A stretch of DNA of 64,000 nucleotides. Source: an uncultured Sphingomonadaceae bacterium (lineage in GTDB: Bacteria; Pseudomonadota; Alphaproteobacteria; Sphingomonadales; Sphingomonadaceae). This document shows positions 1 through 64,000 of this stretch, in pieces. Position 1 is the first letter of the stretch, and every line of letters begins with the position of its first letter. Where the stretch lies: positions 558,001 through 622,000 of the forward strand of contig CANMGU010000001.1 of the NCBI GenBank assembly GCA_947497455.1, written 5' to 3'. Position numbers and translations under genes: made by a program. The notes beneath the pieces were generated by a model. It ran no database searches, had not been told where the DNA came from, and worked only from the letters and a program-made list of their open reading frames with translations.

Positions 1-430
1 GTGCACTAATCGCTCCGGGGTTGTTTTGAATGACGCGATCGGGCAGCTCTTTGGGCACACCAGGACGGCGGCGACCATCGATTAAGGCCTCGTCAGCTTC
101 CAGACCATCAAAATCCATTTCCAACTGTTCTGGTTCAGCCGCTACTGGCTCCACGACCGCCGGATCGGCGACCGGTGGTTCGGCGGCGGTGACCGCGGCC
201 TCTTCTTCAGCATCGGGACCGCCGACCGCGAGCATGCCAGCACCAGCATCGATATTGGCAAGATCAAAGTCAGAATTGTCGATGCGCATCCAGTCAAATT
301 GCTCGCTTGCCAGTAAGGCGGTGAGCGATGACTCCATTTCCTCAACAGACAGGCGCTGGGCTTCCATCTGCTCGGCCTGACCGGACATCACCGTCATAAT
401 CGGCAAGAAAGAGGAGGATAGAGTTGGCAC
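1..430 (-). CDS. Unrecognised protein, N-terminal part only (runs off the window)
   Basis: An open frame continues from about 430 to the window edge without a stop. I do not recognise it. The visible part begins with a short apolar stretch, then a helix-like acidic segment, then an Ala/Pro/Glu-rich linker, then a basic patch with three consecutive Arg. Start choice: a GTG at 430 lies 5 bases beyond the stop of the upstream lipoprotein gene, with a GAGGG motif overlapping that gene's end. ATG codons at 397 and 388 are alternatives, but no Shine-Dalgarno sequence precedes 397. A stop upstream in the same frame excludes a much earlier start. It is the third gene of the cytochrome/HbpS-like operon and presumably shares its function. 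No function is claimed. Confidence 0.55.
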   Translation of the reverse strand, partial: MPTLSSSFLPIMTVMSGQAEQMEAQRLSVEEMESSLTALLASEQFDWMRIDNSDFDLANIDAGAGMLAVGGPDAEEEAAVTAAEPPVADPAVVEPVAAEPEQLEMDFDGLEADEALIDGRRRPGVPKELPDRVIQNNPGAISA

Positions 431-435
431 TTGCT

Positions 436-2430
436 CTACAAACCCTCGCAGACATTCTGTTCATCGGTGTCGAGGAACGGTGCAAAGGGGCAGTTGACAT
501 AGCGCAATCGGACCTGGGCGTCGCCAAGGTCAACCACGACGTTATCGGCGCGAATGGCTTGTGGTGCATTGCCAATGCTGCCGACGCGCAGGCCGGCATT
601 GTGAACCCCCAGGAAACTGATCATATCATCCTGATCGATACCGTCACCGGATACACCGATACCACCAATAAGCTGATCACCGCGATATATCGGAACGCTG
701 CCCGGGAAAATCTGGATGCCATTGGCCAGCCGCTTTGTTCCGCTTGGACTGTCCGGCAGCGTGGTGCATTGCTGAGGACTGTCGGTCGCGGCCGGATCGG
801 AGACAAATGTCAGATGAGCCCCTATGTTGCCGACCACCAAGTCAAGTTGGAGTCCGACATTGAACGGGCTGAACTCCTGGATCGGTTTGGAAATTGGGCC
901 ATGTGGACGGCCAACTTCACCATCTGGAAAATAGGGCCGCGCAAGATTGCCACCTGAACGATCAGCAAAGGCCACCGTTCCGGTCAAAGCATTGGGATCG
1001 CCAAGGAAAGTGCGAACCGCTTGGACATAGGGTGCGATGGATGGATCCGTGAGCATTTCGGCTGCCGCAATGTCATTCGAGAAAAACGTTGCCGTTCGTG
1101 CTTTTTGTAATGACACATCAGTGCCAAAAATCGGTGCATCGGGCGAACGAACGAGGCCAAGAATTTCCCCATTTGTATCGACGACGGTGATCGATACCTG
1201 CGCCCTGCTGTCGAGCGGTTGCCGGATCTGTGCGCGGGCCCGGGTCATCACGATAAAGGCCTCCTCCAGAACCGCTCGCACTTCGGCTTCGGTCAATGGT
1301 GCGGCAACTGCGCCGCCATCGGTGGCTGCACGGACCGGGTAGCGGTTGGTGCCAGTGCCATCGCTGAGGACAAAGGCATCCCGGTTCTTGAATTCCGCAG
1401 CGGTCGAGGCCCGAATGCCGGACTGCTCGGTGCCATAGGTGGTTCCGGAGATGATCGTGCCATCGGTATAGCCCCGCACCGGAACGAGCGCTCCTGCGGT
1501 TCCGTTTATTGCGGCGAAATTGGATTGGAGCGGCGAGAGGTCGCTAACCGTCATATCGCTAAAGCGTAGAGAGGTCCCATCCACGCTTATCCGGTTGGCG
1601 GTTATCGATGCAGACGGAGCAAAGCCCTGGATTCCAGCCAAGGCAATTGCCTCCTCATCATCCTGATCGACGTCGAGAATATTGCGATCGAAGCCGTAAT
1701 CGCCGTCGCCCATGACGCCGATCGCGCCGACCACTACACCATTTTTGTAGAGGGGCAATCCACCTGGATCAGCCGCAAGCCCCAGTGGTGACCGCTTAGG
1801 TCCGATCAGGTTTGTGGCTCCCCCGCCGGCCATGAAGCGGGATGACAAGTCAGAACATGGTAGCTGGCTAAACTGCACGCCAAAAAGCGGTCCACTTTCA
1901 AGCCCCACAGCGGTGGGAGAAGGCGGAAAGTGCTCCTGCACAATCTGGCTCGCCGTACGCGTGGAAAAGGCGTTGCCGCCGCTCGACAGATAGGCGCCGG
2001 TCACGGCTTTCGCGATCGCTGCCGTCGTCGCTGGAACCATAGCCCCTTGTAATCCCTGCGGATTGGGGTTGGGTCCGTTGATGGTGCTGGTGCTCAAACC
2101 CGCCATCGCTGGTGCCCCGTTCATCTGGAACACTGCCAAAACATTACCGACCCGGTCGGTAACCGCGATGATCGACGGCAGATTGCGTGCTGTGGCTTCA
2201 CCCACCGCTTGTGCGATTACGGTCTGCACATCAGTGACGCTAAGAGCCTCTTGCGCAGGTGGAGTGAACGCGCCGCCATTGCCATCAACTGGTGTTGGTG
2301 AAGGTGTCGGCGACGGCGCGGGAGAAGGGGATGGCGTACCACCAAAATCATTGCTGCCACCGCCTCCACCACAAGAGGTCAGCACCAAGGCAGCTGCTGA
2401 AATGGCAGCAGTAAAACGAAACTTCCGCAT
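436..2430 (-). CDS. Lipoprotein with two GlcG/HbpS-like (DUF336) haem-binding-type domains
   Basis: The N-terminus is a lipoprotein signal with lipobox Leu-Thr-Ser-Cys (Cys20). A Gly run and a Ser/Pro/Thr-Pro linker to about residue 55 follow, so the mature protein is probably lipid-anchored in the envelope. Two related domains follow, roughly 60-285 and 375-660. Each has the family features: an N-terminal helix, a strand reading as 'V-T-D-x-x-G-x-x-L', and a C-terminal Gly-rich strand ('GAIGVMGDG' in the first, 'GGIGVSGDG' in the second). Single-domain GlcG/HbpS proteins are about 130-150 residues, so both copies are expanded. Members of the family bind haem or act in small-molecule metabolism; binding here is inferred. 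The start ATG overlaps the stop of the cytochrome gene (TAATG), which indicates translational coupling. Confidence 0.8.
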   Translation of the reverse strand: MRKFRFTAAISAAALVLTSCGGGGGSNDFGGTPSPSPAPSPTPSPTPVDGNGGAFTPPAQEALSVTDVQTVIAQAVGEATARNLPSIIAVTDRVGNVLAVFQMNGAPAMAGLSTSTINGPNPNPQGLQGAMVPATTAAIAKAVTGAYLSSGGNAFSTRTASQIVQEHFPPSPTAVGLESGPLFGVQFSQLPCSDLSSRFMAGGGATNLIGPKRSPLGLAADPGGLPLYKNGVVVGAIGVMGDGDYGFDRNILDVDQDDEEAIALAGIQGFAPSASITANRISVDGTSLRFSDMTVSDLSPLQSNFAAINGTAGALVPVRGYTDGTIISGTTYGTEQSGIRASTAAEFKNRDAFVLSDGTGTNRYPVRAATDGGAVAAPLTEAEVRAVLEEAFIVMTRARAQIRQPLDSRAQVSITVVDTNGEILGLVRSPDAPIFGTDVSLQKARTATFFSNDIAAAEMLTDPSIAPYVQAVRTFLGDPNALTGTVAFADRSGGNLARPYFPDGEVGRPHGPISKPIQEFSPFNVGLQLDLVVGNIGAHLTFVSDPAATDSPQQCTTLPDSPSGTKRLANGIQIFPGSVPIYRGDQLIGGIGVSGDGIDQDDMISFLGVHNAGLRVGSIGNAPQAIRADNVVVDLGDAQVRLRYVNCPFAPFLDTDEQNVCEGL

Positions 2431-3836
2431 TATCGTAATGCCCTTATCGTTCTGACCGCACTGCCAAGCGCGCGGCGGAATTGAAGCGGTTTGTAGCTAT
2501 TGGGTTCATCGACCGCCCTATAGGCGATGTTAATCTGTCCACGCAGGCTGGCGGCCGCAGATTCGCTGACTTGACCGCTGTTTACGAGGCCGTTTAGCAG
2601 CGTATCAATGGCCATGACCGCCTGTACACTGCCTTCATAGTCCGTGAAGCGCGGAGAGATGGCCTGTCCGGCAATAGTTTCCATGATTCGGAAGGTCTGG
2701 TCACGGCCGAAGCTGGCTCGGGAAAAGCGATCAGCTAATGTTTGGGCCGTTTGACGCAACCTTGCAGCCGCTTGAACCGCCGGTCCGCGGCCTTTGCCCA
2801 TGGCCGCGTGAAACGCCTTTGACCGCGCTTCAAACTGGCCCGCCAGATCTGGCGCAGCCACTTTTATTGCTGCGCTCAGCATGATCATATTCTCGTCGTT
2901 ATAGGGCGGCATGCCTTCCGGTATGGGACGACCGGGATTGTTTATCGAAGTGGGTCTTGCAGATGCATCATCATAGATGCGGCGATGGCAACTATGGCAG
3001 TCATAGAAGTAAAATTCTGGAAACAGTCCTTCTTGGGCCAATGCCGGTTTGGCAAAGAGATTGAGCGACCGTTCCAATGCCATGGATTGGCCCACAGCCC
3101 AGAACCGAACGCTATTGGTCTTGCCCTTGCGGCGGACATAGTCGACATCTTCGTCATGATGCTGTTGCAGGGTTGAAAACAGGTCGAGTTCGAAGGAAAT
3201 ACGAGGGTGACCAGCCGCCATGATACGGTGATCCACAAACTGGCCGCTTTTCGCACTACCGAAATGGCAATCGAGACAGTTGCTGGCGCGCACCTTGGGA
3301 TTGTCGAGTGGGATTAGGCCCAATGAAACGTTGCGAGCGTGATTTGCCCCAACCGCATAGTGGGCGGACAACCAACCTGAGGACGGGCCGTGACAGGCTT
3401 CACAGCCAACACCGTCACTAAGCTGGAACCGCGGTCCCTTTTTTGCTGCAGGTGTACTGTGACAGCCCAGACATTGCTGGGAAGAGGCCGCATCCTTGAT
3501 GCCAAGGCGCTTGGCTATCGCAATGCTCCGGGGCTCGCGAAGAACCCGAAAAGCCCGGCTGTGCGCGCCGCCGGGTGTTGATTCTTCTTGCCAGCGCATC
3601 AGCTCGTCCTGACGAACAATTTCGCCGTCGGCTTCCTGGCGACCATGGCAAGTGGTGCCACCGCAAGTTGCTACGCCCATATGGGTTCCGCCGGGTAGGT
3701 CTTGCGCCGCTTCGACAGGTGCGGGGGTCGCAACAGAAGATATGAAAAAAGCTACGCCAGCGAGCGCAAAGCAGAATAGACCAGCGGCCAGAATGGACCA
3801 GCTACGTCTCCACGACAAATTTTTCCCCGTTTGCAT
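2430..3836 (-). CDS. Multihaem c-type cytochrome (cytochrome c554-like)
   Basis: This is an exported electron-transfer protein of 468 residues with an N-terminal membrane/signal segment (about residues 13-35). Four classical CXXCH haem-attachment motifs are visible at residues 122-126, 145-149, 187-191 and 280-284. A fifth motif at 58-64 has the spacing CX4CH. Several isolated His residues (for example in 'AAGHPR' and in the double His near 226) could serve as distal haem ligands. The arrangement resembles the cytochrome c554/multihaem family. The C-terminal 150 residues lack haem motifs and look helical. It is the first gene of the operon and overlaps the double GlcG/HbpS lipoprotein gene by one base. 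A role in periplasmic or outer-surface electron transfer is inferred; the substrate is unknown. Confidence 0.85.
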   Translation of the reverse strand: MQTGKNLSWRRSWSILAAGLFCFALAGVAFFISSVATPAPVEAAQDLPGGTHMGVATCGGTTCHGRQEADGEIVRQDELMRWQEESTPGGAHSRAFRVLREPRSIAIAKRLGIKDAASSQQCLGCHSTPAAKKGPRFQLSDGVGCEACHGPSSGWLSAHYAVGANHARNVSLGLIPLDNPKVRASNCLDCHFGSAKSGQFVDHRIMAAGHPRISFELDLFSTLQQHHDEDVDYVRRKGKTNSVRFWAVGQSMALERSLNLFAKPALAQEGLFPEFYFYDCHSCHRRIYDDASARPTSINNPGRPIPEGMPPYNDENMIMLSAAIKVAAPDLAGQFEARSKAFHAAMGKGRGPAVQAAARLRQTAQTLADRFSRASFGRDQTFRIMETIAGQAISPRFTDYEGSVQAVMAIDTLLNGLVNSGQVSESAAASLRGQINIAYRAVDEPNSYKPLQFRRALGSAVRTIRALR

Positions 3837-3917
3837 CGTTGCTTTTCCTGGTCCGAAAACCAGGCCCCTCTGTAAGCTCGACGCGACCCAAATCGTTAAC
3901 TATGTTTTGCGCATTCT

Positions 3918-3945
3918 ATTATGCTTCATTGAAACCTCAATGCAA
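3918..3945 (-). promoter_or_regulatory. Candidate promoter with internal palindrome upstream of the cytochrome operon
   Basis: On the minus strand TTGCAT (3945-3940) and CATAAT (3923-3918) are separated by 16 bases, resembling a sigma-70 promoter. A perfect inverted repeat CATTGA-aacc-TCAATG (3927-3942) covers the spacer. That is where a repressor or MerR-type activator would bind. Assigned by eye only. Confidence 0.3.
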
Positions 3946-4090
3946 CGGTAAAAAACCTCGAATATGGCGGTTTTTCTATGACTTGCATCACCATTTTAAT
4001 CTTTTCCACCACACAAGCGTTGCCGATTTACCACTTTGATGTGGTTTGATTGCACGATTGTGAGAATCGCATTCTGATGTGATTCGGCTC

Positions 4091-5527
4091 CTAGACTTTG
4101 CGCCTGATGACCAGATTACGAATTTCGGTCATGTCCTCCATCGCAAATCTGATACCTTCCCGTCCTAGACCGCTATCCTTGACGCCGCCATAAGGCATAT
4201 TGTCAACACGATAGGATGATACGTCGTTAATCACGACACCGCCAACATCGAGCCGGTCCCATGCATCCAAGGTTTTGAAGAGGTCACGGGTAAAGATGCC
4301 TGCCTGCAGACCAAATTTACTATCGTTAACTTCGTCCAGCGCAGCGCTGAAATCGCTAAACTTTGAAAGCAGTGCCAGCGGGCCAAAGGCTTCTTCGCGA
4401 TTGGCCGCAGCATTGCGATCAACATTTTCCAGCAAAGTGGCTTCGAGCATATTTCCGACACGATTACCGCCGCAAAGCAAGGTCGCTCCGTCAGAAACAG
4501 CTTCGTCGATCCAGCCATGCAAACGCTTGGCTTCGCCTTCGGAAATCATGGGACCGATGAATGTATCACGATCTTTGGGATCGCCGGCAATCAGGGTTTT
4601 GGTTTTGGCAACCAGCATATCCTTGAACGTGTCGTAGACGGATTCATGGATTATGATCCGTTGCACGCCAATACAGCTTTGGCCTGACTGATAGAATGCG
4701 CCGAAAATAATTCTCTCGAGCGCATCTTCCAGATCGGCATCATGATCGACGATGACGGCCGCGTTGCCGCCCAGTTCAAGAATGACAGGTTTCTTTCCTG
4801 CCTTGGCTTTAAGATCCCAGCCAACACCGGGAGAACCGGTGAAGGACAATAGTTTCAGGCGTTCATCGACGGTGAACAAATCAGCACCATCACGGCTTGC
4901 CGGCAATATCGAAAACGCGCCTTTGGGCAAGTTGGTTTCGGCGAGTACTTCACCCATGATAATCGCGCCCAGCGGTGTTTTTGATGCCGGTTTCATGACA
5001 AATGGACAGCCTACCGCAATGGCAGGCGCAATCTTATGTGCCGCGAGGTTCAGCGGGAAATTAAACGGTGAAATGAAGCTGCAAGGACCAATCGGTACCC
5101 GTTTCCACATGCCCTGATAGCCCTTGGCCCGCTCGGAAATATCAAGGGGTTGAACCTCACCATAATTGCGTGTGGCTTCTTCGGCGGCTATCCGAAACGT
5201 ATCAATTAACCGGCCAACTTCGCCTTCGGCATCCTTGATTGGTTTGCCCGCTTCGACGCAGAGCGAATAAGCAAGTTCGTCAAATCGCTCTTTGAACCGG
5301 TCGACGCAATGCTGCAGAACATCTTGCCGTTCAAAGCTGGCCATCCGCGCCATTGGTTCGGCGGCTTCGACTGATCCGGCGATGGCTTCTTCAATAACAT
5401 CGGGTGTCGCCAGCGCCGTCCGGAAAGCCACTTCGTTGGTAAACTTGTCGGTGACTTCCAGATCAGTGTTCGGCTGAGCAGCTACATTATTGAGATAAAG
5501 CGGATAAACGTCTTTGAGTTTTGTCAT
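4091..5527 (-). CDS. NAD(P)-dependent aldehyde dehydrogenase family protein
   Basis: This is a full-length (478 residues) soluble aldehyde dehydrogenase that oxidises an aldehyde to the acid or acyl product. Family residues are visible: the active-site Asn156 in 'SPFNFP', cofactor-binding Lys179 in 'MKPAS', a Gly-rich turn at 231-236 ('GSPGVG'), the general base Glu251 in 'LELGGN' and the nucleophile Cys285 in 'GQSCIG'. The start ATG has a GAGGA ribosome site 7-10 bases upstream. It lies 11 bases downstream of the ThDP-enzyme gene and is almost certainly co-transcribed with it. The natural substrate cannot be read from the sequence. The pairing suggests it consumes or supplies an aldehyde connected with the ThDP enzyme, and this is inference. 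Confidence 0.88.
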   Translation of the reverse strand: MTKLKDVYPLYLNNVAAQPNTDLEVTDKFTNEVAFRTALATPDVIEEAIAGSVEAAEPMARMASFERQDVLQHCVDRFKERFDELAYSLCVEAGKPIKDAEGEVGRLIDTFRIAAEEATRNYGEVQPLDISERAKGYQGMWKRVPIGPCSFISPFNFPLNLAAHKIAPAIAVGCPFVMKPASKTPLGAIIMGEVLAETNLPKGAFSILPASRDGADLFTVDERLKLLSFTGSPGVGWDLKAKAGKKPVILELGGNAAVIVDHDADLEDALERIIFGAFYQSGQSCIGVQRIIIHESVYDTFKDMLVAKTKTLIAGDPKDRDTFIGPMISEGEAKRLHGWIDEAVSDGATLLCGGNRVGNMLEATLLENVDRNAAANREEAFGPLALLSKFSDFSAALDEVNDSKFGLQAGIFTRDLFKTLDAWDRLDVGGVVINDVSSYRVDNMPYGGVKDSGLGREGIRFAMEDMTEIRNLVIRRKV

Positions 5528-5538
5528 GGGCTATCCTC

Positions 5539-7185
5539 TTATATCTTCGCACTGAGTTCCTTGATCTCATTGTTGAGGATACGGTCATTGTCCGAATAGT
5601 CCACCGGACAATCGATCAAATGCACGCCTTCGCTGTTGAGGCATTTGTCGATCGTTTCCTGCAAATTTTTCGCGCTTGTGATCCGGTGACCATGGGCGCC
5701 ATAGCTTTCCGCATATTTGACGAAGTCCGGATTATCATAGGTCAGGCCCCAATCCTTGAACCCCATATTGGCTTGTTTCCAACGGATCATACCGTAGCTG
5801 CTGTCATTCAGGATCAGCACCGTGATATTGAGTTTCAGCCGAACCGCTGTCTCCATCTCCTGGCTGTTCATCATGAAACCACCATCGCCGCAAATGGCCA
5901 TCACCTTGCGATCAGGATAGACCATCGCCGATGCCATGGCAGACGGCAGGCCGGCACCCATGGTTGCCAGCGCGTTATCGAGCAATACGGTATTCGCCTC
6001 ACGCGCCTTGTAGTTGCGTGCGAACCAGATTTTATAAACACCATTGTCGAGACAGATAATGCCATCTGCAGGCATTTGTTCACGGATGACTTTTACCAGA
6101 TGTGGCGGATAAATCGGACAACGCATGTCGTCGTCCATGGTCGCCGTATGCTCTTCTTCGGCCGCCCGGGCCTTGTACATCGCATCGAAATTCCACGAAC
6201 CGGATGGAACAATATCTTCTTTCATCTGCCAGATTGCATTGCCAATATCGCCAATGACCTCAATCTGCGGGAAATAGACCGGGTCCACCTCTGCGGTGTT
6301 CATTGAAACGTGAATGACTTCTGTGCCGCCATCTTTCATGAAGAAAGGCGGTTTTTCGATCACGTCATGGCCAACATTGATGATCAGGTCAGCGGACTCG
6401 ATTGCGCTATGCACAAAATCGTTCGCTGACAAAGCGGCGCAGCCCATGAACTCCTTGTTGGTTTCGTCAACAACGCCTTTGCCCAATTGCGTTGTCACAA
6501 AGGGAATACCGGTTTTCTCGATAAACTGAGTCAGCATCCGCCCCGTCGTGGTGCGGTTGGCCCCACCACCAATGACGAGAATGGGGGATTTGGCGCTTTC
6601 AATTTTCTTGGTTGCAGCACGCACCGCTTTGGCTTCCGCAATTGGACGGCGTGACAGGCTGGGTTTGATGGGCACGGAATCAGTCTGTTCATCCGCAACA
6701 TCTTCTGGAAACTCGATATGGGATGCTCCGGGCTTCTCTTCCTCGGCCAGGCGGATTGCTTCGCGCACGCGGCTGGGAATATTGTCGGCGGAAGCCAATT
6801 GATGTGTGAACTTTGTAATTGGCCCCATCATGTCAACGACATCGAGAATCTGGAAACGGCCTTGTTTGGATTTCTTGATCGGTTTTTGGCCTGTGACCAT
6901 TAGGATCGGCATGCCGCCAAGCTGTGCATAAGCGGCTGCAGTGACCAAGTTGGTTGCACCGGGTCCAAGTGTCGCCATGCAGACGCCTGTTTTGCCCGTG
7001 TGCCTTGCGTAAGTTGCGGCCATGAAGCCCGCGCCTTGTTCGTGCCGGGTCAAGATCAATTCAATCTTCTTAGAGCGCGACAGGCTGTCTAGCATGTCGA
7101 GATTTTCTTCGCCGGGGACGCCGAAAAGATATTCTACGCCTTCATTTTCGAGACATTCAACGAATAAATCAGATGCTTTGGTCAT
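5539..7185 (-). CDS. Acetolactate synthase-like thiamine-diphosphate enzyme (large subunit type)
   Basis: A 548-residue ThDP-dependent decarboxylase/carboligase of the acetolactate synthase (IlvB/AlsS) superfamily. The N-terminal PYR domain carries the activating Glu49 in 'RHEQGAG' and the Gly-rich 'LGPGATN' loop. A central domain follows at about 190-330. The C-terminal PP domain contains the ThDP/Mg motif starting 'GDGGFMMN' near residue 430. No gene for a regulatory small subunit (ilvN) lies beside it, and the partner is an aldehyde dehydrogenase. A catabolic or specialised carboligase role is therefore more likely than branched-chain amino-acid synthesis. Oxalyl-CoA decarboxylase-like or benzoylformate decarboxylase-like activities cannot be excluded. 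The start ATG has an AGGA site just upstream, inside a region that also holds a short inverted repeat. Confidence 0.85.
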   Translation of the reverse strand: MTKASDLFVECLENEGVEYLFGVPGEENLDMLDSLSRSKKIELILTRHEQGAGFMAATYARHTGKTGVCMATLGPGATNLVTAAAYAQLGGMPILMVTGQKPIKKSKQGRFQILDVVDMMGPITKFTHQLASADNIPSRVREAIRLAEEEKPGASHIEFPEDVADEQTDSVPIKPSLSRRPIAEAKAVRAATKKIESAKSPILVIGGGANRTTTGRMLTQFIEKTGIPFVTTQLGKGVVDETNKEFMGCAALSANDFVHSAIESADLIINVGHDVIEKPPFFMKDGGTEVIHVSMNTAEVDPVYFPQIEVIGDIGNAIWQMKEDIVPSGSWNFDAMYKARAAEEEHTATMDDDMRCPIYPPHLVKVIREQMPADGIICLDNGVYKIWFARNYKAREANTVLLDNALATMGAGLPSAMASAMVYPDRKVMAICGDGGFMMNSQEMETAVRLKLNITVLILNDSSYGMIRWKQANMGFKDWGLTYDNPDFVKYAESYGAHGHRITSAKNLQETIDKCLNSEGVHLIDCPVDYSDNDRILNNEIKELSAKI

Positions 7186-7197
7186 GTGGGTCCTTTC

Positions 7198-7214
7198 CTG
7201 ATCGGCATGATCAG
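7198..7214. repeat. Short inverted repeat just upstream of the ThDP-enzyme ribosome site
   Basis: Arms CTGATC (7198-7203) and GATCAG (7209-7214) are separated by 5 bases. The repeat lies 12-29 bases upstream of the start codon at 7185 and borders the AGGA ribosome site. It could be an operator or an mRNA hairpin. No further evidence. Confidence 0.3.
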
Positions 7215-7352
7215 TATTTGCTCAAGTCTATGGCAACGACCCCAGGATGATTTTTCCCCTCCAGAAAAAGACTCATCCCTACCCCTATGCTGTTGGTTGA
7301 TAAGTCAAATTTTCCTGTGAGTCACGTATCAATCGCAAAATTAATAAATGCC

Positions 7353-8315
7353 TCAATATCCACGATCAAGATCGGCAACGGCGATCATATCGCTACCCTT
7401 CTGATAGCGCGCCAGATTTTCCACGAAACGGGCGGCAGCGCGTTGAAACATGCGGGTCTGGGCGACGCCGGAAACGTGCATGGTTATGAAACAATTGTCC
7501 GCAGTCCACAAAGGATCACCTTTTGGCAGCGGCTCGGGATCGGTGACGTCCAGCATCGCGCCGCCAATGGCCTTGCCGTTTAGCGCCTCTACCAACGCGG
7601 GTTGATCGACCAATGACCCGCGCGCAACATTGATCAACCAGGCTGATGGTTTCATGGCCGCAAATTCGTCGGCGCCCAGCAGTTTTTGCGTTTCTGTCGT
7701 CGCAGGTGCGGAAACGATGACCCAGTCAAACTCCCCTAGCCGGGCTTGCCAATCATCGGTGCCGATCACCTCTGTTCCCAATCCAGCGGGATCTTCACTA
7801 GCAGTCCGCCGGACAGCCGTGACGTCCATTTCGAACCCGGACAGTTTTTTCGCAACCTGCTGACCGATGCCGCCATATCCGATGATAAGCGCCTTACCAT
7901 CCGCCAGTTCGGTCGTTCCCGGGGCCTGTTCTGGCCATTCTTGCTGACTCTGAAGCTCCAGCAACTTGTCGGTGCGCTTTGCCGCTGAGAGCATACCCAT
8001 CACCACAAATTCTGCGATCGGAGAGCTGTTCAATCCGGCGCCGTTGGTGACTATGGTCCCCTGCTGCTTGAGCTGATCGAGTGGAAAATGTTCAACTCCA
8101 GCATAGATGCTGTTAAGCCATTTCAAGTTCGTTGCTGCACCCAGTACCTGAGCCATCTTTTCCTTGTCATACATGTCGAACCACCCGATTTCGGCATACG
8201 GAGCAATTTCCATTGCTTCCTCAGTACTGGTAAACCAGGTAACATCGAGACCATCGCAATGGGGCTCGACGAGAGGACGGACGAGAGAGGCCATAGCGGC
8301 TATCGGTTTGCTCAT
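7353..8315 (-). CDS. D-2-hydroxyacid dehydrogenase family protein
   Basis: An NAD(P)-dependent D-isomer-specific 2-hydroxyacid dehydrogenase (about 320 residues) that interconverts a 2-keto acid and a D-2-hydroxy acid. The Rossmann fingerprint 'IGYGGIGQQ' lies in the middle of the chain. The catalytic triad is recognisable as Arg in 'INVARGS', Glu in 'DVTDPEPLP' and His in 'ITMHVSG'. Start choice: an in-frame ATG at 8330 has no ribosome site. The ATG at 8315 has GGAG 9 bases upstream and overlaps the cysS stop as ATGA, so 8315 is preferred. It is translationally coupled behind cysS. The substrate is not evident; glyoxylate/hydroxypyruvate-type reductases are close relatives. Confidence 0.87.
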   Translation of the reverse strand: MSKPIAAMASLVRPLVEPHCDGLDVTWFTSTEEAMEIAPYAEIGWFDMYDKEKMAQVLGAATNLKWLNSIYAGVEHFPLDQLKQQGTIVTNGAGLNSSPIAEFVVMGMLSAAKRTDKLLELQSQQEWPEQAPGTTELADGKALIIGYGGIGQQVAKKLSGFEMDVTAVRRTASEDPAGLGTEVIGTDDWQARLGEFDWVIVSAPATTETQKLLGADEFAAMKPSAWLINVARGSLVDQPALVEALNGKAIGGAMLDVTDPEPLPKGDPLWTADNCFITMHVSGVAQTRMFQRAAARFVENLARYQKGSDMIAVADLDRGY

Positions 8316-9766
8316 ATCGAAATGCTCCATTCCCAGCGTAACGGATCGCCATCCATAAGTTCTATACCCTGCGCAATAAGTTCATCGCGGATCGCGTCGG
8401 CAGCGGCAAAGTCCTTGTCTGTCTTGGCTTGCTGTCGCAGATCCAGTTTTTGCTCAATCTCTTCCTCGGTGATGGTTGCCGATTTCGGACGTACCCTCAG
8501 ATCGGTACGAGTGAGCGTTTCCAGATCAAGACCGAGTATCAAGTCGATCTCCCGCAACAGCGCCATACGCTGAACGGGATCCACTTTCTTGAGCGAGAGT
8601 AACTCTTCCAGCAACGGAATGACTGGACAACTGTTGAGATCATCACTCATCGCTGTGTCCAGCCGGTCATGCATCTCGGTCAGTTTGGGGTGAGGGGGCT
8701 TTTCCTGCTGCTCACTGGATAGGCGGCCCTTTAATCGCTCAACGCTCATGAGGATGCGTTTCAGCCGCGTCAGTGCCGCGATCAGATTGTCCCAACTAAA
8801 CTCCAACTCGCTGCGATAGTGTGCTTGCAGACACATCAAGCGATAGGCCAGGGGATGAATACCCTTGTCAATCAAGAGTTGCAGTCTCAGAAATTCACCG
8901 GCTGACTTCGACATTTTGCCTGCACGATCGATGAGGAAATTATTGTGCATCCAGACCCGTGCGCCGCTATGATCGCAGCCGCTATGCGCCTGGTTCTGGG
9001 CGATCTCGTTCGGATGATGGATCTCGCGATGATCGATCCCGCCAGTGTGGATATCAAAAGGCAGGCCAAGCAACGCTTCTGACATGACCGAGCATTCCAG
9101 ATGCCAGCCGGGTGCACCCTTGCCCCACGGGCTGTCCCATTCCATTTGCCGGGTTTCGCCCTCGGGCGTCTTGCGCCAGATCGCGAAATCAGCAGCATTG
9201 CGTTTGCCCTCTACGGCATCGATCCTGCCCTCTCCATCTTCCGTGGCCGCGCGGGCGAGGCTGCCATAATCGGCGATGGTTGAAACATCGAAATAGAGGC
9301 CGCTGTCCAGTTCATAGCAATGCTTTTCGGCGATGCCCTTGGCATAGTCTATCATCTGCGGCACATAATCTGTCGCGATGGACCAATGGGCGGGCTGACG
9401 AATGTTCAGCGCCTTGATGTCTTCCCAATAAGCTTCGGTATAATGTTTCGCGATATCCCAGATGGACTGCGCCCGTTCTGCAGCCGCTTTTTCCAGCTTG
9501 TCCTCGCCGTCATCGGCATCATCGGTCAGATGGCCGACATCGGTGATATTGATGACATGGGTAAGCTTGTAGCCTTTCCAGCTTAATGTCCGCCCGAGCA
9601 AATCGGCAAAGACATAGGCGCGCATATTGCCAATATGCGGATAGTTATAAACCGTCGGGCCGCAAGTATAGACGCGCGCTTCCCCTTCGTGAACCGGAAC
9701 AAACGGCTCGAGCGTACGCGTGAGGCTGTTGAACAGCTTTAAATCATGACTGGTATTTTCATTCAT
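8312..9766 (-). CDS. cysS: Cysteinyl-tRNA synthetase
   Basis: Class I aminoacyl-tRNA synthetase that charges tRNA-Cys. The signatures are complete: zinc-ligand Cys in 'TCGPTVYN', the HIGH-equivalent 'HIGN', the CysRS strand 'HVINITDVGHL', the His/Glu zinc ligands in 'HHPNEIAQ' and the ATP-binding 'KMSKS' loop. The C-terminal DALR-like helical domain ends at about residue 480. Length (about 484) is slightly above the usual 460-480. Start choice: a GTG at 9772 would overlap the AGGCGG ribosome site, whereas ATG at 9766 is correctly spaced from it. The gene lies 45 bases downstream of the giant exoprotein gene, with no clear terminator between them, so some read-through is possible. Confidence 0.96.
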   Translation of the reverse strand: MNENTSHDLKLFNSLTRTLEPFVPVHEGEARVYTCGPTVYNYPHIGNMRAYVFADLLGRTLSWKGYKLTHVINITDVGHLTDDADDGEDKLEKAAAERAQSIWDIAKHYTEAYWEDIKALNIRQPAHWSIATDYVPQMIDYAKGIAEKHCYELDSGLYFDVSTIADYGSLARAATEDGEGRIDAVEGKRNAADFAIWRKTPEGETRQMEWDSPWGKGAPGWHLECSVMSEALLGLPFDIHTGGIDHREIHHPNEIAQNQAHSGCDHSGARVWMHNNFLIDRAGKMSKSAGEFLRLQLLIDKGIHPLAYRLMCLQAHYRSELEFSWDNLIAALTRLKRILMSVERLKGRLSSEQQEKPPHPKLTEMHDRLDTAMSDDLNSCPVIPLLEELLSLKKVDPVQRMALLREIDLILGLDLETLTRTDLRVRPKSATITEEEIEQKLDLRQQAKTDKDFAAADAIRDELIAQGIELMDGDPLRWEWSISI

Positions 9767-9811
9767 ATCCACCGCCTAGTGGCTTCGGATACAAAAGGTC
9801 AACCGGTCAAT

Positions 9812-12800
9812 TCACTCGGCAGGCTCGAGTGCGTCTTCTTCCTCTGGACCACCCTGACCGCAGCTTTCATCGCCTTCGGCACATTCGGTGCTCTCGTCGT
9901 CGCTGCCCCCTTCGTCGCTTACCCAAAGGTCATCATTACCGGCGCCAGTGACAGGTTCATCAATCAATGGATCATCGACAAACTGTTCCGTTTCCTTGAT
10001 CTCGATAAGATTGGTTTCAAACGGATCGCTAACGACAGTCACGTCTTCATTCGGCGTAACCTCCTCTTCGATTACATCCTGCACGGGATCACCAATCTCA
10101 GGATCAATCTCAGGCGTTGGCGTTGGCGTAGGTGTAGGCGTAGGCGTTGGAGTTGGAGTTGGATTCGGCGTTGGTGTTGGCGTCGGAGTTGGAGTTGGAG
10201 TGGGATTTGGTGTAGGCGTTGGAGCCGAGCAACTGTCCGGATCGGCAATAATACACCCGTTTATGGTGCTTTGCGGTGTAAAGCCTTCCCCGATGCCAAC
10301 AGCTCTTAGTGCCGGAATGCCAGTATCGCCATCGACTGTGCCGTTTACGACAATTACCGGAGGTGAAGCCGTGGCGCCGTCAATCTGCACGGTTTGGCCA
10401 GTAAATCCACGCCGATCATCAAAATCGATGCCCACTCCGGTGTTTTGGATCAAAATGCTTTCTGCAACAGTGAAGGTCAGCGCGCCGCCACGGATCACGC
10501 CGCTATCCAAAACAATGCCATCATTGTTCCCCAACCGGCTATCGATTGCGGACGTCCCCAGACCTGTAATGTCAGCGAAAGCCTGGTCGGTCATGGCGAA
10601 AATATTGGTCGCTGTCAGCTCAAGGAAACCGACCGAGCCGAACCCACCACTGGCGTCAGTAAGCTGTAATATACCGCTCGCATTATTGAGGAAGATATCA
10701 TCGAAGGCGGTCATGCTCAGTGTGGTGCCTCCCGATGCGTTCGTAACGTTTAGGTCACCATCGACACGGATGGATTGTTCAGAATCAATCGTCAGAGTTC
10801 CGGAAAATCCGATATTCGCCATTTGCGCGCCGCTGACATTATCGCCTGTCTGTATCAGGAGATCCTGAATAATAAGGTCTGGCGTGCTGCTGCTGCCAGT
10901 GGCGATGGCAAAGAATGTCAGATCCTGATTTGATTGAATCCGGGTAAACTCGTCTTGGTCCAGGTTAAACACTCCAGCCGCGCCAGCGCCGCCCAAGACG
11001 GCCTGATTGTTGCCATTGCTTTCGATGAAAATATCGTTGGTTTGAGTAAATTCACCCAGCTGTCCCGCAGTACCGATATTAATATCGACCGAAGACAGTG
11101 AGATAGATTCACCTGTGGCAAGTGCCTGAATATCGATCAGATTTCCAGCGGTGATTGTCAGGGCACTGTCAGCGTTGACGGTGCTGTTAATAGTGACATC
11201 ATCAGCGGCCGTTACGTCAATATTGCCATTGGCACTCACCACGGCCTGACCGCTGATACCAGTTGGTATCCGACCAGCTAAATCTGGAGTGGCAACAACT
11301 TCATTGAGTTCAGCGCTACCGGCCAAACTGGTCAAACGTATGTTTCCAAATGCATTAGCATCATCCGCAACCAGGTTGCCGACGGTAACAATGTCGATAT
11401 CGCCGGCATTAGCGGTTGCGATTACTCTCAGCGCGCCGTCGGATCGCAGGAACACATTATTGCCGGTCGCCGTCAAAACTCCGCTCACCAAGGCGTTGTC
11501 GCGAACGGCAACATCTCCATCGGAGGCGGTCAGTCTTATTGTGCTGACATCCAAATTGTTAATATCAATGCCCAGATCGCCAATAAAATTGAACGAGCCT
11601 CCACTGACCGTTCCAACGGTTATCGCGCCGTCTGCGCTTGCGAAAACACCTTGCGCAGCAATGCTCGTAGCAGTCAAATTATTGACTGCCCCGGCTCTGA
11701 TGAAACTGTCGGTGGTGACATTGCCCAATATGATTGAGTCCTGGGCGCTCAAGTTGAGTGCAGACGGAATTTTGCTCGTGATGTCAACATCAGCGAATAT
11801 GATGTTGCCTGATGCGAAGAAATCACCCTGACGTGAAATATCAAGATCGCCGCTAATGTTGATATCGCCATCCACAGCACGAATTCGCAAGCCTTCTGTA
11901 AATCGGGGGTCACCATTATCGCCGGTATCGGCACCGCCCAATGTCACAGAGGTGCCCTCAAGACTTGTCTCATTGACCGAAATGACATTGTCGATAACCG
12001 CAGCACCAGCCGCCACAACTGCTATCGTCGTTCCAGCATCCAATGTCCCACCTTCGATATTGCCAACGGTTGCTGTCAGATCGATTAGGCCAGGGGTGGT
12101 GGCATCATCCAGGGTAATTGTTTCGGCCGCCAGAATTATATCTTGATCCGATGCGACGTTACCGCCCAATATATTGACGGCGTTAAACAATATGTCACCA
12201 GCGGCAAACGCACCGCCAAATGCGATATCGCCACCAGCATCTGCTTCGAAATTTCCGCCGTTGGCCGATAGCGATCCAAAGCCGACATTGCCGGTGGCAT
12301 CAAGATCGATCGCCCCGGCGACGGCAACTATGCCGCTGCCGTCAATGTCGCCAGCAGTGGCCTCCATTGTCAGGTTGCCGCCAATATCGCCGTCATTCAG
12401 TGTAACCGTTTCAGCTAGCAATGACGCATCGCCACCCGTATTAGCGGTTCCCACAATCATAGGCCCATTGGCCTCTAGGATCGCATTTCCATCAACATCG
12501 ATAAAGTTTACATCCAAGCGAGTTTGGGCAAAAATGTCCAGTTCACCGCCCTCGGCGATATCAACAAAAATTGCATCGCCGAATAAACTTGCATCGCTGG
12601 CAAAGAGACTACCTACGCCAATGTCCCCACCATCTATCGATAGGTCACCTGCACTGGCCGCGTTGATCGAAATCTGATCACCGGAAATATCGACAGAACC
12701 GCCATCGACAGTAGCGATGGAAACACTGCTCCCGGAAACGCTAACGATTCCACCATTTGCATCGCCGATGGTAACGTTGAGTGAATCGACAACCAAAGTG

Positions 12801-15800
12801 TCGGCCGCCGAAATGCTGCTAATATCGACATTGGTATCAGCAAACGCAAAAACATCACCGCCATCTGCGAAGTCGCCGGAAATATCTACTGCCGCCATAT
12901 CAAGCTGGTTGCCTGCCGTAACCGAACCAAAGTTGATAGCAGAAGCCGCGGACAACATGATATCAGAATTCGCGCTTACAGAACCCAGAGCAATGCTGTC
13001 CGCATTAATATCGATATTTTCTGCTCCGCTTGTGCCGCCGACGAAAACTGATCCGGGTGCAGCGAGGATGATATCTGTGCCCGGCACATTGATCTGATCA
13101 AAGCTGAAATCACCGCCAGCGTCATAATTTACATCGCCCAGGCCAACGGTTAAAACGCCGACAGTCATGCTGCCGGGCACCGAATAAAATCCTTCCAGTG
13201 TATCGCCGCGCCCCTCGACAGTGGTCAGCTCACGGCCTGCGTTGATTGCGGCTGCGCTTATGCTATTTCCAACCGTAATGCCCACGTCCGCGCCACTGTT
13301 GAGTGATCCGGAACCCAATAGGCTACCCGCGGCATCGATGCCCAGCAGACCACTTGTCAGTTCGGCATCACGCAGATCCACATCACCTTCGGTGCTGTTT
13401 ACGAATATTTCATCGCTGGCGATGAAGCGGGAAGGTATGCCATCAACGCCCATCACAATATTGCGGCGGGTTGAAACCAGTATACGATTGGCAATGATGT
13501 CGCCATTTTCGATAATTGCCTGAACCGGTACACCGGCCTGACCTATGGACACAATATTGTCTGCAGCAAGCCCGCCGAGACACAGATTGCCCTCAATACA
13601 ATTGGCGCTGAGCAATCCGTTATCGTCTGACTGACCAACTGCGGCGATTACAGCATTGGAGGGAGCATTGTTAATGTCTGCCGCAATTGAGCTTGCGGTA
13701 ACCGTGCCGCCGAGACCGTCAATGGCGTCAGCAGACATGACCACGGCAAAAGTGTTGGCATTAATATCTCCAGCAGCCACGATGGATGCGATTGGTGAAA
13801 GCGGAGTGGAGCTAAGAGGGGATAGGCCGCCAGCCTGCAAAAGGAGATTGTTGAAATTGGTGAACGGACTAGCCGGATCTGGCGTAGTCGCCGGATTGGC
13901 GGCGGCAACAATGCTGGCGCCAGACTGGATGATAATATCATCGCCGGTTTGCACTGTCAGACCGTTGTCCGAAATCGTGTTGCTGCCAGTCACAAATACA
14001 GCGTTGGCACCGGCATTGACGGCAATTGTGCCGGTTGATGTCACATTGCCTGTAATGGTTGCATTGAAACTCGGATCAAAAATGGCAGAAGGCGGTGATC
14101 CAGGTCCACCAAAAGGATCCAGTCCGGCCTGTATCGTAAGGTTGGGCCCTAAAACTACTTCACCAGAGCCAAACAGGGCGACAACCGGTGCGCCGGTCAC
14201 CGCTGCGTTTGCGACATTGACATTCTGAAGCGCCGAAATGTCGACTATGCCTATGCCAGCAATATCTGCCACGGTAGCATTTTGTTCTGCTCTGATAGTG
14301 GCCATATCATCGGTGTTGATGAGAGATCCGGCGGAGCTGTTGAAGTCACCTTGCGCGCGGGCATCGAAGGCTCCGGCAACATCGATCGATATTGTGGCGG
14401 GAACGGTATTGTTCGTGTGGGCGACCAAAATGGAGGCACCGCTGGTCACGCTCATCAATCCGCCAACGACGAGCTGTCCATCTCCGTCATAAGCAAATTC
14501 TGCGTTGCCAGCCACGTTGATCGAAACATCACCTGCAACAGTTATTGCTCCGCTATTTCCGGACATGAAGAAGCCGGTGCCTGGAGACGCAAGGGCCAGC
14601 GCTTCTGCGTTGAGAGAGCCGAGGCTGATCAAGCCGGCCGGATCAGTAGAACCGTCGATAATATCAATGCGTCCACCAAAACCGGACGGCATGGAACCGT
14701 CGCCAGCGTTGAAGCCGTTAGCGAACAGATCAACATTGCCTGAAAGGTCTAGGATGCCTGGGCTGCCTTCCTGAACTTCCAATATGGCGTTGCCGCCGGT
14801 ACCGATGCCGCCGATACCGGCAGTGCCATTAGTACCCATAGGGGAGAATCCGCTCGATCCGGCGTCGCCGCCTTGACCGGTCGTGGTAATCGTGACGTTA
14901 TCGCCCGTAATAGTCCCGCCTTGCGCGAGGAGACGGGCGGTGCCGCCTTGGCTGTCGCCGCCGTCTCCACCATCGCCAGCGATATTCGCATAGCTGTAGC
15001 CGCCTTCGCCACCCTGGCCGGCGGTACCAGTGCTGGACAGCGTAAATGATCCGGCACCACTTAAAGCGAAACTGGCGCCGTCGCGAACCGCTATTTCAAG
15101 AGTACCGCCATTAGCTGAACCGCCATCGCCGCCATCGCCACCATCATTGCTGAAATCCGAATAGCCGCCGGCACCAAACCCGCCAAAGGCATCGGCAGTG
15201 GTAAGAAGTGGGTCGCCAATATTGGTCAAAGCTGCTCCTGCACCGACAATTTCGAGCCGCGCAACTCCACCCGTTGCATCGCCACCATTACCGCCATCGC
15301 CGCCAATTGCGCGGGCAAGACCGCCGGCACCACCGACACCCGTCGCTGTAACCACAGGACTATCGAGCACCACGGCTGAACCGGTTATATTGAGAACTGC
15401 TGTTCCGCCATTGCCAGCACCGGCATTTCCGCCGCTAAGGCCTTCGCCACCTTTTGCGCCAATGCCACTGGCATCGACCCGATAAAGCCGGGAAACTGGA
15501 TCGTCCTGTCCCAGGTTGATTGTCGCGGTACCGCCTGTACCACTGCCGCCATTACCGGACGTTTGGCCGGTAAAGCCAACAGGTGGAATGGGACTACCAT
15601 ATGCACCATAGCGGATCGGCTCGTCAGGATCGTTACCCGCATCCCCACCGGTTCCGACCGCCGTAACCTCGGTGCTGGTAAAAGTTACATCGCCGCTATT
15701 ATTATTGAAAACTGCGGTACCAGCTATTGCGTCGCCGCCATCACCGGCGCGCGCGGATGGTGACGGTGTTCCAATCAAAGCATCGCCACCGCGGCCGCCA

Positions 15801-18800
15801 TCAGTGCTTGCAGAAATTGATGCGAGTTCAGCTGAAATCGTCGCTGTCCCATCAAGGTTAAAAATTGCAGTCCCGCCTACCGAATCACCGCCGCGCCCGG
15901 CATCGACGCCTATTCCTACGCCGCCTCGGCCGCCAAAACCACCAGCCGTGACATTCAAATCGTTGGTGACCGTCAGGCTGCCGGCATTGGCATTAAATGT
16001 TGCATTGCCGCCAATACCCGATCCGGCATTACCAGCGTTTACACCTTCTATATCACGCGCGTTGCCGCCATCCCCGCCGATGCCATCGGCTGAGACTGTG
16101 AGATTGTCGACGACCACAATGGCGCCGTTCAGGTTGAACACAACATCTCCGCCCCGTCCATCGCCGCCATCGCCAACAACACCTTGCGTTTGAGGAAAAC
16201 CAAATGGCTCTGAGTCACCCCCGAAAGAGGCAATGCCTCCGGCAGAAACGAATACGTCATTGGCGGAAAAATTTCCGTCAGTCAGATTGAAGACGACATT
16301 GCCCCCAGAACCATTTCCACCTTGCCCTCGGACCGGAATCGGGACCTCACTAAAGTCGTTAATCGATCCATTTGCGCTGCTGAAGAAGGTTTCCGCTGAA
16401 AAGATGCCACCATTTTCAAGATTTAGAGTGATGTTTCCGCCAACACCCAGGCCACGTTCAGCCGCAAAGCCATCATCGGCATTGCCACGCCCCGTACCGC
16501 TGGCTGACACTTGTATCGAAGGCGCGCCAAAGGGCCCATCGACAAGAGCGATTGTCCCATTATCAATAGTGATTAAAATATCGCCGGCAGTTCCGGTACC
16601 GCCTTGCGTACGCGAGAGCGCACCTGCGGTTGCAACAAACTGACTTCCGGTCAAGCTTGCGCCATTTTGCACGGCAATATCAATCGTTCCGGTTGTGCCA
16701 TCAGAAACAGCATCTGCAGAAGCTCTTGTCGTGCGAAATGACGAAAATCTGAAACTGGACGAATCTACAGATGAGTTATCAATGAGCAGGTTAACATTGC
16801 CGCTGCTGGACGCTGTGCCAGCGGTGCTCGCATCGCCTCGCGCCGCCAATTCTAGTTGACCGGTAAGCGATAAATCTGATCCGTTAATGAGGTCAAGCGA
16901 CAGCTCACCAGCGGTCCCACTGCCTTCGAACTCTGAAGATAATGACAAGTTGGTGCCAGTTAGTGCGGTATTATCGAACGTAACGGTGAGGTCGCCCGAT
17001 TCTGCCGGTCCAGCTATTTCCTCGCCAGCAGCGTTAAAACCAATATCTGCTTCGGCCCCATTTTCAAAGGTGAGGGTGCCGGTAAGGTTGACCGTGGCAT
17101 TAGTGAAATTGGCAGTGATATCTCCAGCATTCGCTCCGTTTTCCGATGCTGTAACATTATCCGTTGAGTTTCTGGTACCACGCGCTCCGGCTCGAAATGA
17201 AGTCGGGCCGAGATTGATGTTCCCATCGGTTACATTGAGGTTAATCGTACCGCCGCTGTTGGTGCCGCCAGTGGCAGTGCCATTGGAATTATTGCCCGCT
17301 TCACCATTTGCCAAAAATTGCAAGCCGCCACCCCCACCGGCACCGTTCGTAAGCGTACTGCCGGTCCCTGTAACATTGACGTTAATCGTTCCACCGGTAG
17401 ACTCGCCAGCAGTCACGGTACCCATATTCGGTGCTGCAGACACATCAAATACAGAGCTTGATGGATTTGCACCGCCGTTTATGTCCAGCAATCCGCCCGC
17501 TATAATGTCCAGATTGATTGTGCCGCCCAACGTATCTTCACCTTGTTCAACTGGTGAAAAGCGGCTGCGACGGCCGGCTATGCTAGCATTGATAGTGAAC
17601 TCATCACCGATAACAATCTCGCCGGAACCCGGTATTCTGGTGCCGCCACCACTGGCGAGAATGTCAACCGTTCCGCCTTGCGCTTCATCAAATGCGTTGA
17701 TCGTAAGGCTGCCGCCAATGTTGATTGAAGACGTATTGCGAGCAATTATTTGCGCGCCGGTAACAGCATTGAGTGCAACATCACCATCAATATCGATCAG
17801 GCCCGAATCCCCGCCAGCTTCCAAGCGGATGGCATCGCCTGCAGTGAAAGTGAGGTCGAGCGAATTGAAGTCTTGTGCCCCGGTAACAGGCGCTCCAAGC
17901 AGATCCTGAATGACAATATTGTTGTTGGAAAAGGCCTCAATATCATTGCTAAAATTTAGGCCGCTGAGGTTGATGCTCCCATTTAGCGCCGGGTTCACTT
18001 CTTCATCGATTGTAACCGTGAAATTTTCGGAAAAGCTGCGACCGGTAGAGTCAATGTCGCCGCCCGCACTTAAGATGATTTTACCATCGGCCTGCGTTGC
18101 TGTCGCGGCTGGAGTGTAACCAACGCTGCCTTGCAGAAGCATCGTCATAGCCTGGTTTTTTGGTAGAGCTGCGAAGTAAATAGCCTGATTGTCTTTATTT
18201 CCGCCAAATGCTGGATCAGGATTGCGCACGGGACCGGTGGTTGTGCCAGTATGCGATATCCCTACGGTGTCGGTGGTTCCAACCAACAGACTTATGTCGA
18301 ACAAACCAGAGTCAATGGTGATATCAGCTTGTTCGGCCGCGACATAAGCGACTGAACCATTAACGTTTACCGTACCCGCCTGATTCACGCGCGGCGCGAC
18401 CATTGCAATATAGCTGCCTTCTGCAAGGGCATTTATCTGGGCGCCGCTGGCAATTGAAATAGCTGATGTGCTGTTTATTGGCCCTCGAAAACGAATCTCT
18501 CCGTTCGGTCCGAATAGTCCGCCAGTTGTATCTATCGCATTGGTTGTAAGCGCCAACGATCCGACATTGATATTGGCGCCTTCACCAACAAGGATTCCGC
18601 CCGGACTGTAAAACCAAATATCTCCGGCAATGGCTCCGCCGCTGATGCTAGCAATATTTCCGTCGAGACTGATTCCACGAGTCTGATCCGTTGGAACAAT
18701 GCGATTGAGAACGGTATAGTTTGCACCACCATCACGGGTAAAGAGCAGTCCATTGTCGCGTGGCAGAAAATTTATCGTTCCACCGCCTGACTGGTCGAAA

Positions 18801-19138
18801 AGATTCCAATCGATGATGACTTGATCGCTGGTAATGGTCACCGTGTCGCTTGTTGGACCGGGAGTGAAATTACCGGTACCAAGGGTAAAGTTGCTACCAG
18901 TCAGTTGAGGGTCGGCATTGACGGCATGACCACTGGGTGAGGGCGCGGCTTGAGCCAATGCGTTTTGTGGCGCCAGCGCCAACATCATCGCGGCCGCCGT
19001 GAACGATCCACTGGCGAGCAATTTCAATTTTTTGAATGATGAAGATCGTATGGGTCGTGACCGTTCGTTGGTCGCGATCTTGCTGTCGATCATTCTGTTT
19101 TTGCTTGTCTCTGTCATCATCTTGCCTCTGGTCATCAT
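9812..19138 (-). CDS. Giant two-partner-secretion exoprotein (TpsA / filamentous haemagglutinin-like adhesin)
   Basis: A 3108-residue secreted protein. The first 64 residues form an unusually long signal peptide (basic n-region, apolar core, 'ALAQA' cleavage site). A TPS domain follows (about 65-330), with the family strand 'YSPGGILVGEGANIN' corresponding to the NPNGI region that TpsB recognises. Most of the rest is beta-helix-like repeats rich in Gly, Asn, Asp and Thr, including a Gly/Asp-rich zone at about 830-1460. Near the end come a Cys pair (about 2960), a Thr-Pro repeat stalk (about 2970-3018) and an acidic tail with Cys3086 and Cys3093. The start ATG has GAGGCGG upstream and lies 16 bases after tpsB. 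Expected location is the cell surface. A function in adhesion or aggregation is inferred from the family. Confidence 0.9.
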   Translation of the reverse strand: MMTRGKMMTETSKNRMIDSKIATNERSRPIRSSSFKKLKLLASGSFTAAAMMLALAPQNALAQAAPSPSGHAVNADPQLTGSNFTLGTGNFTPGPTSDTVTITSDQVIIDWNLFDQSGGGTINFLPRDNGLLFTRDGGANYTVLNRIVPTDQTRGISLDGNIASISGGAIAGDIWFYSPGGILVGEGANINVGSLALTTNAIDTTGGLFGPNGEIRFRGPINSTSAISIASGAQINALAEGSYIAMVAPRVNQAGTVNVNGSVAYVAAEQADITIDSGLFDISLLVGTTDTVGISHTGTTTGPVRNPDPAFGGNKDNQAIYFAALPKNQAMTMLLQGSVGYTPAATATQADGKIILSAGGDIDSTGRSFSENFTVTIDEEVNPALNGSINLSGLNFSNDIEAFSNNNIVIQDLLGAPVTGAQDFNSLDLTFTAGDAIRLEAGGDSGLIDIDGDVALNAVTGAQIIARNTSSINIGGSLTINAFDEAQGGTVDILASGGGTRIPGSGEIVIGDEFTINASIAGRRSRFSPVEQGEDTLGGTINLDIIAGGLLDINGGANPSSSVFDVSAAPNMGTVTAGESTGGTINVNVTGTGSTLTNGAGGGGGLQFLANGEAGNNSNGTATGGTNSGGTINLNVTDGNINLGPTSFRAGARGTRNSTDNVTASENGANAGDITANFTNATVNLTGTLTFENGAEADIGFNAAGEEIAGPAESGDLTVTFDNTALTGTNLSLSSEFEGSGTAGELSLDLINGSDLSLTGQLELAARGDASTAGTASSSGNVNLLIDNSSVDSSSFRFSSFRTTRASADAVSDGTTGTIDIAVQNGASLTGSQFVATAGALSRTQGGTGTAGDILITIDNGTIALVDGPFGAPSIQVSASGTGRGNADDGFAAERGLGVGGNITLNLENGGIFSAETFFSSANGSINDFSEVPIPVRGQGGNGSGGNVVFNLTDGNFSANDVFVSAGGIASFGGDSEPFGFPQTQGVVGDGGDGRGGDVVFNLNGAIVVVDNLTVSADGIGGDGGNARDIEGVNAGNAGSGIGGNATFNANAGSLTVTNDLNVTAGGFGGRGGVGIGVDAGRGGDSVGGTAIFNLDGTATISAELASISASTDGGRGGDALIGTPSPSARAGDGGDAIAGTAVFNNNSGDVTFTSTEVTAVGTGGDAGNDPDEPIRYGAYGSPIPPVGFTGQTSGNGGSGTGGTATINLGQDDPVSRLYRVDASGIGAKGGEGLSGGNAGAGNGGTAVLNITGSAVVLDSPVVTATGVGGAGGLARAIGGDGGNGGDATGGVARLEIVGAGAALTNIGDPLLTTADAFGGFGAGGYSDFSNDGGDGGDGGSANGGTLEIAVRDGASFALSGAGSFTLSSTGTAGQGGEGGYSYANIAGDGGDGGDSQGGTARLLAQGGTITGDNVTITTTGQGGDAGSSGFSPMGTNGTAGIGGIGTGGNAILEVQEGSPGILDLSGNVDLFANGFNAGDGSMPSGFGGRIDIIDGSTDPAGLISLGSLNAEALALASPGTGFFMSGNSGAITVAGDVSINVAGNAEFAYDGDGQLVVGGLMSVTSGASILVAHTNNTVPATISIDVAGAFDARAQGDFNSSAGSLINTDDMATIRAEQNATVADIAGIGIVDISALQNVNVANAAVTGAPVVALFGSGEVVLGPNLTIQAGLDPFGGPGSPPSAIFDPSFNATITGNVTSTGTIAVNAGANAVFVTGSNTISDNGLTVQTGDDIIIQSGASIVAAANPATTPDPASPFTNFNNLLLQAGGLSPLSSTPLSPIASIVAAGDINANTFAVVMSADAIDGLGGTVTASSIAADINNAPSNAVIAAVGQSDDNGLLSANCIEGNLCLGGLAADNIVSIGQAGVPVQAIIENGDIIANRILVSTRRNIVMGVDGIPSRFIASDEIFVNSTEGDVDLRDAELTSGLLGIDAAGSLLGSGSLNSGADVGITVGNSISAAAINAGRELTTVEGRGDTLEGFYSVPGSMTVGVLTVGLGDVNYDAGGDFSFDQINVPGTDIILAAPGSVFVGGTSGAENIDINADSIALGSVSANSDIMLSAASAINFGSVTAGNQLDMAAVDISGDFADGGDVFAFADTNVDISSISAADTLVVDSLNVTIGDANGGIVSVSGSSVSIATVDGGSVDISGDQISINAASAGDLSIDGGDIGVGSLFASDASLFGDAIFVDIAEGGELDIFAQTRLDVNFIDVDGNAILEANGPMIVGTANTGGDASLLAETVTLNDGDIGGNLTMEATAGDIDGSGIVAVAGAIDLDATGNVGFGSLSANGGNFEADAGGDIAFGGAFAAGDILFNAVNILGGNVASDQDIILAAETITLDDATTPGLIDLTATVGNIEGGTLDAGTTIAVVAAGAAVIDNVISVNETSLEGTSVTLGGADTGDNGDPRFTEGLRIRAVDGDINISGDLDISRQGDFFASGNIIFADVDITSKIPSALNLSAQDSIILGNVTTDSFIRAGAVNNLTATSIAAQGVFASADGAITVGTVSGGSFNFIGDLGIDINNLDVSTIRLTASDGDVAVRDNALVSGVLTATGNNVFLRSDGALRVIATANAGDIDIVTVGNLVADDANAFGNIRLTSLAGSAELNEVVATPDLAGRIPTGISGQAVVSANGNIDVTAADDVTINSTVNADSALTITAGNLIDIQALATGESISLSSVDINIGTAGQLGEFTQTNDIFIESNGNNQAVLGGAGAAGVFNLDQDEFTRIQSNQDLTFFAIATGSSSTPDLIIQDLLIQTGDNVSGAQMANIGFSGTLTIDSEQSIRVDGDLNVTNASGGTTLSMTAFDDIFLNNASGILQLTDASGGFGSVGFLELTATNIFAMTDQAFADITGLGTSAIDSRLGNNDGIVLDSGVIRGGALTFTVAESILIQNTGVGIDFDDRRGFTGQTVQIDGATASPPVIVVNGTVDGDTGIPALRAVGIGEGFTPQSTINGCIIADPDSCSAPTPTPNPTPTPTPTPTPTPNPTPTPTPTPTPTPTPTPEIDPEIGDPVQDVIEEEVTPNEDVTVVSDPFETNLIEIKETEQFVDDPLIDEPVTGAGNDDLWVSDEGGSDDESTECAEGDESCGQGGPEEEDALEPAE
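10085..10230 (-). repeat. Thr-Pro/Asn-Pro-encoding tandem hexamer tract
   Basis: About 24 tandem six-base units of the type ACNCCN (minus strand) encode the proline-rich stalk of the TpsA protein. Wobble positions vary and Asn replaces Thr at intervals, so the tract is degenerate at DNA level. Such tracts can change length by slippage in steps of two residues without breaking the frame. Confidence 0.8.
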
Positions 19139-19154
19139 CCGCCGCCTCTATTGT

Positions 19155-20945
19155 CTATCGTGACCATGGTGCGAGTTGCACCGTTAGGGTCATCAATGCC
19201 CGCGCACTATCTCGCCGGGTCTGGAAAGGTCCGCGTTTAAGCGGTACCACGGCCATCACATCCAGACTGGCCTGCCGGCCAATCGTGGCGCGTATGCCGC
19301 CGCCAGCGGAATAAATTTTCTGGGGATCGCCGGGGAAATTCTTGTTCCAGACACCCATGAGATCGAAATAGACATAGGGCTGCCAGGCAATGCCATCGGG
19401 AGAATCAGGGATCAGCGATCCATAGCTGACTTCCGTCTGCAGGCCGTATCCGCTGTCGCCGATTATTGTGCCAGGATCATAGCCGCGTCCGGTTGTATAG
19501 TTACCGCCAGAAATCTCTTCGTAAGAAAACAGCGCATCGGGTGAATATTGGAACCGCGGCTTCAACGTAAAGGCCAGCAGCGGGGTAGGGCGGTAATCAA
19601 GCTTTGCCTGGCCGCGTATCACAAATGCTGTCGGATCACCGTCAGCCCGCGTTGGAATCACGGTTTGACCAATGCACCGTATAAAGGCTGGCCCGCATCC
19701 TTCGCTGGCGCCCAATATGCCAAGGCCCTGACGCACTTCCAGTGACCCGGCCATGCCCCATTTCGGTTCAAAGGCAGAATAGCCGCCGCGACCAGAAATA
19801 CTGCCCGGCTCGATCGCATTAAAGTCCATCCGGGCATAGGCGATGCTAAGGTCATCCTCATTCGTTGTTATGCCGAAAATCTCGGTTTTCTGATCAATAT
19901 ATTCGAAACCGACGGTGCCAAACAGATTTTGCGACTGTTTGCGGATAAACGGATAGGTTCCATAAATACCAGCAACCAGCGTTTCCGATTCAATATCAAA
20001 ATTGCTGGCGAGTTCGGGGTCAGTCCAGGCGTAAGTTAGGTTGCCTCCAAAACGCAGACCTTCGCCACCAACGCGAAATTCGTGCCCCAATTGCAGTACC
20101 TGTTGCTCGTTGAAGTCGGCGGTGGAAAAAGCGCTGACCGTGGTTTCGTCACCCAGCCCGGTAATCCCGTTAAACCGAGCGCGGAGAAGGCCACCAAAGC
20201 GACCCACCTGTTTGGATCCAAAATTCTGGATATTGGTATCGACATAGACCGGTGTTCGCACGACGTTAAATTCGCCAATGACATCACCCGCTTTGCCTTC
20301 TGCGGCTGATGATACAGGCCGCAGAGACAATCGCACATCCAGTCCCGGAATATCGCGAGCGAGCAGCAGATAGCGTTCCGCCACGTCAATATTGAAAACC
20401 GGTTCGTTGGTCAGCCGGTCGATATATTGCTTCAGCAATTTTTCAGATGATCCCGCATCACCCCGGACCTGCACAGATGTCATACGGGCGAGCAGAACAT
20501 CAAATTTGACGTTGCCACCTGCAATTGTCTGGGGAGGAACTTGCACAGCGGCCAAATAGCCAGCGCCGCGCAATATTGTTGCTGCCCGATCCCGGATTTC
20601 GCAAACCACGGCAACGGGCACTTCTTGCCCGATATAGCCAGTATAGGCAGATCGCAAAATTGATCCGTCGACAACACCGAGACCACTGAAATCGACTGAT
20701 TGCAGCGTGAATTTGACATCAGCAAATTCCGGACTGGCGAGCGGGCAAGCAGATCGCTCCACGCCGCCTTCAACAGTCAGCGGCTGTGCTTGCCCTTTCT
20801 CGGCTTCACCTAGCAGGCCGCGCTGGATTTCTTCTCTTGTTGGTGCAGCAACCGATGATTGGCCCCAGGCGACACCATGGGACGACAGAATTGCCGGAAT
20901 CGATATTAGAAAAGCCAGTTTCTTTGCAGCGCGCGCTCGCAACAT
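19155..20945 (-). CDS. TpsB outer-membrane transporter (ShlB/FhaC/HecB family)
   Basis: A 596-residue Omp85-superfamily transporter that secretes the TpsA partner across the outer membrane. A signal peptide ends near residue 29 ('VAWGQS'). Two POTRA-like modules (about 75-230) follow, then a 16-strand-type barrel. The conserved loop-6 motif is visible as 'GRGYDPG' after 'GGNYTT'; in FhaC its Arg projects into the pore and is essential. The chain ends in a short polar tail rather than the usual terminal Phe, which is slightly unusual. The start ATG is preceded by GGGGA at 5-6 bases. tpsB-tpsA order with a 16-base gap is typical of two-partner secretion. It follows the FecR-like gene by about 106 bases that contain two inverted repeats. 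Confidence 0.93.
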   Translation of the reverse strand: MLRARAAKKLAFLISIPAILSSHGVAWGQSSVAAPTREEIQRGLLGEAEKGQAQPLTVEGGVERSACPLASPEFADVKFTLQSVDFSGLGVVDGSILRSAYTGYIGQEVPVAVVCEIRDRAATILRGAGYLAAVQVPPQTIAGGNVKFDVLLARMTSVQVRGDAGSSEKLLKQYIDRLTNEPVFNIDVAERYLLLARDIPGLDVRLSLRPVSSAAEGKAGDVIGEFNVVRTPVYVDTNIQNFGSKQVGRFGGLLRARFNGITGLGDETTVSAFSTADFNEQQVLQLGHEFRVGGEGLRFGGNLTYAWTDPELASNFDIESETLVAGIYGTYPFIRKQSQNLFGTVGFEYIDQKTEIFGITTNEDDLSIAYARMDFNAIEPGSISGRGGYSAFEPKWGMAGSLEVRQGLGILGASEGCGPAFIRCIGQTVIPTRADGDPTAFVIRGQAKLDYRPTPLLAFTLKPRFQYSPDALFSYEEISGGNYTTGRGYDPGTIIGDSGYGLQTEVSYGSLIPDSPDGIAWQPYVYFDLMGVWNKNFPGDPQKIYSAGGGIRATIGRQASLDVMAVVPLKRGPFQTRRDSARALMTLTVQLAPWSR

Positions 20946-20963
20946 GTTTTTCCCCGTTGTTCA

Positions 20964-20994
20964 ATATCTCCTGCGCGACCCACCTTGGAGATAT
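20964..20994. repeat. Inverted repeat in the tpsB leader
   Basis: Perfect 8-base arms ATATCTCC (20964-20971) and GGAGATAT (20987-20994) with a 15-base loop. The repeat lies 19-49 bases upstream of the tpsB start, within the expected mRNA leader. It could be an mRNA stability or attenuation element, or an operator. Confidence 0.45.
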
Positions 20995-21004
20995 CGTATT
21001 ATTC

Positions 21005-21040
21005 ATTTCACGCCCTGACCCTCACCTCGAAGCGTGAAAT
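21005..21040. repeat. Inverted repeat between the FecR-like gene and tpsB
   Basis: Perfect 9-base arms ATTTCACGC (21005-21013) and GCGTGAAAT (21032-21040) with an 18-base loop. It starts 11 bases after the FecR-like stop. No long T run follows on the minus strand, so it is a weak intrinsic terminator at best. A partial terminator, an RNase-stop structure or a binding site are all possible. Confidence 0.45.
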
Positions 21041-21051
21041 TTCCTGTTTAC

Positions 21052-21855
21052 TTAACCCTGATCTTGATCGGTTGTTGATCCTGTATCCAGTGTCTCAACC
21101 AGCAGATCGAGCTGGCTCTGACAGCCATTGGCAATTAATACCGCTGCTGCATCATCCAGATTTTGTGGCGCTTCGTTCAGCATCACGAAATTGACTTCGA
21201 CAGATTTCTCAACATTGGAACCAATGACCTGATATTTTGCGCCATTGGTCAATGGCGCTTCAGCCTTAGGCCAGCTTTTCAATGGATTACCCTTACGCCA
21301 TGCGACTTCGGTGACAGTGCCATTGGCGGGCTGTACAATACTCGCCTTGGCAGAACCGGTATAATCGGGACGCCACAGCACCAATGCATTGGCATCAGCA
21401 ACACAGAATTTCCCACCCTTGGTCACGTCGAGAAACCATAGGTTTGGGTTTTTGGGTGCAACAGTAGTGGATCCGGTGCCTGCACTGCGAACGGCCCCAG
21501 TTCGTGCCCGACTGCTACCGCGATTATTGATAAAGCTGGCCAGCCGTACGGAACTGTTTGAACGTGCTGCAGAGCCTTTGTTAAGAGAGAAAGTGCCCGG
21601 TCCGTTCAAGACCCGTGTGCCGCCTTTGCCAAGGATCGTTACGCTATCCAGCTTTTTCAACGTCAGTTTGGCGTTGTTCGCCAGTTTTTTACCGGCGGGA
21701 TAGGATTTGGCAGAGGGCCCTGTGGACCTGACCACCATATTTTGTGCAACCGCAGTCCCGCTCACACCGACCAGCAAAAGCGCGCTCAATGCCGCTTTGC
21801 CGAAGTTACGTGCCAGCTTGCCAGATTTAGCGGTTTTACCTTCAACCGAGTGCAT
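21052..21855 (-). CDS. Exported FecR-like protein of the CHAT/cyclase/TPS locus
   Basis: A secreted or periplasmic protein of about 267 residues. The signal peptide has an apolar core ('ALSALLLVGVSGTAVA') with cleavage after AVA-Q. The mature N-terminal part (about 40-95) reads as a FecR-type small beta domain: 'LKKLDSVTILGKGGTRVLNGPGTF'-like strands are typical of exported FecR/peptidoglycan-associated modules (motif at about residues 58-82). The C-terminal part has two Cys and resembles no family I can name with confidence. Start choice: ATG at 21855 has GGAG 6 bases upstream, whereas ATG at 21867 lacks a site. This start lies inside the cyclase gene (14-base overlap), indicating coupling. 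It lacks the transmembrane helix of anti-sigma FecR proteins. Confidence 0.7.
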   Translation of the reverse strand: MHSVEGKTAKSGKLARNFGKAALSALLLVGVSGTAVAQNMVVRSTGPSAKSYPAGKKLANNAKLTLKKLDSVTILGKGGTRVLNGPGTFSLNKGSAARSNSSVRLASFINNRGSSRARTGAVRSAGTGSTTVAPKNPNLWFLDVTKGGKFCVADANALVLWRPDYTGSAKASIVQPANGTVTEVAWRKGNPLKSWPKAEAPLTNGAKYQVIGSNVEKSVEVNFVMLNEAPQNLDDAAAVLIANGCQSQLDLLVETLDTGSTTDQDQG

Positions 21856-23896
21856 AGCTTTCTCCATTCTTTGTTTTTTCCAGTCGTTTCAGCAAATTGC
21901 CAAGACCAAGGTCTTCGCTATATTGCTTCATCATGGCACTAAGTGCCTGAACATAATCAGTATCACCATTTTGATGGGCCGCTATGATGGCGGTCACTGC
22001 CTCGCGGTCTTTTTGTTCCCAGTCAGGTACCGGTTCAAAGACTTCAACCGGTGTCGAACGGCCCCGTAGCGTAATCTTACCCATTGGCCGACACCAATCG
22101 AGGCCGGTCCGTTCCATCGCTTCTCGGCTGATCAGAACTTTGGTTTCGAGCGCCTTGTTTGCCGCTTCCAGACGCGCCGCAGTGTTCATGGCATCGCCTA
22201 ATGCGGTATATTGAATACGCCCCTCACCGCCGAAATTGCCAACAATAGCATCGCCATAGTGCATACCGACCCGGGTGCGGCCAATGGGCGGTACACCTTC
22301 AGGGACATTTTTGCGGAATTCCTCGCCAGCTTCATAAAGCGCATAGGCGGCTTTGGCAGCGCGTTCGCCATCATCGGGATAGGCGATAGGGGCGCCCCAG
22401 AAGGTTACCAGCGCATCGCCGACAAATTTGTCGATGGTTCCACCATATTCCAGCGCGACTTCGCTCAATCGGTCGAGATAGTCATTGAGCAACGTCGCAA
22501 CCATTTCCGGTTCGATTGCGTGACTCAGCTTGGTAAAACCTTCCAGATCGGTGAAGACCGCGAAAATTTTCCGCTTCTCGCCGTGTAGCGAGAGTTTTTC
22601 CGGATCGCGCAAAATCTCGCCAGCGATTGACTGAGGCAGATATTTGCCCAGTGCCCCCTGAGCGAAGGCACGCTGCTTGGAGTTGATGGTTCGTGCTGCT
22701 GAGCCGACTGAGGCATATCCAAAGAGCCAACCCAGAGCCCATCCGAATGCGGGCAACGTGAGTGTATCAGCGCCAATATTCTGCAGAAAGAACGGGAAGA
22801 CTAGAAAAAAGGCAAACTGGCCGATCAAGATGCCAGCGACTTTGACCGCATTGCCCATGATGAGCGCTGATAGCCCGCCACAGATCGCGACAATCAGGGC
22901 CGCTGTCCACAATATCCAACTGGGGATCGGCACCGGCATATCATCGTTCAACAACTGCGCCAGCATATGAGCGTGGACTTCGAGACCGATCATCTTGCCA
23001 TCGGTGCCTTCCAGATCACTGATTGCACCAATGGGGGTTTCGAAGCGATCACGGTCGATAAAATCGCCGCCAATCAGGACATATTTATCCTGAATAAACG
23101 ATTGCAGCATCTCCGCAGTTGCCGGATCGGCAAAGCTTTCGATCGGAAACTTGTCAAAAACCGGCATGTCTGCATTGGTGGGGACGAGGTAACGGATGGT
23201 TCCATTATTGGCTGAAAATCTGGGATTGGGTTTGGTCAATGCCATTGCCATAAACGGTGGTGCGCCGTCTTTTTCCGGTGTCCAACGGCGCTGAACGCCG
23301 TCGCTGTCGGTATTCAGTCGAATACTCGTCGGTTTCAGATTGGGGCCTTCGGCCTCGCTGAGAAAATCCTTGAGAAACTCATGTTCCGCGAAAGCAATTT
23401 CGGGATTATATTTGGGGTCTGCATAGGCCAGATAAGTGGGCGTCTGCAGCTGCTTGAAGGTTGAAAGCAACAGCGCATCATCATCCTGCGGCATGGTGAA
23501 CAGAATATCGATCCCAATCGACTTTGCGCCGGCGGCATCGATGGTTTCCAGCGCCTGTGCGAGGATAGTGCGGTCGACCGGCGATCGCTGACCAGTCAGC
23601 TTCAGCGTATCTTCGTTGTAAACGATCATCACAACCCGGTCTTCTTTCTCAACCTGAGGTGCAAAGACCGAAGCACGCATGTCGTATAGCGCGCGCTCGG
23701 CATCCTGTATCAAGGGTGTTGTCCAGCTGAACCGCGCCATCATCAGTGCAAGTATCAGGAACAAGATCGTAGAACCGAGACGGATCGGACCCAGTTGATC
23801 AAACAGACGGCGCAGCGATTGCAACACTCCGCGGGCTTCCGCCTTGACGTCGCGGCTTGATGATGCCGGGTCGGTATGGCGAATTGCTTCGGTCAT
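21842..23896 (-). CDS. CHASE2-domain class III adenylate cyclase
   Basis: A 684-residue membrane receptor predicted to make cAMP. Order: short cytoplasmic N-terminus, first membrane helix (about 40-55), a periplasmic CHASE2 sensor domain (about 60-330), three membrane helices (about 335-415), and a cytoplasmic class III cyclase domain (about 450-630). Both metal-binding Asp are present ('FTDLEGFT' and 'KFVGDALVTFWG'). The Lys in 'DKFVGD' and Asp in 'ALGDAMN' fit the adenine-selective pair, and the transition-state 'NTAARLE' Asn/Arg are kept. Adenylate rather than guanylate cyclase is therefore favoured. Its start overlaps the CHAT gene stop (TAATG), so the two are coupled. The ligand sensed by CHASE2 is unknown. 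Confidence 0.92.
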   Translation of the reverse strand: MTEAIRHTDPASSSRDVKAEARGVLQSLRRLFDQLGPIRLGSTILFLILALMMARFSWTTPLIQDAERALYDMRASVFAPQVEKEDRVVMIVYNEDTLKLTGQRSPVDRTILAQALETIDAAGAKSIGIDILFTMPQDDDALLLSTFKQLQTPTYLAYADPKYNPEIAFAEHEFLKDFLSEAEGPNLKPTSIRLNTDSDGVQRRWTPEKDGAPPFMAMALTKPNPRFSANNGTIRYLVPTNADMPVFDKFPIESFADPATAEMLQSFIQDKYVLIGGDFIDRDRFETPIGAISDLEGTDGKMIGLEVHAHMLAQLLNDDMPVPIPSWILWTAALIVAICGGLSALIMGNAVKVAGILIGQFAFFLVFPFFLQNIGADTLTLPAFGWALGWLFGYASVGSAARTINSKQRAFAQGALGKYLPQSIAGEILRDPEKLSLHGEKRKIFAVFTDLEGFTKLSHAIEPEMVATLLNDYLDRLSEVALEYGGTIDKFVGDALVTFWGAPIAYPDDGERAAKAAYALYEAGEEFRKNVPEGVPPIGRTRVGMHYGDAIVGNFGGEGRIQYTALGDAMNTAARLEAANKALETKVLISREAMERTGLDWCRPMGKITLRGRSTPVEVFEPVPDWEQKDREAVTAIIAAHQNGDTDYVQALSAMMKQYSEDLGLGNLLKRLEKTKNGESYALG

Positions 23897-26800
23897 TATT
23901 TCAAAGCAGATACCGCTGGATTGGAGCTGTTGGCGTCTGCGCTTTGATCATTGGGCAAAAATGTTCTGGAGCCGTCACCAACAATTGCAAAGGCTGCCCA
24001 ATAATAGGGATGCGATGTGACCGGGTCTTCCATCAGCTTTTTCTGCGAACTTCTGAGCGCCGTGGCAATGGATTGTCCTTGTCCCTCAACAAACAAACCG
24101 CCGATCAGGCGTTCGGTTGCCTGAAAGTCGTCCGGTGCTGGCCAATGGCTTGCCAAGACAGACCGGCTTCCGGCACCGACGAAAGAACGCACGAGTCCAT
24201 CCAAGGCGGTGCCACCGCCGCTGCTCACACCGGCATCGCGGGTGGCCTTGATACTGGCTTTGCCAGCTGTATCACAAGCAGAAAGGATGACGATGTCCGC
24301 ATCCAGTTTCAGATCGAAAATTTCGTCAAAGGCTAGCAAGCCATCGGATTTTTCTCCACCGAATGACGTCAGCAGAGCAGGCTTAGCAGGGCAGGATGGT
24401 TTGGGAGCGGTTACCAGGCCGTGTGTCGCAAAATGAAGGATACGATAGTCGGCCAAATCTGACTTTGCCAGTATCTGGTCATCCGAAAAGGCCGTGCCAG
24501 TAAGAATGTCCGACCCGCTTTGCCCGATGATCGAGCGTGCCTGAATAAGCTCGGCATCTGAGATCGGATTATTCCATTCGTTCAGCGACCAGTTGCAATT
24601 TGCATCAAGGCCTTCGGTAGAGGCCCGTACGCCGCCGATCTTGGTGTTGGCCAATATTGGTTGATTTTTACCAAGACCAAGATATTGGCGCGTTGCCCCG
24701 GAAGCAGGCGCCTTTCGTGCGTCGGCAAAACTCCGGGCCGAAACAGCGGTGCTGACGTCGGTATCCGTGCCCAGCCACTGGACGCCGGTAAAGTCATACG
24801 GATCACCATCAGGCTGTTCGATCCGAGCAAGATAACTTGCCACCGATGCGTCGTCTGCAACCAGTAAATTAACCGGCAACCGCAGCATTGCGCCATCAGG
24901 TTCAAAGATCAGATGGTTTTTGGCGGTCAGACGCTCTGACATTGGAGCGAGCAGCGCTTTATAAAGGTCGCGCGCAGTCTCTATGTCAAAGGGATAGGTG
25001 ACATATTGTCCATTCTCAAAAACGGAAATGGAAGCGCGCAATTTGTCGACTTGTTCGTCAAGCTCTGCCGCGCTGAGCGTCGCTTTATAGGCGGTTGCAA
25101 ATTGCTGATCGGCGTAAAACATGAATATGTCACTGCCAACGATCGCCATGCGCAGATAAGCTTCGGATGGCCGCATGTTGGTGCGCAAGTCGGCGAGATT
25201 GATCGCGCTTCCGGCAACGGCCCGATATTGCGGAAATTGCGACAGATTGACGATCGTCAATTGTTGACTGCGCTCCAGTTCATCGATTTCGGCAGCAAGA
25301 TCAGCGCGTCGCCGTCGCGTTTCAGAAGTGGGTTCCAGCTTGCCCAGAGCGGTGAAACGCATGCGCAGCCGTTCAATACTGCGATCCAGGTTATTGGACT
25401 GCCGGAACAAGCGTGCGGCTTCATCGGTTCCACCGCTGAGTTCGCGTGACAAGGCCGCCTGAGTTTCAGCTACGCCTGGGCGGACCAATACTTGAGATGC
25501 CTTGAAAAACTCTTCGGCTGAGCCTGGGTCATCAGTCATTAGCGTGAAATAGGGTGCTAGCTGATTGGCAATACCGGTGATGGCACTCCGCTTGCCGAGC
25601 GAGTTATCGACCACCTCGCGATAAAACTGCCTGGCCTCGTCCTGTTTTCCGCGGCGCAACAGATAGCTAGCCAGTTTGGCCTTTGCTCCGTTGACCGCAC
25701 GTGTTTCAGGATATTGGATTTCGACGAGCTCGAGGGCATTGCGCAGCAATTGTTCGGCATTGCCATATTCGCCCTGATTTTCGGCAATCAGAGCCAGTTC
25801 TGACAATATCTGCGTGCGCAGCCGAGTGATGGACGTCACGCGGCCATCACGGATCGCGACGGCTTGATTATAAGCGGTTGTCAGCGAGGCTTGGGCTGCG
25901 GCGTCCTCCCCCCGTATGCGTTGTGCGGTGCCTATCAATTGCAACGCCTGGGCATCAATAATCTCTGAGCGCTCTGCCGCAGTCAACTTGAGTTCATCGT
26001 TGAATCCAAGCAGATTGGCGGTTGTGTTGTCGCCATTAATCCGGGTCGCGATCGGAGTGGTAATAGTCAGGCTGGCTGCAAGAGCTTCTTTTTGAATTTC
26101 GTTCGCTTTGATAGGCAGATTGATTCTCTCGAGGGCTTCTTCATAGCGCCCCTGGTTGAGTAAATGCATGCCTTCAAAATTGCGCAGCAGTTTCTGGTTT
26201 ATAACATTGTTAGATATGACCGACCGGGCCTGAGCGAATAGCTCATCGGCTTCAGCAAATTCGCCAAGGTTGGATTTCTGCAATGCACGATTAATAAAAT
26301 ATTCTTCTGGATTGATATCCTGATCATCAAGACCGGCGGTGCGCTGTTGCAATGTTTCAAAAAATGCAGCAGCTTCGGCATAGTTGCCGCTCAAATTGCG
26401 ACGATATCCCTCTGCCAGCGCCTGCTCGGGTTTAAGTGTCAGGGCCTGAACGCGGGCAAATGCAAACGGATCTTCAATCGATGTTGAAGCAACGTCGATT
26501 TTGCCTTTGACAATCTTGTCGGCCATGATTGATTTGAGCGCCAGCAAGGTTGCGCTGTCATAAGCGCTAAGGCCTTCAGCAACATAAGATACGTTGCCGC
26601 GTTTCTCTCTAAAGATGGAATAGCTTACGGGTTCATCAGTCAGTTTGCAGGTTTTTCTAGCGAGGCCATCCACTGTGTCTTCGCCACTGCAGGTGATGGA
26701 ATCTTTACGATGCTGAGCAATGCGGGCGAACACATCATTCTCGGGTGAACGGAAGGCATAAACACGACCTACTGGACGCGCTGAGTCACGGCAGACTACG

Positions 26801-27006
26801 GCCCAACTGCGGTCAAAAATACTCTGCTTGGTTTTGTTTTCGAGACTGCGGTCCTGAACCTGACATAGGGTGCCATCACCGGAACCGATCGGAAAGCTAT
26901 CTCGCAACGCGACGGGCGTACCTTGCGCATAGGCAGCGGACGACGTCACAATCCATAGCGGAAGCAATGCCAAAAGCGGCAATCGAAAATTCTTCGGACC
27001 GATCAT
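23896..27006 (-). CDS. Exported CHAT-domain (caspase-like) protein with TPR-type repeats
   Basis: A 1036-residue protein with a signal peptide ('LLALLPLWIVTSSAAYAQ'), so the bulk is predicted to be periplasmic or surface-located. A unique region (about 28-175) is followed by tetratricopeptide-like helical repeats (about 180-560), then a helical linker and a C-terminal CHAT domain (about 740-1020). The CHAT catalytic pair is intact: His in 'HFATHGL' and Cys in 'ILSACDTAG'. CHAT proteins are clan CD (separase/caspase-like) peptidases or their relatives. Activity and substrate here are not shown. It is the first gene of the CHAT-cyclase-FecR-like-tpsB-tpsA array. The start ATG at 27006 has a GGGG motif about 6 bases upstream. 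Confidence 0.9.
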   Translation of the reverse strand: MIGPKNFRLPLLALLPLWIVTSSAAYAQGTPVALRDSFPIGSGDGTLCQVQDRSLENKTKQSIFDRSWAVVCRDSARPVGRVYAFRSPENDVFARIAQHRKDSITCSGEDTVDGLARKTCKLTDEPVSYSIFREKRGNVSYVAEGLSAYDSATLLALKSIMADKIVKGKIDVASTSIEDPFAFARVQALTLKPEQALAEGYRRNLSGNYAEAAAFFETLQQRTAGLDDQDINPEEYFINRALQKSNLGEFAEADELFAQARSVISNNVINQKLLRNFEGMHLLNQGRYEEALERINLPIKANEIQKEALAASLTITTPIATRINGDNTTANLLGFNDELKLTAAERSEIIDAQALQLIGTAQRIRGEDAAAQASLTTAYNQAVAIRDGRVTSITRLRTQILSELALIAENQGEYGNAEQLLRNALELVEIQYPETRAVNGAKAKLASYLLRRGKQDEARQFYREVVDNSLGKRSAITGIANQLAPYFTLMTDDPGSAEEFFKASQVLVRPGVAETQAALSRELSGGTDEAARLFRQSNNLDRSIERLRMRFTALGKLEPTSETRRRRADLAAEIDELERSQQLTIVNLSQFPQYRAVAGSAINLADLRTNMRPSEAYLRMAIVGSDIFMFYADQQFATAYKATLSAAELDEQVDKLRASISVFENGQYVTYPFDIETARDLYKALLAPMSERLTAKNHLIFEPDGAMLRLPVNLLVADDASVASYLARIEQPDGDPYDFTGVQWLGTDTDVSTAVSARSFADARKAPASGATRQYLGLGKNQPILANTKIGGVRASTEGLDANCNWSLNEWNNPISDAELIQARSIIGQSGSDILTGTAFSDDQILAKSDLADYRILHFATHGLVTAPKPSCPAKPALLTSFGGEKSDGLLAFDEIFDLKLDADIVILSACDTAGKASIKATRDAGVSSGGGTALDGLVRSFVGAGSRSVLASHWPAPDDFQATERLIGGLFVEGQGQSIATALRSSQKKLMEDPVTSHPYYWAAFAIVGDGSRTFLPNDQSADANSSNPAVSALK

Positions 27007-27146
27007 ATATACCCCACAATAATCAGTACAGCCTATCCATAACGGTCAAGCTGTTCTTATTGCGACCCGATTTTCCCCTCGAACTTGTTCATAAGCGACA
27101 TTTCCGAGTCTGGTATAGTAATTTATCGACACAGGGGTGAGAAACT

Positions 27147-27162
27147 GGTGACAAATGTCACC
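27147..27162. promoter_or_regulatory. Perfect 16-bp palindrome upstream of the CHAT operon (candidate operator)
   Basis: GGTGACA-aa-TGTCACC is a perfect inverted repeat 141 bases upstream of the CHAT start and 51 bases beyond the nitroreductase stop. Weaker outer GGTG/CACC arms flank it (27136 and 27171 regions). The symmetry and the lack of a T run favour a dimeric regulator site over a terminator. The regulator is not identifiable. Confidence 0.5.
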
Positions 27163-27212
27163 TTATGAGACACCTGATAATAATTTCACTTTAAATCAGT
27201 GCCTTAGTAGGA

Positions 27213-27884
27213 TCAAAATCCGCGAAATTTTACAGTTTCGGCCAACGAGACGCGCGGAACCTCAAAATTGTTAATCGGTGCATCCGGATCACGATAGCCA
27301 ATCGCCATGCCACAGAAAAAGATATGGTCATCATCAATGTCAAGCAGCTCGCGCATATAGGTGCCATACATGGCCCAGATTTCTTGCGGACAGCTATCGA
27401 GTCCTTCTTCCCGCAGCAGCAGCATTACTGTCTGCAGCCACATGCCCATATCCGACCATTGCGGCGGTCCCATATATTTACGGGTGTAGGTGAATAGCTG
27501 CACCGGCGCTCCGAAACTGTCCCAATTGGCCATCATCTGCTTGATCCGCGCGCCGCCATCTTCTCTCGGTATCTTCAGGGAATCGAACATCGCCTTGCCA
27601 ACGCCCTTGCGCTGCTCTTCATACCGGCCTTCCAGGTCTTTGGGATAAATATCATATTCCATATTCTCGCCAGCAGGTGCGGTAGGAACTTTGGCTTTTA
27701 TGGCCTCTGCAATCCGTGTCAGCTTATCGCCGCCCACAACTACGGCATTCCACGGCTGGGTGTTGCCGCCCGATGGTGAGCGCGAAGCGGTTTCGAGCAC
27801 TTTCTGGAGGGTTTCCTGGTCGACGGGCTTGTCGAGAAACTGGCGGACGGAGCGGCGGGATTTGACAGCTTCGGTTACATTCAT
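27213..27884 (-). CDS. Nitroreductase family FMN oxidoreductase
   Basis: A 223-residue FMN-dependent NAD(P)H oxidoreductase of the nitroreductase fold. The N-terminal 'RRSVRQF' and '[11 protein letters not shown]' segments are the FMN phosphate/ribityl-binding elements. The 'PQEIWAMYG' and 'FCGMAIGY' segments near the C-terminus match the family core. Such enzymes reduce nitroaromatics, quinones or enones; the physiological substrate is not evident. The start ATG overlaps the cobT stop (ATGA), so it is translated with cobT. BluB, a distant relative making the lower ligand of B12, was considered because of cobT. This protein instead looks like a general nitroreductase, and a B12 role is not supported. 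Confidence 0.85.
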
Positions 27885-29710
27885 TTTGTTTCCTCATCGA
27901 AAAGGCCGGCCAGTTGTTCGACCATGGTTCCACCCAGTTGTTCCGCGTCCATTATGGTGACAGCCCGTTTGTAATAGCGAGTCACATCATGGCCGATACC
28001 GATGGCAACCAATTGTACCGGCGAACGGCTTTCGATCCAGTCGATCACTTTACGCAGATGATTTTCCAGATAAGCGCCATGGTTCACCGAAAGGGTTGAA
28101 TCATCCACTGGTGCGCCGTCAGAGATCACCATCAAAATCCGACGTTCTTCGGGCCTCGCGATCAGTCGGCTATGCGCCCAGAGCAACGCTTCGCCATCGA
28201 TATTTTCCTTGAGCAGGCCTTCGCGCATCATCAGGCCAAGATTTTTGCGCGCTCGCCGCCAAGGTTCGTCTGCCTGCTTATAAATAATGTGACGCAAATC
28301 ATTAAGCCGCCCGGGATTGGCCGGGCGATCCGCCGCCAGCCAGCTTTCGCGGCACTGACCACCTTTCCACGCGCGGGTCGTAAAACCGAGTATTTCGGTT
28401 TTTACGCCGCAGCGTTCAAGCGTGCGCGCCATAATATCGGCGCTTATTGCGGCAATGCTGATCGGCCGTCCTCGCATCGAACCGCTATTGTCGATCAACA
28501 GGGTGACAACCGTATCGCGAAAATCGGTTTCGCGTTCGATCTTGTAGGACAGGCTGTGCGCGGGATTGCTAACTACGCGGGCCAGGCGGGCGGCATCCAG
28601 CATGCCTTCCTCCTGATCAAAATCCCAGCTGCGGTTCTGCTGCGCCATGAGGCGGCGTTGCAGGCGGTTGGCAAGTTTTGTTACCGCGCCCTGTAAATTG
28701 GTCAGTTGCTGGTCGAGAAAGGCGCGCAGCCGAGTGAGTTCTTCCTCATCGCATAGTTCGGTGGCGCTTATTATCTCGTCATATTTCTCGGTCCATGGCG
28801 CATAGTCGAAACCTGGTGGAAGGTCCGACATTGGGCGATTGGGGCGGACCGGCATCATGCCATCATCACCGGCATCGCCCATTTCCTCTTCCGTGCCTTC
28901 TTCAAGATCGTCAGCGTTTAACTCGCTCTCGCTTTCCTGTGCGTCATCTTCGGATTGTTCGGAACGCATGTCCTGCTGGCCTTGATCGCCGGTCGCTTCA
29001 TCATCCGCGCCATCGTCTTCCTGGTCTTCACTGTCTTCATCGGAATCGTCATCATTGTCGTCGGCTTCCGAAGCTTCGTCATCGCTGTTGATCAGATCGA
29101 GATGTTCCAGAAGCTGGGTGGACAGTTTGGCAAAACTTTCCTGGTCATCGAGTGTGAGATTCAAGCCATCGAGATCGGTACCTGCGCCTTCTTCAATCCA
29201 CTCGCGCAGCATTTCGACACCTTTCAGGGTCGAATCGGGAGGTGCTTCGCCGGTCAGTTTTTCACGCGCCAGCAAGGCGAGTGCGGTCGAGATAGGTACT
29301 TCATCGCGATTCTGTGCGCGAGAAATCGGGTCTGACCGCATCCGCATTTCCAAAGCCGCGTCAAGATTTCCGTTCACGCCCTTCATATTGCGCGAACCCA
29401 AGGCATCCGTACGGACCTGTTCCAAGGCATCAAAACACGCTCTGGCAATGGCCTCTTGCGGCGCATTTTTGCGGTGACGGCCTTCGTCATGATAGCGCAG
29501 TTTCAAGGCAAAACTGTCCGCAAAACCGCGAGCTTGGGCGACCTGATCGGGTGGAAGATCGCGCGCTGGCATTGGCACCTTGAGATGTTGTCCTGATTGC
29601 GAAGGCGCTTCCGCGGTATAAGCCAGCTCCACCTCGGGTTCACGCGACATCGCGCGCGCGGTGCCGCCGAGTACGTCTTTCAGATCATCAAGTTTGGATC
29701 GGTCAGCCAT
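27881..29710 (-). CDS. cobT: Cobaltochelatase subunit CobT
   Basis: Subunit of the aerobic cobalt chelatase (CobN-CobS-CobT) that inserts Co2+ into hydrogenobyrinic acid a,c-diamide in cobalamin synthesis. About 609 residues. The N-terminal half leads to a strongly acidic Asp/Glu segment (about 215-290), as in CobT/ChlD proteins. A C-terminal von Willebrand A domain follows with an intact MIDAS motif 'DNSGS' near residue 415. Start choice: a TTG at 29719 is in frame, but ATG at 29710 is preferred. Its ATPase partner cobS lies about 3 kb upstream on the same strand, separated by a penicillin-binding protein gene. The large subunit cobN is not in the window. Confidence 0.94.
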
Positions 29711-29791
29711 AGAAGCCAACAGCCATAAGCGGAAAGCCGAGGGGAATCAAAGGGCTAAATTCCACCTTTTTGGTAGGGAAAGCGCTGCTTC

Positions 29792-31909
29792 TTAACGATC
29801 CGTAGCGTCACGTGCTTCTTCACGTCTACTTTCGATGGCCACACCATCTCCATCAAGACGCAGATCAAGGGGGATGCCGCCAATCTCGGTAGATATAGAG
29901 ACACCCTCTCCACCTTCAATGCGAAGTTCAGCATCTCCAAGATCAATCGGTACATCCTGCAAATCATCAATATCCGGTATGTCCAGCGGCTTGATCGGCC
30001 CGTCGGGATCGGGTTTGGTGACAGGTTTCGGATCATTTGCCGGACGAACGCCTTGTATGGCCTGGCGCATGAAGTTGCGCCAGATACGGGCCGGAACCCC
30101 ACCACCGCTAATGCCTTTGAGTGGTGAGTTGTCATCATTGCCAACCCACACGCCGACGACGAGGTCGCCAGCATAGCCGACAAATAGGGCATCGCGATTA
30201 TTCTGGCTGGTGCCGGTTTTGCCGTAATTGGGAATAGACAATTGAGCATTGCGGCCCGTGCCTTTGTTGACGGCCGTGCGCAGCATATCTTCCATTCGTT
30301 CATGTGTGTTGTTGCCGTAGCGCCCCGGCCAGTCGAACAGCCATTCTGCCCAGCTTTGTTCTTTCTTTTTGAAGGCATAGGGCTTGACCGGCCAACTGTT
30401 GCTCGCAACGCCGGCATAGGCGGCGGTCAGCTCCAAGAGTGTCATCGTCGACGTGCCAAGCGCCAGACTGGGGTCATCCTCTGCCAATTTTGATGTGACA
30501 CCGAGATTTTTGGCTTCGCGAATGACCGCTTTGTCGCCAACCTGACCGAACAACCGAACCGCTGCGACATTACTGGATTTGGCGAAAGCGTCTTTCAGTG
30601 TGATCTCGCCACGATATTTTTCTCCGGCATTTTTCGGAAGATAACCGCCTTTGGTAATCGGACTGTCATCGACCATGTCCTCCGGTCGGATATCAGCCCG
30701 CAGGGCGGCCAGCCAGACGAACAGCTTGAAGGTGGATCCTGGCTGGCGTTTTGCTTGTGTCACGCGGTTAAAGGCGGAATCCTTGTAGCTGCGCCCACCA
30801 ATCATCGCAACGACTTCACCATCCGGCCGCATAGCCACTAAAGCAACTTGCGCTTTCCCAAGCGGTGCACGGTTGACGACACTATTGGCAATTTTCTGCA
30901 ATCGGGAATCTAGCGTAGTGGTAAGTGTCAGCTTGCTATAGCTCATTTCCGATAGTGCCCTGGCCCTTGGCATTGCCCAGTCAGCAAAATAAGTGCCAGT
31001 GGGAACGGTGTTTTTTGTCCGCACATCCAGCACCGGATTGGGCAGATTGTCAGCCTCTTTCTGATCCAGGAAACCGGCGGCAACCATTGCCGACTTCACA
31101 AGCTTGGCACGCTTTGCCGCTAGAGTGGGGTTGCGGGTTGGCGCAAGGCGGGAAGGGGCCTGCACCAGGCCGGCCAGCATGATCGCCTGTTCCGGTTTCA
31201 GATTTTCCGGCTTGCGATAATAGTAATGCAAGGAGGCGGCACGTAGGCCGTAAACATTGTCGCCGAAATAGACGTTGGACAGATAACGCTCGAGAATTTC
31301 ATCCTTGGACAAGCGTGCCTCCATCCAGAAAGCAATCAGCATTTCGCGTGCCTTGCGGGTCAGGCTGCGCTCGGGAGTGAGGAAGGTGAGCTTGGCCAGC
31401 TGCTGCGTAATCGTGCTGCCACCCTGGGTCATGCCGCTGCCGGTCGCATTGCTCCATGCCGCGCGCGCAAGACCACGCGGATCGACACCCCAGTGAGAAT
31501 AGAAGCGCCGGTCTTCAATCGCCAGAAATGCATCGACCACATGATCGGGTAGTTCGGCAACCTGCACCGGTTCATCGACGATGGCTCCATTGCGGGCAAT
31601 CGGCTGACCGTCAGAGGTCAGCAAGGTGATTTGGGGCGGGGCAATGGGCTGCAAAGACTTGGACAGCGGTGCGGTAATCGCGAGCCAGGCAATCAGCAGG
31701 ATGAAGAGAAACAGAAACGCCGCCAGACCCCGGCTGAACCACCACCATTTCCCGCGCGGCTTTTTGAGCGGCGCAAGCGGTTGGTCTTGCAGATGTGGGG
31801 GCAAGGCGTCGCCATAGGGTTCGTAGAAAACGGTCTCAACAGGCGCTTTTCGGCCAAAGGGCCAGTACCAGCGCGCAAGTTTCGCAGATTGTGAGGTCTG
31901 ATCCAACAT
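29792..31909 (-). CDS. Class A penicillin-binding protein (bifunctional transglycosylase/transpeptidase, PBP1A type)
   Basis: A 705-residue inner-membrane peptidoglycan synthase. It has a cytoplasmic N-terminus of about 60 residues and one membrane anchor (about 61-80). A glycosyltransferase-51 domain follows (about 95-270), with catalytic Glu132 in 'AIEDRRF' and the 'GGSTITQQLAK' motif. The transpeptidase domain (about 330-620) has the Ser in 'PGSTFK' (SXXK), 'SSN' (SXN) and 'KTGTS' (KTG). The C-terminal 70 residues form an Asp/Pro-rich tail that is probably unstructured. It lies between cobT and cobS with no evident functional link. A short, Pro-rich tail distinguishes it from PBP1C, which carries a separate C-terminal domain. 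Confidence 0.93.
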   Translation of the reverse strand: MLDQTSQSAKLARWYWPFGRKAPVETVFYEPYGDALPPHLQDQPLAPLKKPRGKWWWFSRGLAAFLFLFILLIAWLAITAPLSKSLQPIAPPQITLLTSDGQPIARNGAIVDEPVQVAELPDHVVDAFLAIEDRRFYSHWGVDPRGLARAAWSNATGSGMTQGGSTITQQLAKLTFLTPERSLTRKAREMLIAFWMEARLSKDEILERYLSNVYFGDNVYGLRAASLHYYYRKPENLKPEQAIMLAGLVQAPSRLAPTRNPTLAAKRAKLVKSAMVAAGFLDQKEADNLPNPVLDVRTKNTVPTGTYFADWAMPRARALSEMSYSKLTLTTTLDSRLQKIANSVVNRAPLGKAQVALVAMRPDGEVVAMIGGRSYKDSAFNRVTQAKRQPGSTFKLFVWLAALRADIRPEDMVDDSPITKGGYLPKNAGEKYRGEITLKDAFAKSSNVAAVRLFGQVGDKAVIREAKNLGVTSKLAEDDPSLALGTSTMTLLELTAAYAGVASNSWPVKPYAFKKKEQSWAEWLFDWPGRYGNNTHERMEDMLRTAVNKGTGRNAQLSIPNYGKTGTSQNNRDALFVGYAGDLVVGVWVGNDDNSPLKGISGGGVPARIWRNFMRQAIQGVRPANDPKPVTKPDPDGPIKPLDIPDIDDLQDVPIDLGDAELRIEGGEGVSISTEIGGIPLDLRLDGDGVAIESRREEARDATDR

Positions 31910-32158
31910 CCCTAGTGTATTACCCTAATAATACGGTCTTGGCGAGAGCAAAAAATTTTCTTTGTTGCAAAACACGAATGGTGGTTTTCCATCCTGAATA
32001 ATGCATATTATATGAACGCGCGGAAGATTCTCCGCCAACAGGGGCGAGCTCAATGTCATTTTTCCAGCATGATTTGCGATGTTCGCACCGGCAGATTTTG
32101 GCCGAACAGGCAGCCGAGCGCAATTCGCCAAATCGCCTCAATTCCGAGGGAAATAGAG

Positions 32159-32551
32159 ATGTTTGAGAAGTTTCTGAAGATCGGCAATCCGTTTAAACTT
32201 ACGCAGCGGGAATATGAGGCAACGATCAACGCGTTGAACATATTTTTCGGTGCGATAATTGGCGTTAGTTTAGGCAACATCGCAGAAATTCCGCTAAAGG
32301 ATTATATGATTCTGCTTGTGATCATTGCCACGTTGGTCAGCAGCATACTGCTGGTCACCTACACGCATCGCCGAATCTGGAACAGTGTCATGCTAACGGT
32401 GTTTTTGCTGGTTGCCTGGTATCTGGAAAGCGATACGGGCGGCGAGTTAATAGATTTTCCGGACAGGGTTCTGCCAACTTTGACAGTTTGGGCGGCCATG
32501 GCGGTCAGTACGGAATTCTCAGACCGCGCGGATGATCCCAACAAAAATTAG
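32159..32551 (+). CDS. Small integral membrane protein, unrecognised
   Basis: A 130-residue protein with three to four apolar segments (about 24-42, 48-66, 75-90 and 105-118) and polar ends; I recognise no family. Start choice: the frame is open further upstream, but ATG at 32159 is preceded by GAGGGAAATAG, a good ribosome site, and the upstream extension looks non-coding. It is the only plus-strand gene in this stretch. Its stop overlaps the end of the convergent cobS gene by 4 bases. The apolar pattern and the ribosome site argue that it is real. Confidence 0.65.
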
Positions 32552-33537
32552 GCCCCAACTACGCTTTCCGGCAGATCTTCGCCAAATACGCGCTGGTAAT
32601 ATTCAGCGACCAGCATCCGTTCGGCTTCATCACATTTGTTGAGGAAGCTAAGACGGAAAGCGAAACCGACATTGTTGAAGATTGCGGCATTCTGGGCCCA
32701 GCTGATTACGGTCCGCGGGCTCATCACGGTTGATATATCGCCATTTACAAAGCCCTGACGCGACAAGTCAGCGACCTTGATCATATTCTCAACCGTTTTG
32801 TCGTCCGTATCCGGAACCTTCGAAAGGATGACCTGCGCTTCGGTTGCGGCCGGCAGATAGTTGAGCGTAACCACGATGTTCCAGCGATCCATCTGACCCT
32901 GGTTGATTTGCTGTGTGCCGTGATACAGCCCGCTGGTATCACCCAGACCAACTGTGTTGGCGGTTGCAAATAGGCGGAAGTTGGGGTTTGGACGGATGAC
33001 CCGGTTCTGATCGAGCAAGGTCAACTTGCCTTCCGCCTCAAGAACACGCTGAATTACGAACATCACGTCCGGGCGACCAGCGTCATATTCGTCAAAAACC
33101 AGGGCCGTTGGTGTCTGAAGCGCCCATGGCAAAAGGCCTTCGCGGAATTCGGTGACCTGCTGGCCATCTTTCAAAACAATGGCATCGCGACCGACCAGAT
33201 CAATACGGCTGATATGGGCATCAAGGTTGATCCGGATACAGGGCCAGTTCAAACGAGCCGCGACCTGTTCGATGTGGGTTGATTTACCGGTGCCGTGGAA
33301 ACCTTGCACCATCACCCGGCGGTTAAACGCAAAGCCTGCGAGGATTGCTGCGGTCGTATCCTGATCAAACACATAAGAGGGATCGAGATCCGGAACCCGT
33401 TCGTCTTTCTCGCTGAAAGAAGGAATTTGCATGTCCAGATCAATGCCAAACATCTCCCGCGCATCAACAGTCTGATCCGGAGCTGCCAATACAGTTTCGC
33501 CACTGCCGCTAGGATGGGTATTTGGGATGTCAGTCAT
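32548..33537 (-). CDS. cobS: Cobaltochelatase ATPase subunit CobS
   Basis: AAA+ ATPase that drives cobalt insertion together with CobT and CobN. It has 329 residues, the usual family length. The Walker A motif 'GFHGTGKS' is at 79-86 and Walker B 'ALVFDEYD' at about 150. The sensor region 'LFATANTVG' follows, and an Arg-finger region lies near 'MSPRT'. The N-terminal 60 residues are the CobS-type lead with '[12 protein letters not shown]'. It lies 53 bases downstream of the J-domain gene on the same strand, a neighbourhood (J-domain, bolA, cobS, cobT) often kept in alphaproteobacteria. Confidence 0.95.
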
Positions 33538-33590
33538 GTTTGTCCTTTGAAAACTCCGGCCTCATTATGAAATACAAAAAGCAAGAGCCA

Positions 33591-34193
33591 CTATCTAAAA
33601 TCTGGTGATTCCTTAAGCTGCGTATAGGCCGCGATGACATTTGCCAACTGTTTCTCATGACTTCTGTTGCCGCCATTGCGATCGGGATGATATTTGCGCA
33701 CCAGTTCAGAGTAACGCCTGCGGATTTCTCCGCGCTCCGCATCCTCGCCAAGCCCTAGCGTCTTGAGCGCTTTGCGGTCGCCAGCACTAATCGTTCGACC
33801 AGGTGTTTGGGGCCGTGAAACGCTGGCAGCAAATCTTGCACCGATAGCGTCTAGTGGGTCGGTAAAATCGGTCCATGCCGGCGCTGCGGTGGGACCTGTG
33901 TCGTAGATTCGCCGATTGCTGTCCCATCCACGGATGGGGTGTTGGGCTTCGAAAATCTGCTCCTGATCCATGCCATCGAAATAATCATAGCCTTGATTGA
34001 ACTCGCGAACATGATCGAGACACAGCCAGCGATACTCGCCCGGACCGTCATAGCCATGCCGCGCACCATAAATGGGCGGCGCGCGAAATTCACCTTCTTC
34101 CTGACATCCATCAATCGCGCAAGATCGCCCTTCGCTTTCCACACGACCATGGAAACGGTTCGGTTTCTTTTTCTGAGGATCGGAGGAAGGCAA
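33591..34193 (-). CDS. J-domain (DnaJ-like) protein
   Basis: A 200-residue co-chaperone-type protein. The J domain is C-terminal (about 138-198), with the HPD signature in 'RKYHPDRNGG', expected to stimulate an Hsp70/DnaK ATPase. The N-terminal 130 residues contain two Cys in 'CAIDGCQEEG' and further conserved aromatic residues, as in a sphingomonad-type family with an N-terminal zinc-like module. The start is uncertain: the frame is closed by a TAA upstream, and the first available initiator is TTG at 34193. It is divergent from bolA, 64 bases away. Confidence 0.87.
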   Translation of the reverse strand: MPSSDPQKKKPNRFHGRVESEGRSCAIDGCQEEGEFRAPPIYGARHGYDGPGEYRWLCLDHVREFNQGYDYFDGMDQEQIFEAQHPIRGWDSNRRIYDTGPTAAPAWTDFTDPLDAIGARFAASVSRPQTPGRTISAGDRKALKTLGLGEDAERGEIRRRYSELVRKYHPDRNGGNRSHEKQLANVIAAYTQLKESPDFR

Positions 34194-34257
34194 AAGATTG
34201 TCCGGTTATTGAAGCGAGATGGCGGTTCGCAAATGCTGGTGAAGCCTCTATATAGGC

Positions 34258-34545
34258 ATGATGGAAACAGAATCAAAAGGCCCCGTGGCCGCAGAAATCG
34301 AAAAGCGACTGATGGAAGGGCTATCACCCGTATCGTTGAAAGTTATCAACGACAGCGCCAGCCATCACGGCCATGCAGGCGATGACGGAAGTGGCGAGTC
34401 GCATTTTACTGTGGAAATCACTTGCGAGGCATTTGCCGGCCAATCGCGGCTCAACCGACAGCGGATGGTGAATAAGGCCCTGGGTGATTTGATGCAAAAC
34501 AAGGTGCATGCCATGGCGATCAAGGCGACGGTGCCGGGGGAGTGA
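34258..34545 (+). CDS. BolA family protein
   Basis: A 95-residue BolA-like protein. The fold elements are visible: N-terminal 'IEKRLMEGLSP' helix, a loop with several His, 'SHFTVEITCEAFAG', then 'LNRQRMVNKALGDLM' and the C-terminal strand 'VHAMAIKA'. The conserved His near the end could, with a monothiol glutaredoxin, ligate a [2Fe-2S] cluster, the known role of BolA/IbaG proteins. The sequence begins with two consecutive ATG codons, and the first is used here. The 3' end overlaps a downstream GTG start (GTGA), so it is coupled to a cupin gene. Confidence 0.92.
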   Translation: MMETESKGPVAAEIEKRLMEGLSPVSLKVINDSASHHGHAGDDGSGESHFTVEITCEAFAGQSRLNRQRMVNKALGDLMQNKVHAMAIKATVPGE

Positions 34546-34922
34546 GCGACAGGGCAACTCCGAGCAAGGTCAATCTCAAAGATGCCTTCGCCACCTTCTC
34601 CGATCACTGGTCACCCAAGGTTGCTGGTGAAATTAATGATGCTCAGGTGAAGCTGGCAAAATTTGAAGGCAAATTTGAATGGCATCATCATGACAATGAA
34701 GACGAACTTTTTCTGGTGATTGCCGGAACCATGCGCATGGGGCTACGCACCGGTCATGTGGATGTCGGGCCGGGCGAGTTCATTATCATTCCGCACGGGA
34801 TTGAACATCGTCCCGAGGGTCTGGATGGCGAATGCCATGTGGTGCTGCTTGAACCCAAGACGACCGTGAACACGGGCAACGTGGTGACCGAGAAGACCGT
34901 GACAGAGTTGGATCGGTTGTAA
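34542..34922 (+). CDS. Small cupin-domain protein
   Basis: A 126-residue single cupin. The first motif ('WHHHDNEDELFLVIAG') supplies His/His/Glu and the second ('PHGIEHRP') a further His, so a metal site is intact. Single cupins of this kind include isomerases, dioxygenases and regulators; no specific role can be assigned. The GTG start overlaps the bolA stop by three bases (GTGA), so the two are co-translated. The C-terminus ends with a Thr/Val-rich strand. Confidence 0.82.
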   Translation: MSDRATPSKVNLKDAFATFSDHWSPKVAGEINDAQVKLAKFEGKFEWHHHDNEDELFLVIAGTMRMGLRTGHVDVGPGEFIIIPHGIEHRPEGLDGECHVVLLEPKTTVNTGNVVTEKTVTELDRL

Positions 34923-34942
34923 GTAGCGGAAATCGACGAGTT

Positions 34943-35998
34943 CTAAGAGGCTCCCAACCATTTGACCCATGCGCCATGTGCGTGAGCCTCCCCAAGCTTG
35001 ACCGGATCGCCACCATCCGGCCAATGCCTGACAATCAATTCATGGCGATAGGTTTCGCGATTGGCTTCCAATGACAGCCAGGCCAGCGGTCGCTCTGCTG
35101 TGGCTCGGTTTCCGGCTTCTTCCATCGCCTGCTTGATCCGATCACGCCCGGCCTTGGGGATATATTGCCAGACGATGGAATGGACCAGCACCCGCGTAAC
35201 GCCCGCTGTCTGGGGCTTGGCGAGTTGTTCGATCATCCAGTCATCGGCACCCGCACCCTCCAGATGGGGCGGCTGCTCGTTGACCATCTCTATGGCGGTC
35301 TTCATCCGTTCGAAACGGACCTTATGTTCTGGCCAGATATAGGCGGTCAGCCTGCGGGCTTGCGCTGGATCAGCGAGATCAACCGGCGCGATGTCACAGC
35401 CACGAAGGGAGTCAAAGGCAAAGGGCAAATCTGGGGGCGGTGGTCCTTCCCAATCGGGCGTAAAGGAGAGGGATGCATCCTCAGGACCAATCGAAACGCC
35501 GCCAAGATCATAGTGATAACGATCGACCATCAAGTTCAGGCCAGCACTCGACCCGATTTCCAGTAGCTCATAGCGCGGGGGCAGTCCTTGTTGGGTCAGC
35601 CAAAGCAGGCCTGCTATGTAAGAGGAAGACCGCCCCGCCTCATTGGTCTGTGGCGGAGAGTCGAGCCATGGCAGCAATGCGGCCTCGTCCGTCTCTATCG
35701 TGGCGGCAATGATTTGTTCGGCATCTTTGGCAGCTTGTTCATCACCGTTGTAAATCCTGGAAAGCTGGTCATGCTGGCCCGCCAGATGCAGCGCGTGAAA
35801 GCCGCCTGCGACCCGCAAGGGCAGGGCGTCGGACAGCGGATTGCCTTCCCATCCGAGTACCCGGCGGCCCAATTCGGTACTTTCATCAAGCGCACCGATA
35901 ATTGCCTCGACCATGCGGCCGGTAATCGGTGCGCCATTGGACCGGCAATATTCTATCTGGTTGATGAAGGCGTCCTGTATCTTTTGCTGGTGAGACAT
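34943..35998 (-). CDS. DUF2332 family protein
   Basis: A soluble protein of about 351 residues in the DUF2332 family, whose function is unknown. The central 'YELLEIGSSAGLNLMVDRY' segment resembles motif I of S-adenosylmethionine-dependent methyltransferases, so a Rossmann-like fold is likely. Start choice: the open frame extends to 36175, but that part overlaps hisG on the other strand. ATG at 35998 gives the typical family N-terminus. It is divergent from hisG (about 40 bases) and convergent with the cupin gene, whose stop is 20 bases away. Confidence 0.85.
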   Translation of the reverse strand: MSHQQKIQDAFINQIEYCRSNGAPITGRMVEAIIGALDESTELGRRVLGWEGNPLSDALPLRVAGGFHALHLAGQHDQLSRIYNGDEQAAKDAEQIIAATIETDEAALLPWLDSPPQTNEAGRSSSYIAGLLWLTQQGLPPRYELLEIGSSAGLNLMVDRYHYDLGGVSIGPEDASLSFTPDWEGPPPPDLPFAFDSLRGCDIAPVDLADPAQARRLTAYIWPEHKVRFERMKTAIEMVNEQPPHLEGAGADDWMIEQLAKPQTAGVTRVLVHSIVWQYIPKAGRDRIKQAMEEAGNRATAERPLAWLSLEANRETYRHELIVRHWPDGGDPVKLGEAHAHGAWVKWLGAS

Positions 35999-36038
35999 AT
36001 TGCCCTTTCCGGTATGAAGCCCTAATGCGACGGCTTCT

Positions 36039-36689
36039 ATGACCACACCCCTTATCTTTGCAATCCCCAAGGGACGGATTCTCGACGAGGCCTTGCCGAT
36101 GCTGGCCAAGGTTGGCATCGAACCTGTGCCGGAATTTTTTGACAAGGCCAACCGCAGCTTGATGTTCGGCACCAATCAGGCGCATGTCTCGATCATCCGG
36201 GTCCGCGCCTTTGATGTGGCGACATTTGTTGCCCATGGCGCAGCACAAATCGGAATTGTCGGATCGGACGTGGTCGAAGAGTTCAATTATAGTGAGCTTT
36301 ACGCGCCGGTTGATCTGGGTATTGGTCGCTGCCGTTTGTCAGTGGCGCAACCCAAGGATGATGCCGAGCAGATTGGCAATATCTCACACATCCGGGTCGC
36401 GACCAAATATCCCAACCTGACCAGCCGCCATTTTGAGGCGCAGGGCATTCAGGCGGAATGTGTGAAACTAAATGGCGCAATGGAACTCGCGCCTTCACTC
36501 GGCCTGTCGCGACATATTGTCGATCTGGTCGAGTCCGGCAGTACGCTGAAAGCCAATAACCTCATTGAAACCGACCGGATTATCGACATCTCCGCGCGGT
36601 TGGTAGTGAATCGGGCGGCCTTCAAGATGCGTAGCGAAGAGCTGACCGGGTTGGTTCAGAAATTCCGCGAACTGGTGGGGCAAGTCTGA
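36039..36689 (+). CDS. hisG: ATP phosphoribosyltransferase, short form
   Basis: First enzyme of histidine biosynthesis, condensing ATP and PRPP. At 216 residues it is the short form lacking the C-terminal regulatory ACT-like domain. Short HisG needs the HisZ partner for activity; hisZ is not in this window. Family segments include '[12 protein letters not shown]', '[10 protein letters not shown]' and the PRPP loop '[14 protein letters not shown]'. The stop overlaps the hisD start by one base (TGATGG), and the two form an operon with nusB. Confidence 0.96.
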
Positions 36690-37981
36690 TGGCTTTGCGG
36701 CTTTCAACCTCGGATGCCGGTTTTGCCGACGCCTTTGATGCACTGGTCAACGCCCGCCGCGAAGCGGACGCCGATGTATCTGCGGATGTTGCTGCGATTA
36801 TTCAGGATGTGCGTGCAAGCGGGGACGAAGCAGTCGCTCGGCTCACGCAGAAATTCGATGGTCATGATCTGGATTTCACCGGTTGGAAAGTTTCGGTGGC
36901 AGAATGTGAAGCAGCCCTTGGTGGTCTCGACCCTAACCTGCGGATTGCTCTGGAACTGGCTGCGATCCGTATTCGCGACTATCACGAGGGGCAAAAGCCC
37001 GACAATCGCGACTATCGCGATGATGCAGGCGTTCGCATCGGTGCGCGCTGGAATGCGGTGGAACGAGCCGGAATATATATTCCGGGTGGTCGAGCGGCTT
37101 ATCCATCGTCCGTGCTGATGAACGCCATACCGGCCAAGGTTGCTGGCGCGGATCAGGTCATCATGGTTACACCAACGCCGGGCGGGGAGGTCAATCCCTT
37201 GGTTCTTGCTGCGGCCCAAATTGCGGGCGTCGATGAGATCTGGCGTATTGGCGGTGCACAAGCGATTGCGGCGTTGGCTTTTGGGACGGAGAAAATTGCA
37301 CCTGTTGATGTGATTACAGGTCCAGGCAATGCGTGGGTCGCCGAAGCCAAGCGACAGGTATATGGCGTAGTCGGTATCGATATGGTCGCGGGGCCATCGG
37401 AAATAGTCGTTGTTGCTGATAGTCAGAATGATCCGGACTGGATCGCGGCTGATCTATTGTCACAGGCAGAACATGATCCAACGAGCCAGTCGATATTGTT
37501 CACCGATGACAGCGCCTTTGCTGACAAGGTCGCGGCGCAGATCGGTGCGCAACTCGGCGAATTGGCCACCCGCAAAACCGCGATGCAAAGCTGGGATGAT
37601 AATGGCGCGATCATATTGGTCGACCGGCTGGAGCAAGCTATGCCGTTAGTCGATCGTCTGGCCGCAGAGCATCTCGAACTGGCTTGTGATAATCCGCAAG
37701 CCCTGTTCAACAAGGTTCGCCATGCTGGCTCGGTGTTTCTAGGCCGCCATACGCCCGAAGCTGTGGGTGATTATGTTGCAGGTCCAAACCATGTGCTGCC
37801 GACAGGAAGGCGTGCGCGCTTTTCATCCGGGCTGTCCGTTACCGATTTCATGAAGCGTACCAGCTTTCTGGAATGCGATGCAGCGGCGCTCAGCAAAATT
37901 GGTCCAGCGGCCGTTGCCCTCGCCGAAGCAGAAGGTTTGCCCGCTCATGCTGCAAGCGTCAGAAAAAGGTTAAATCCATGA
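36689..37981 (+). CDS. hisD: Histidinol dehydrogenase
   Basis: Zinc- and NAD-dependent enzyme that oxidises histidinol to histidine in two steps. The length of 430 residues is usual. Conserved segments are 'YIPGGRAAYPSS', 'GPGNAWVAEAK', 'DMVAGPSEIVV', the zinc/catalytic region 'LLSQAEHDP', the catalytic Glu-His in 'AAEHLEL' and C-terminal 'GPNHVLPTG' with its metal-binding His. The stop overlaps the nusB start (ATGA). Located between hisG and nusB, as in many alphaproteobacteria. Confidence 0.97.
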   Translation: MALRLSTSDAGFADAFDALVNARREADADVSADVAAIIQDVRASGDEAVARLTQKFDGHDLDFTGWKVSVAECEAALGGLDPNLRIALELAAIRIRDYHEGQKPDNRDYRDDAGVRIGARWNAVERAGIYIPGGRAAYPSSVLMNAIPAKVAGADQVIMVTPTPGGEVNPLVLAAAQIAGVDEIWRIGGAQAIAALAFGTEKIAPVDVITGPGNAWVAEAKRQVYGVVGIDMVAGPSEIVVVADSQNDPDWIAADLLSQAEHDPTSQSILFTDDSAFADKVAAQIGAQLGELATRKTAMQSWDDNGAIILVDRLEQAMPLVDRLAAEHLELACDNPQALFNKVRHAGSVFLGRHTPEAVGDYVAGPNHVLPTGRRARFSSGLSVTDFMKRTSFLECDAAALSKIGPAAVALAEAEGLPAHAASVRKRLNP

Positions 37982-38427
37982 CCGCAAAATCAAATACCCG
38001 TTCCACCGCCCGCCTTGCTGCGGTTCAGGCCCTTTTCCAGCATGATATGGAAAAGACACCAGTGCCGCGCTTGTTGAAAGAGTTTCACGACCACAGGTTG
38101 GGAGTAGAGATTGAGGATGCCCAATATCGCCCGGTCGAGGTGGATTTCTTTGACGATGTTGTCGTTGGAGTGTCTGAAAAACGCGATGAAATCGATGCGC
38201 TGATCTCTGAAAAACTGGCATCCGGCTGGTCTATGGGGCGTCTCGACAAAACTATGTTGCAAATTCTGCGCGCCGGGGCCTTTGAATTGATGGCTCGGGA
38301 CGATGTCCCGACGGGGACGGTAATCACTGAGTATGTTGACGTCGCACATGCCTTTTTCGATAAAAAGGACAGCGGCTTCATAAATGGATTGCTGGACGCA
38401 ATAGCGAAGCAGGTTCGGGGCAGCTGA
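37978..38427 (+). CDS. nusB: Transcription antitermination factor NusB
   Basis: A 149-residue all-helical protein that binds boxA RNA with NusE (S10) for rRNA antitermination. Typical start 'TARLAAVQALFQHDM' and the C-terminal signature 'TVITEYVDVAHAFFDKKDSGFINGLLDAIAK' region (about residues 108-140) are present. The frame is open upstream within hisD, but ATG at 37978 overlaps the hisD stop as ATGA and gives the family N-terminus. An additional segment at 25-60 (Arg-rich to acidic) is a little longer than in E. coli NusB. Confidence 0.95.
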   Translation: MTAKSNTRSTARLAAVQALFQHDMEKTPVPRLLKEFHDHRLGVEIEDAQYRPVEVDFFDDVVVGVSEKRDEIDALISEKLASGWSMGRLDKTMLQILRAGAFELMARDDVPTGTVITEYVDVAHAFFDKKDSGFINGLLDAIAKQVRGS

Positions 38428-38480
38428 GGGGCTGACAGTAACACGGTCCTGCTTGGCAGGGGAGTGTGAGTGTTAGTATT

Positions 38481-38502
38481 AGATGTGGGGCACATCTTCT
38501 TT
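38481..38502 (+). terminator. Candidate intrinsic terminator between nusB and thiL
   Basis: AGATGTG (38481-38487) and CACATCT (38491-38497) form a perfect 7-base stem with a GGG loop. It is followed by TCTTT. The T run is short, so it may be partial; thiL starts only 17 bases later. Confidence 0.45.
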
Positions 38503-38518
38503 GTGAAGGGGGCCTCAA

Positions 38519-39454
38519 TTGACCGAATTAGACTTTATTGACCAGTTGAAAGCACTGGCGACCCACCCGGCTGCACGCGGCTTGACGGATGATGCGGCAG
38601 TGTTGCCATTTGGCCGACACAAACTGGTCATAACCCATGACATGATGGTTGAGGGTGTTCATTTTCTTTCCAGCGCTGATCCTGCGGATGTTGCGTGGAA
38701 GCTGGTGGCCGTGAATCTGTCTGATCTGGCAGCCAAGGGCGCGAAGCCGCTGGGCATATTGATGGGATATTGCCAGACAGGTGATGATGTTTGGGATGCC
38801 GCTTTTGTTCGGGGGCTGAAAGAGGTAATTGGCCATTTCTGCGTACCGCTGCTTGGCGGTGATACAGTATCGGCGGGAGAGAATGGCAAGAGGGCCTTGG
38901 GATTAACCGCTTTTGGTGAAGCCAAAGGGCATATCATTCCAGCCCGATCCGGCGCAGCTCCGGGGCATAGCATCTATGTAACCGGTGAGATTGGTGATGC
39001 GTGGGCGGGACTGCAAATTGCTCGCGGTAAAGCCCACGCCGCCGATATCGAAACCTCAGCGGCCTTGTTAAAAGCACACAACCGACCAGATCCAAAACTG
39101 GACGATGGCAGGGCTTTGTCTTCTTTGGTCAGCACAATGATGGATATATCTGACGGTCTGCTGCTCGATGCTTCGCGGATTGCGAAGGCCAGCAGTGTCA
39201 ATCTGGAAATTGATCTGGACCGGCTTCCACTTTCAGAGCCGTTCAAGACGCTGTTCGGTGAAGGTGAGGATGCGAAAATGAACGCCGCAACCGGTGGCGA
39301 CGATTATCAATTGCTGCTGACCGCCAGTCCGGAAACTGTTTTACCCATTAACGTGACGCAAATTGGTCAGTGCAGGCCGGGTTCGGGCGTATCTTTAGTT
39401 CAGAAAGGGGAGCGTATTGGTTTGCCGGAAACCTTGGGTTTTGTGCACGCCTGA
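38519..39454 (+). CDS. thiL: Thiamine-monophosphate kinase
   Basis: ATP-dependent kinase forming thiamine diphosphate from thiamine monophosphate. It has 311 residues, an AIR-synthetase-like fold. Visible motifs are the N-terminal 'DDAAVLPFG', 'THDMMVEGVHF', 'LGGDTVSAGENG', 'MMDISDGLLLDASRI' and 'ATGGDDYQLL', with the metal-binding Asp cluster intact. The start is TTG at 38519, preceded by GAAGGGGG at a good distance; no ATG lies nearby in frame. The nusB-thiL order is common. Confidence 0.95.
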   Translation: MTELDFIDQLKALATHPAARGLTDDAAVLPFGRHKLVITHDMMVEGVHFLSSADPADVAWKLVAVNLSDLAAKGAKPLGILMGYCQTGDDVWDAAFVRGLKEVIGHFCVPLLGGDTVSAGENGKRALGLTAFGEAKGHIIPARSGAAPGHSIYVTGEIGDAWAGLQIARGKAHAADIETSAALLKAHNRPDPKLDDGRALSSLVSTMMDISDGLLLDASRIAKASSVNLEIDLDRLPLSEPFKTLFGEGEDAKMNAATGGDDYQLLLTASPETVLPINVTQIGQCRPGSGVSLVQKGERIGLPETLGFVHA

Positions 39455-39520
39455 TCATCTCCAATTCCGACCAATTTAAGAGGTATCTGAAATGGTAGGT
39501 TATACCTATAAAAACAGGGG

Positions 39521-39548
39521 TTGCGCCACACGCTTCACGCTTTATAAG
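39521..39548 (+). promoter_or_regulatory. Candidate promoter of hppA
   Basis: TTGCGC (39521-39526) and TATAAG (39543-39548) are 16 bases apart, a plausible sigma-70 pair 66 bases upstream of the hppA ATG. A small inverted repeat (TAGGT-tat-ACCTA, 39496-39508) lies just upstream. Assigned by eye. Confidence 0.35.
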
Positions 39549-39561
39549 TTTCCGCGATATT

Positions 39562-39581
39562 GCCCCTATTCTGGGGCTTTT
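39562..39581 (+). terminator. GCCCC/GGGGC hairpin with T run in front of hppA
   Basis: GCCCC (39562-39566) and GGGGC (39573-39577) enclose a 6-base loop and are followed by TTTT. It may terminate thiL transcripts or, if the promoter at 39521 is right, form a 5' leader hairpin of hppA. It ends 32 bases before the hppA start. Confidence 0.45.
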
Positions 39582-39613
39582 CATTATAAAAATATAGGGG
39601 GAGAAGAACAGCA

Positions 39614-41731
39614 ATGACTGTTGTCACCATTTCAATAATATGCGGTTTAATTGCCGTTTTATATGGGTTTATTACAAGCCGTCAGGTGCTCGGTGCACCC
39701 GCTGGCAATGAAAAGATGCAGGACATTGCTGCGGCCATTCAAGAAGGCGCGCAAGCCTATTTGAATCGGCAATATCGGGCGATTGCTATCGTCGGTGTTG
39801 TTGTCGCTGTATTGGTTTACTTGTTCCTGGGCGGTATTTCGACTGTTGGGTTCCTGGTTGGTGCCATTCTTTCCGGTGTCGCTGGTTATATTGGCATGAA
39901 CATTTCTGTTCGCGCCAACGTACGGACGGCGCAGGGTGCGAGTGACAGTTTGCAAACTGGCCTAACCGTCGCGTTTCGCGCGGGTGCGGTTACCGGTATG
40001 CTTGTCGCAGGTCTGGCGTTGCTGGCTATCTCGATTTTCTATTGGGTGCTGACAACACAGCTTGGCCTTGAGGCGAAAAGCCGGACGGTGATTGACTCGC
40101 TGGTTGCTCTGGCCTTTGGCGCTTCGCTTATCTCGATCTTTGCGCGTTTGGGCGGTGGTATCTTTACCAAAGCGGCAGACGTTGGCGCCGATCTGGTTGG
40201 TAAGGTTGAAGCTGGTATTCCCGAGGATGATCCACGCAATCCAGCGACTATTGCCGATAATGTTGGCGACAATGTTGGTGACTGTGCTGGCATGGCGGCT
40301 GACTTGTTCGAAACCTATGTTGTGACCGTTGGTGCGACCATGGTGCTTCTGGCGCTTACATTTGGTGACCTGGTTGGCAATGGAATGTTGAACAGCTTGA
40401 TGTCTCTGCCTCTAATTGTTGGTGGCGTTTGCATCATCACGTCCATCATCGGGACCTATATGGTTCGCTTGGGCAATGGCACCAATATCATGGGTGCATT
40501 GTATAAAGGCTTCATCACCACTGCTGTGTTGTCTATCCCTGCAATCTACTATGTCACCATGCGGACGCTTGGTGATATGAATACAGTTATCGGTGCAGGT
40601 CTTGATGGCACTGGCGGCTTCACTGGCATGGCATTATTCTGGTCAATGATGGTTGGTCTGGCTGTTACCGGTCTGATCATCTGGATTACCGAATATTATA
40701 CCGGTACGGAATATCGTCCTGTGCGTTCGATCGCTAAATCATCGGAAACAGGTCATGGTACTAACGTGATCCAAGGCCTAGCTATTTCGATGGAAGCTAC
40801 CGCATTGCCGACATTGGTAATCGTAGTTGGTATCGTTGTGGCATTCCAGCTCGCTGGCCTTATCGGCCTGGCTTTTGCGGCTACATCAATGTTGGCGTTG
40901 GCTGGTATGGTCGTGGCTCTCGATGCTTATGGTCCGGTTACGGATAATGCGGGCGGCATTGCCGAAATGTCTGGTTTGGATGAAAGCGTTCGGGAAAAGA
41001 CCGATGCGCTTGATGCTGTAGGTAACACCACCAAAGCGGTAACCAAAGGCTATGCCATTGGTTCTGCTGGTCTGGCGGCTCTCGTTCTGTTCTCGGCTTA
41101 CACGGCCGATCTCAGGGAATTTTTCCCGGATCTGCAAGTGAGCTTCAGCCTTGAAAATCCTTATGTGATTGTCGGTCTGTTGCTCGGTGCGCTTCTGCCT
41201 TATCTCTTCGGAGCCATGGGTATGACTGCGGTGGGCCGTGCTGCGGGTGACGTTGTGAAAGACGTTCGCGCGCAGTTTTCTGCTGACAAAGGCATTATGG
41301 ATGGCACTTCGCGTCCTGACTATGCCCGTACGGTTGACCTTGTAACCAAGGCGGCGATCAAGGAAATGATCTTGCCATCGCTGCTTCCAGTTCTGGCTCC
41401 GATTGTGGTCTATTTCGTGGTCACCGCGGTGTCGGATCAAGCCAACGGCTTTGCGGCTCTCGGTGCATTACTGCTCGGCGTGATCGTCTCCGGGCTGTTT
41501 GTTGCTTTGTCGATGACAGCAGGCGGCGGCGCATGGGACAATGCAAAGAAATATATCGAGGACGGCAATCATGGCGGCAAGGGCAGTGAAGCCCATAAAG
41601 CGGCTGTGACGGGCGATACAGTGGGTGATCCTTACAAGGATACTGCTGGTCCGGCTGTGAACCCGATGATCAAGATCACCAATATTGTTGCCCTGTTGCT
41701 GCTCGCAGCGCTGGCGCACGGTATGGCTTAA
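39614..41731 (+). CDS. hppA: Membrane-bound proton-translocating pyrophosphatase (K+-independent type)
   Basis: A 705-residue integral membrane pump with about 16 helices that couples pyrophosphate hydrolysis to H+ export. Substrate-binding segments are visible: '[42 protein letters not shown]' region (about residues 186-228), the central '[16 protein letters not shown]' and the C-terminal '[21 protein letters not shown]'. The diagnostic 'GNTTKA' motif carries Lys where K+-dependent enzymes have Ala, so this is the K+-independent, H+-pumping class. The start has a strong GGGGGAG ribosome site. Transcribed alone: a leader of about 160 bases precedes it and a clear terminator follows. Confidence 0.97.
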
Positions 41732-41758
41732 GCCCAATCGATATATTGGTCTAAAAGA

Positions 41759-41789
41759 CCCCGCTGGAAGCGATTCCGGCGGGGTTTTT
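41759..41789 (+). terminator. Intrinsic terminator after hppA
   Basis: An 11-base stem (CCCCGCTGGAA with TTCCGGCGGGG, one G-T pair) closes a GCGA tetraloop, followed by TTTTT. It begins 28 bases after the hppA stop. Confidence 0.9.
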
Positions 41790-41873
41790 CTTTGAGCTGA
41801 CCAAATTGCCGTCGTTAATCGCTTATTACCCTATTTTTGCTAGCAAATAGCCAGACCAGATAGGGCAGTAATT

Positions 41874-43091
41874 ATGGATGCAGGCGGGTTGCAGACCCAA
41901 GGTGATGAGACGCTTCATTGTGAAACGTCCGATCGCGTATGCCTGATATCCTCGGCTACAGCTGAGTTGCTACCCATCACCTCGATTGACGAGCTACTGA
42001 TCCCATCATGGCAAAAACTGGCCAAGAACGCCGTTGAGCCCAATATCTTCTATGAGAACTGGATGCTTGAACCTGCGTTGAAGCATTTCAGCATCCACCC
42101 GGAATTGCACTTGTTCCTGTTCTGGGCAGGAGTTCCGCATAAGTCCGATCTGCTTGGCCTTTTGCCCGTCGGCCCATCCCGACAATTTGGCCGCTGGCCT
42201 GTACCTTTTGTTCAGAATTGGGCGCACCATAACAGTTTTCTCGGAACGCCATTGGTCCGCCGTGGATTTGAGAATCAATTCTGGACGGCTTTGTTCAAGG
42301 TGCTGGATGATCAAAACTGGCCAGGATTCCTGCATATCCGGGGACTAACGGTCGGTGGACCGTTGGATCAGGCGCTGCGCTCCGAATGCACCCGCCAAAG
42401 CCGCCGATGCGATCTGGTGCATAGCGAAGCGCGGGCGTTGCTGCAGGGCGACATGGATGCTGAGAGCTATTACACAGCGAATGTACGTGGCAAAAAGCGC
42501 AAAGAATTGCGCCGTCAGGTCAAGCGACTGGGGGAAATGGGCGATCTGCAATTTGCTCATCATCGCGATGACAGCGATCTTAACAGCTGGATCGACGAAT
42601 TTCTGAGGCTGGAGCGACGGGGTTGGAAGGGCCGAAATGGTTCTGCACTGGATTGCGCCGATGATACGCGCCGCTTCTTTCGCGAAACCTTATTTGGCGC
42701 GACCAGTTCCGGCCAGCTGGAGCGCCATGACATAAGGCTCGATGGCAAGCCGTTGGCCATGCTGGTTAATTTCCTTTCGAGCAGAGGAAGCTTCTCTTTC
42801 AAAACCACTTTTGACGAAGATTATGCCCGTTTTTCTCCCGGTGTCCTGCTCCAGATTGAGAATCTCAACATTCTCGAAAGGCACGAAATTGAGTGGATGG
42901 ATAGCTGCGCTGCGGAAGACCATCCGATGATCGATAGCCTGTGGTCCGGACGCCGGCATATTGGTCGTTTTTCGATCGAGCTGAAAGGCCTCTCACGCAC
43001 CGCAATGTTCCGCAGTATCCGGTTGGGAGAAGACTTGATGGCGCACCTTAAGGGTCGCGAGATTGTCGATATCATGCAGGTGCAACCATGA
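41874..43091 (+). CDS. GNAT-type acyltransferase of the CelD/BcsL (FemAB-like) family
   Basis: A 405-residue soluble protein with two GNAT/FemAB-like lobes. The CelD/BcsL family core is recognisable at about 205-360: 'RKELRRQVKRLGEMG', 'FLRLERRGWKGRNGSAL', then 'LDGKPLAMLVNFLSSRGSFSFKTTFDEDYARFSPGVLLQIE'-type strands (about 290-330). Members transfer acyl or aminoacyl groups in cell-envelope, polysaccharide or lipid metabolism; the substrate here is unknown. It overlaps the next gene by 4 bases (ATGA), so the two form a two-gene unit. The ATG start has AGGG about 9 bases upstream. Confidence 0.82.
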   Translation: MDAGGLQTQGDETLHCETSDRVCLISSATAELLPITSIDELLIPSWQKLAKNAVEPNIFYENWMLEPALKHFSIHPELHLFLFWAGVPHKSDLLGLLPVGPSRQFGRWPVPFVQNWAHHNSFLGTPLVRRGFENQFWTALFKVLDDQNWPGFLHIRGLTVGGPLDQALRSECTRQSRRCDLVHSEARALLQGDMDAESYYTANVRGKKRKELRRQVKRLGEMGDLQFAHHRDDSDLNSWIDEFLRLERRGWKGRNGSALDCADDTRRFFRETLFGATSSGQLERHDIRLDGKPLAMLVNFLSSRGSFSFKTTFDEDYARFSPGVLLQIENLNILERHEIEWMDSCAAEDHPMIDSLWSGRRHIGRFSIELKGLSRTAMFRSIRLGEDLMAHLKGREIVDIMQVQP

Positions 43092-43963
43092 ACCAGATAT
43101 TGGGAAAAGACGCTTTCAGCAGCTCCGTTTTTGGCGAGGATATGCGCCAGCAATTTTCAACCTGCTATCCCGAACAGCCGCAGTTACTCGATCACGGCAT
43201 GTCGACAAATGCTCTGCTTTCGCTAGAAGCATTGGCGAAACTGGGAACGGCACTGCCCAAAGCCAGCGTCGAGTATAATCCTGGCGATCTGCCGGTTGGA
43301 ATAGACCCAGCCGATGTGCCGGATAACGGGATGTCCATTGCCGATACGATTTTGATGATCGAAAATTCAGCAAGCTGGGCGGTGCTCAAAAATATCGAGC
43401 AAGTGCCGGAATATGAAGCATTGCTTTTGTCTCTGTTGGCCGAGATCAAGCCGATATTGGAAAGCAAGACCGGCAAGATGCTGCGGCCCCAAGGCTTTAT
43501 CTTCGTGTCCTCGCCAGATGCCATGACACCTTATCATTTTGATCCGGAGCATAATATCCTGCTGCAATTGCGCGGTGAAAAGACAATGACGGTCTTTCCC
43601 GCTGGTGACGAAACATTCGCTCCCGCCACCTCCCATGAATCCTACCATACAGGCGGACCGCGTAATCTGCTTTGGCAAGATGGATTTGCAGGCCAAGGCA
43701 AAGCTTTTCACCTGACGCCTGGTAAAGCAATTTTTGTACCGGTGATGGCTCCACATTTCGTCAGAAACGGATCACAGCCTAGCATATCCCTGTCGATCAC
43801 TTGGCGTTCAGATTGGAGCTTTGCCGAGGCAGACGCACATGCTTTCAATCATATGCTGCGGGGTTGGGGGCTTAGCCCGAAAGCGCCCGGCCGGTTCCCG
43901 GCGAGAAACAGCGCGAAGGCCATAAGCTGGCGCGTTTTGCGAAAACTAAGTCTGGTGAAATAG
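43088..43963 (+). CDS. JmjC/cupin-like putative oxygenase
   Basis: A 291-residue protein with a cupin-like (JmjC-type) barrel in its C-terminal half. The putative iron triad is visible as His-X-Asp in 'YHFDPEHN' (about residue 155) and a distal His in 'MAPHFVRNG' (about 222). This is the pattern of Fe(II)/2-oxoglutarate hydroxylases. The N-terminal 100 residues are mostly helical. It is translationally coupled to the CelD/BcsL-type acyltransferase, suggesting that both modify one molecule or protein. The substrate is unknown, and a non-catalytic cupin is possible. Confidence 0.75.
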   Translation: MNQILGKDAFSSSVFGEDMRQQFSTCYPEQPQLLDHGMSTNALLSLEALAKLGTALPKASVEYNPGDLPVGIDPADVPDNGMSIADTILMIENSASWAVLKNIEQVPEYEALLLSLLAEIKPILESKTGKMLRPQGFIFVSSPDAMTPYHFDPEHNILLQLRGEKTMTVFPAGDETFAPATSHESYHTGGPRNLLWQDGFAGQGKAFHLTPGKAIFVPVMAPHFVRNGSQPSISLSITWRSDWSFAEADAHAFNHMLRGWGLSPKAPGRFPARNSAKAISWRVLRKLSLVK

Positions 43964-44222
43964 GTCACTGTAAGTAATAGAATTTCAAGGAAATTGACAA
44001 TATTCACTCGGTCTATAGCGGTGGCTTTACCTGTGTGATTTTTTCAAAGTTCACACAATTCTCACCCTGTAGCGCGCGGGTTCAAAGCGCCGTTACATCA
44101 ATATTCAAATCTGAGAAAGAGCCTCGGAAATAGTACAATAGGCTCACCGCTGTAGGAAAGCGCCCCGTCAAATCTGCTTTGCGGAGCGCTCCCAACAACT
44201 ACACAGGAAGTTTGAACTTGGT
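43964..44222. other. Intergenic region between convergent genes, with two hairpins
   Basis: No coding frame is convincing here. It contains TGTGTGA/TCACACA arms (44032-44057, 12-base loop). It also has a longer imperfect hairpin, AGCGC-c-CCG with CGG-a-GCGCT (44159-44190). Either could end transcription of the two converging genes. T runs are short, so this is tentative. Confidence 0.35.
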
Positions 44223-44666
44223 CTAGGCTTCTTCCTCGTCATCTTTCTTGCCGAACAGCGTTGAAAATATTCCGAATAGAATAAGCAAGCCGGCTGGGAA
44301 TATGCCCCACATATGCTGCCATCTGGAAAAGCTATAGCCTTCGGTCGGGTCCGAACCCAATGTTTCCTTTAACCGCAACAGTTCCGCTTCATCGAGCGGC
44401 AGATAGGAATAGCCGTCTTCGGTTTCGGTATAGAGTACGAACGTCTTAGTCGTTTCTTCCGCCCAGAGTGGAATGGAAAACAGGCTCGTCTCTTCATACA
44501 TATAGCCGACATCAACAAAGGTGCCGTCGATCTGATATTCTGCAGTATCCGGCAGATTTTCGACTAAAGCTATGGCCTGATTGGTCGTTCCACGTTTGCG
44601 TGCTTCGGCTGGTTGCGCAATCGCCGCCATTAGAAAAATCCCAATAATCACAGTAAGATATCGCAT
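44223..44666 (-). CDS. Small exported/membrane-anchored protein, unrecognised
   Basis: A 147-residue protein with an N-terminal signal peptide ('TVIIGIFLMAAIAQPAEA'). A polar, Tyr/Glu/Asp-rich domain of about 90 residues follows. A C-terminal membrane helix ('MWGIFPAGLLILFGIFSTLF') is followed by a charged Lys/Asp/Glu end. The topology suggests a periplasmic domain tethered to the inner membrane. I recognise no family. Start choice: ATG at 44666 has a strong AAAAGGGGGAA ribosome site; the upstream ATG at 44705 lacks one. It stands alone between the JmjC-like gene (convergent) and a TonB receptor gene. Confidence 0.7.
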   Translation of the reverse strand: MRYLTVIIGIFLMAAIAQPAEARKRGTTNQAIALVENLPDTAEYQIDGTFVDVGYMYEETSLFSIPLWAEETTKTFVLYTETEDGYSYLPLDEAELLRLKETLGSDPTEGYSFSRWQHMWGIFPAGLLILFGIFSTLFGKKDDEEEA

Positions 44667-44789
44667 ATATTCCCCCTTTTGAAGCGGCGACGATAGCTTG
44701 TGCATTGGCTGCGTAAGTGATGTATATCACAGGGCAGAAATTTTATTCTGAAGGCAGGAAATGATGTCATATTCTGCCAGGTCGCCAAG

Positions 44790-47339
44790 CTAAAATCGCT
44801 TGCGAAAGCTCACCTCGACATAGCGCCCGATCGGATCGACGAAGCCGGGTTGATAGCTGAGCGGAACCAATCCATCGCTATCGCGCACATCTTGAATATC
44901 ATCGAAAATATTGTCGATGCGAAACGCGATCCGGCTGCCTTTGAGAAACTTGAATCTTTCCGTTAAATTGCCGCGATCATCGAGATTGATGAAGGCCCGC
45001 AGGTTGAGTGTGGTCAGGTCGGAGAAGCGCAAATCAGAGCTGGTGAGTCCGCCATCCACCCGCGTGGCGGTTTGATGTTCAGCCTGGATCCGAAAGCCAA
45101 TACCGTTGTTGAACCAGCGGCCTTGTAGCTCAAATTCGTGACGGGGTTGGCCGCCAGTCGATCCAATGGCCGACCCATCCAGCAGATCGAGCTCTTCAAC
45201 ACCGGGGCGGATCAATATGCGTTCGTCGAGATGAACGGTGTGATAGGCAGATACGCGCCAGCGCCCACCACCCCGCCTGCCGGGCCGACCCCCGCCGCGC
45301 GGCGGCCGACCGGCCCGTGCGCCGGGTCCTTCGGCTCGGGACTGACCCGTTTCGGATCTTCCGTTCTGTGGTCTGCCTTCAGGCGGCGACCCTTCTCGCG
45401 GAGGAGCGCCACTATCGGGTGGCGGCCCACCATCACCAGCACCCGGCCGACCGCCACCTCCACCACGTGGTCCGCGACCGCCACGCCGCTGGCCAAAGCG
45501 TTTGGAGAATTCCAGACCGTAGCGAATGCTTTCGCTGCGCACATTGCTGTAATTGACCGGGCGCTGGTCAATGGCGACCAATCGGCCCGTTTCATCACGT
45601 GTGACGCGATTGGGGAAAGCCGCCTCAATTTCCTCGGTCAGCAATGGAAAGTCGGAAGCGACATTCTCGCTATTGTTGCGGATATATTCCCCCAGAAACG
45701 TCATGCCATCCAGCCATGCAGGGCTGTAATTGACCGCCAGCTTGATATCCCGCCTTTTCTCCGCAGGCAGGTTCAGATTACCGCCGGTGGTGATGCTGGT
45801 CAGCACGGTCTCGCCATTGGTGAAATCAAAAGTGGTGACATTGGGCGTGATGATGACCGGATTGCCGAGTTGCTGGATGGTTGGTGCCGCGTCTTCACCA
45901 ATGGCAGAGGCTGTGAAGACAAGGCCGTCAAGAGGTTCCCAGTTCAGACCTAAGCCGAATTCCACCAGCCCGCCAAAATCGGAAAGTTCACTATAACCCA
46001 AATTTCCATTGATCGAGAGCTCCCCGATAATTTCGGCAACATCAATATTCTCGTCGGCTAGCGGGATATCGATATTGATACCGGCATTGAAATTATCCCG
46101 GCCCAGATTGCTCAACGTGGTCACGCCGTCAGCGGTGTCGCGGCTGTCTAGGTCCTGTCGACTATAGCCGCCGCGCAACGTCGTGGTGACCGAGCCGGAA
46201 GGTAGGTTGATAAGGGTTCCGGATACGGTCGCCAGCGATTCCAGCGTGTTGCTCAATGACCGCGCTTCATCGGTGACCGGGGGGGACAGCAAATTTCCGA
46301 AGTCGGTGGCAAAGGGATCTGCCGCACTTGCGTCAATCGCTGCCTGCAGGGCACTGATATCACCGCTATTGTCGGTCGCGGTTTCGGTTTCCTCTCGCGC
46401 ATAGTCGGCGGTCAGGGACCAGCGCCAGCCTGACACCGTGCCATTGAGCACCGCGCCGCCTTGAAACCTATTGGTCTCGACGGTTTTGCGCAGCGGACCA
46501 AACTGAGTGAAGTAACGGAACAGGCTTTCGCCTGTCGCCGGAATATCCAGCGTCCCGCTTGGCAGTCCCAGCAGCGTGTGGGCCTTGTCATAGACATATC
46601 CGCCGTTGAGCGATAGCGACATGCCATTGGTAAAAGTGCGGCTGTAATTGCCGTTAAACTCCAATGTATCGGTGGGTGCGCTGAGCGTGCGGAAATTTCC
46701 CAGATTGACCAGATCACCTGCCTCATCCTGAATGATGTTGCGCTCGGCCTCCGTAATCGCAGTCTGCGTTTCATATTCGATATTAAGGTTTAATCGGCTA
46801 TTTTTACCAATGCGGGTGAAAGTGGACTCCAGCTCGGCCTTGCCCTGATCTCCACGGGTTGGGACACCATATTCCGCCTCTGCACTGACCCCGGTATAGT
46901 CGGCTTGCAAAATGAAGTTGATGACACGTTCGTCCGGTGCATAGCCATATTGCAGGGCGAGTTCTTCGGGGAACACCTGGACACTCTTGATCGCTTCCGG
47001 CGGCAAATCTCTAATATCACGGAAACCGGATGTGCGCTGGCCATTGATCAGGACTATCGGTCGTCCGCTACCGCGTCCGCGGTTGGAACTGGTTTGCGAG
47101 CTTAGCTCTTCGACAAGGTCTTGAACCGAAGATACGCCATAGCTGGCAATATCATCAGCATCGAGTTCCACAATGGGAGGAACTTCCGTTATAACCGACC
47201 CGCGCAGACGCTCAGCGGTAACGACAATATCCTCATCGTAGCTATCATCGCCATTTGTCTGGGCGTGAACGGGAAAGGCGATCATGACGGAAAGGGCCAA
47301 TATGCTGGCCCCGAAAAACCGGGGGGCGTTTTGTATCAT
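44790..47339 (-). CDS. TonB-dependent receptor-like outer-membrane protein with Gly/Arg/Pro-rich insertion
   Basis: An 849-residue outer-membrane protein. A signal peptide ends at 'FPVHAQ' (about residue 27). A 'DEDIVVTAERLRG' segment resembles a TonB box, then comes a plug domain (about 50-160) with 'GRPIVLINGQRTSGFRDI', then a beta barrel ending in a terminal Phe ('EVSFRKRF'). The barrel is interrupted at about residues 610-710 by a low-complexity segment rich in Gly, Arg and Pro. Start choice: the frame is open to 47615, but that would overlap infA; ATG at 47339 gives the signal peptide. The substrate is not evident. Confidence 0.88.
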   Translation of the reverse strand: MIQNAPRFFGASILALSVMIAFPVHAQTNGDDSYDEDIVVTAERLRGSVITEVPPIVELDADDIASYGVSSVQDLVEELSSQTSSNRGRGSGRPIVLINGQRTSGFRDIRDLPPEAIKSVQVFPEELALQYGYAPDERVINFILQADYTGVSAEAEYGVPTRGDQGKAELESTFTRIGKNSRLNLNIEYETQTAITEAERNIIQDEAGDLVNLGNFRTLSAPTDTLEFNGNYSRTFTNGMSLSLNGGYVYDKAHTLLGLPSGTLDIPATGESLFRYFTQFGPLRKTVETNRFQGGAVLNGTVSGWRWSLTADYAREETETATDNSGDISALQAAIDASAADPFATDFGNLLSPPVTDEARSLSNTLESLATVSGTLINLPSGSVTTTLRGGYSRQDLDSRDTADGVTTLSNLGRDNFNAGINIDIPLADENIDVAEIIGELSINGNLGYSELSDFGGLVEFGLGLNWEPLDGLVFTASAIGEDAAPTIQQLGNPVIITPNVTTFDFTNGETVLTSITTGGNLNLPAEKRRDIKLAVNYSPAWLDGMTFLGEYIRNNSENVASDFPLLTEEIEAAFPNRVTRDETGRLVAIDQRPVNYSNVRSESIRYGLEFSKRFGQRRGGRGPRGGGGGRPGAGDGGPPPDSGAPPREGSPPEGRPQNGRSETGQSRAEGPGARAGRPPRGGGRPGRRGGGRWRVSAYHTVHLDERILIRPGVEELDLLDGSAIGSTGGQPRHEFELQGRWFNNGIGFRIQAEHQTATRVDGGLTSSDLRFSDLTTLNLRAFINLDDRGNLTERFKFLKGSRIAFRIDNIFDDIQDVRDSDGLVPLSYQPGFVDPIGRYVEVSFRKRF
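45260..45500 (-). repeat. Low-complexity Gly/Arg/Pro-coding tract in the receptor gene
   Basis: GC-rich tract of degenerate GGN/CGN/CCN codons that encodes the insertion in the outer-membrane receptor. Its base composition is visibly richer in G+C than the flanking barrel sequence. Confidence 0.7.
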
Positions 47340-47559
47340 GTGAATCGCTCTAATAATCTCAGGCGTTGAGGGAATATGGCCAAAATGCCGTGGCGCGGGG
47401 TTATGCTCAACCCAATGTTTGTAATAATTTGTCGCAACCACGGGGCATCGCCAAATTTTACACGGCGCAGCAAATCCTTCCCTTTTGTCGAAATTGGGTT
47501 TATGGCGCACCGCAACAGGTCGAAAAATCAACGAATCAATAGGGATTAAGTAAAGCCGA

Positions 47560-47778
47560 ATGGCAAAAGAAGAATTATTAGAAATGAAGGGGATGATCCG
47601 CGAATTACTCCCCAACGCGATGTTCCGGGTCGAATTGGAAAATGGTCATGAAGTGCTTGGCCATACCGCTGGCAAGATGCGCAAAAACCGCATCCGCGTG
47701 CTGGTGGGCGACGAAGTGCTCGTTGAACTCACACCTTATGACCTGACCAAGGGTCGTATCACCTATCGCTTCAAATAA
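47560..47778 (+). CDS. infA: Translation initiation factor IF-1
   Basis: A 72-residue OB-fold protein that occupies the ribosomal A site during initiation. The family sequence is nearly textbook: '[17 protein letters not shown]', '[25 protein letters not shown]' region (about 26-50), and '[13 protein letters not shown]' at the end. First gene of an infA-maf-RNase E/G-like cluster. A 220-base intergenic region separates it from the divergent TonB-type receptor gene and should hold both promoters. Confidence 0.98.
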
Positions 47779-47808
47779 GCGGATTGCTGCTGTGACGCGG
47801 CTACGCCG

Positions 47809-48378
47809 ATGAAACTGGTTCTGGCATCATCTAGCCCGCGCCGGCTGGAACTGCTTGGCCGGTTGGGGGTGGAACCTGACCGGATCGCTTCTCCCGATAT
47901 TGATGAAATGCCGTTAAAGGCCGAGCTGCCCCGTGACTATGTGCTGCGCATGGCTCGGGAAAAGGCGGCAGCCGTTGAACGCGCGGATGATGAAGTCCTG
48001 ATCGCTGGCGATACGATCGTTGCCGTGGGCCGGCGGATATTGGGCAAGGCCGAAAATGAAGCGGAACAGCGGCAGTTTCTGAAACTCATGGGCGGGCGGC
48101 GCCATCATACAATGTCGGCAGTCTGCGTGATTGCAGCAGACGGAACTGCGCGGACAAAATTGTCGGACAGCATCATCAAGTTCAAGCGTTTCGAAGACAG
48201 CGAAATTGATCGATATATCCAGTCTGGCGAGGGGCAGGGTAAAGCGGGCGGCTATGCCATTCAGGGCCTTGCCGAAGCGTTCGTGATTTCAATCAATGGC
48301 AGTTTTAGCGGAATCATGGGGCTGCCGCTTTATGAGACCCGAAATCTGCTGATTTCCTCGGGCTATCCTGTTGACTGA
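47809..48378 (+). CDS. maf: Maf-family nucleoside triphosphate pyrophosphatase
   Basis: A 189-residue house-cleaning pyrophosphatase that hydrolyses non-canonical or excess nucleoside triphosphates (dTTP/UTP or modified nucleotides) to monophosphates. Motifs: N-terminal 'LASSSPRRLELLGRLGV', 'REKAAAV', 'IAGDTIVAVGRRILGKAEN', 'TMSAVCV' and 'GKAGGYAIQGLAE'. Located 30 bases after infA. Its stop lies inside the start region of the next gene (TTGACTGA), a coupled overlap of 8 bases. Confidence 0.95.
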   Translation: MKLVLASSSPRRLELLGRLGVEPDRIASPDIDEMPLKAELPRDYVLRMAREKAAAVERADDEVLIAGDTIVAVGRRILGKAENEAEQRQFLKLMGGRRHHTMSAVCVIAADGTARTKLSDSIIKFKRFEDSEIDRYIQSGEGQGKAGGYAIQGLAEAFVISINGSFSGIMGLPLYETRNLLISSGYPVD

Positions 48379-49381
48379 TTTCCAAAACGGCTGGCTTTAT
48401 GAAGCTGGTATCGGCGAGAACCGTGCGCTGCGCGTTGCGGATGGCGAGTTGATCGCGGTCCGGGTGGAGCGAGAGCGGGCAGGCGCGAGACGAGGCTCTG
48501 TCGTTGATGCGCAATTTACCCAGCAATGGGTGGCTGGGCGATCCGGGATTGTGACTTTGCAAAGCGGCGAGCAATGCTTGTTGCAGCCGCTGCCCAAAGG
48601 CCTGACTGAGGGCGCGACTATACGGGTTGAAATTGTGCGTGAAGCCTTGGACGAAAAAGGCGGACAGGCGAAGCGGGCGAAAGTGCGGCCAGCGCCAGAC
48701 AATAGCGCGCTGGAGAATGGTCCCAGCCTCCTGGACACTATCGAGGCGAGTGGCGAACTGATCCAAGAGATTCAAGCGCACGAATCCGATATACTGGCTG
48801 GCTTGGGTTGGCATGAGGCGATGGAACAGGCCGAAACCGGGCGGATTGATTTTGACGGCGGTAGTCTGCTGATTTCGCTCACGCCGGCGATGACAGTCAT
48901 TGACGTGGATGGACCTCTCAAACCGTTTGAGCTCGCCAAACGCGCAGCGAAAGAGATTGCCCTGGCGTTGACCCGTTTTGATATTAGCGGCTCAATCGGT
49001 GTTGATTTTCCTACCCTGGAAGCAAAAGCGGAACGGACGGAAATCTGCGCGATATTTGATCAGCATATGGCCAGCAATTGTGAACGGACGGCAATTAACG
49101 GTTTTGGTTTCATGCAGGTGGTTGCTCGGAAAACAGGACCTTCCGTTCCCGAAGCCGTGCAGGCAGACAAAGTCCTAAGCGCTGCCATTGCGCTCTTGCG
49201 TCAGGCGGAACGAACGCGGGGAACAGGGGCAATGCAGTTATTGGTGCATCCCGCGATTGCGGCGAAGCTCAACCACAGACAGGCGTGGCTGGATGCGCTG
49301 TCCAAGCGCACCGGTCGCAGCGTCTCTGTGGCGGCAAAAGGCGATATCGCTATCCATAATGGGCAAATCGCATCCGCTTAG
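48371..49381 (+). CDS. Short RNase E/G-like ribonuclease
   Basis: A 336-residue member of the RNase E/G family, much shorter than E. coli RNase G (489). An S1-like segment (about 40-90) is partly recognisable in 'GIVTLQSGEQCLLQPL'. The catalytic domain retains the two metal-binding Asp positions: 'VIDVDG' and 'GSIGVDFPTL' correspond to the RNase E stretches around Asp303 and Asp346. The zinc-link CPXCXG tetramerisation motif and the small domain are absent. The start is TTG at 48371, overlapping maf, and no better start is visible. Its role is likely RNA processing, and the oligomeric state is open. YacG, the usual next gene in this cluster, is not present here. Confidence 0.8.
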   Translation: MTDFQNGWLYEAGIGENRALRVADGELIAVRVERERAGARRGSVVDAQFTQQWVAGRSGIVTLQSGEQCLLQPLPKGLTEGATIRVEIVREALDEKGGQAKRAKVRPAPDNSALENGPSLLDTIEASGELIQEIQAHESDILAGLGWHEAMEQAETGRIDFDGGSLLISLTPAMTVIDVDGPLKPFELAKRAAKEIALALTRFDISGSIGVDFPTLEAKAERTEICAIFDQHMASNCERTAINGFGFMQVVARKTGPSVPEAVQADKVLSAAIALLRQAERTRGTGAMQLLVHPAIAAKLNHRQAWLDALSKRTGRSVSVAAKGDIAIHNGQIASA

Positions 49382-49427
49382 CCCGCTGCCCTTGCATTTT
49401 CATGGTTCGCTCTGCACAAGCCGTTCC

Positions 49428-50063
49428 ATGACAGATATTATTCTCTATGACTATTGGCGCAGCTCCGCGAGTTACCGCGTGCGCATTGCGCTTAACCTAA
49501 AGGGTATTGCGTATAAATCGGCGACCACCAATTTGCTCGACGACAGCACCAAACAGGCCGATTATATTGCGCGTAATCCGCAAGGTTTCATTCCGATGCT
49601 GCATATTGACGGGCAAGACTTGACCCAATCGCTGGCGATAATCGACTATCTTGATGCGACCCACCCGGAGCCACCAATGGTATCGAGCGATCCGCTGGAA
49701 CGCAGCCGGACGCTGGCGCAGGCACTGGTGGTAGCGGCGGATATTCATCCGGTGAATAATCTTCGGATCATGAAATATCTCAAAAATGAAATGGGTCAGG
49801 ACCAGAACGCGATCAACATCTGGTATCGCAATTGGGTTAGCGAGGGTTTCAAGGCGCTGGAAGCCATGGCACCGGACACAGGTTTTTTCGGCGGTGACGC
49901 ACCAAATTTGGCCGATGTCTGTCTGGTCCCACAAATGTATAATGGTCGCCGGTTTGAAACCGAAATGGCGGCCTTTCCAAAACTCGTGCGGATTGATGCT
50001 GCATGCAATGAACTGTCGGCGTTTCAAAAAGCGGCGCCGGAAGCGGTGAAGGAACTATCATGA
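49428..50063 (+). CDS. maiA: Maleylacetoacetate isomerase (zeta-class glutathione transferase)
   Basis: A 211-residue glutathione-dependent isomerase converting maleylacetoacetate to fumarylacetoacetate in tyrosine/phenylalanine catabolism. The zeta-class active-site motif 'YWRSSASYRVRIALNLKG' is at residues 8-25, followed by 'QGFIPML' and 'TQSLAIIDYL' of the thioredoxin-like half, then the helical domain with 'NWVSEGFKALE'. Start choice: ATG at 49428; the longer open frame overlaps the RNase gene. The 3' end overlaps the next gene by 4 bases (ATGA). Hgd/fah genes are not in the window. Confidence 0.9.
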   Translation: MTDIILYDYWRSSASYRVRIALNLKGIAYKSATTNLLDDSTKQADYIARNPQGFIPMLHIDGQDLTQSLAIIDYLDATHPEPPMVSSDPLERSRTLAQALVVAADIHPVNNLRIMKYLKNEMGQDQNAINIWYRNWVSEGFKALEAMAPDTGFFGGDAPNLADVCLVPQMYNGRRFETEMAAFPKLVRIDAACNELSAFQKAAPEAVKELS

Positions 50064-50470
50064 AAGTGGAAGGTGGCTGCTATTGCGGCGCGGTGCGTTA
50101 CAAGGCCGAAGGCGAGCCGATGATGAAGGCGGAATGTTTCTGCCGCGAGTGCCAGTATATTACCGGCGGCGGTAATTTGCTGGTCATGGCGATGCCTGTG
50201 GACGGCTTTGAACTCACCAAAGGCGCGGTAAAGGGCTTCACTCGCGATGATATCGAACATCCCGTCACGCGTGAATTTTGTGAAAATTGCGGCACGCATC
50301 TCTTCACCCGCGCACCGGGATTTGCAGCGGGTGTGATCATTAAAGTGGGGTCGCTGGACGATCCCAGTGTCTTTGGCAAAGCCGATAGCGCCAATTATGT
50401 CTGCGATGCGCAGCCTTATCACCGATTGCCAGACGATATGCCCGTCAATCAAAAGTGGATGCATAGTTAA
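50060..50470 (+). CDS. GFA (glutathione-dependent formaldehyde-activating enzyme-like) zinc protein
   Basis: A 136-residue Gfa/CENP-V-type protein. The zinc ligands are visible: Cys pair in 'GGCYCGAVRY', 'CFCRECQY' and 'CENCGTHLF'. The family includes glutathione-dependent formaldehyde-activating enzymes and S-hydroxymethylglutathione-related proteins, but most members are uncharacterised. It is translationally coupled to maiA, another glutathione-linked gene. A glutathione-related role is therefore plausible. Confidence 0.87.
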   Translation: MKVEGGCYCGAVRYKAEGEPMMKAECFCRECQYITGGGNLLVMAMPVDGFELTKGAVKGFTRDDIEHPVTREFCENCGTHLFTRAPGFAAGVIIKVGSLDDPSVFGKADSANYVCDAQPYHRLPDDMPVNQKWMHS

Positions 50471-50473
50471 ACC

Positions 50474-52609
50474 ATGAAAAAATCAGTTTTGGCGTTGCCG
50501 TTGATAGCGCCCATTTGTCTTGTCAGTGTTCCGGCTTGGGGGCAGGTTTGGATCGAACCCGCCGATTGTCCAGTGCCAAGTGAAGGGATCATACACCACT
50601 GCAATGACATTGTGGTTCAAGGAGGCGGTCTACGAGATCCGTTGGGTAAAAACCCTTATGCTGAAGTAGAGATCAGCGCTGATAGAATCGGAGTTGAGCG
50701 AATTGAAAATGCTCTTCGTACTGTTCCGGGCCTGCAGCAATTTCGCCGCTCAGATGCCCGCTCCGCTAATCCTACCAGCCAAGGCATTACCTTGCGTGGA
50801 TTGGGTGGGAACGCCTCATCCCGTGCGTTGTTGTTGCTTGATGGCGTACCACAAGCGGATCCCTTTGGCGGCTGGGTAGCCTGGCCCGGCTATGATGCTC
50901 TGCCGTTGGCTGGCGCGCGCATCCGCCGCGGCGGTGGCAGTGGTGCGTATGGGCAGGGCGCGATTGCCGGAACCATCCAGCTGTTCAGCAAAGATGTCGG
51001 CAACCTGATCGAAGCAGGCATCGCTTATGGCAGTCGTGACAGTGTTGAGGCTGACCTGCTTTTCGGCCGCAAACTGGGGCAGGGGCAACTGACTATCTCC
51101 GCCAATTACGCGCGCGGTGATGGCTTTATTCCGATTATTGAAAGCCAGCGCGGCGATGTTGATCGCCAGGCGGAATATGAGCAGGCCGGTATTGCCGTGC
51201 GCTATGTTGCGCCGCTGACCGATAATACCGAATTGCAAGCCAATGTCCGCGCTTTTACCGATGATCGCGAACGCGGTTTTGCGTTTAGTGAAAACCATAA
51301 TGATGGCGCCGATGCCAGCATCCGGCTGGTCAATCGGTCTGATACCGGTTGGCAATGGTCCGCCTTGGGTTATGTCCAGATCCGCAATTTTGACGTGAGC
51401 TTCGGTGGTGTCGCTGCTGATCGCAATAGCGTTAGTCGGGTGTTTGAACAATTTAACGTGCCCTCGACCGGTCTGGGTGCCCGCTTTGAAGTACGGCCTC
51501 CGGTCGGTGAAAATGTTGAGCTACGGATAGGCGGCGACTGGCGGCGGACGGAAGGGGAAACGAACGAGAATTTCTTCTTTCTCGACGATGACACCCCGCG
51601 CCGCAGCCGCAATGCGGGAGGCTCTACCGCTACCTATGGCGCCTTTGTTGAAGCCAGCGTGCAAGCCACTGAGGCACTTACATTAACCGGCGGTGGGCGT
51701 ATCGACTTTTGGACCATCGATGATGGTTTTCGAAGAGAGATTGAGCTGATCAATCCCTTCCCCGGTTCCGTGCGTACCGATGCCCAATTTGATAATCGCG
51801 ACGGCACTGAATTCACCGCGCGTGGCGGCTTTGCATATGGCGCGACCGATCAATTGACCTTGCGTGGGGCCGCCTATCTTGGCTGGCGCTTGCCAACGCT
51901 GAACGAACTATTCCGCCCCTTCCGTGTCGGCCCGGATGCGACAGCGGCCAATGAACTGCTCGAACCGGAACGGGTGAAAGGCGCTGAATTGGGGCTGGAT
52001 TGGGATAGCGAATTTGTTTCAATCGGTATCACCGCTTTCTATAACGAGCTGGATGATGCCGTCGCCAATGTCACACTCGACAGCGGACCGGGATTATTCC
52101 CCGGAGTGGGTTTCGTCTCTGGGGCAGGGGTTTTTCGCCAGCGCCAAAACCTGGACTCAATTGAGTCCAAGGGGATTGAAATCGATACCGAATTTGATCT
52201 GGGCAGCCTGGTGAGCAATCTGTCTGCCCGCGCGTCCTATTCCTATGTCGATGCCGAGGTAAATGCCTCCGGCGATGCTGTAGCAGTGGATGGACTGCGT
52301 GCTGCACAGATACCGGAACATAATGCTTACGCCAGCCTGCTTTGGGAGCAGGACAATGGAACCGGGGGATCAGTTTCTCTGCGTTACATCGGGAACCAGT
52401 TTGAGGACGACCAAAACACCCGTCGTCTCGATGATGCGTTCACCGTCGATGGTCGTCTCGCTTTTGCAGTGAATGATCGTCTGTTGGTCGAAGGGCGGGT
52501 TGAAAATCTGTTTGATGCGCGGGTAGAGACCGCAATCAGTAGCAGCAATATTATCGAGCGTGCGTTTCCAAGGACATTTTGGATTGGACTTCGCACTAAA
52601 ATTGAATAA
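50474..52609 (+). CDS. TonB-dependent receptor
   Basis: A 711-residue outer-membrane receptor for active uptake of a small ligand. A signal peptide ends at 'VPAWGQ' (about residue 24). A short region with two Cys (about 32-47) is followed by 'NDIVVQGGGL' (possible TonB box), then the plug domain (about 60-170, 'GITLRGLGGNASSRALLLLDGVP'-type segment), then the barrel with 'LGWRLPTLNELFRPF' and 'EPERVKGAELGLDW' motifs. It ends in 'FWIGLRTKIE' rather than a terminal Phe/Trp, which is unusual. The gene follows GFA by 3 bases and is followed by a MarR regulator. The ligand is not evident; B12 or siderophore-type receptors share these motifs. Confidence 0.92.
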   Translation: MKKSVLALPLIAPICLVSVPAWGQVWIEPADCPVPSEGIIHHCNDIVVQGGGLRDPLGKNPYAEVEISADRIGVERIENALRTVPGLQQFRRSDARSANPTSQGITLRGLGGNASSRALLLLDGVPQADPFGGWVAWPGYDALPLAGARIRRGGGSGAYGQGAIAGTIQLFSKDVGNLIEAGIAYGSRDSVEADLLFGRKLGQGQLTISANYARGDGFIPIIESQRGDVDRQAEYEQAGIAVRYVAPLTDNTELQANVRAFTDDRERGFAFSENHNDGADASIRLVNRSDTGWQWSALGYVQIRNFDVSFGGVAADRNSVSRVFEQFNVPSTGLGARFEVRPPVGENVELRIGGDWRRTEGETNENFFFLDDDTPRRSRNAGGSTATYGAFVEASVQATEALTLTGGGRIDFWTIDDGFRREIELINPFPGSVRTDAQFDNRDGTEFTARGGFAYGATDQLTLRGAAYLGWRLPTLNELFRPFRVGPDATAANELLEPERVKGAELGLDWDSEFVSIGITAFYNELDDAVANVTLDSGPGLFPGVGFVSGAGVFRQRQNLDSIESKGIEIDTEFDLGSLVSNLSARASYSYVDAEVNASGDAVAVDGLRAAQIPEHNAYASLLWEQDNGTGGSVSLRYIGNQFEDDQNTRRLDDAFTVDGRLAFAVNDRLLVEGRVENLFDARVETAISSSNIIERAFPRTFWIGLRTKIE

Positions 52610-52618
52610 ATATTACTT

Positions 52619-53062
52619 ATGACCACTAATCTTGATGATTTCATCCCCTATCAGTTGTCCACGGCATCCAATGCGGTGAGCGACCTGATTTCCAACGAAT
52701 ATAAGAGCCGCTTCGGACTGAAAATACCCGAATGGCGGGTTATGGCCGTTCTCGGTAGCCGAGGGGCCTCAACCCAGCGGCATCTTGTTGAAGCGACCTT
52801 GATGGACAAGGTGACGGTCAATCGTGCCGTCAAGACACTGGTGGATCGGGAATTGCTCGATCGCAGCCCCAATAATGCCGATGGGCGCTCGCATCATCTG
52901 GTGTTGAGCCAGACTGGTCGGGATCTTTACGACCAGATCATGCCGGCTGCAGAAGTAATGGAAAAGAAAATCATGACCGTGTTGAGTCCAGATGACCAAC
53001 GACAATTGTCCGAAATGCTGGCGAAGATCAAACAGTCTGCGGACGATATTGCCGCCGCTTAG
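52619..53062 (+). CDS. MarR family transcriptional regulator
   Basis: A 147-residue winged-helix regulator. The DNA-binding part (about 45-115) contains 'IPEWRVMAVLGSRGASTQRHLVEATLMDKVTVNRAVKTLVDRELLDR' as helix-turn-helix followed by the wing 'NNADGRSHHLVLSQTG', typical of MarR. It lies 9 bases after the TonB-dependent receptor gene and probably regulates it or the maiA-GFA unit; this is inferred from position only. No ligand-sensing Cys pattern (OhrR type) is seen. A strong terminator follows the gene. Confidence 0.9.
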   Translation: MTTNLDDFIPYQLSTASNAVSDLISNEYKSRFGLKIPEWRVMAVLGSRGASTQRHLVEATLMDKVTVNRAVKTLVDRELLDRSPNNADGRSHHLVLSQTGRDLYDQIMPAAEVMEKKIMTVLSPDDQRQLSEMLAKIKQSADDIAAA

Positions 53063-53086
53063 GACGGGATTGAAATTACAGACAAA

Positions 53087-53116
53087 AAAAGAGCGGCTGT
53101 TGAAGGCCGCTCTTTT
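53087..53116. terminator. Bidirectional intrinsic terminator between marR and the Tad operon
   Basis: A perfect 11-base stem (AAAAGAGCGGC with GCCGCTCTTTT) around an 8-base loop. A-rich and T-rich flanks on the two sides would let it end transcription from both the marR and the tadC direction. Confidence 0.85.
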
Positions 53117-53140
53117 CGTTTTTGAGATTGGTGTTCTTCG

Positions 53141-54127
53141 CTACAACATTGTATCCGAGATCGAACAGGCTGCGGGGCCAAGGATCACGATAAACAGCGT
53201 TGGAAGAATGAACAAAATCAGCGGAATCGTCATGATTGCCGGTAATCGGGCCGCTTTTTCCTCAGCGCGCATCATCCGGTCATTCCGGAATTCGGCTGAT
53301 AGCACCCGCAGGGCAGATGCAAGCGGCGTACCATATTTTTCCGTCTGGATCATCGTTGTGACCACGCCTTTAACATGCTCGAGCGCCACACGATAAGCGA
53401 GGTTCTCAAATGCCTGACGGCGTTCGGTCAGAAAGCCCAGCTCAATAGATGTCAGCGAAAACTCATCCGCCAGTTCTGGATAGGCGTCACCCAATTCCTT
53501 GGCGACGCGAGCAAAAGCGGCATCTACAGTCAAGCCAGCCTCAGCACAAATCACCAGCAGATCAATCGCATCGGGTAGGCCCTTACGGACCAGATCGGTC
53601 CGCTTGGAAATCAGGTTATTAAGATAGACATCAGCCCCTTTGTAGCCCGCTATGCAGGCACCAGCAAAGGCACCGAATTTCTTGATCGGCGTCCAGTCGG
53701 GCATGTAATCAAAGCCATAAAGTGCAAGAGCGGCACCACCGCCCAGAACGATTGGCAGCACCATTCGGCTGAAAATAACCGCGTAAGCCAGATCTTTCGA
53801 ACGGATACCGGCTTGGGCTAGCTTCTGTTGCGATTCTTTGAGCTGATCATCCTGCAAAACCTTGAGGGATGACAGCATGCCGCGCATCCGGTCGGTTGTG
53901 TCATTTTGCTGAATCAGCTTCGCGCGCTTCTTTGTCGTCGAAGCGGTGATGCCGGCCTTGAGCTGTTCGCGGCGTTCGTTCAGCGATTTGACCCGCTTCG
54001 CCATGGGATCGCGAACGGTGACGGCAGCATAGATTGCAAACATCACGGCGACGGAGGCGACGGCAGCTAGGATCGTTGCCACCCAGAGGACGTCTATTCC
54101 TAGTAAAGTTGGACCACTTTCGGGCAT
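53141..54127 (-). CDS. tadC: Tad pilus inner-membrane platform protein TadC (T2SS-F domain)
   Basis: A 328-residue inner-membrane protein of the Tad (Flp) pilus machine. A membrane helix near the N-terminus (about 15-35) is followed by a cytoplasmic region, then the T2SSF domain (about 150-290) with the family sequence 'LPDAIDLLVICAEAGLTVDAAFARVAKELG', then C-terminal apolar helices. It pairs with TadB as the platform that couples to the assembly ATPase. The start ATG has GGGGAAGG upstream, 17 bases after tadB. Last gene of the operon. Confidence 0.94.
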   Translation of the reverse strand: MPESGPTLLGIDVLWVATILAAVASVAVMFAIYAAVTVRDPMAKRVKSLNERREQLKAGITASTTKKRAKLIQQNDTTDRMRGMLSSLKVLQDDQLKESQQKLAQAGIRSKDLAYAVIFSRMVLPIVLGGGAALALYGFDYMPDWTPIKKFGAFAGACIAGYKGADVYLNNLISKRTDLVRKGLPDAIDLLVICAEAGLTVDAAFARVAKELGDAYPELADEFSLTSIELGFLTERRQAFENLAYRVALEHVKGVVTTMIQTEKYGTPLASALRVLSAEFRNDRMMRAEEKAARLPAIMTIPLILFILPTLFIVILGPAACSISDTML

Positions 54128-54144
54128 TGCTTTACACCTTCCCC

Positions 54145-55116
54145 TTAGATTTCAAAGTTGACCATTTTGGCCATGATGAACACACCAATGCTCATCCAAG
54201 TCAGTCCGCCAATACCTGCGATAATCAGGCGTTCCTCGTAGAAGAAGCCGGCGAGATAGGACGGGTTGACCGAGTAGACCAATGCGAAGACGATGAATGG
54301 CAATGAACCCACAATATAGGCGGATGCTTTTGATTCAGACGACATCGCCTTGATCTTCAGCTTCATCTGGCCACGCTTACGCAAAACATCTGCCAGGTTA
54401 GCGAGTGTTTCCGCCAAGTTACCACCAGTTTCGCGCTGAATGGCAAGGGTTATGCAGAAAAACTTGAACTCCGCTGTATCCAGCCGTTTTGCGCTTTCAC
54501 CTAGCGCATCTTCCATCGTCCGACCAATCTTGATCCGATCGACAACCTTGGCAAATTCCTCGCCAACAGGGCCGTCAATTTCCTTGGCGACCACGCCAAT
54601 GGTTTCGGTGACGGGCAGACCTGACCGCAGACCGCGAACCAGAAGTTCGATTGCGTCAGGAAAAGACGCCGTAAACTTGCTGACGCGCATGCTGATCAGG
54701 ATACCAACGATCATGTGTGGCAGTCCAACCCCCACGGCAAGTCCACCAAAGAGGCATAGAAGTGCCGGTGCGCCTTGGAAAAGCAAACCGCCGGCCACAA
54801 GAATAGCCAGACCGCCACAGACAGTAAAAAACTGCTTGATTGACCATTCACGGCCAGTCCGGTCCAGGCGAATGGCCAGCATGTCCATTTTCGATAATGT
54901 TTCGCCGGTTGGTCGATGATTTTTGCGGCGGGCACTGACCGCCTTTTTCATCTGTTCTTCCATCTTGGCATTGGTGCTTTCCGAATGACGGAAGCGCACT
55001 TTATCCAGACGCTTTGCCTTTGCCGTGGCCTCTGAAGGGCCGGCAAACGCAAATACGATGAGCATCAGAAACACCAATATTCCGGCGCCAAGTATGGCGG
55101 TTTGCATCAAATCCAT
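54145..55116 (-). CDS. tadB: Tad pilus inner-membrane platform protein TadB (T2SS-F domain)
   Basis: A 323-residue integral membrane protein. Membrane helices are near 5-25, 90-125 and at the C-terminus (about 265-320). The T2SSF domain is at about 155-285, with 'FPDAIELLVRGLRSGLPVTETIGVVAKEI' and 'CITLAIQRETGGNLAETLANLADVLRKR', the standard TadB signature. Upstream of it, only 40 bases separate it from cpaE, leaving no room for the cpaF/tadA ATPase that normally lies here. The start ATG has AAGGA at 8 bases. Confidence 0.94.
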   Translation of the reverse strand: MDLMQTAILGAGILVFLMLIVFAFAGPSEATAKAKRLDKVRFRHSESTNAKMEEQMKKAVSARRKNHRPTGETLSKMDMLAIRLDRTGREWSIKQFFTVCGGLAILVAGGLLFQGAPALLCLFGGLAVGVGLPHMIVGILISMRVSKFTASFPDAIELLVRGLRSGLPVTETIGVVAKEIDGPVGEEFAKVVDRIKIGRTMEDALGESAKRLDTAEFKFFCITLAIQRETGGNLAETLANLADVLRKRGQMKLKIKAMSSESKASAYIVGSLPFIVFALVYSVNPSYLAGFFYEERLIIAGIGGLTWMSIGVFIMAKMVNFEI

Positions 55117-55156
55117 TGGTTGCGTCCTTGCATATTAGAAAGAAACAGGCGGTGCA

Positions 55157-56446
55157 TCACGAAGCGGACGACTCGCCCTCTTTCTTTTTCTTCGAGGAGA
55201 GGAGCGATTTCACGCCACCAAATTTGTCCATCAAGGACCCTTTGGCTTTCTCTTCACCTTCTTCGCCTTCGGCTTCCACAGTTCCGAGAACATGTTCGGC
55301 CAACTCAACAATTTTACTCGTTGCTTTGCTAGATTTTCCGGCTTCGACAAAGGCTTGGCCTAATTTGGCCGCATGAGCTGCTGCTTTCGGATCAGCCGGG
55401 ATCATGATATCGATTTTGCGTTCAATCGAGTTTTCAAAGTCCTGCCGTGAGATCTCCAATCCGCCAGACTGCACCTTGTTGGCAACCACAATTACCTTGC
55501 TCTGTGCGGCGTGGGATTTCAGCCATGACAGCAAGCGGATCGCATCACGCGCTGAAGCCAAGGTCAGTTCCGTAACGATCACGGTTGCGTTAACATCGCC
55601 AAGCAAATGCGGATAGTTGATCAGCATTTCGCGCGGTAGATCAATAATCGTGCATTCAAAAGCAGCGCGGAATTCTTCCTGTAGCTGGAAAAATGCCGTG
55701 CCATCCGTCATCATCGGTGAATTAATTGGCGCTTCCGCAGAGAGCAGGGAGAGCTTTTCATTCGCCTTGATCATGGCGCGTTCAATGAACAAACCGTCAA
55801 TTCGACTTGGATTATCGATGGCGTCGGTCAGGCCGCGGCCTGGTTCAAGATCGAGTGCCAGAGCACCAGTGCCAAAATGAACATCAAGGTCGAGAAGTGC
55901 CGTCAAACGTTCCTTCTCGTTGCTCAGCAACCATGCCAATGATGTTGCGATGGTTGATGCACCCACACCGCCGCGAGTTCCGATCACCGCCGTAGAAACA
56001 TGTGGCTTTTCACTGCCAGCATCTTCTGCTTTCGGTGCGTTCAGAGTCGCTTGAGCCTGGCTCAATACGTCGCGCAGCTGTTCAGGGCTGAATGGTTTCA
56101 GCAAGTAGTCCTGCAGGCCGCTGACGATCAAATCGCGATAGAGGCGAACATCGTTGACCTGGCCCATGGCGATAACCACTGTGCCTGGTTCGCAAACCTC
56201 GGCCAGTGAGTTAATGTCAGCTAGCGGATCGCCGGATTCTGACAAATCGACCATCAAGATGTTCGGGCTCGCGGCAACTGAAAGCGATTGCACTGCATTG
56301 CGCAGACCGCCTTTGTGACATTTATCAGTAGGCCAACCCATTTCTTCTACGACAGGGCGCAGCAGATCAAGTGTATCATCGTCGCAAACGAATGCGGAAA
56401 AAGGGTCACGCCCATTCACGGCACCGGGTTTCCAGGGAGCGTTCAT
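55157..56446 (-). CDS. cpaE: Tad pilus localisation ATPase CpaE/TadZ
   Basis: A 429-residue protein with an atypical receiver-like N-terminal domain (about 15-130; Asp67 in 'LMVDLSE', Lys117 in 'LLKPF') and a MinD/ParA-type ATPase domain (about 150-400). The P-loop is 'GTRGGVGAST' (156-165), with Arg in place of the usual signature Lys. TadZ/CpaE proteins position the Tad machine at the pole. The extreme C-terminus is Lys/Glu-rich. The start ATG overlaps the cpaD stop (TAATG). Confidence 0.93.
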   Translation of the reverse strand: MNAPWKPGAVNGRDPFSAFVCDDDTLDLLRPVVEEMGWPTDKCHKGGLRNAVQSLSVAASPNILMVDLSESGDPLADINSLAEVCEPGTVVIAMGQVNDVRLYRDLIVSGLQDYLLKPFSPEQLRDVLSQAQATLNAPKAEDAGSEKPHVSTAVIGTRGGVGASTIATSLAWLLSNEKERLTALLDLDVHFGTGALALDLEPGRGLTDAIDNPSRIDGLFIERAMIKANEKLSLLSAEAPINSPMMTDGTAFFQLQEEFRAAFECTIIDLPREMLINYPHLLGDVNATVIVTELTLASARDAIRLLSWLKSHAAQSKVIVVANKVQSGGLEISRQDFENSIERKIDIMIPADPKAAAHAAKLGQAFVEAGKSSKATSKIVELAEHVLGTVEAEGEEGEEKAKGSLMDKFGGVKSLLSSKKKKEGESSAS

Positions 56447-57054
56447 TATAGTCCTCCAGCTTGTTTGGCTTTATCACGATAGGCGCGGATGGCTTTGGAT
56501 GCCTCCGCCTGATCTTCTCCGTCACGGGTTTGTCCGCGCACGAGATCTTCTGGATCCGCGATCATTGCGGCCATGGTGCTGTTTACACCACAACCATAGT
56601 TCTCGCTGGTACGAGCCTGAAAATCGGTATGGCTACGATTGCTCCAATCTGGGCAACCGGGAACGCTTGCAGTAGACCGCGACACGACGACACGCATCGT
56701 ACCGCTGGGAATTTCACCCTCAGTAACAGGGGCGATTTCGCTGATCAACAATCCCTTTTGTGCCGCCAGGGCTTCGACAGCGCCGCGAGCCGATGCTCCA
56801 GCGTTGAAGCTAGGATCGTCGATTGCGATACGGTCGCCATAACCAAGCTCGAGTGCATCAAACCAGCCAGCAAGGCGGCGAAGTTCACCAGAAGGCAGCG
56901 ATCCAGATCCGGCCGTATTGACGTCCAGAACAAAGTGGGATCGCGTTACGACGGGTTGCCGCTCGCTATTTACACTGCGGTTAGCGGTGGTGCTGCCACA
57001 GGCCGCGACAGACAGTCCGAGAGCGGTTACAACGGCTATAGAAACAAAACGCAT
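56446..57054 (-). CDS. cpaD: Tad pilus lipoprotein CpaD
   Basis: A 202-residue envelope lipoprotein with a lipobox ending Val-Ala-Ala-Cys (Cys19). The CpaD family segments are 'PSGELRRLAGWFDALELGYGDRIAIDDP' (about 55-82) and the C-terminal 'GCPDWSNRSH' and 'NYGCGVNSTMAAMIADPEDLVRGQ'. CpaD is thought to act with the CpaC secretin at the outer membrane. The two Cys of the last block probably form a disulphide. Lies 21 bases after cpaC and overlaps cpaE. Confidence 0.93.
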   Translation of the reverse strand: MRFVSIAVVTALGLSVAACGSTTANRSVNSERQPVVTRSHFVLDVNTAGSGSLPSGELRRLAGWFDALELGYGDRIAIDDPSFNAGASARGAVEALAAQKGLLISEIAPVTEGEIPSGTMRVVVSRSTASVPGCPDWSNRSHTDFQARTSENYGCGVNSTMAAMIADPEDLVRGQTRDGEDQAEASKAIRAYRDKAKQAGGL

Positions 57055-57075
57055 GATGTATTCTCCTCAAACGGA

Positions 57076-58716
57076 CTATTTGTCAAAACTGAAACCGGGA
57101 GCAGCGCCGCCAGATTTCTTTGATTTTTTAGCGGATTTACTGACCTTTGGTGCAGTCAAGCTGCCAAGAGCCGGGCCGCTGTTTACTGGCGGTGCTACCG
57201 AAGGTTTCGGGCGGTCGCCTTCACCGGTTGAACTGTGCCGGTTCATAATGACCCGCTCAAAATCATTGGCTTGTTTGAAGCCATCGGTGGGAAGGACAAT
57301 GTCGCTATCGTTCACCGGCTTGACCAGATAAGGTGTCACCACAATCATCAGTTCGGTTTCGTTTTTGCGATATCCGTCTGATTTGAACAGATTGCCAAGA
57401 ACGGGAACATCAGCCAGGCCCGGCGTCTTGTCGATCGCCGAGTTATAGGTGTTTTGCATCAGTCCAGCGATCATAAAGCTCTCGCCAGAACCCAGTTCAA
57501 CAGTTGTCTCCGCTTCACGGGTGGAAATGGCTGGAATTTCAAAGCCGTTGATCCGCACGGCGCCGTTGGAAGAAATTTCCGAAACGCTTGGCTTGACCCG
57601 GATCGAGATCCGTCCGTTGGACAAAACGGTTGGTGTATAAGAGAGGCTAACACCAAAGTCCTGATAGGTTACGCTGACATCACCCAGTCCGGTTGAAACC
57701 GGGATCGGAAAACGCCCACCTGCAAGAAATGTTGCAGTTTCGCCAGAAATTGTGGTGAGATTAGGTGACGCAAGTGTTGTCGCGAGACCTACACGTTCCG
57801 ATACATCCAGCGCGGTTGCAATGTCCAAACCGAACAGACGTCCTGCTGCAGTGATGGTATCGAGACCGGTTGCCTGGTTGAAGTTAAAGGCTGTACCGCC
57901 TTGGGTAACAAACTGACCTGTTGCCGTATTGAACGGTAGCGAGATTGAACCAGCCGGAAGTCCGAACAGGTTCGATGCATCCAGAGTTGGAAAACCAGTG
58001 GTATCGAAATCTGTAATCGAACCAAAGTTCCGGCCACGTGCCACACCGAAGAGGAAGCCTCCAGTATTGTCACGGGTCAGAACATTGCCATTGATATTCT
58101 TGGCGAGTGAACGGCTGACTTCAGCAAAACGAACTTTCAGGTTAACCTGCATGGGCGTTGCTGTTTTCAAGCGACTGACCACCCGAGTATCATTGCCGAC
58201 ATAAGCCTGTACCAGATTTTCTGCCTCTTCCGCATCGTCAGGATCGGCGATGGTTCCGGTTAGCAGAACAAAGTTGTTGGTTGTGCTGACCGAAATTCTT
58301 GCATCCGGCATGGCAAGGCCAAGCATCTGGTCGATCGACGATATTTCTGCGCCAACCGAGACTTCAGCGGAATATACGACTTTACCCGAACGGCTAGTCG
58401 CATAAAAACTGGTTTGCCCACCCGATTTACCGAAGATATATAATTGGCGAGGTGAACGAACTTGCACATCGGCAATCTTGTCCTCGGCAATGAAGATATC
58501 TTCAATTGGTGCAGGCAGAGTGATGAGCTTGCCACGGCCGACAGCAACCGAGATGCGGGACTGCGGAGCAGCAATGTTAACCGACTGCGCATTGAGCGGA
58601 GTGGTGCTATTCGCGGTGACAGCCAGTGCAAGCACAGCAGCTATTGCTGAACCCACCTTCTTCTTGGTTGATGCGCTATTCATCAAGCGATTGTTCTTTA
58701 GATACTGCGTGGACAT
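57076..58716 (-). CDS. cpaC: Tad pilus secretin CpaC/RcpA
   Basis: A 546-residue outer-membrane secretin that forms the pilus channel. A signal peptide ends near 'PLNAQS' (about residue 45). The N-terminal pilus-assembly domain (about 50-130, 'GRGKLITLPAPIEDIFIAEDKIADVQVRSPRQLYIFGKSGGQTSFYA'-type) is followed by a BON-like segment ('RISVSTTNNFVLLTGTIADP'). The secretin domain follows (about 315-480; 'GGRFPIPVSTG', 'VKPSVSEI', 'TTVELGSGESFMIAGL', 'VPVLGNLFKSD'). The Lys/Ser-rich tail is short. The start ATG at 58716 has GGAG 8 bases upstream and overlaps the cpaB stop. Confidence 0.95.
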   Translation of the reverse strand: MSTQYLKNNRLMNSASTKKKVGSAIAAVLALAVTANSTTPLNAQSVNIAAPQSRISVAVGRGKLITLPAPIEDIFIAEDKIADVQVRSPRQLYIFGKSGGQTSFYATSRSGKVVYSAEVSVGAEISSIDQMLGLAMPDARISVSTTNNFVLLTGTIADPDDAEEAENLVQAYVGNDTRVVSRLKTATPMQVNLKVRFAEVSRSLAKNINGNVLTRDNTGGFLFGVARGRNFGSITDFDTTGFPTLDASNLFGLPAGSISLPFNTATGQFVTQGGTAFNFNQATGLDTITAAGRLFGLDIATALDVSERVGLATTLASPNLTTISGETATFLAGGRFPIPVSTGLGDVSVTYQDFGVSLSYTPTVLSNGRISIRVKPSVSEISSNGAVRINGFEIPAISTREAETTVELGSGESFMIAGLMQNTYNSAIDKTPGLADVPVLGNLFKSDGYRKNETELMIVVTPYLVKPVNDSDIVLPTDGFKQANDFERVIMNRHSSTGEGDRPKPSVAPPVNSGPALGSLTAPKVSKSAKKSKKSGGAAPGFSFDK

Positions 58717-59675
58717 TATTTGTCTCCAAACTGAACTTCGCGAACGGCATCGCCGCGAGCCACTCGAACCTTTGGTCCGGCGGGAATCTCTGCTTTTGCA
58801 AGCGGTGGAGGGGTGCGCGCTTCAAAGCGTGACACTTCGCCACCGGTTGAATAGGTTGACTTCTTGGCGTTCGGCCGAGTTGCCAAAGATTTGATCAGAG
58901 CAGCTTCTTCTGCAGGATCATCAGTCTTGGGCAATTTAACCTCACCAGAGGCAATGGCTTCTTCCAGTTCAGCAGCGCTATCGGCAAGCGAGCGCAGAGA
59001 AAGGCTGATTGTGCCCAAGGTCTGGGCAACCGCAATTTTCTCGGCGATTTTCGGCGTTGCTTCAAGTGTAACCAGTTTTGCTTTTTTGGCGATCGCCTGA
59101 CCTTGGTCATTAGTGGCCTGACGAACCCGGTTGTCGGTGGCCAGCACACGAACGTTGCGAATGACGGTCTCGGACACTTTCAATTCTGGTCCGTCGCCTT
59201 TAACCGACTGGGTGAGCATCAGATCGACGCGGTCGCCAGGAAATACAAATCCGGCGACGCCGGTCAGACCGGAAACTGGAATGGTGACCGCACGCATGCC
59301 AGGGCCAAGCGCGGCGGCAAGAAAGCCGCGATCACCAGGACTAACAATAGCGCCCTTTGTGAGAGGCTGACCAGCAGTAATGGCGTTGCGGACAACTGTA
59401 CCGTGAAGGGACTCGATATTCGTACCTTCTTTTGCGAAATAGGCTTCCTCAACCAGTTCTTCCGGCCAAGGCTGGAAGCTGAAGGCGTCGGGCGTAATGA
59501 TCGTACCGACAGGCAAAGCGCGTGAAGCGACGAGGACTTCTTCGCCCAGCACTTCGACTTTCTTAGCCTCTACCTGTGGTGCGGAAGCACCAGTGAACAT
59601 GTTCCTCGCGAGCAAGGCGGTGACCGCAGCCACAACCAATGCACCGATCAGCAAAATAAGTTTCTTCTTGTCCAT
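58716..59675 (-). CDS. cpaB: Tad pilus periplasmic protein CpaB/RcpC
   Basis: A 319-residue protein with an N-terminal membrane/signal helix (about 4-24). A SAF domain follows (about 50-115: 'ALPVGTIITPDAFSFQPWP', 'VRNAITAGQPLTKGAIV'), then a C-terminal RcpC domain (about 125-240: 'RAVTIPVSGLTGVAGFVFPGDRVDLMLT'-type segment, 'ETVIRNVRVLATD', 'VTLEATPKIAEKIAVAQTLGTISLSLRS'). CpaB is a periplasmic component thought to help pilus passage near the secretin. The gene has AGGAGG upstream of the ATG and overlaps cpaC. Confidence 0.94.
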   Translation of the reverse strand: MDKKKLILLIGALVVAAVTALLARNMFTGASAPQVEAKKVEVLGEEVLVASRALPVGTIITPDAFSFQPWPEELVEEAYFAKEGTNIESLHGTVVRNAITAGQPLTKGAIVSPGDRGFLAAALGPGMRAVTIPVSGLTGVAGFVFPGDRVDLMLTQSVKGDGPELKVSETVIRNVRVLATDNRVRQATNDQGQAIAKKAKLVTLEATPKIAEKIAVAQTLGTISLSLRSLADSAAELEEAIASGEVKLPKTDDPAEEAALIKSLATRPNAKKSTYSTGGEVSRFEARTPPPLAKAEIPAGPKVRVARGDAVREVQFGDK

Positions 59676-59749
59676 GACGTCTTACGCCTCCTGAATGCCC
59701 CACCCAGATCGATCACCCTGAAACGATCCGCTGGCGGTAGATTTCTCTT

Positions 59750-60223
59750 TCAAGTAAAATGGTTAAAATATCGTTCGTTAATTATCCAAAGCCCTGCAAA
59801 TGATATGGCAACTCCATATGGGACCTTTACTGGACCCTCAGTTTTTTGGATTTTCTTAGCTGTTATCATTAACAGCGTGAGCACACCGCCAGCGATCGAC
59901 ATGATCACCAGCATCTGAATTAAGGTGAGCCAATGAAGCCACAACGCAATGGCTGTAAGGAGTTTTACATCCCCACCGCCCATGGCGCCAATCGCGAACA
60001 TTCCTGCAAATATGGTAAACACGACCGTAGCGATGCCAATTTGCCACACCATGTCGGGCCAGAAACTCATGTCACTGGCGATCCAGAACACGGGCGCGCC
60101 CAATGCAATGGCCAGATTAAGTTTATTGGATATGTGACGACTCTTGATATCGGTAATTGCAGCCACGATCAGTGCAATTGCCAAGCCGCCCCAGAGCAAG
60201 TAGATGAGTTGTTCCCCGTTCAT
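59750..60223 (-). CDS. cpaA: Prepilin peptidase CpaA/TadV (A24 family)
   Basis: A 157-residue membrane aspartic peptidase that cleaves the leader of Flp-type prepilins. It has about four membrane helices. The two catalytic Asp are visible: in 'ITDIKSRHI' after the first helix, and in the family motif 'GAMGGGDVKLL'. The frame is open upstream, but ATG at 60223 gives the family N-terminus; the upstream part overlaps the divergent hydrolase. First gene of the cpaA-B-C-D-E-tadB-C order; a 74-base gap precedes cpaB. Its prepilin substrate gene is not in the window. Confidence 0.92.
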   Translation of the reverse strand: MNGEQLIYLLWGGLAIALIVAAITDIKSRHISNKLNLAIALGAPVFWIASDMSFWPDMVWQIGIATVVFTIFAGMFAIGAMGGGDVKLLTAIALWLHWLTLIQMLVIMSIAGGVLTLLMITAKKIQKTEGPVKVPYGVAISFAGLWIINERYFNHFT

Positions 60224-60284
60224 GGGAAACAGCTTTAAGAAAAATGCCTTACCAAATAGTAACCATGATGACCGGAGCCCATTT

Positions 60285-61247
60285 TTGAGTCGATCCATGC
60301 CATCTCTATTTGATCGACGATCCATTCCCAAAGACGCTGAAGAGCTGGTCTGGCATGCGCCTGATGGCTGGGCAATGCGGCAATTCGAGTGGAAGCAGCG
60401 CCGCAAGAAAAATCGCGGTTCGATCTTGTTTATGACCGGACGGGCCGATTTTTACGAAAAATATCTGGAGACATTTAACGATTTTCACGCAGCCGGGTGG
60501 AATGTTACGTCACCTGATTGGCGAGGGCAGGGCGGTTCCGGTCGTTGCGGACCGCATCCGCATGTCGGGCATATCGATGATTTTGCAACATGGATTGATG
60601 ATCTCAGCGCTTTTTACAAGCATTGGCGTGAGGAGCATAGCGGCCCTCATGTTGTCATCGGCCATAGCATGGGTGGTCATTTGGTGGCGCGCGCGCTTGC
60701 GGAGCAACGCATTCATCCGGATGCCGCCATATTATCCGCGCCCATGCTTGCGCCAGCGGGCGGCGGCATGCCCGAGTGGACCGCTCATATCCTGTCCAAG
60801 ATAATCTGTTCCTTCGGCAGGGAGAAACGCCGCGCCTGGAAAGTCAGTGAGAAGCCACTCGAACCCGAAGTGTTACGGCAGGGCTTACTTACCCATGACG
60901 CTGATCGCTATTCTGACGAATTTTTCTGGTTCAAAGAGCGACCGGATGTGCGCTTGGGACCGGCAAGTTGGCGCTGGGTGGAGAGAGCCTATTCATCTAC
61001 CCGTGGCCTTAGAAAACGTGCTTATCTTGAAGCGGTTGATACGCCGATCCTTGTTCTTGCAACCGCGGTTGATGAGTTGGTTGATCATGCGACAATCGAG
61101 AGAGCTGTCCATTTGCTACCACATGCCGAGATGAAGCTATTTGGAAAGGAATGCGCTCATGAAATTTTTCGCGAAACAGACCCTGTGCGCAATGCAGCCT
61201 TGCGCGCCAGCTTTGAATTTCTAGATAGAGTTGCACCAGCAGCATGA
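60285..61247 (+). CDS. Alpha/beta hydrolase, lysophospholipase (PldB-like) type
   Basis: A serine hydrolase of about 320 residues. The nucleophile elbow 'IGHSMGG' is at about residue 126; catalytic Asp ('TAVDELVDH') and His ('KECAHEIFRE') lie near the C-terminus. The 'GRADFYEKY' and 'PDWRGQGGSGR' segments are typical of the PldB/monoacylglycerol-lipase-like family. No signal peptide is seen, so it is probably cytoplasmic. Start choice: TTG at 60285 has GGAG exactly 7 bases upstream; the usual ATG at 60297 (4 codons later) is the alternative. It is divergent from cpaA. The FAD oxidoreductase gene follows closely and may be co-transcribed. Confidence 0.87.
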   Translation: MSRSMPSLFDRRSIPKDAEELVWHAPDGWAMRQFEWKQRRKKNRGSILFMTGRADFYEKYLETFNDFHAAGWNVTSPDWRGQGGSGRCGPHPHVGHIDDFATWIDDLSAFYKHWREEHSGPHVVIGHSMGGHLVARALAEQRIHPDAAILSAPMLAPAGGGMPEWTAHILSKIICSFGREKRRAWKVSEKPLEPEVLRQGLLTHDADRYSDEFFWFKERPDVRLGPASWRWVERAYSSTRGLRKRAYLEAVDTPILVLATAVDELVDHATIERAVHLLPHAEMKLFGKECAHEIFRETDPVRNAALRASFEFLDRVAPAA

Positions 61248-61260
61248 GCACAGGTTACGC

Positions 61261-62388
61261 ATGAACCGATATGATGTCGCGATTATTGGGGCAGGGATAG
61301 CAGGAGCGAGCATCGCTTCTGAAATTGCTGATCAATGCTCGGTGGTCATCCTCGAAGCAGAGGACCAGCCCGGCTATCACAGTACGGGGCGTTCAGCAGC
61401 ATTTTGGACGGAAAGCTACGGCGGGCCTCTGGTCCAGCCGCTGACGACTGCATCATTTGATTTCCTCAATGCGCCAGATGCAGCTTTTTCCGAAACCGGT
61501 TTTCTGAAAAAGCGTTGTGCGATCAATATTGGTCGCTCTGACCAGAAGCACCTCCTGGACCGGTTCGTAGATGAATTTGCGGACAGCGGGGTCACTATGG
61601 TGCCCTGGGATACCGACGACATAGTGCAGGCGGTTCCCGATATAAAGCCGGGTTGGACGCAGGCAGTCTTCGAGCCGGACTGCTGCGATATTGATGTAGC
61701 AGCCCTGCATATGGCCTATTTGCGGGATGCTAAACGCAAAGGCGCGTCTCTTCAATGTAACGCCCGTGTGGAGACATTGGTGCATGCCAAGGAAGGCTGG
61801 GTGATTCAATGTGGTGGTGGCACGGTTCACGCATCACGGATTATTAATGCGGCCGGCGCCTGGGCAACCGATATTGGAAATCTCGCCGGTGCCCTTCCAA
61901 TAGAGATTCAGCCTATGCGCAGGACCATGGTCCAGTTGCGTACTGACCCTCGTTCTTCGCCAGATATGCCGCTGGTAGTGGCATTGGACGGCGAGTTCTA
62001 TTTTAAGCCTGAAGCTGGCGGCAGCTTCTGGCTAAGTCCGCATGATGAAACACCGGTGCCCGCAAGCGACGTTGCACCGGAAGAATGGGACGTTGCGATA
62101 GCTATCGACCGATTTCAGTCGATAATGGATGTTGAGATTCAAAGCGTGAACCGCAAATGGGCAGGTCTGCGCAGCTTTGCGTCAGATCGATTGCCGGTTT
62201 ATGGATATGATCCGCAGCAGCCAGATTTCTTCTGGTTTGCTGGACAAGGTGGCTTTGGCATTCAGACCGCTCCGGCAGCGGCCAAATTGGCCAAATCCAT
62301 TTTTCTGAATGTCGAGCGGGAACCATGCGTTCAGCAGCTTGATGCATCCTTATATACCCCCTCTCGCTTTGCCGTGATGATGGCCTGA
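61261..62388 (+). CDS. FAD-dependent oxidoreductase of the D-amino-acid/glycine oxidase-like (DAO) family
   Basis: A 375-residue flavoprotein with the N-terminal FAD fingerprint 'VAIIGAGIAGASIA'. 'YHSTGRSAAFWTESYGG' (about residue 38-54) and 'RIINAAGAW' (about 195) are typical of the DAO superfamily. The C-terminal 'WFAGQGGFGIQTAPAAAKL' resembles the FAD-closing strand. The likely reaction is oxidative deamination or dehydrogenation of a small amino acid or hydroxy acid; the substrate is not evident. Start choice: ATG at 61261, since the longer frame overlaps the hydrolase. It lies 13 bases after the hydrolase stop. Confidence 0.88.
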   Translation: MNRYDVAIIGAGIAGASIASEIADQCSVVILEAEDQPGYHSTGRSAAFWTESYGGPLVQPLTTASFDFLNAPDAAFSETGFLKKRCAINIGRSDQKHLLDRFVDEFADSGVTMVPWDTDDIVQAVPDIKPGWTQAVFEPDCCDIDVAALHMAYLRDAKRKGASLQCNARVETLVHAKEGWVIQCGGGTVHASRIINAAGAWATDIGNLAGALPIEIQPMRRTMVQLRTDPRSSPDMPLVVALDGEFYFKPEAGGSFWLSPHDETPVPASDVAPEEWDVAIAIDRFQSIMDVEIQSVNRKWAGLRSFASDRLPVYGYDPQQPDFFWFAGQGGFGIQTAPAAAKLAKSIFLNVEREPCVQQLDASLYTPSRFAVMMA

Positions 62389-62477
62389 AAAATTTGGCAT
62401 TGCGTTCAGGCTCTTAAGGCGCAATAAATCCCGTGTCCGATGGGGACCGATAAAGGTGAAAAAAGGAGAGCGGTAAT

Positions 62478-62654
62478 ATGGCGCACAAATTTGAAATTTA
62501 TAAGGACAAGAAGGGCGAGTTTCGGGTTCGCTTCAAACATAATAGCGAGATCATGTTCTCGACCGAAGGTTATAAAAGCAAATCCAGCGCCAAAAATGCG
62601 ATTGCTTCCATCATCAAAAATGGCCCCAAAGCTGAAGTTGAAGACAATAGCTAA
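62478..62654 (+). CDS. DUF1508 (YegP-like) small protein
   Basis: A 58-residue protein with a single DUF1508 repeat: 'FEIYKDKKGEFRVRFKHN', then 'YKSKSSAKNAIASIIKNGP'. E. coli YegP has two such repeats; single-repeat proteins are common in alphaproteobacteria. The function is unknown. The start ATG has AAAAGGAG about 10 bases upstream. It is followed by an inverted repeat that probably ends transcription. Confidence 0.85.
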   Translation: MAHKFEIYKDKKGEFRVRFKHNSEIMFSTEGYKSKSSAKNAIASIIKNGPKAEVEDNS

Positions 62655-62680
62655 CGGACCAAGCTGATCCACAAGATTAA

Positions 62681-62710
62681 GCGTTATCCCGATTCATGGC
62701 GGGATAACGC
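62681..62710. terminator. Inverted repeat between the DUF1508 gene and rnhA
   Basis: Perfect 10-base arms GCGTTATCCC (62681-62690) and GGGATAACGC (62701-62710) with one extra G-C pair and a short loop. It lies between two convergent genes. Only short T stretches follow, so a bidirectional but weak terminator is the best reading. Confidence 0.55.
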
Positions 62711-62718
62711 ATCTTGGT

Positions 62719-63171
62719 TTACCGGCCAGCCGCGATATTCAGGGCCGCGTCGCTCGCTAGCATGTCCGCCCGTTCATTGTCGGCATCGCCAGCATGGCCT
62801 TTGACCCAGTGCCATTCGATATCGTGGCGCTCTACCGCCTCAACCAGTTGCTGCCAGAGATCCGCATTTTTGACGGGCTTTTTCGCGGCTGTGCGCCAGC
62901 CGTTTTTCTGCCAGTTAAACACCCATTTGGTGATGCCGTCTTTGACATAGGTGCTGTCGATCGACAGCTTGACCTTGCAGGGTCGCTTCAGCGCGTTGAG
63001 CGCTTCGATCGCTGCGCGTAATTCCATTCGGTTATTGGTCGTTTCCAGTTCACCACCGGAAATCTCTTTTTCGGTTTTGCCATGGCGTATCAATGCGCCC
63101 CAGCCGCCTGGACCGGGATTGCCTTTACATGCACCATCAGTGGCGATTTCGACGTAGGACAAGGCACTCAT
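62719..63171 (-). CDS. rnhA: Ribonuclease HI
   Basis: A 150-residue endonuclease that cuts the RNA strand of RNA-DNA hybrids. The catalytic carboxylates are present: Asp12 in '[12 protein letters not shown]', Glu50 in '[13 protein letters not shown]', Asp72 in 'LSIDSTYV', and a late Asp in '[11 protein letters not shown]'. The length fits RNase HI. The start ATG overlaps the homoserine kinase stop (ATGA), an arrangement (thrB-rnhA) common in alphaproteobacteria. Substrate-handle '[18 protein letters not shown]' residues are typical. Confidence 0.97.
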
Positions 63172-64000
63172 GCGGTAAATAAATCCGGATTGGTTTGATA
63201 ATATTTCAAGCGATTGAGAAAAGCGGTCGGGTCTTTGCGCGTCACCAGTGCATCGGCCGGTGTGTTGATCCAGTCATAAGCCCGGGTCAGCAGGAAGCGG
63301 AGCGCCGCGCCCCGCGCCAGCAAGGGCAGGGCAGCACGCTCGTCTGGGGTCAGATCGAATGCTTCCTCATAGCCTTCTATTAACGCGGTAGAGATATCGC
63401 GATCAAAGGTCAGGCCATCCTCTGAAAAACACCAGGCGGCGTGGGTGATCGCAACGTCATAGGCGCGAACGTCGGTGCAGGAAAAATAGAAATCGATCAA
63501 GCCAGTGACCTGGTCATCCAGCATAAGCACGTTGTCCGGAAACAAATCGGCATGAATGACGGATTTGGACAATCCGTCGGGCCAATGCGCGTCTAGATGA
63601 TCAAGTTCTGCCTCAACCTGCTCATATAATCCCGCAGCAATCGCATCGAGCCCATCGCGCCCGCAGTCAAGGGCCAGGCTGCGCCAGGTGTCATGATTCA
63701 TACTGTTGCGTCGTTCGTGAGAGAAATCCTGCAACGCATCATGCATTCGGCCTAAAGCCTGCCCGGTTGCCTTAGCTTGGTCCGGGGTTGGCATGGTTAC
63801 TGAAATGCCCGGCAGAAACTTGATCAGACAGGCAGATCGTCCGCAAAGCTGTTGTATTTTGGCGCCGGTCCGATCAGCAATCATGGGCGGTACAGAGCAG
63901 CCCTTGGCAGCCAGATGGTCCAGCATTGCGATAAAAAACGGCAGATCATCAGGGTCAACCCGCTTTTCATACAAGGTCAGAATGAAACGATCTTTGGTTG
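63168..64000 (-). CDS. thrB: Homoserine kinase (APH-fold), C-terminal part; runs off the window
   Basis: Kinase phosphorylating homoserine in threonine synthesis, of the aminoglycoside-phosphotransferase-like type. The frame continues to the window edge without a start: residues reading as '[10 protein letters not shown]' precede the apparent TTG at 63974, so that TTG is internal. Visible features: '[16 protein letters not shown]', the catalytic '[12 protein letters not shown]' loop with its Asp and Asn, and the metal-binding 'GLIDFYFSC' motif. About 277 codons are in the window, compared with about 320 for the full protein. Co-translated with rnhA. Confidence 0.93.

Follow-up and report, generated by a model that had tools for sequence, protein, structure and literature searches.

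A conserved C-terminal tag of giant TpsA proteins encoded beside a predicted periplasmic CHAT protease in Sphingomonadales

What might a predicted exported caspase-like protease do when its gene stands in one row with the genes of a giant protein predicted to be secreted by the two-partner route? To our knowledge, the release of two-partner-secreted (TPS) giants from the cell surface is understood in few cases, and the roles of TPR-CHAT proteases outside CRISPR are largely open. Both matters become testable at the locus described here, since the protease, its candidate substrate and a C-terminal tag share one gene set, and the bacteria carrying this gene set include cultured strains. The locus lies in the window, by which we mean the whole 64-kb stretch of one Sphingomonadaceae contig that was analysed, with domains assigned from Pfam and NCBIfam profile matches. 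An earlier note on this DNA had described five same-strand genes in a row, and the open reading frames are found in that arrangement (Table 1). The TAATG overlap that it reported between the CHAT and cyclase genes is present; the overlap between the cyclase gene and the third gene has the 14 bases given there when counted from the second ATG, and 26 bases when counted from the first. No account of the five-gene set was met in the open-access literature searched, outside which most subscription journals lie, and no paper on DdvA together with CHAT was found in the open-access literature.

Table 1. Features of the five-gene locus, which runs on the minus strand of the window from 27006 down to 9812.
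Feature	Coordinates	Strand	Basis
TPR-CHAT protein of 1036 aa (dyad His 862 and Cys 911), predicted to be an exported caspase-like cysteine protease	23896..27006	-	ORF, PF12770, predicted model
Class III nucleotide cyclase of 684 aa with CHASE2, predicted to be a cAMP-making sensor of the inner membrane	21842..23896	-	ORF, Pfam, residues
Third protein of 271 aa with two beta-rich parts, predicted to be exported, cyclase partner	21052..21867	-	ORF, adjacency in 32/32 loci
TpsB outer-membrane transporter, 596 aa, POTRA and ShlB barrel	19155..20945	-	ORF, Pfam, tree
TpsA giant exoprotein, 3108 aa, predicted adhesin	9812..19138	-	ORF, weak TIGR01901 match
TpsA Cys pair NGCIIADPDSC, near the C-terminal end	10229..10261	-	N-x-C-x(5-8)-C pattern
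TpsA conserved C-terminal tag PLIDEPVTGAGNDDLW, 16 residues	9923..9970	-	Tag alignment and profile (9.0e-19)

The window TpsB matches ShlB (PF03865, 7.1e-17) and POTRA_2 (PF08479, 4.4e-7), and thus qualifies as a TPS transporter. The adjoining TpsA matches TIGR01901, the haemagglutinin N-terminal domain, at 9.1e-6 and 25.5 bits, under the curated cut-off of 29.1, and no Pfam match was found in it at 0.01. Four N-termini in the row resemble signal peptides when judged by eye, and the four export signals claimed before stand as predictions. On the same strand, about 40 bases past the TpsA stop, starts a gene that by eye resembles cysteinyl-tRNA synthetase (window 8312-9772). Terminator-like sites are at chance level (18 found, 18.1 expected) and so do not delimit transcription units.

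A comparison of C-termini revealed that the CHAT-linked TpsAs end in a common arrangement, in which a Cys pair is followed by a linker and then by a conserved core. The Cys pair, N-x-C-x(5-8)-C, is present in 44 of 48 TpsA ends; the linker counts 47 to 105 residues, and the core lies 13 to 47 residues from the C-terminus. The tag occurs in two types, the first (alignment A1) with a core like PLIDEPVTGAGNDDLW and the second (alignment A2) with a core like DDPVSGSGNPALM or DDPVASGGDIALYG. Pairwise identity, averaged over 26 first-type TpsAs, amounts to 84% for the core, 32% for the linker and 44% for the segment that ends at the Cys pair; averaged over 18 second-type TpsAs, it amounts to 46%, 29% and 33%, respectively. 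A second Cys pair lies past the tag in 12 of 27 first-type tails, that of the window included, as counted by eye.

A search of 246 genomes of the order with both tag profiles gave matches, at E up to 0.01, in 29 and 54 genomes, respectively. Once merged, leaving out second-profile rows that repeated a first-profile place or lay in the same ORF, they gave 64 places, 61 of them in ORFs of at least 1000 aa; the three others, whose ORFs have 281, 50 and 50 aa, look fortuitous. Large tagged ORFs lie within 20 kb of a CHAT match (among those listed), on the same strand, in 60 of 61 cases, where about 2.5% of a genome would be expected to lie that near a CHAT gene by a rough estimate. The remaining one, in G112, was considered as an exception to this linkage and rejected, because a CHAT-family gene readable only in part (1.3e-245) stands beside it, and all 61 large tagged ORFs in the 246 genomes adjoin a CHAT-family gene. 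With regard to their origin, 43 are rows of the profiles, 6 had previously been met beside CHAT and 12 were newly met, all 12 of which adjoin CHAT. No giant ORF away from CHAT carries the tag in the 246 genomes at E up to 0.01. The genome of the window itself has three TpsB loci, and the tag profile matches the window TpsA (9.0e-19); the tag was not found in the other two TPS systems, the next matches being to ORFs of 420 aa (E 0.064) and 68 aa (E 1.64). Furthermore, the three control TpsA ends that were read (L166, L167 and L173, those recognised by the N-terminal profile among ten TPS loci) all end differently from the tag. At the threshold used, the tag is confined to giant ORFs beside CHAT genes across the 246 genomes, and this feature common to CHAT-adjacent TpsAs strengthens the CHAT-TpsA link proposed in the earlier note.

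Within the order, CHAT was detected in 92, CHASE2 in 129 and ShlB in 106 of the 246 genomes. CHAT neighbourhoods were taken as 120 stretches, mostly of 20 kb, which together with the window represent 121 of at least 150 CHAT matches; they were annotated with profiles seeded from the window proteins, and extra stretches were added for TpsA ends. CHAT stands beside a giant tagged TpsA in 60 of these 121 loci, before or after tpsBA depending on the locus: the order is CHAT-cyclase-third-TpsB-TpsA in 20 (window included), TPS genes then CHAT-cyclase-third in 8, TPS genes then CHAT in 25 and CHAT-TpsB-TpsA in 7. TpsA was recognised through its tag, having been missed by the N-terminal profile, in 11 of the 60, and in those 11, as in L036 and L117, TpsB lies outside the stretch examined. 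The CHAT gene shares a 4-nt overlap with TpsA in 13 loci and with TpsB in five. The longest tagged open frame seen adjoining CHAT has 7555 aa (G121:C100 near 80804). TPS genes lie nearby without a recognised tag in 12 of the 121 loci, and a TPS gene was undetected in the stretch in 49. Four loci taken as CHAT-cyclase loci without TPS genes (L033, L049, L073 and L094) were rejected as such, each having a tagged giant ORF beside CHAT.

Named relatives, scanned with one genome per species, include members of Sphingorhabdus, Parasphingorhabdus, Erythrobacter, Novosphingobium, Sphingopyxis and Sphingomonas. In the best 80 of 411 CHAT-alignment relatives, which were those kept, 47 show all five gene kinds (10 of these with two third-gene copies), 27 show CHAT-TpsB-TpsA and 6 show fewer, the last in stretches of 4.8 to 14.7 kb against 23 kb for a full one; these counts are not independent of those of the order sample, because some genomes occur in both. 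The gene set is not private to this genome, a restriction that the earlier note had named as speaking against its proposal, and its recurrence across the family is more than chance. The neighbourhood claim of the earlier note is right, and stronger than originally put.

The pairing of CHAT with TPS genes does not require the tag, as is evident from seven untagged TpsA ends and from 43 CHAT-bearing genomes of other orders in which the tag was not found. In L016, L018, L063 and L072, a short CHAT of about 760 to 820 aa accompanies a TpsA that has 812 to 2085 aa and a tagless end finishing at or next to a Cys; L019, L021, L062 and L064 have a divergent CHAT, with the third gene placed before the cyclase gene. 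The tag is absent in all seven readable TpsA ends of these eight loci, the TpsA of L019 running off its contig. In L092 and L106, TpsB lies beside CHAT and TpsA is absent there. At the level of the class, the CHAT alignment matches 51 of 289 genomes at 1e-20 or better, two of them from this family; 43 of the 49 non-family genomes were searched for ShlB and CHASE2, a few weak or second-piece rows being left out, and ShlB was found in 23 and CHASE2 in 40 of them. CHAT lies within 16 kb of ShlB in 16 of the 43, within 6 kb of CHASE2 in 21 and near both in 10. The combined tag profile gave one weak match in these 43 CHAT-bearing genomes (E 0.039), on a contig without a CHAT match.

A plasmid of Niveispirillum cyanobacteriorum, which belongs to another order, carries the genes as TpsB-TpsA-CHAT-third-cyclase, and no tag match was found at this locus. 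The Sphingobium herbicidovorans plasmid pMSHV (L258:17096-39006) has the same gene order as the window, and its TpsA ends in PLIDEPVTGAGNEDLW and a short tail. Directly upstream of the five-gene set of pMSHV lies a gene for a Crp/Fnr-family regulator, and directly downstream the annotation places genes for cytochrome c family, heme-binding and multiheme cytochrome proteins; used as a query against the other loci, the Crp-type regulator matched nothing but itself. Among the plasmid records with a CHAT match, 46 of 137 come from Pseudosulfitobacter, and plasmid P8 of Pseudosulfitobacter pseudonitzschiae (L260:1640-9886) bears, by annotation, a row of a caspase family protein, a serine protease, two hypothetical proteins and a CHAT domain protein.

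TpsA proteins cross TpsB N-terminus first, with the C-terminal end last in the periplasm, so that the tail would be within reach of an exported CHAT. As the CHAT gene is kept beside the genes of a tag-ending giant TpsA, CHAT likely cuts at or near the tag. The reading that we prefer, with a probability of roughly 0.5, is that CHAT is a dedicated protease that recognises the TpsA tag and cuts the tail, freeing or maturing the predicted adhesin. TpsA would pass TpsB N-terminus first, and its Cys pair, linker and tag would remain last in the periplasm, where the exported CHAT could reach the retained tail, recognise the tag and cut there, or dock and cut nearby. Through this cut, the predicted adhesin would become free or mature at the cell surface, and CHAT cleavage would set the time of its departure from there. 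The third protein would be located next to the CHASE2 sensor and adjust cAMP in response to the condition of the secretion line. Taken as a whole, this would be a sortase-like logic carried out by a caspase-like enzyme, in which a periplasmic CHAT reads a DEPVTGAGN-type tag and cuts the tail, with an optional CHASE2 pair leading to cAMP. This fuller picture is put forward tentatively and somewhat short of even odds; if true, TPR-CHAT proteases would have a function in the envelope, and the locus would represent a new kind of system with a tagged substrate.

The window cyclase matches CHASE2 (PF05226, 1.5e-29) and Guanylate_cyc (PF00211, 2.5e-14). Its metal residues are intact, as had been stated before, and its substrate residues likewise; the class III cyclase residues (two metal Asp, a Lys/Thr pair, Asn and Arg) are invariant in 32 of 32 cyclases, and the protein is predicted from its sequence to make cAMP. 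A Pycsar reading was rejected, as PycC models match the cyclase domain only (2.6e-29) and an effector is absent among the four proteins scanned. With regard to the third protein, the FecR-like label that it had been given is dropped, since PF04773 was found in 0 of 23 relatives at E up to 1. The window protein has no Pfam family at 0.01, and a fold search found no PDB match at 0.001 or better; an alignment search gave 207 relatives, and among the 120 of these listed none has a Pfam domain and the names, where given, are mostly 'hypothetical protein'. In Sphingopyxis sp. BSNA05, the 402-aa P0048 joins the C-terminal part of the cyclase to the third protein in one frame, which is either a sequencing frameshift or a real fusion. 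A second association of CHASE2 with TPS genes, without CHAT, was noticed on visual inspection in 20 genomes of the order sample, including the window's own (G000:C1:1754315-1758430); in this association a CHASE2 ORF mostly of 750 to 840 aa (635 to 842) and a TpsB lie some 3 to 4 kb apart in divergent orientation.

In 32 of 32 loci, the cyclase and third genes stand next to each other on the same strand, neither being met without the other. This pair is present in 28 of the 60 tagged loci and absent beside CHAT in 32, and is therefore optional, which makes CHAT and TpsBA the core rather than five equal parts; the five-part set put forward earlier thus holds as a conserved unit, with its cyclase pair as an add-on. 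The most likely role of the pair is to sense either the envelope or the condition of the secretion line. An alternative would give it a more central place, with the TpsA tail as a ligand rather than the main substrate and a docked CHAT cutting the third or another envelope protein, thereby switching the CHASE2 cyclase and cAMP. Such signalling would be in keeping with the cyclase and third genes, always paired, directly following CHAT in many loci, and with the class sample, where CHAT is near CHASE2 more often than near ShlB (21/43 against 16/43 at the distances given above). Moreover, the TPR-CHAT protein of Craspase cuts Csx30 when triggered, according to the available text of the reports (PMC11106740, PMC10028731). 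The 32 tagged loci without the pair beside CHAT argue against it, as the pair cannot be the only target of CHAT, and we regard this alternative as unlikely.

The window CHAT matches PF12770 at 2.7e-51, and its predicted model (pLDDT 81.9) has the caspase-like fold of clan CD, resembling TPR-CHAT and separase proteases. The CHAT domain carries the catalytic His and Cys of this clan, and the earlier description of this pair as intact is borne out. The model also has a long helical TPR stretch in its middle, and the protein has an N-terminal beta-rich part and invariant extra cysteines; it is predicted to be a periplasmic cysteine protease. TPR domains bind peptides, and the helical stretch would suit a CHAT that binds the tag through its TPR region, keeping the TpsA tail in the periplasm or guiding secretion, the cutting of TpsA not being its task. 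Since 121 of 121 CHATs (loci of the order, window included) retain the catalytic His and Cys, which a mere holder could do without, this account appears rather improbable. The dyad alone is uninformative about TpsA, as CHATs without a TPS gene nearby keep it too.

In the trees, the 60 tag-linked CHATs fall within one clade of 62 (support 0.907), the extra two being those of L092 and L106. All members of this clade have TPS genes next to them, in 60 cases with a tagged TpsA; CHAT and cyclase genes without TPS genes in nearly all relatives had been named beforehand as speaking against the proposal, and 62 of 62 clade members are found otherwise. The 40 usable tag-linked TpsBs lie within a clade of 41 (support 0.872); the coordinates of the 41st, in L086, assign it to the adjacent tagged locus of G205. 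The ten control TpsBs and the TpsBs of untagged CHAT-TPS loci fall outside. With CHAT and TpsB each in one tag-linked clade, the tag, CHAT and TpsB are inherited together, and since the tag-bearing TpsAs, their TpsBs and their CHATs each form one clade, the tag could serve TpsB and not CHAT. A tag that signals retention or gating to TpsB or another outer-membrane part, with CHAT processing something else and shared descent alone linking tag and CHAT, would agree with the TpsB clade, but is improbable given that CHAT stays by the TPS genes despite four gene orders and often overlaps them by 4 nt.

Cleavage of the tagged TpsA tail by CHAT, the preferred reading, invites comparison with known systems. 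In the Lap system (LapA, LapG and LapD), a giant adhesin is freed by a periplasmic protease under second-messenger control. The likeness is in logic only, a periplasmic protease, a giant adhesin and a second messenger being proposed here too, whereas the transporter, protease and messenger are unlike those of Lap; the locus is not a Lap system, as a LapG-type protease, a LapD-type receptor and an RTX adhesin with type I secretion are absent among the five proteins. Craspase (Csx29/TPR-CHAT) as described in the available text (PMC9729208, PMC11106740, PMC10028731) differs in that the CHAT presented here is predicted to be exported, is encoded with TPS genes and has the N-terminal beta-rich part and invariant extra cysteines; Craspase membership was likewise rejected, since Cas7-11/gRAMP, Csx30 and any CRISPR part are absent among the five proteins. 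The Clr cAMP cascade of Sinorhizobium meliloti combines CHASE2-type receptor cyclases with a protein carrying a FecR domain and a large TPR protein that is exported (PMC5498481, available text); the likeness lies in the union of such a cyclase and such a TPR protein within a single cAMP pathway. Conversely, a TPS pair is not named in that text, and SMc02177 has PF04773, which the third protein lacks. In Bordetella FhaB/FhaC, according to the available text, the FhaB prodomain is processed by DegP, CtpA and SphB1, and release is controlled through proteolysis of its C-terminal end in the periplasm (PMC8263021). Here too the candidate substrate is a predicted two-partner-secreted giant, for which C-terminal processing is proposed by analogy. 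In contrast, DegP, CtpA and SphB1 are not caspase-like, while the locus described here has a CHAT gene adjoining the TPS pair, a TpsA tag common to the loci and an optional cyclase pair. Regulated proteolysis of TPS adhesins would thus be of an already known kind, and the new part would be the co-encoded caspase-like enzyme together with the C-terminal tag.
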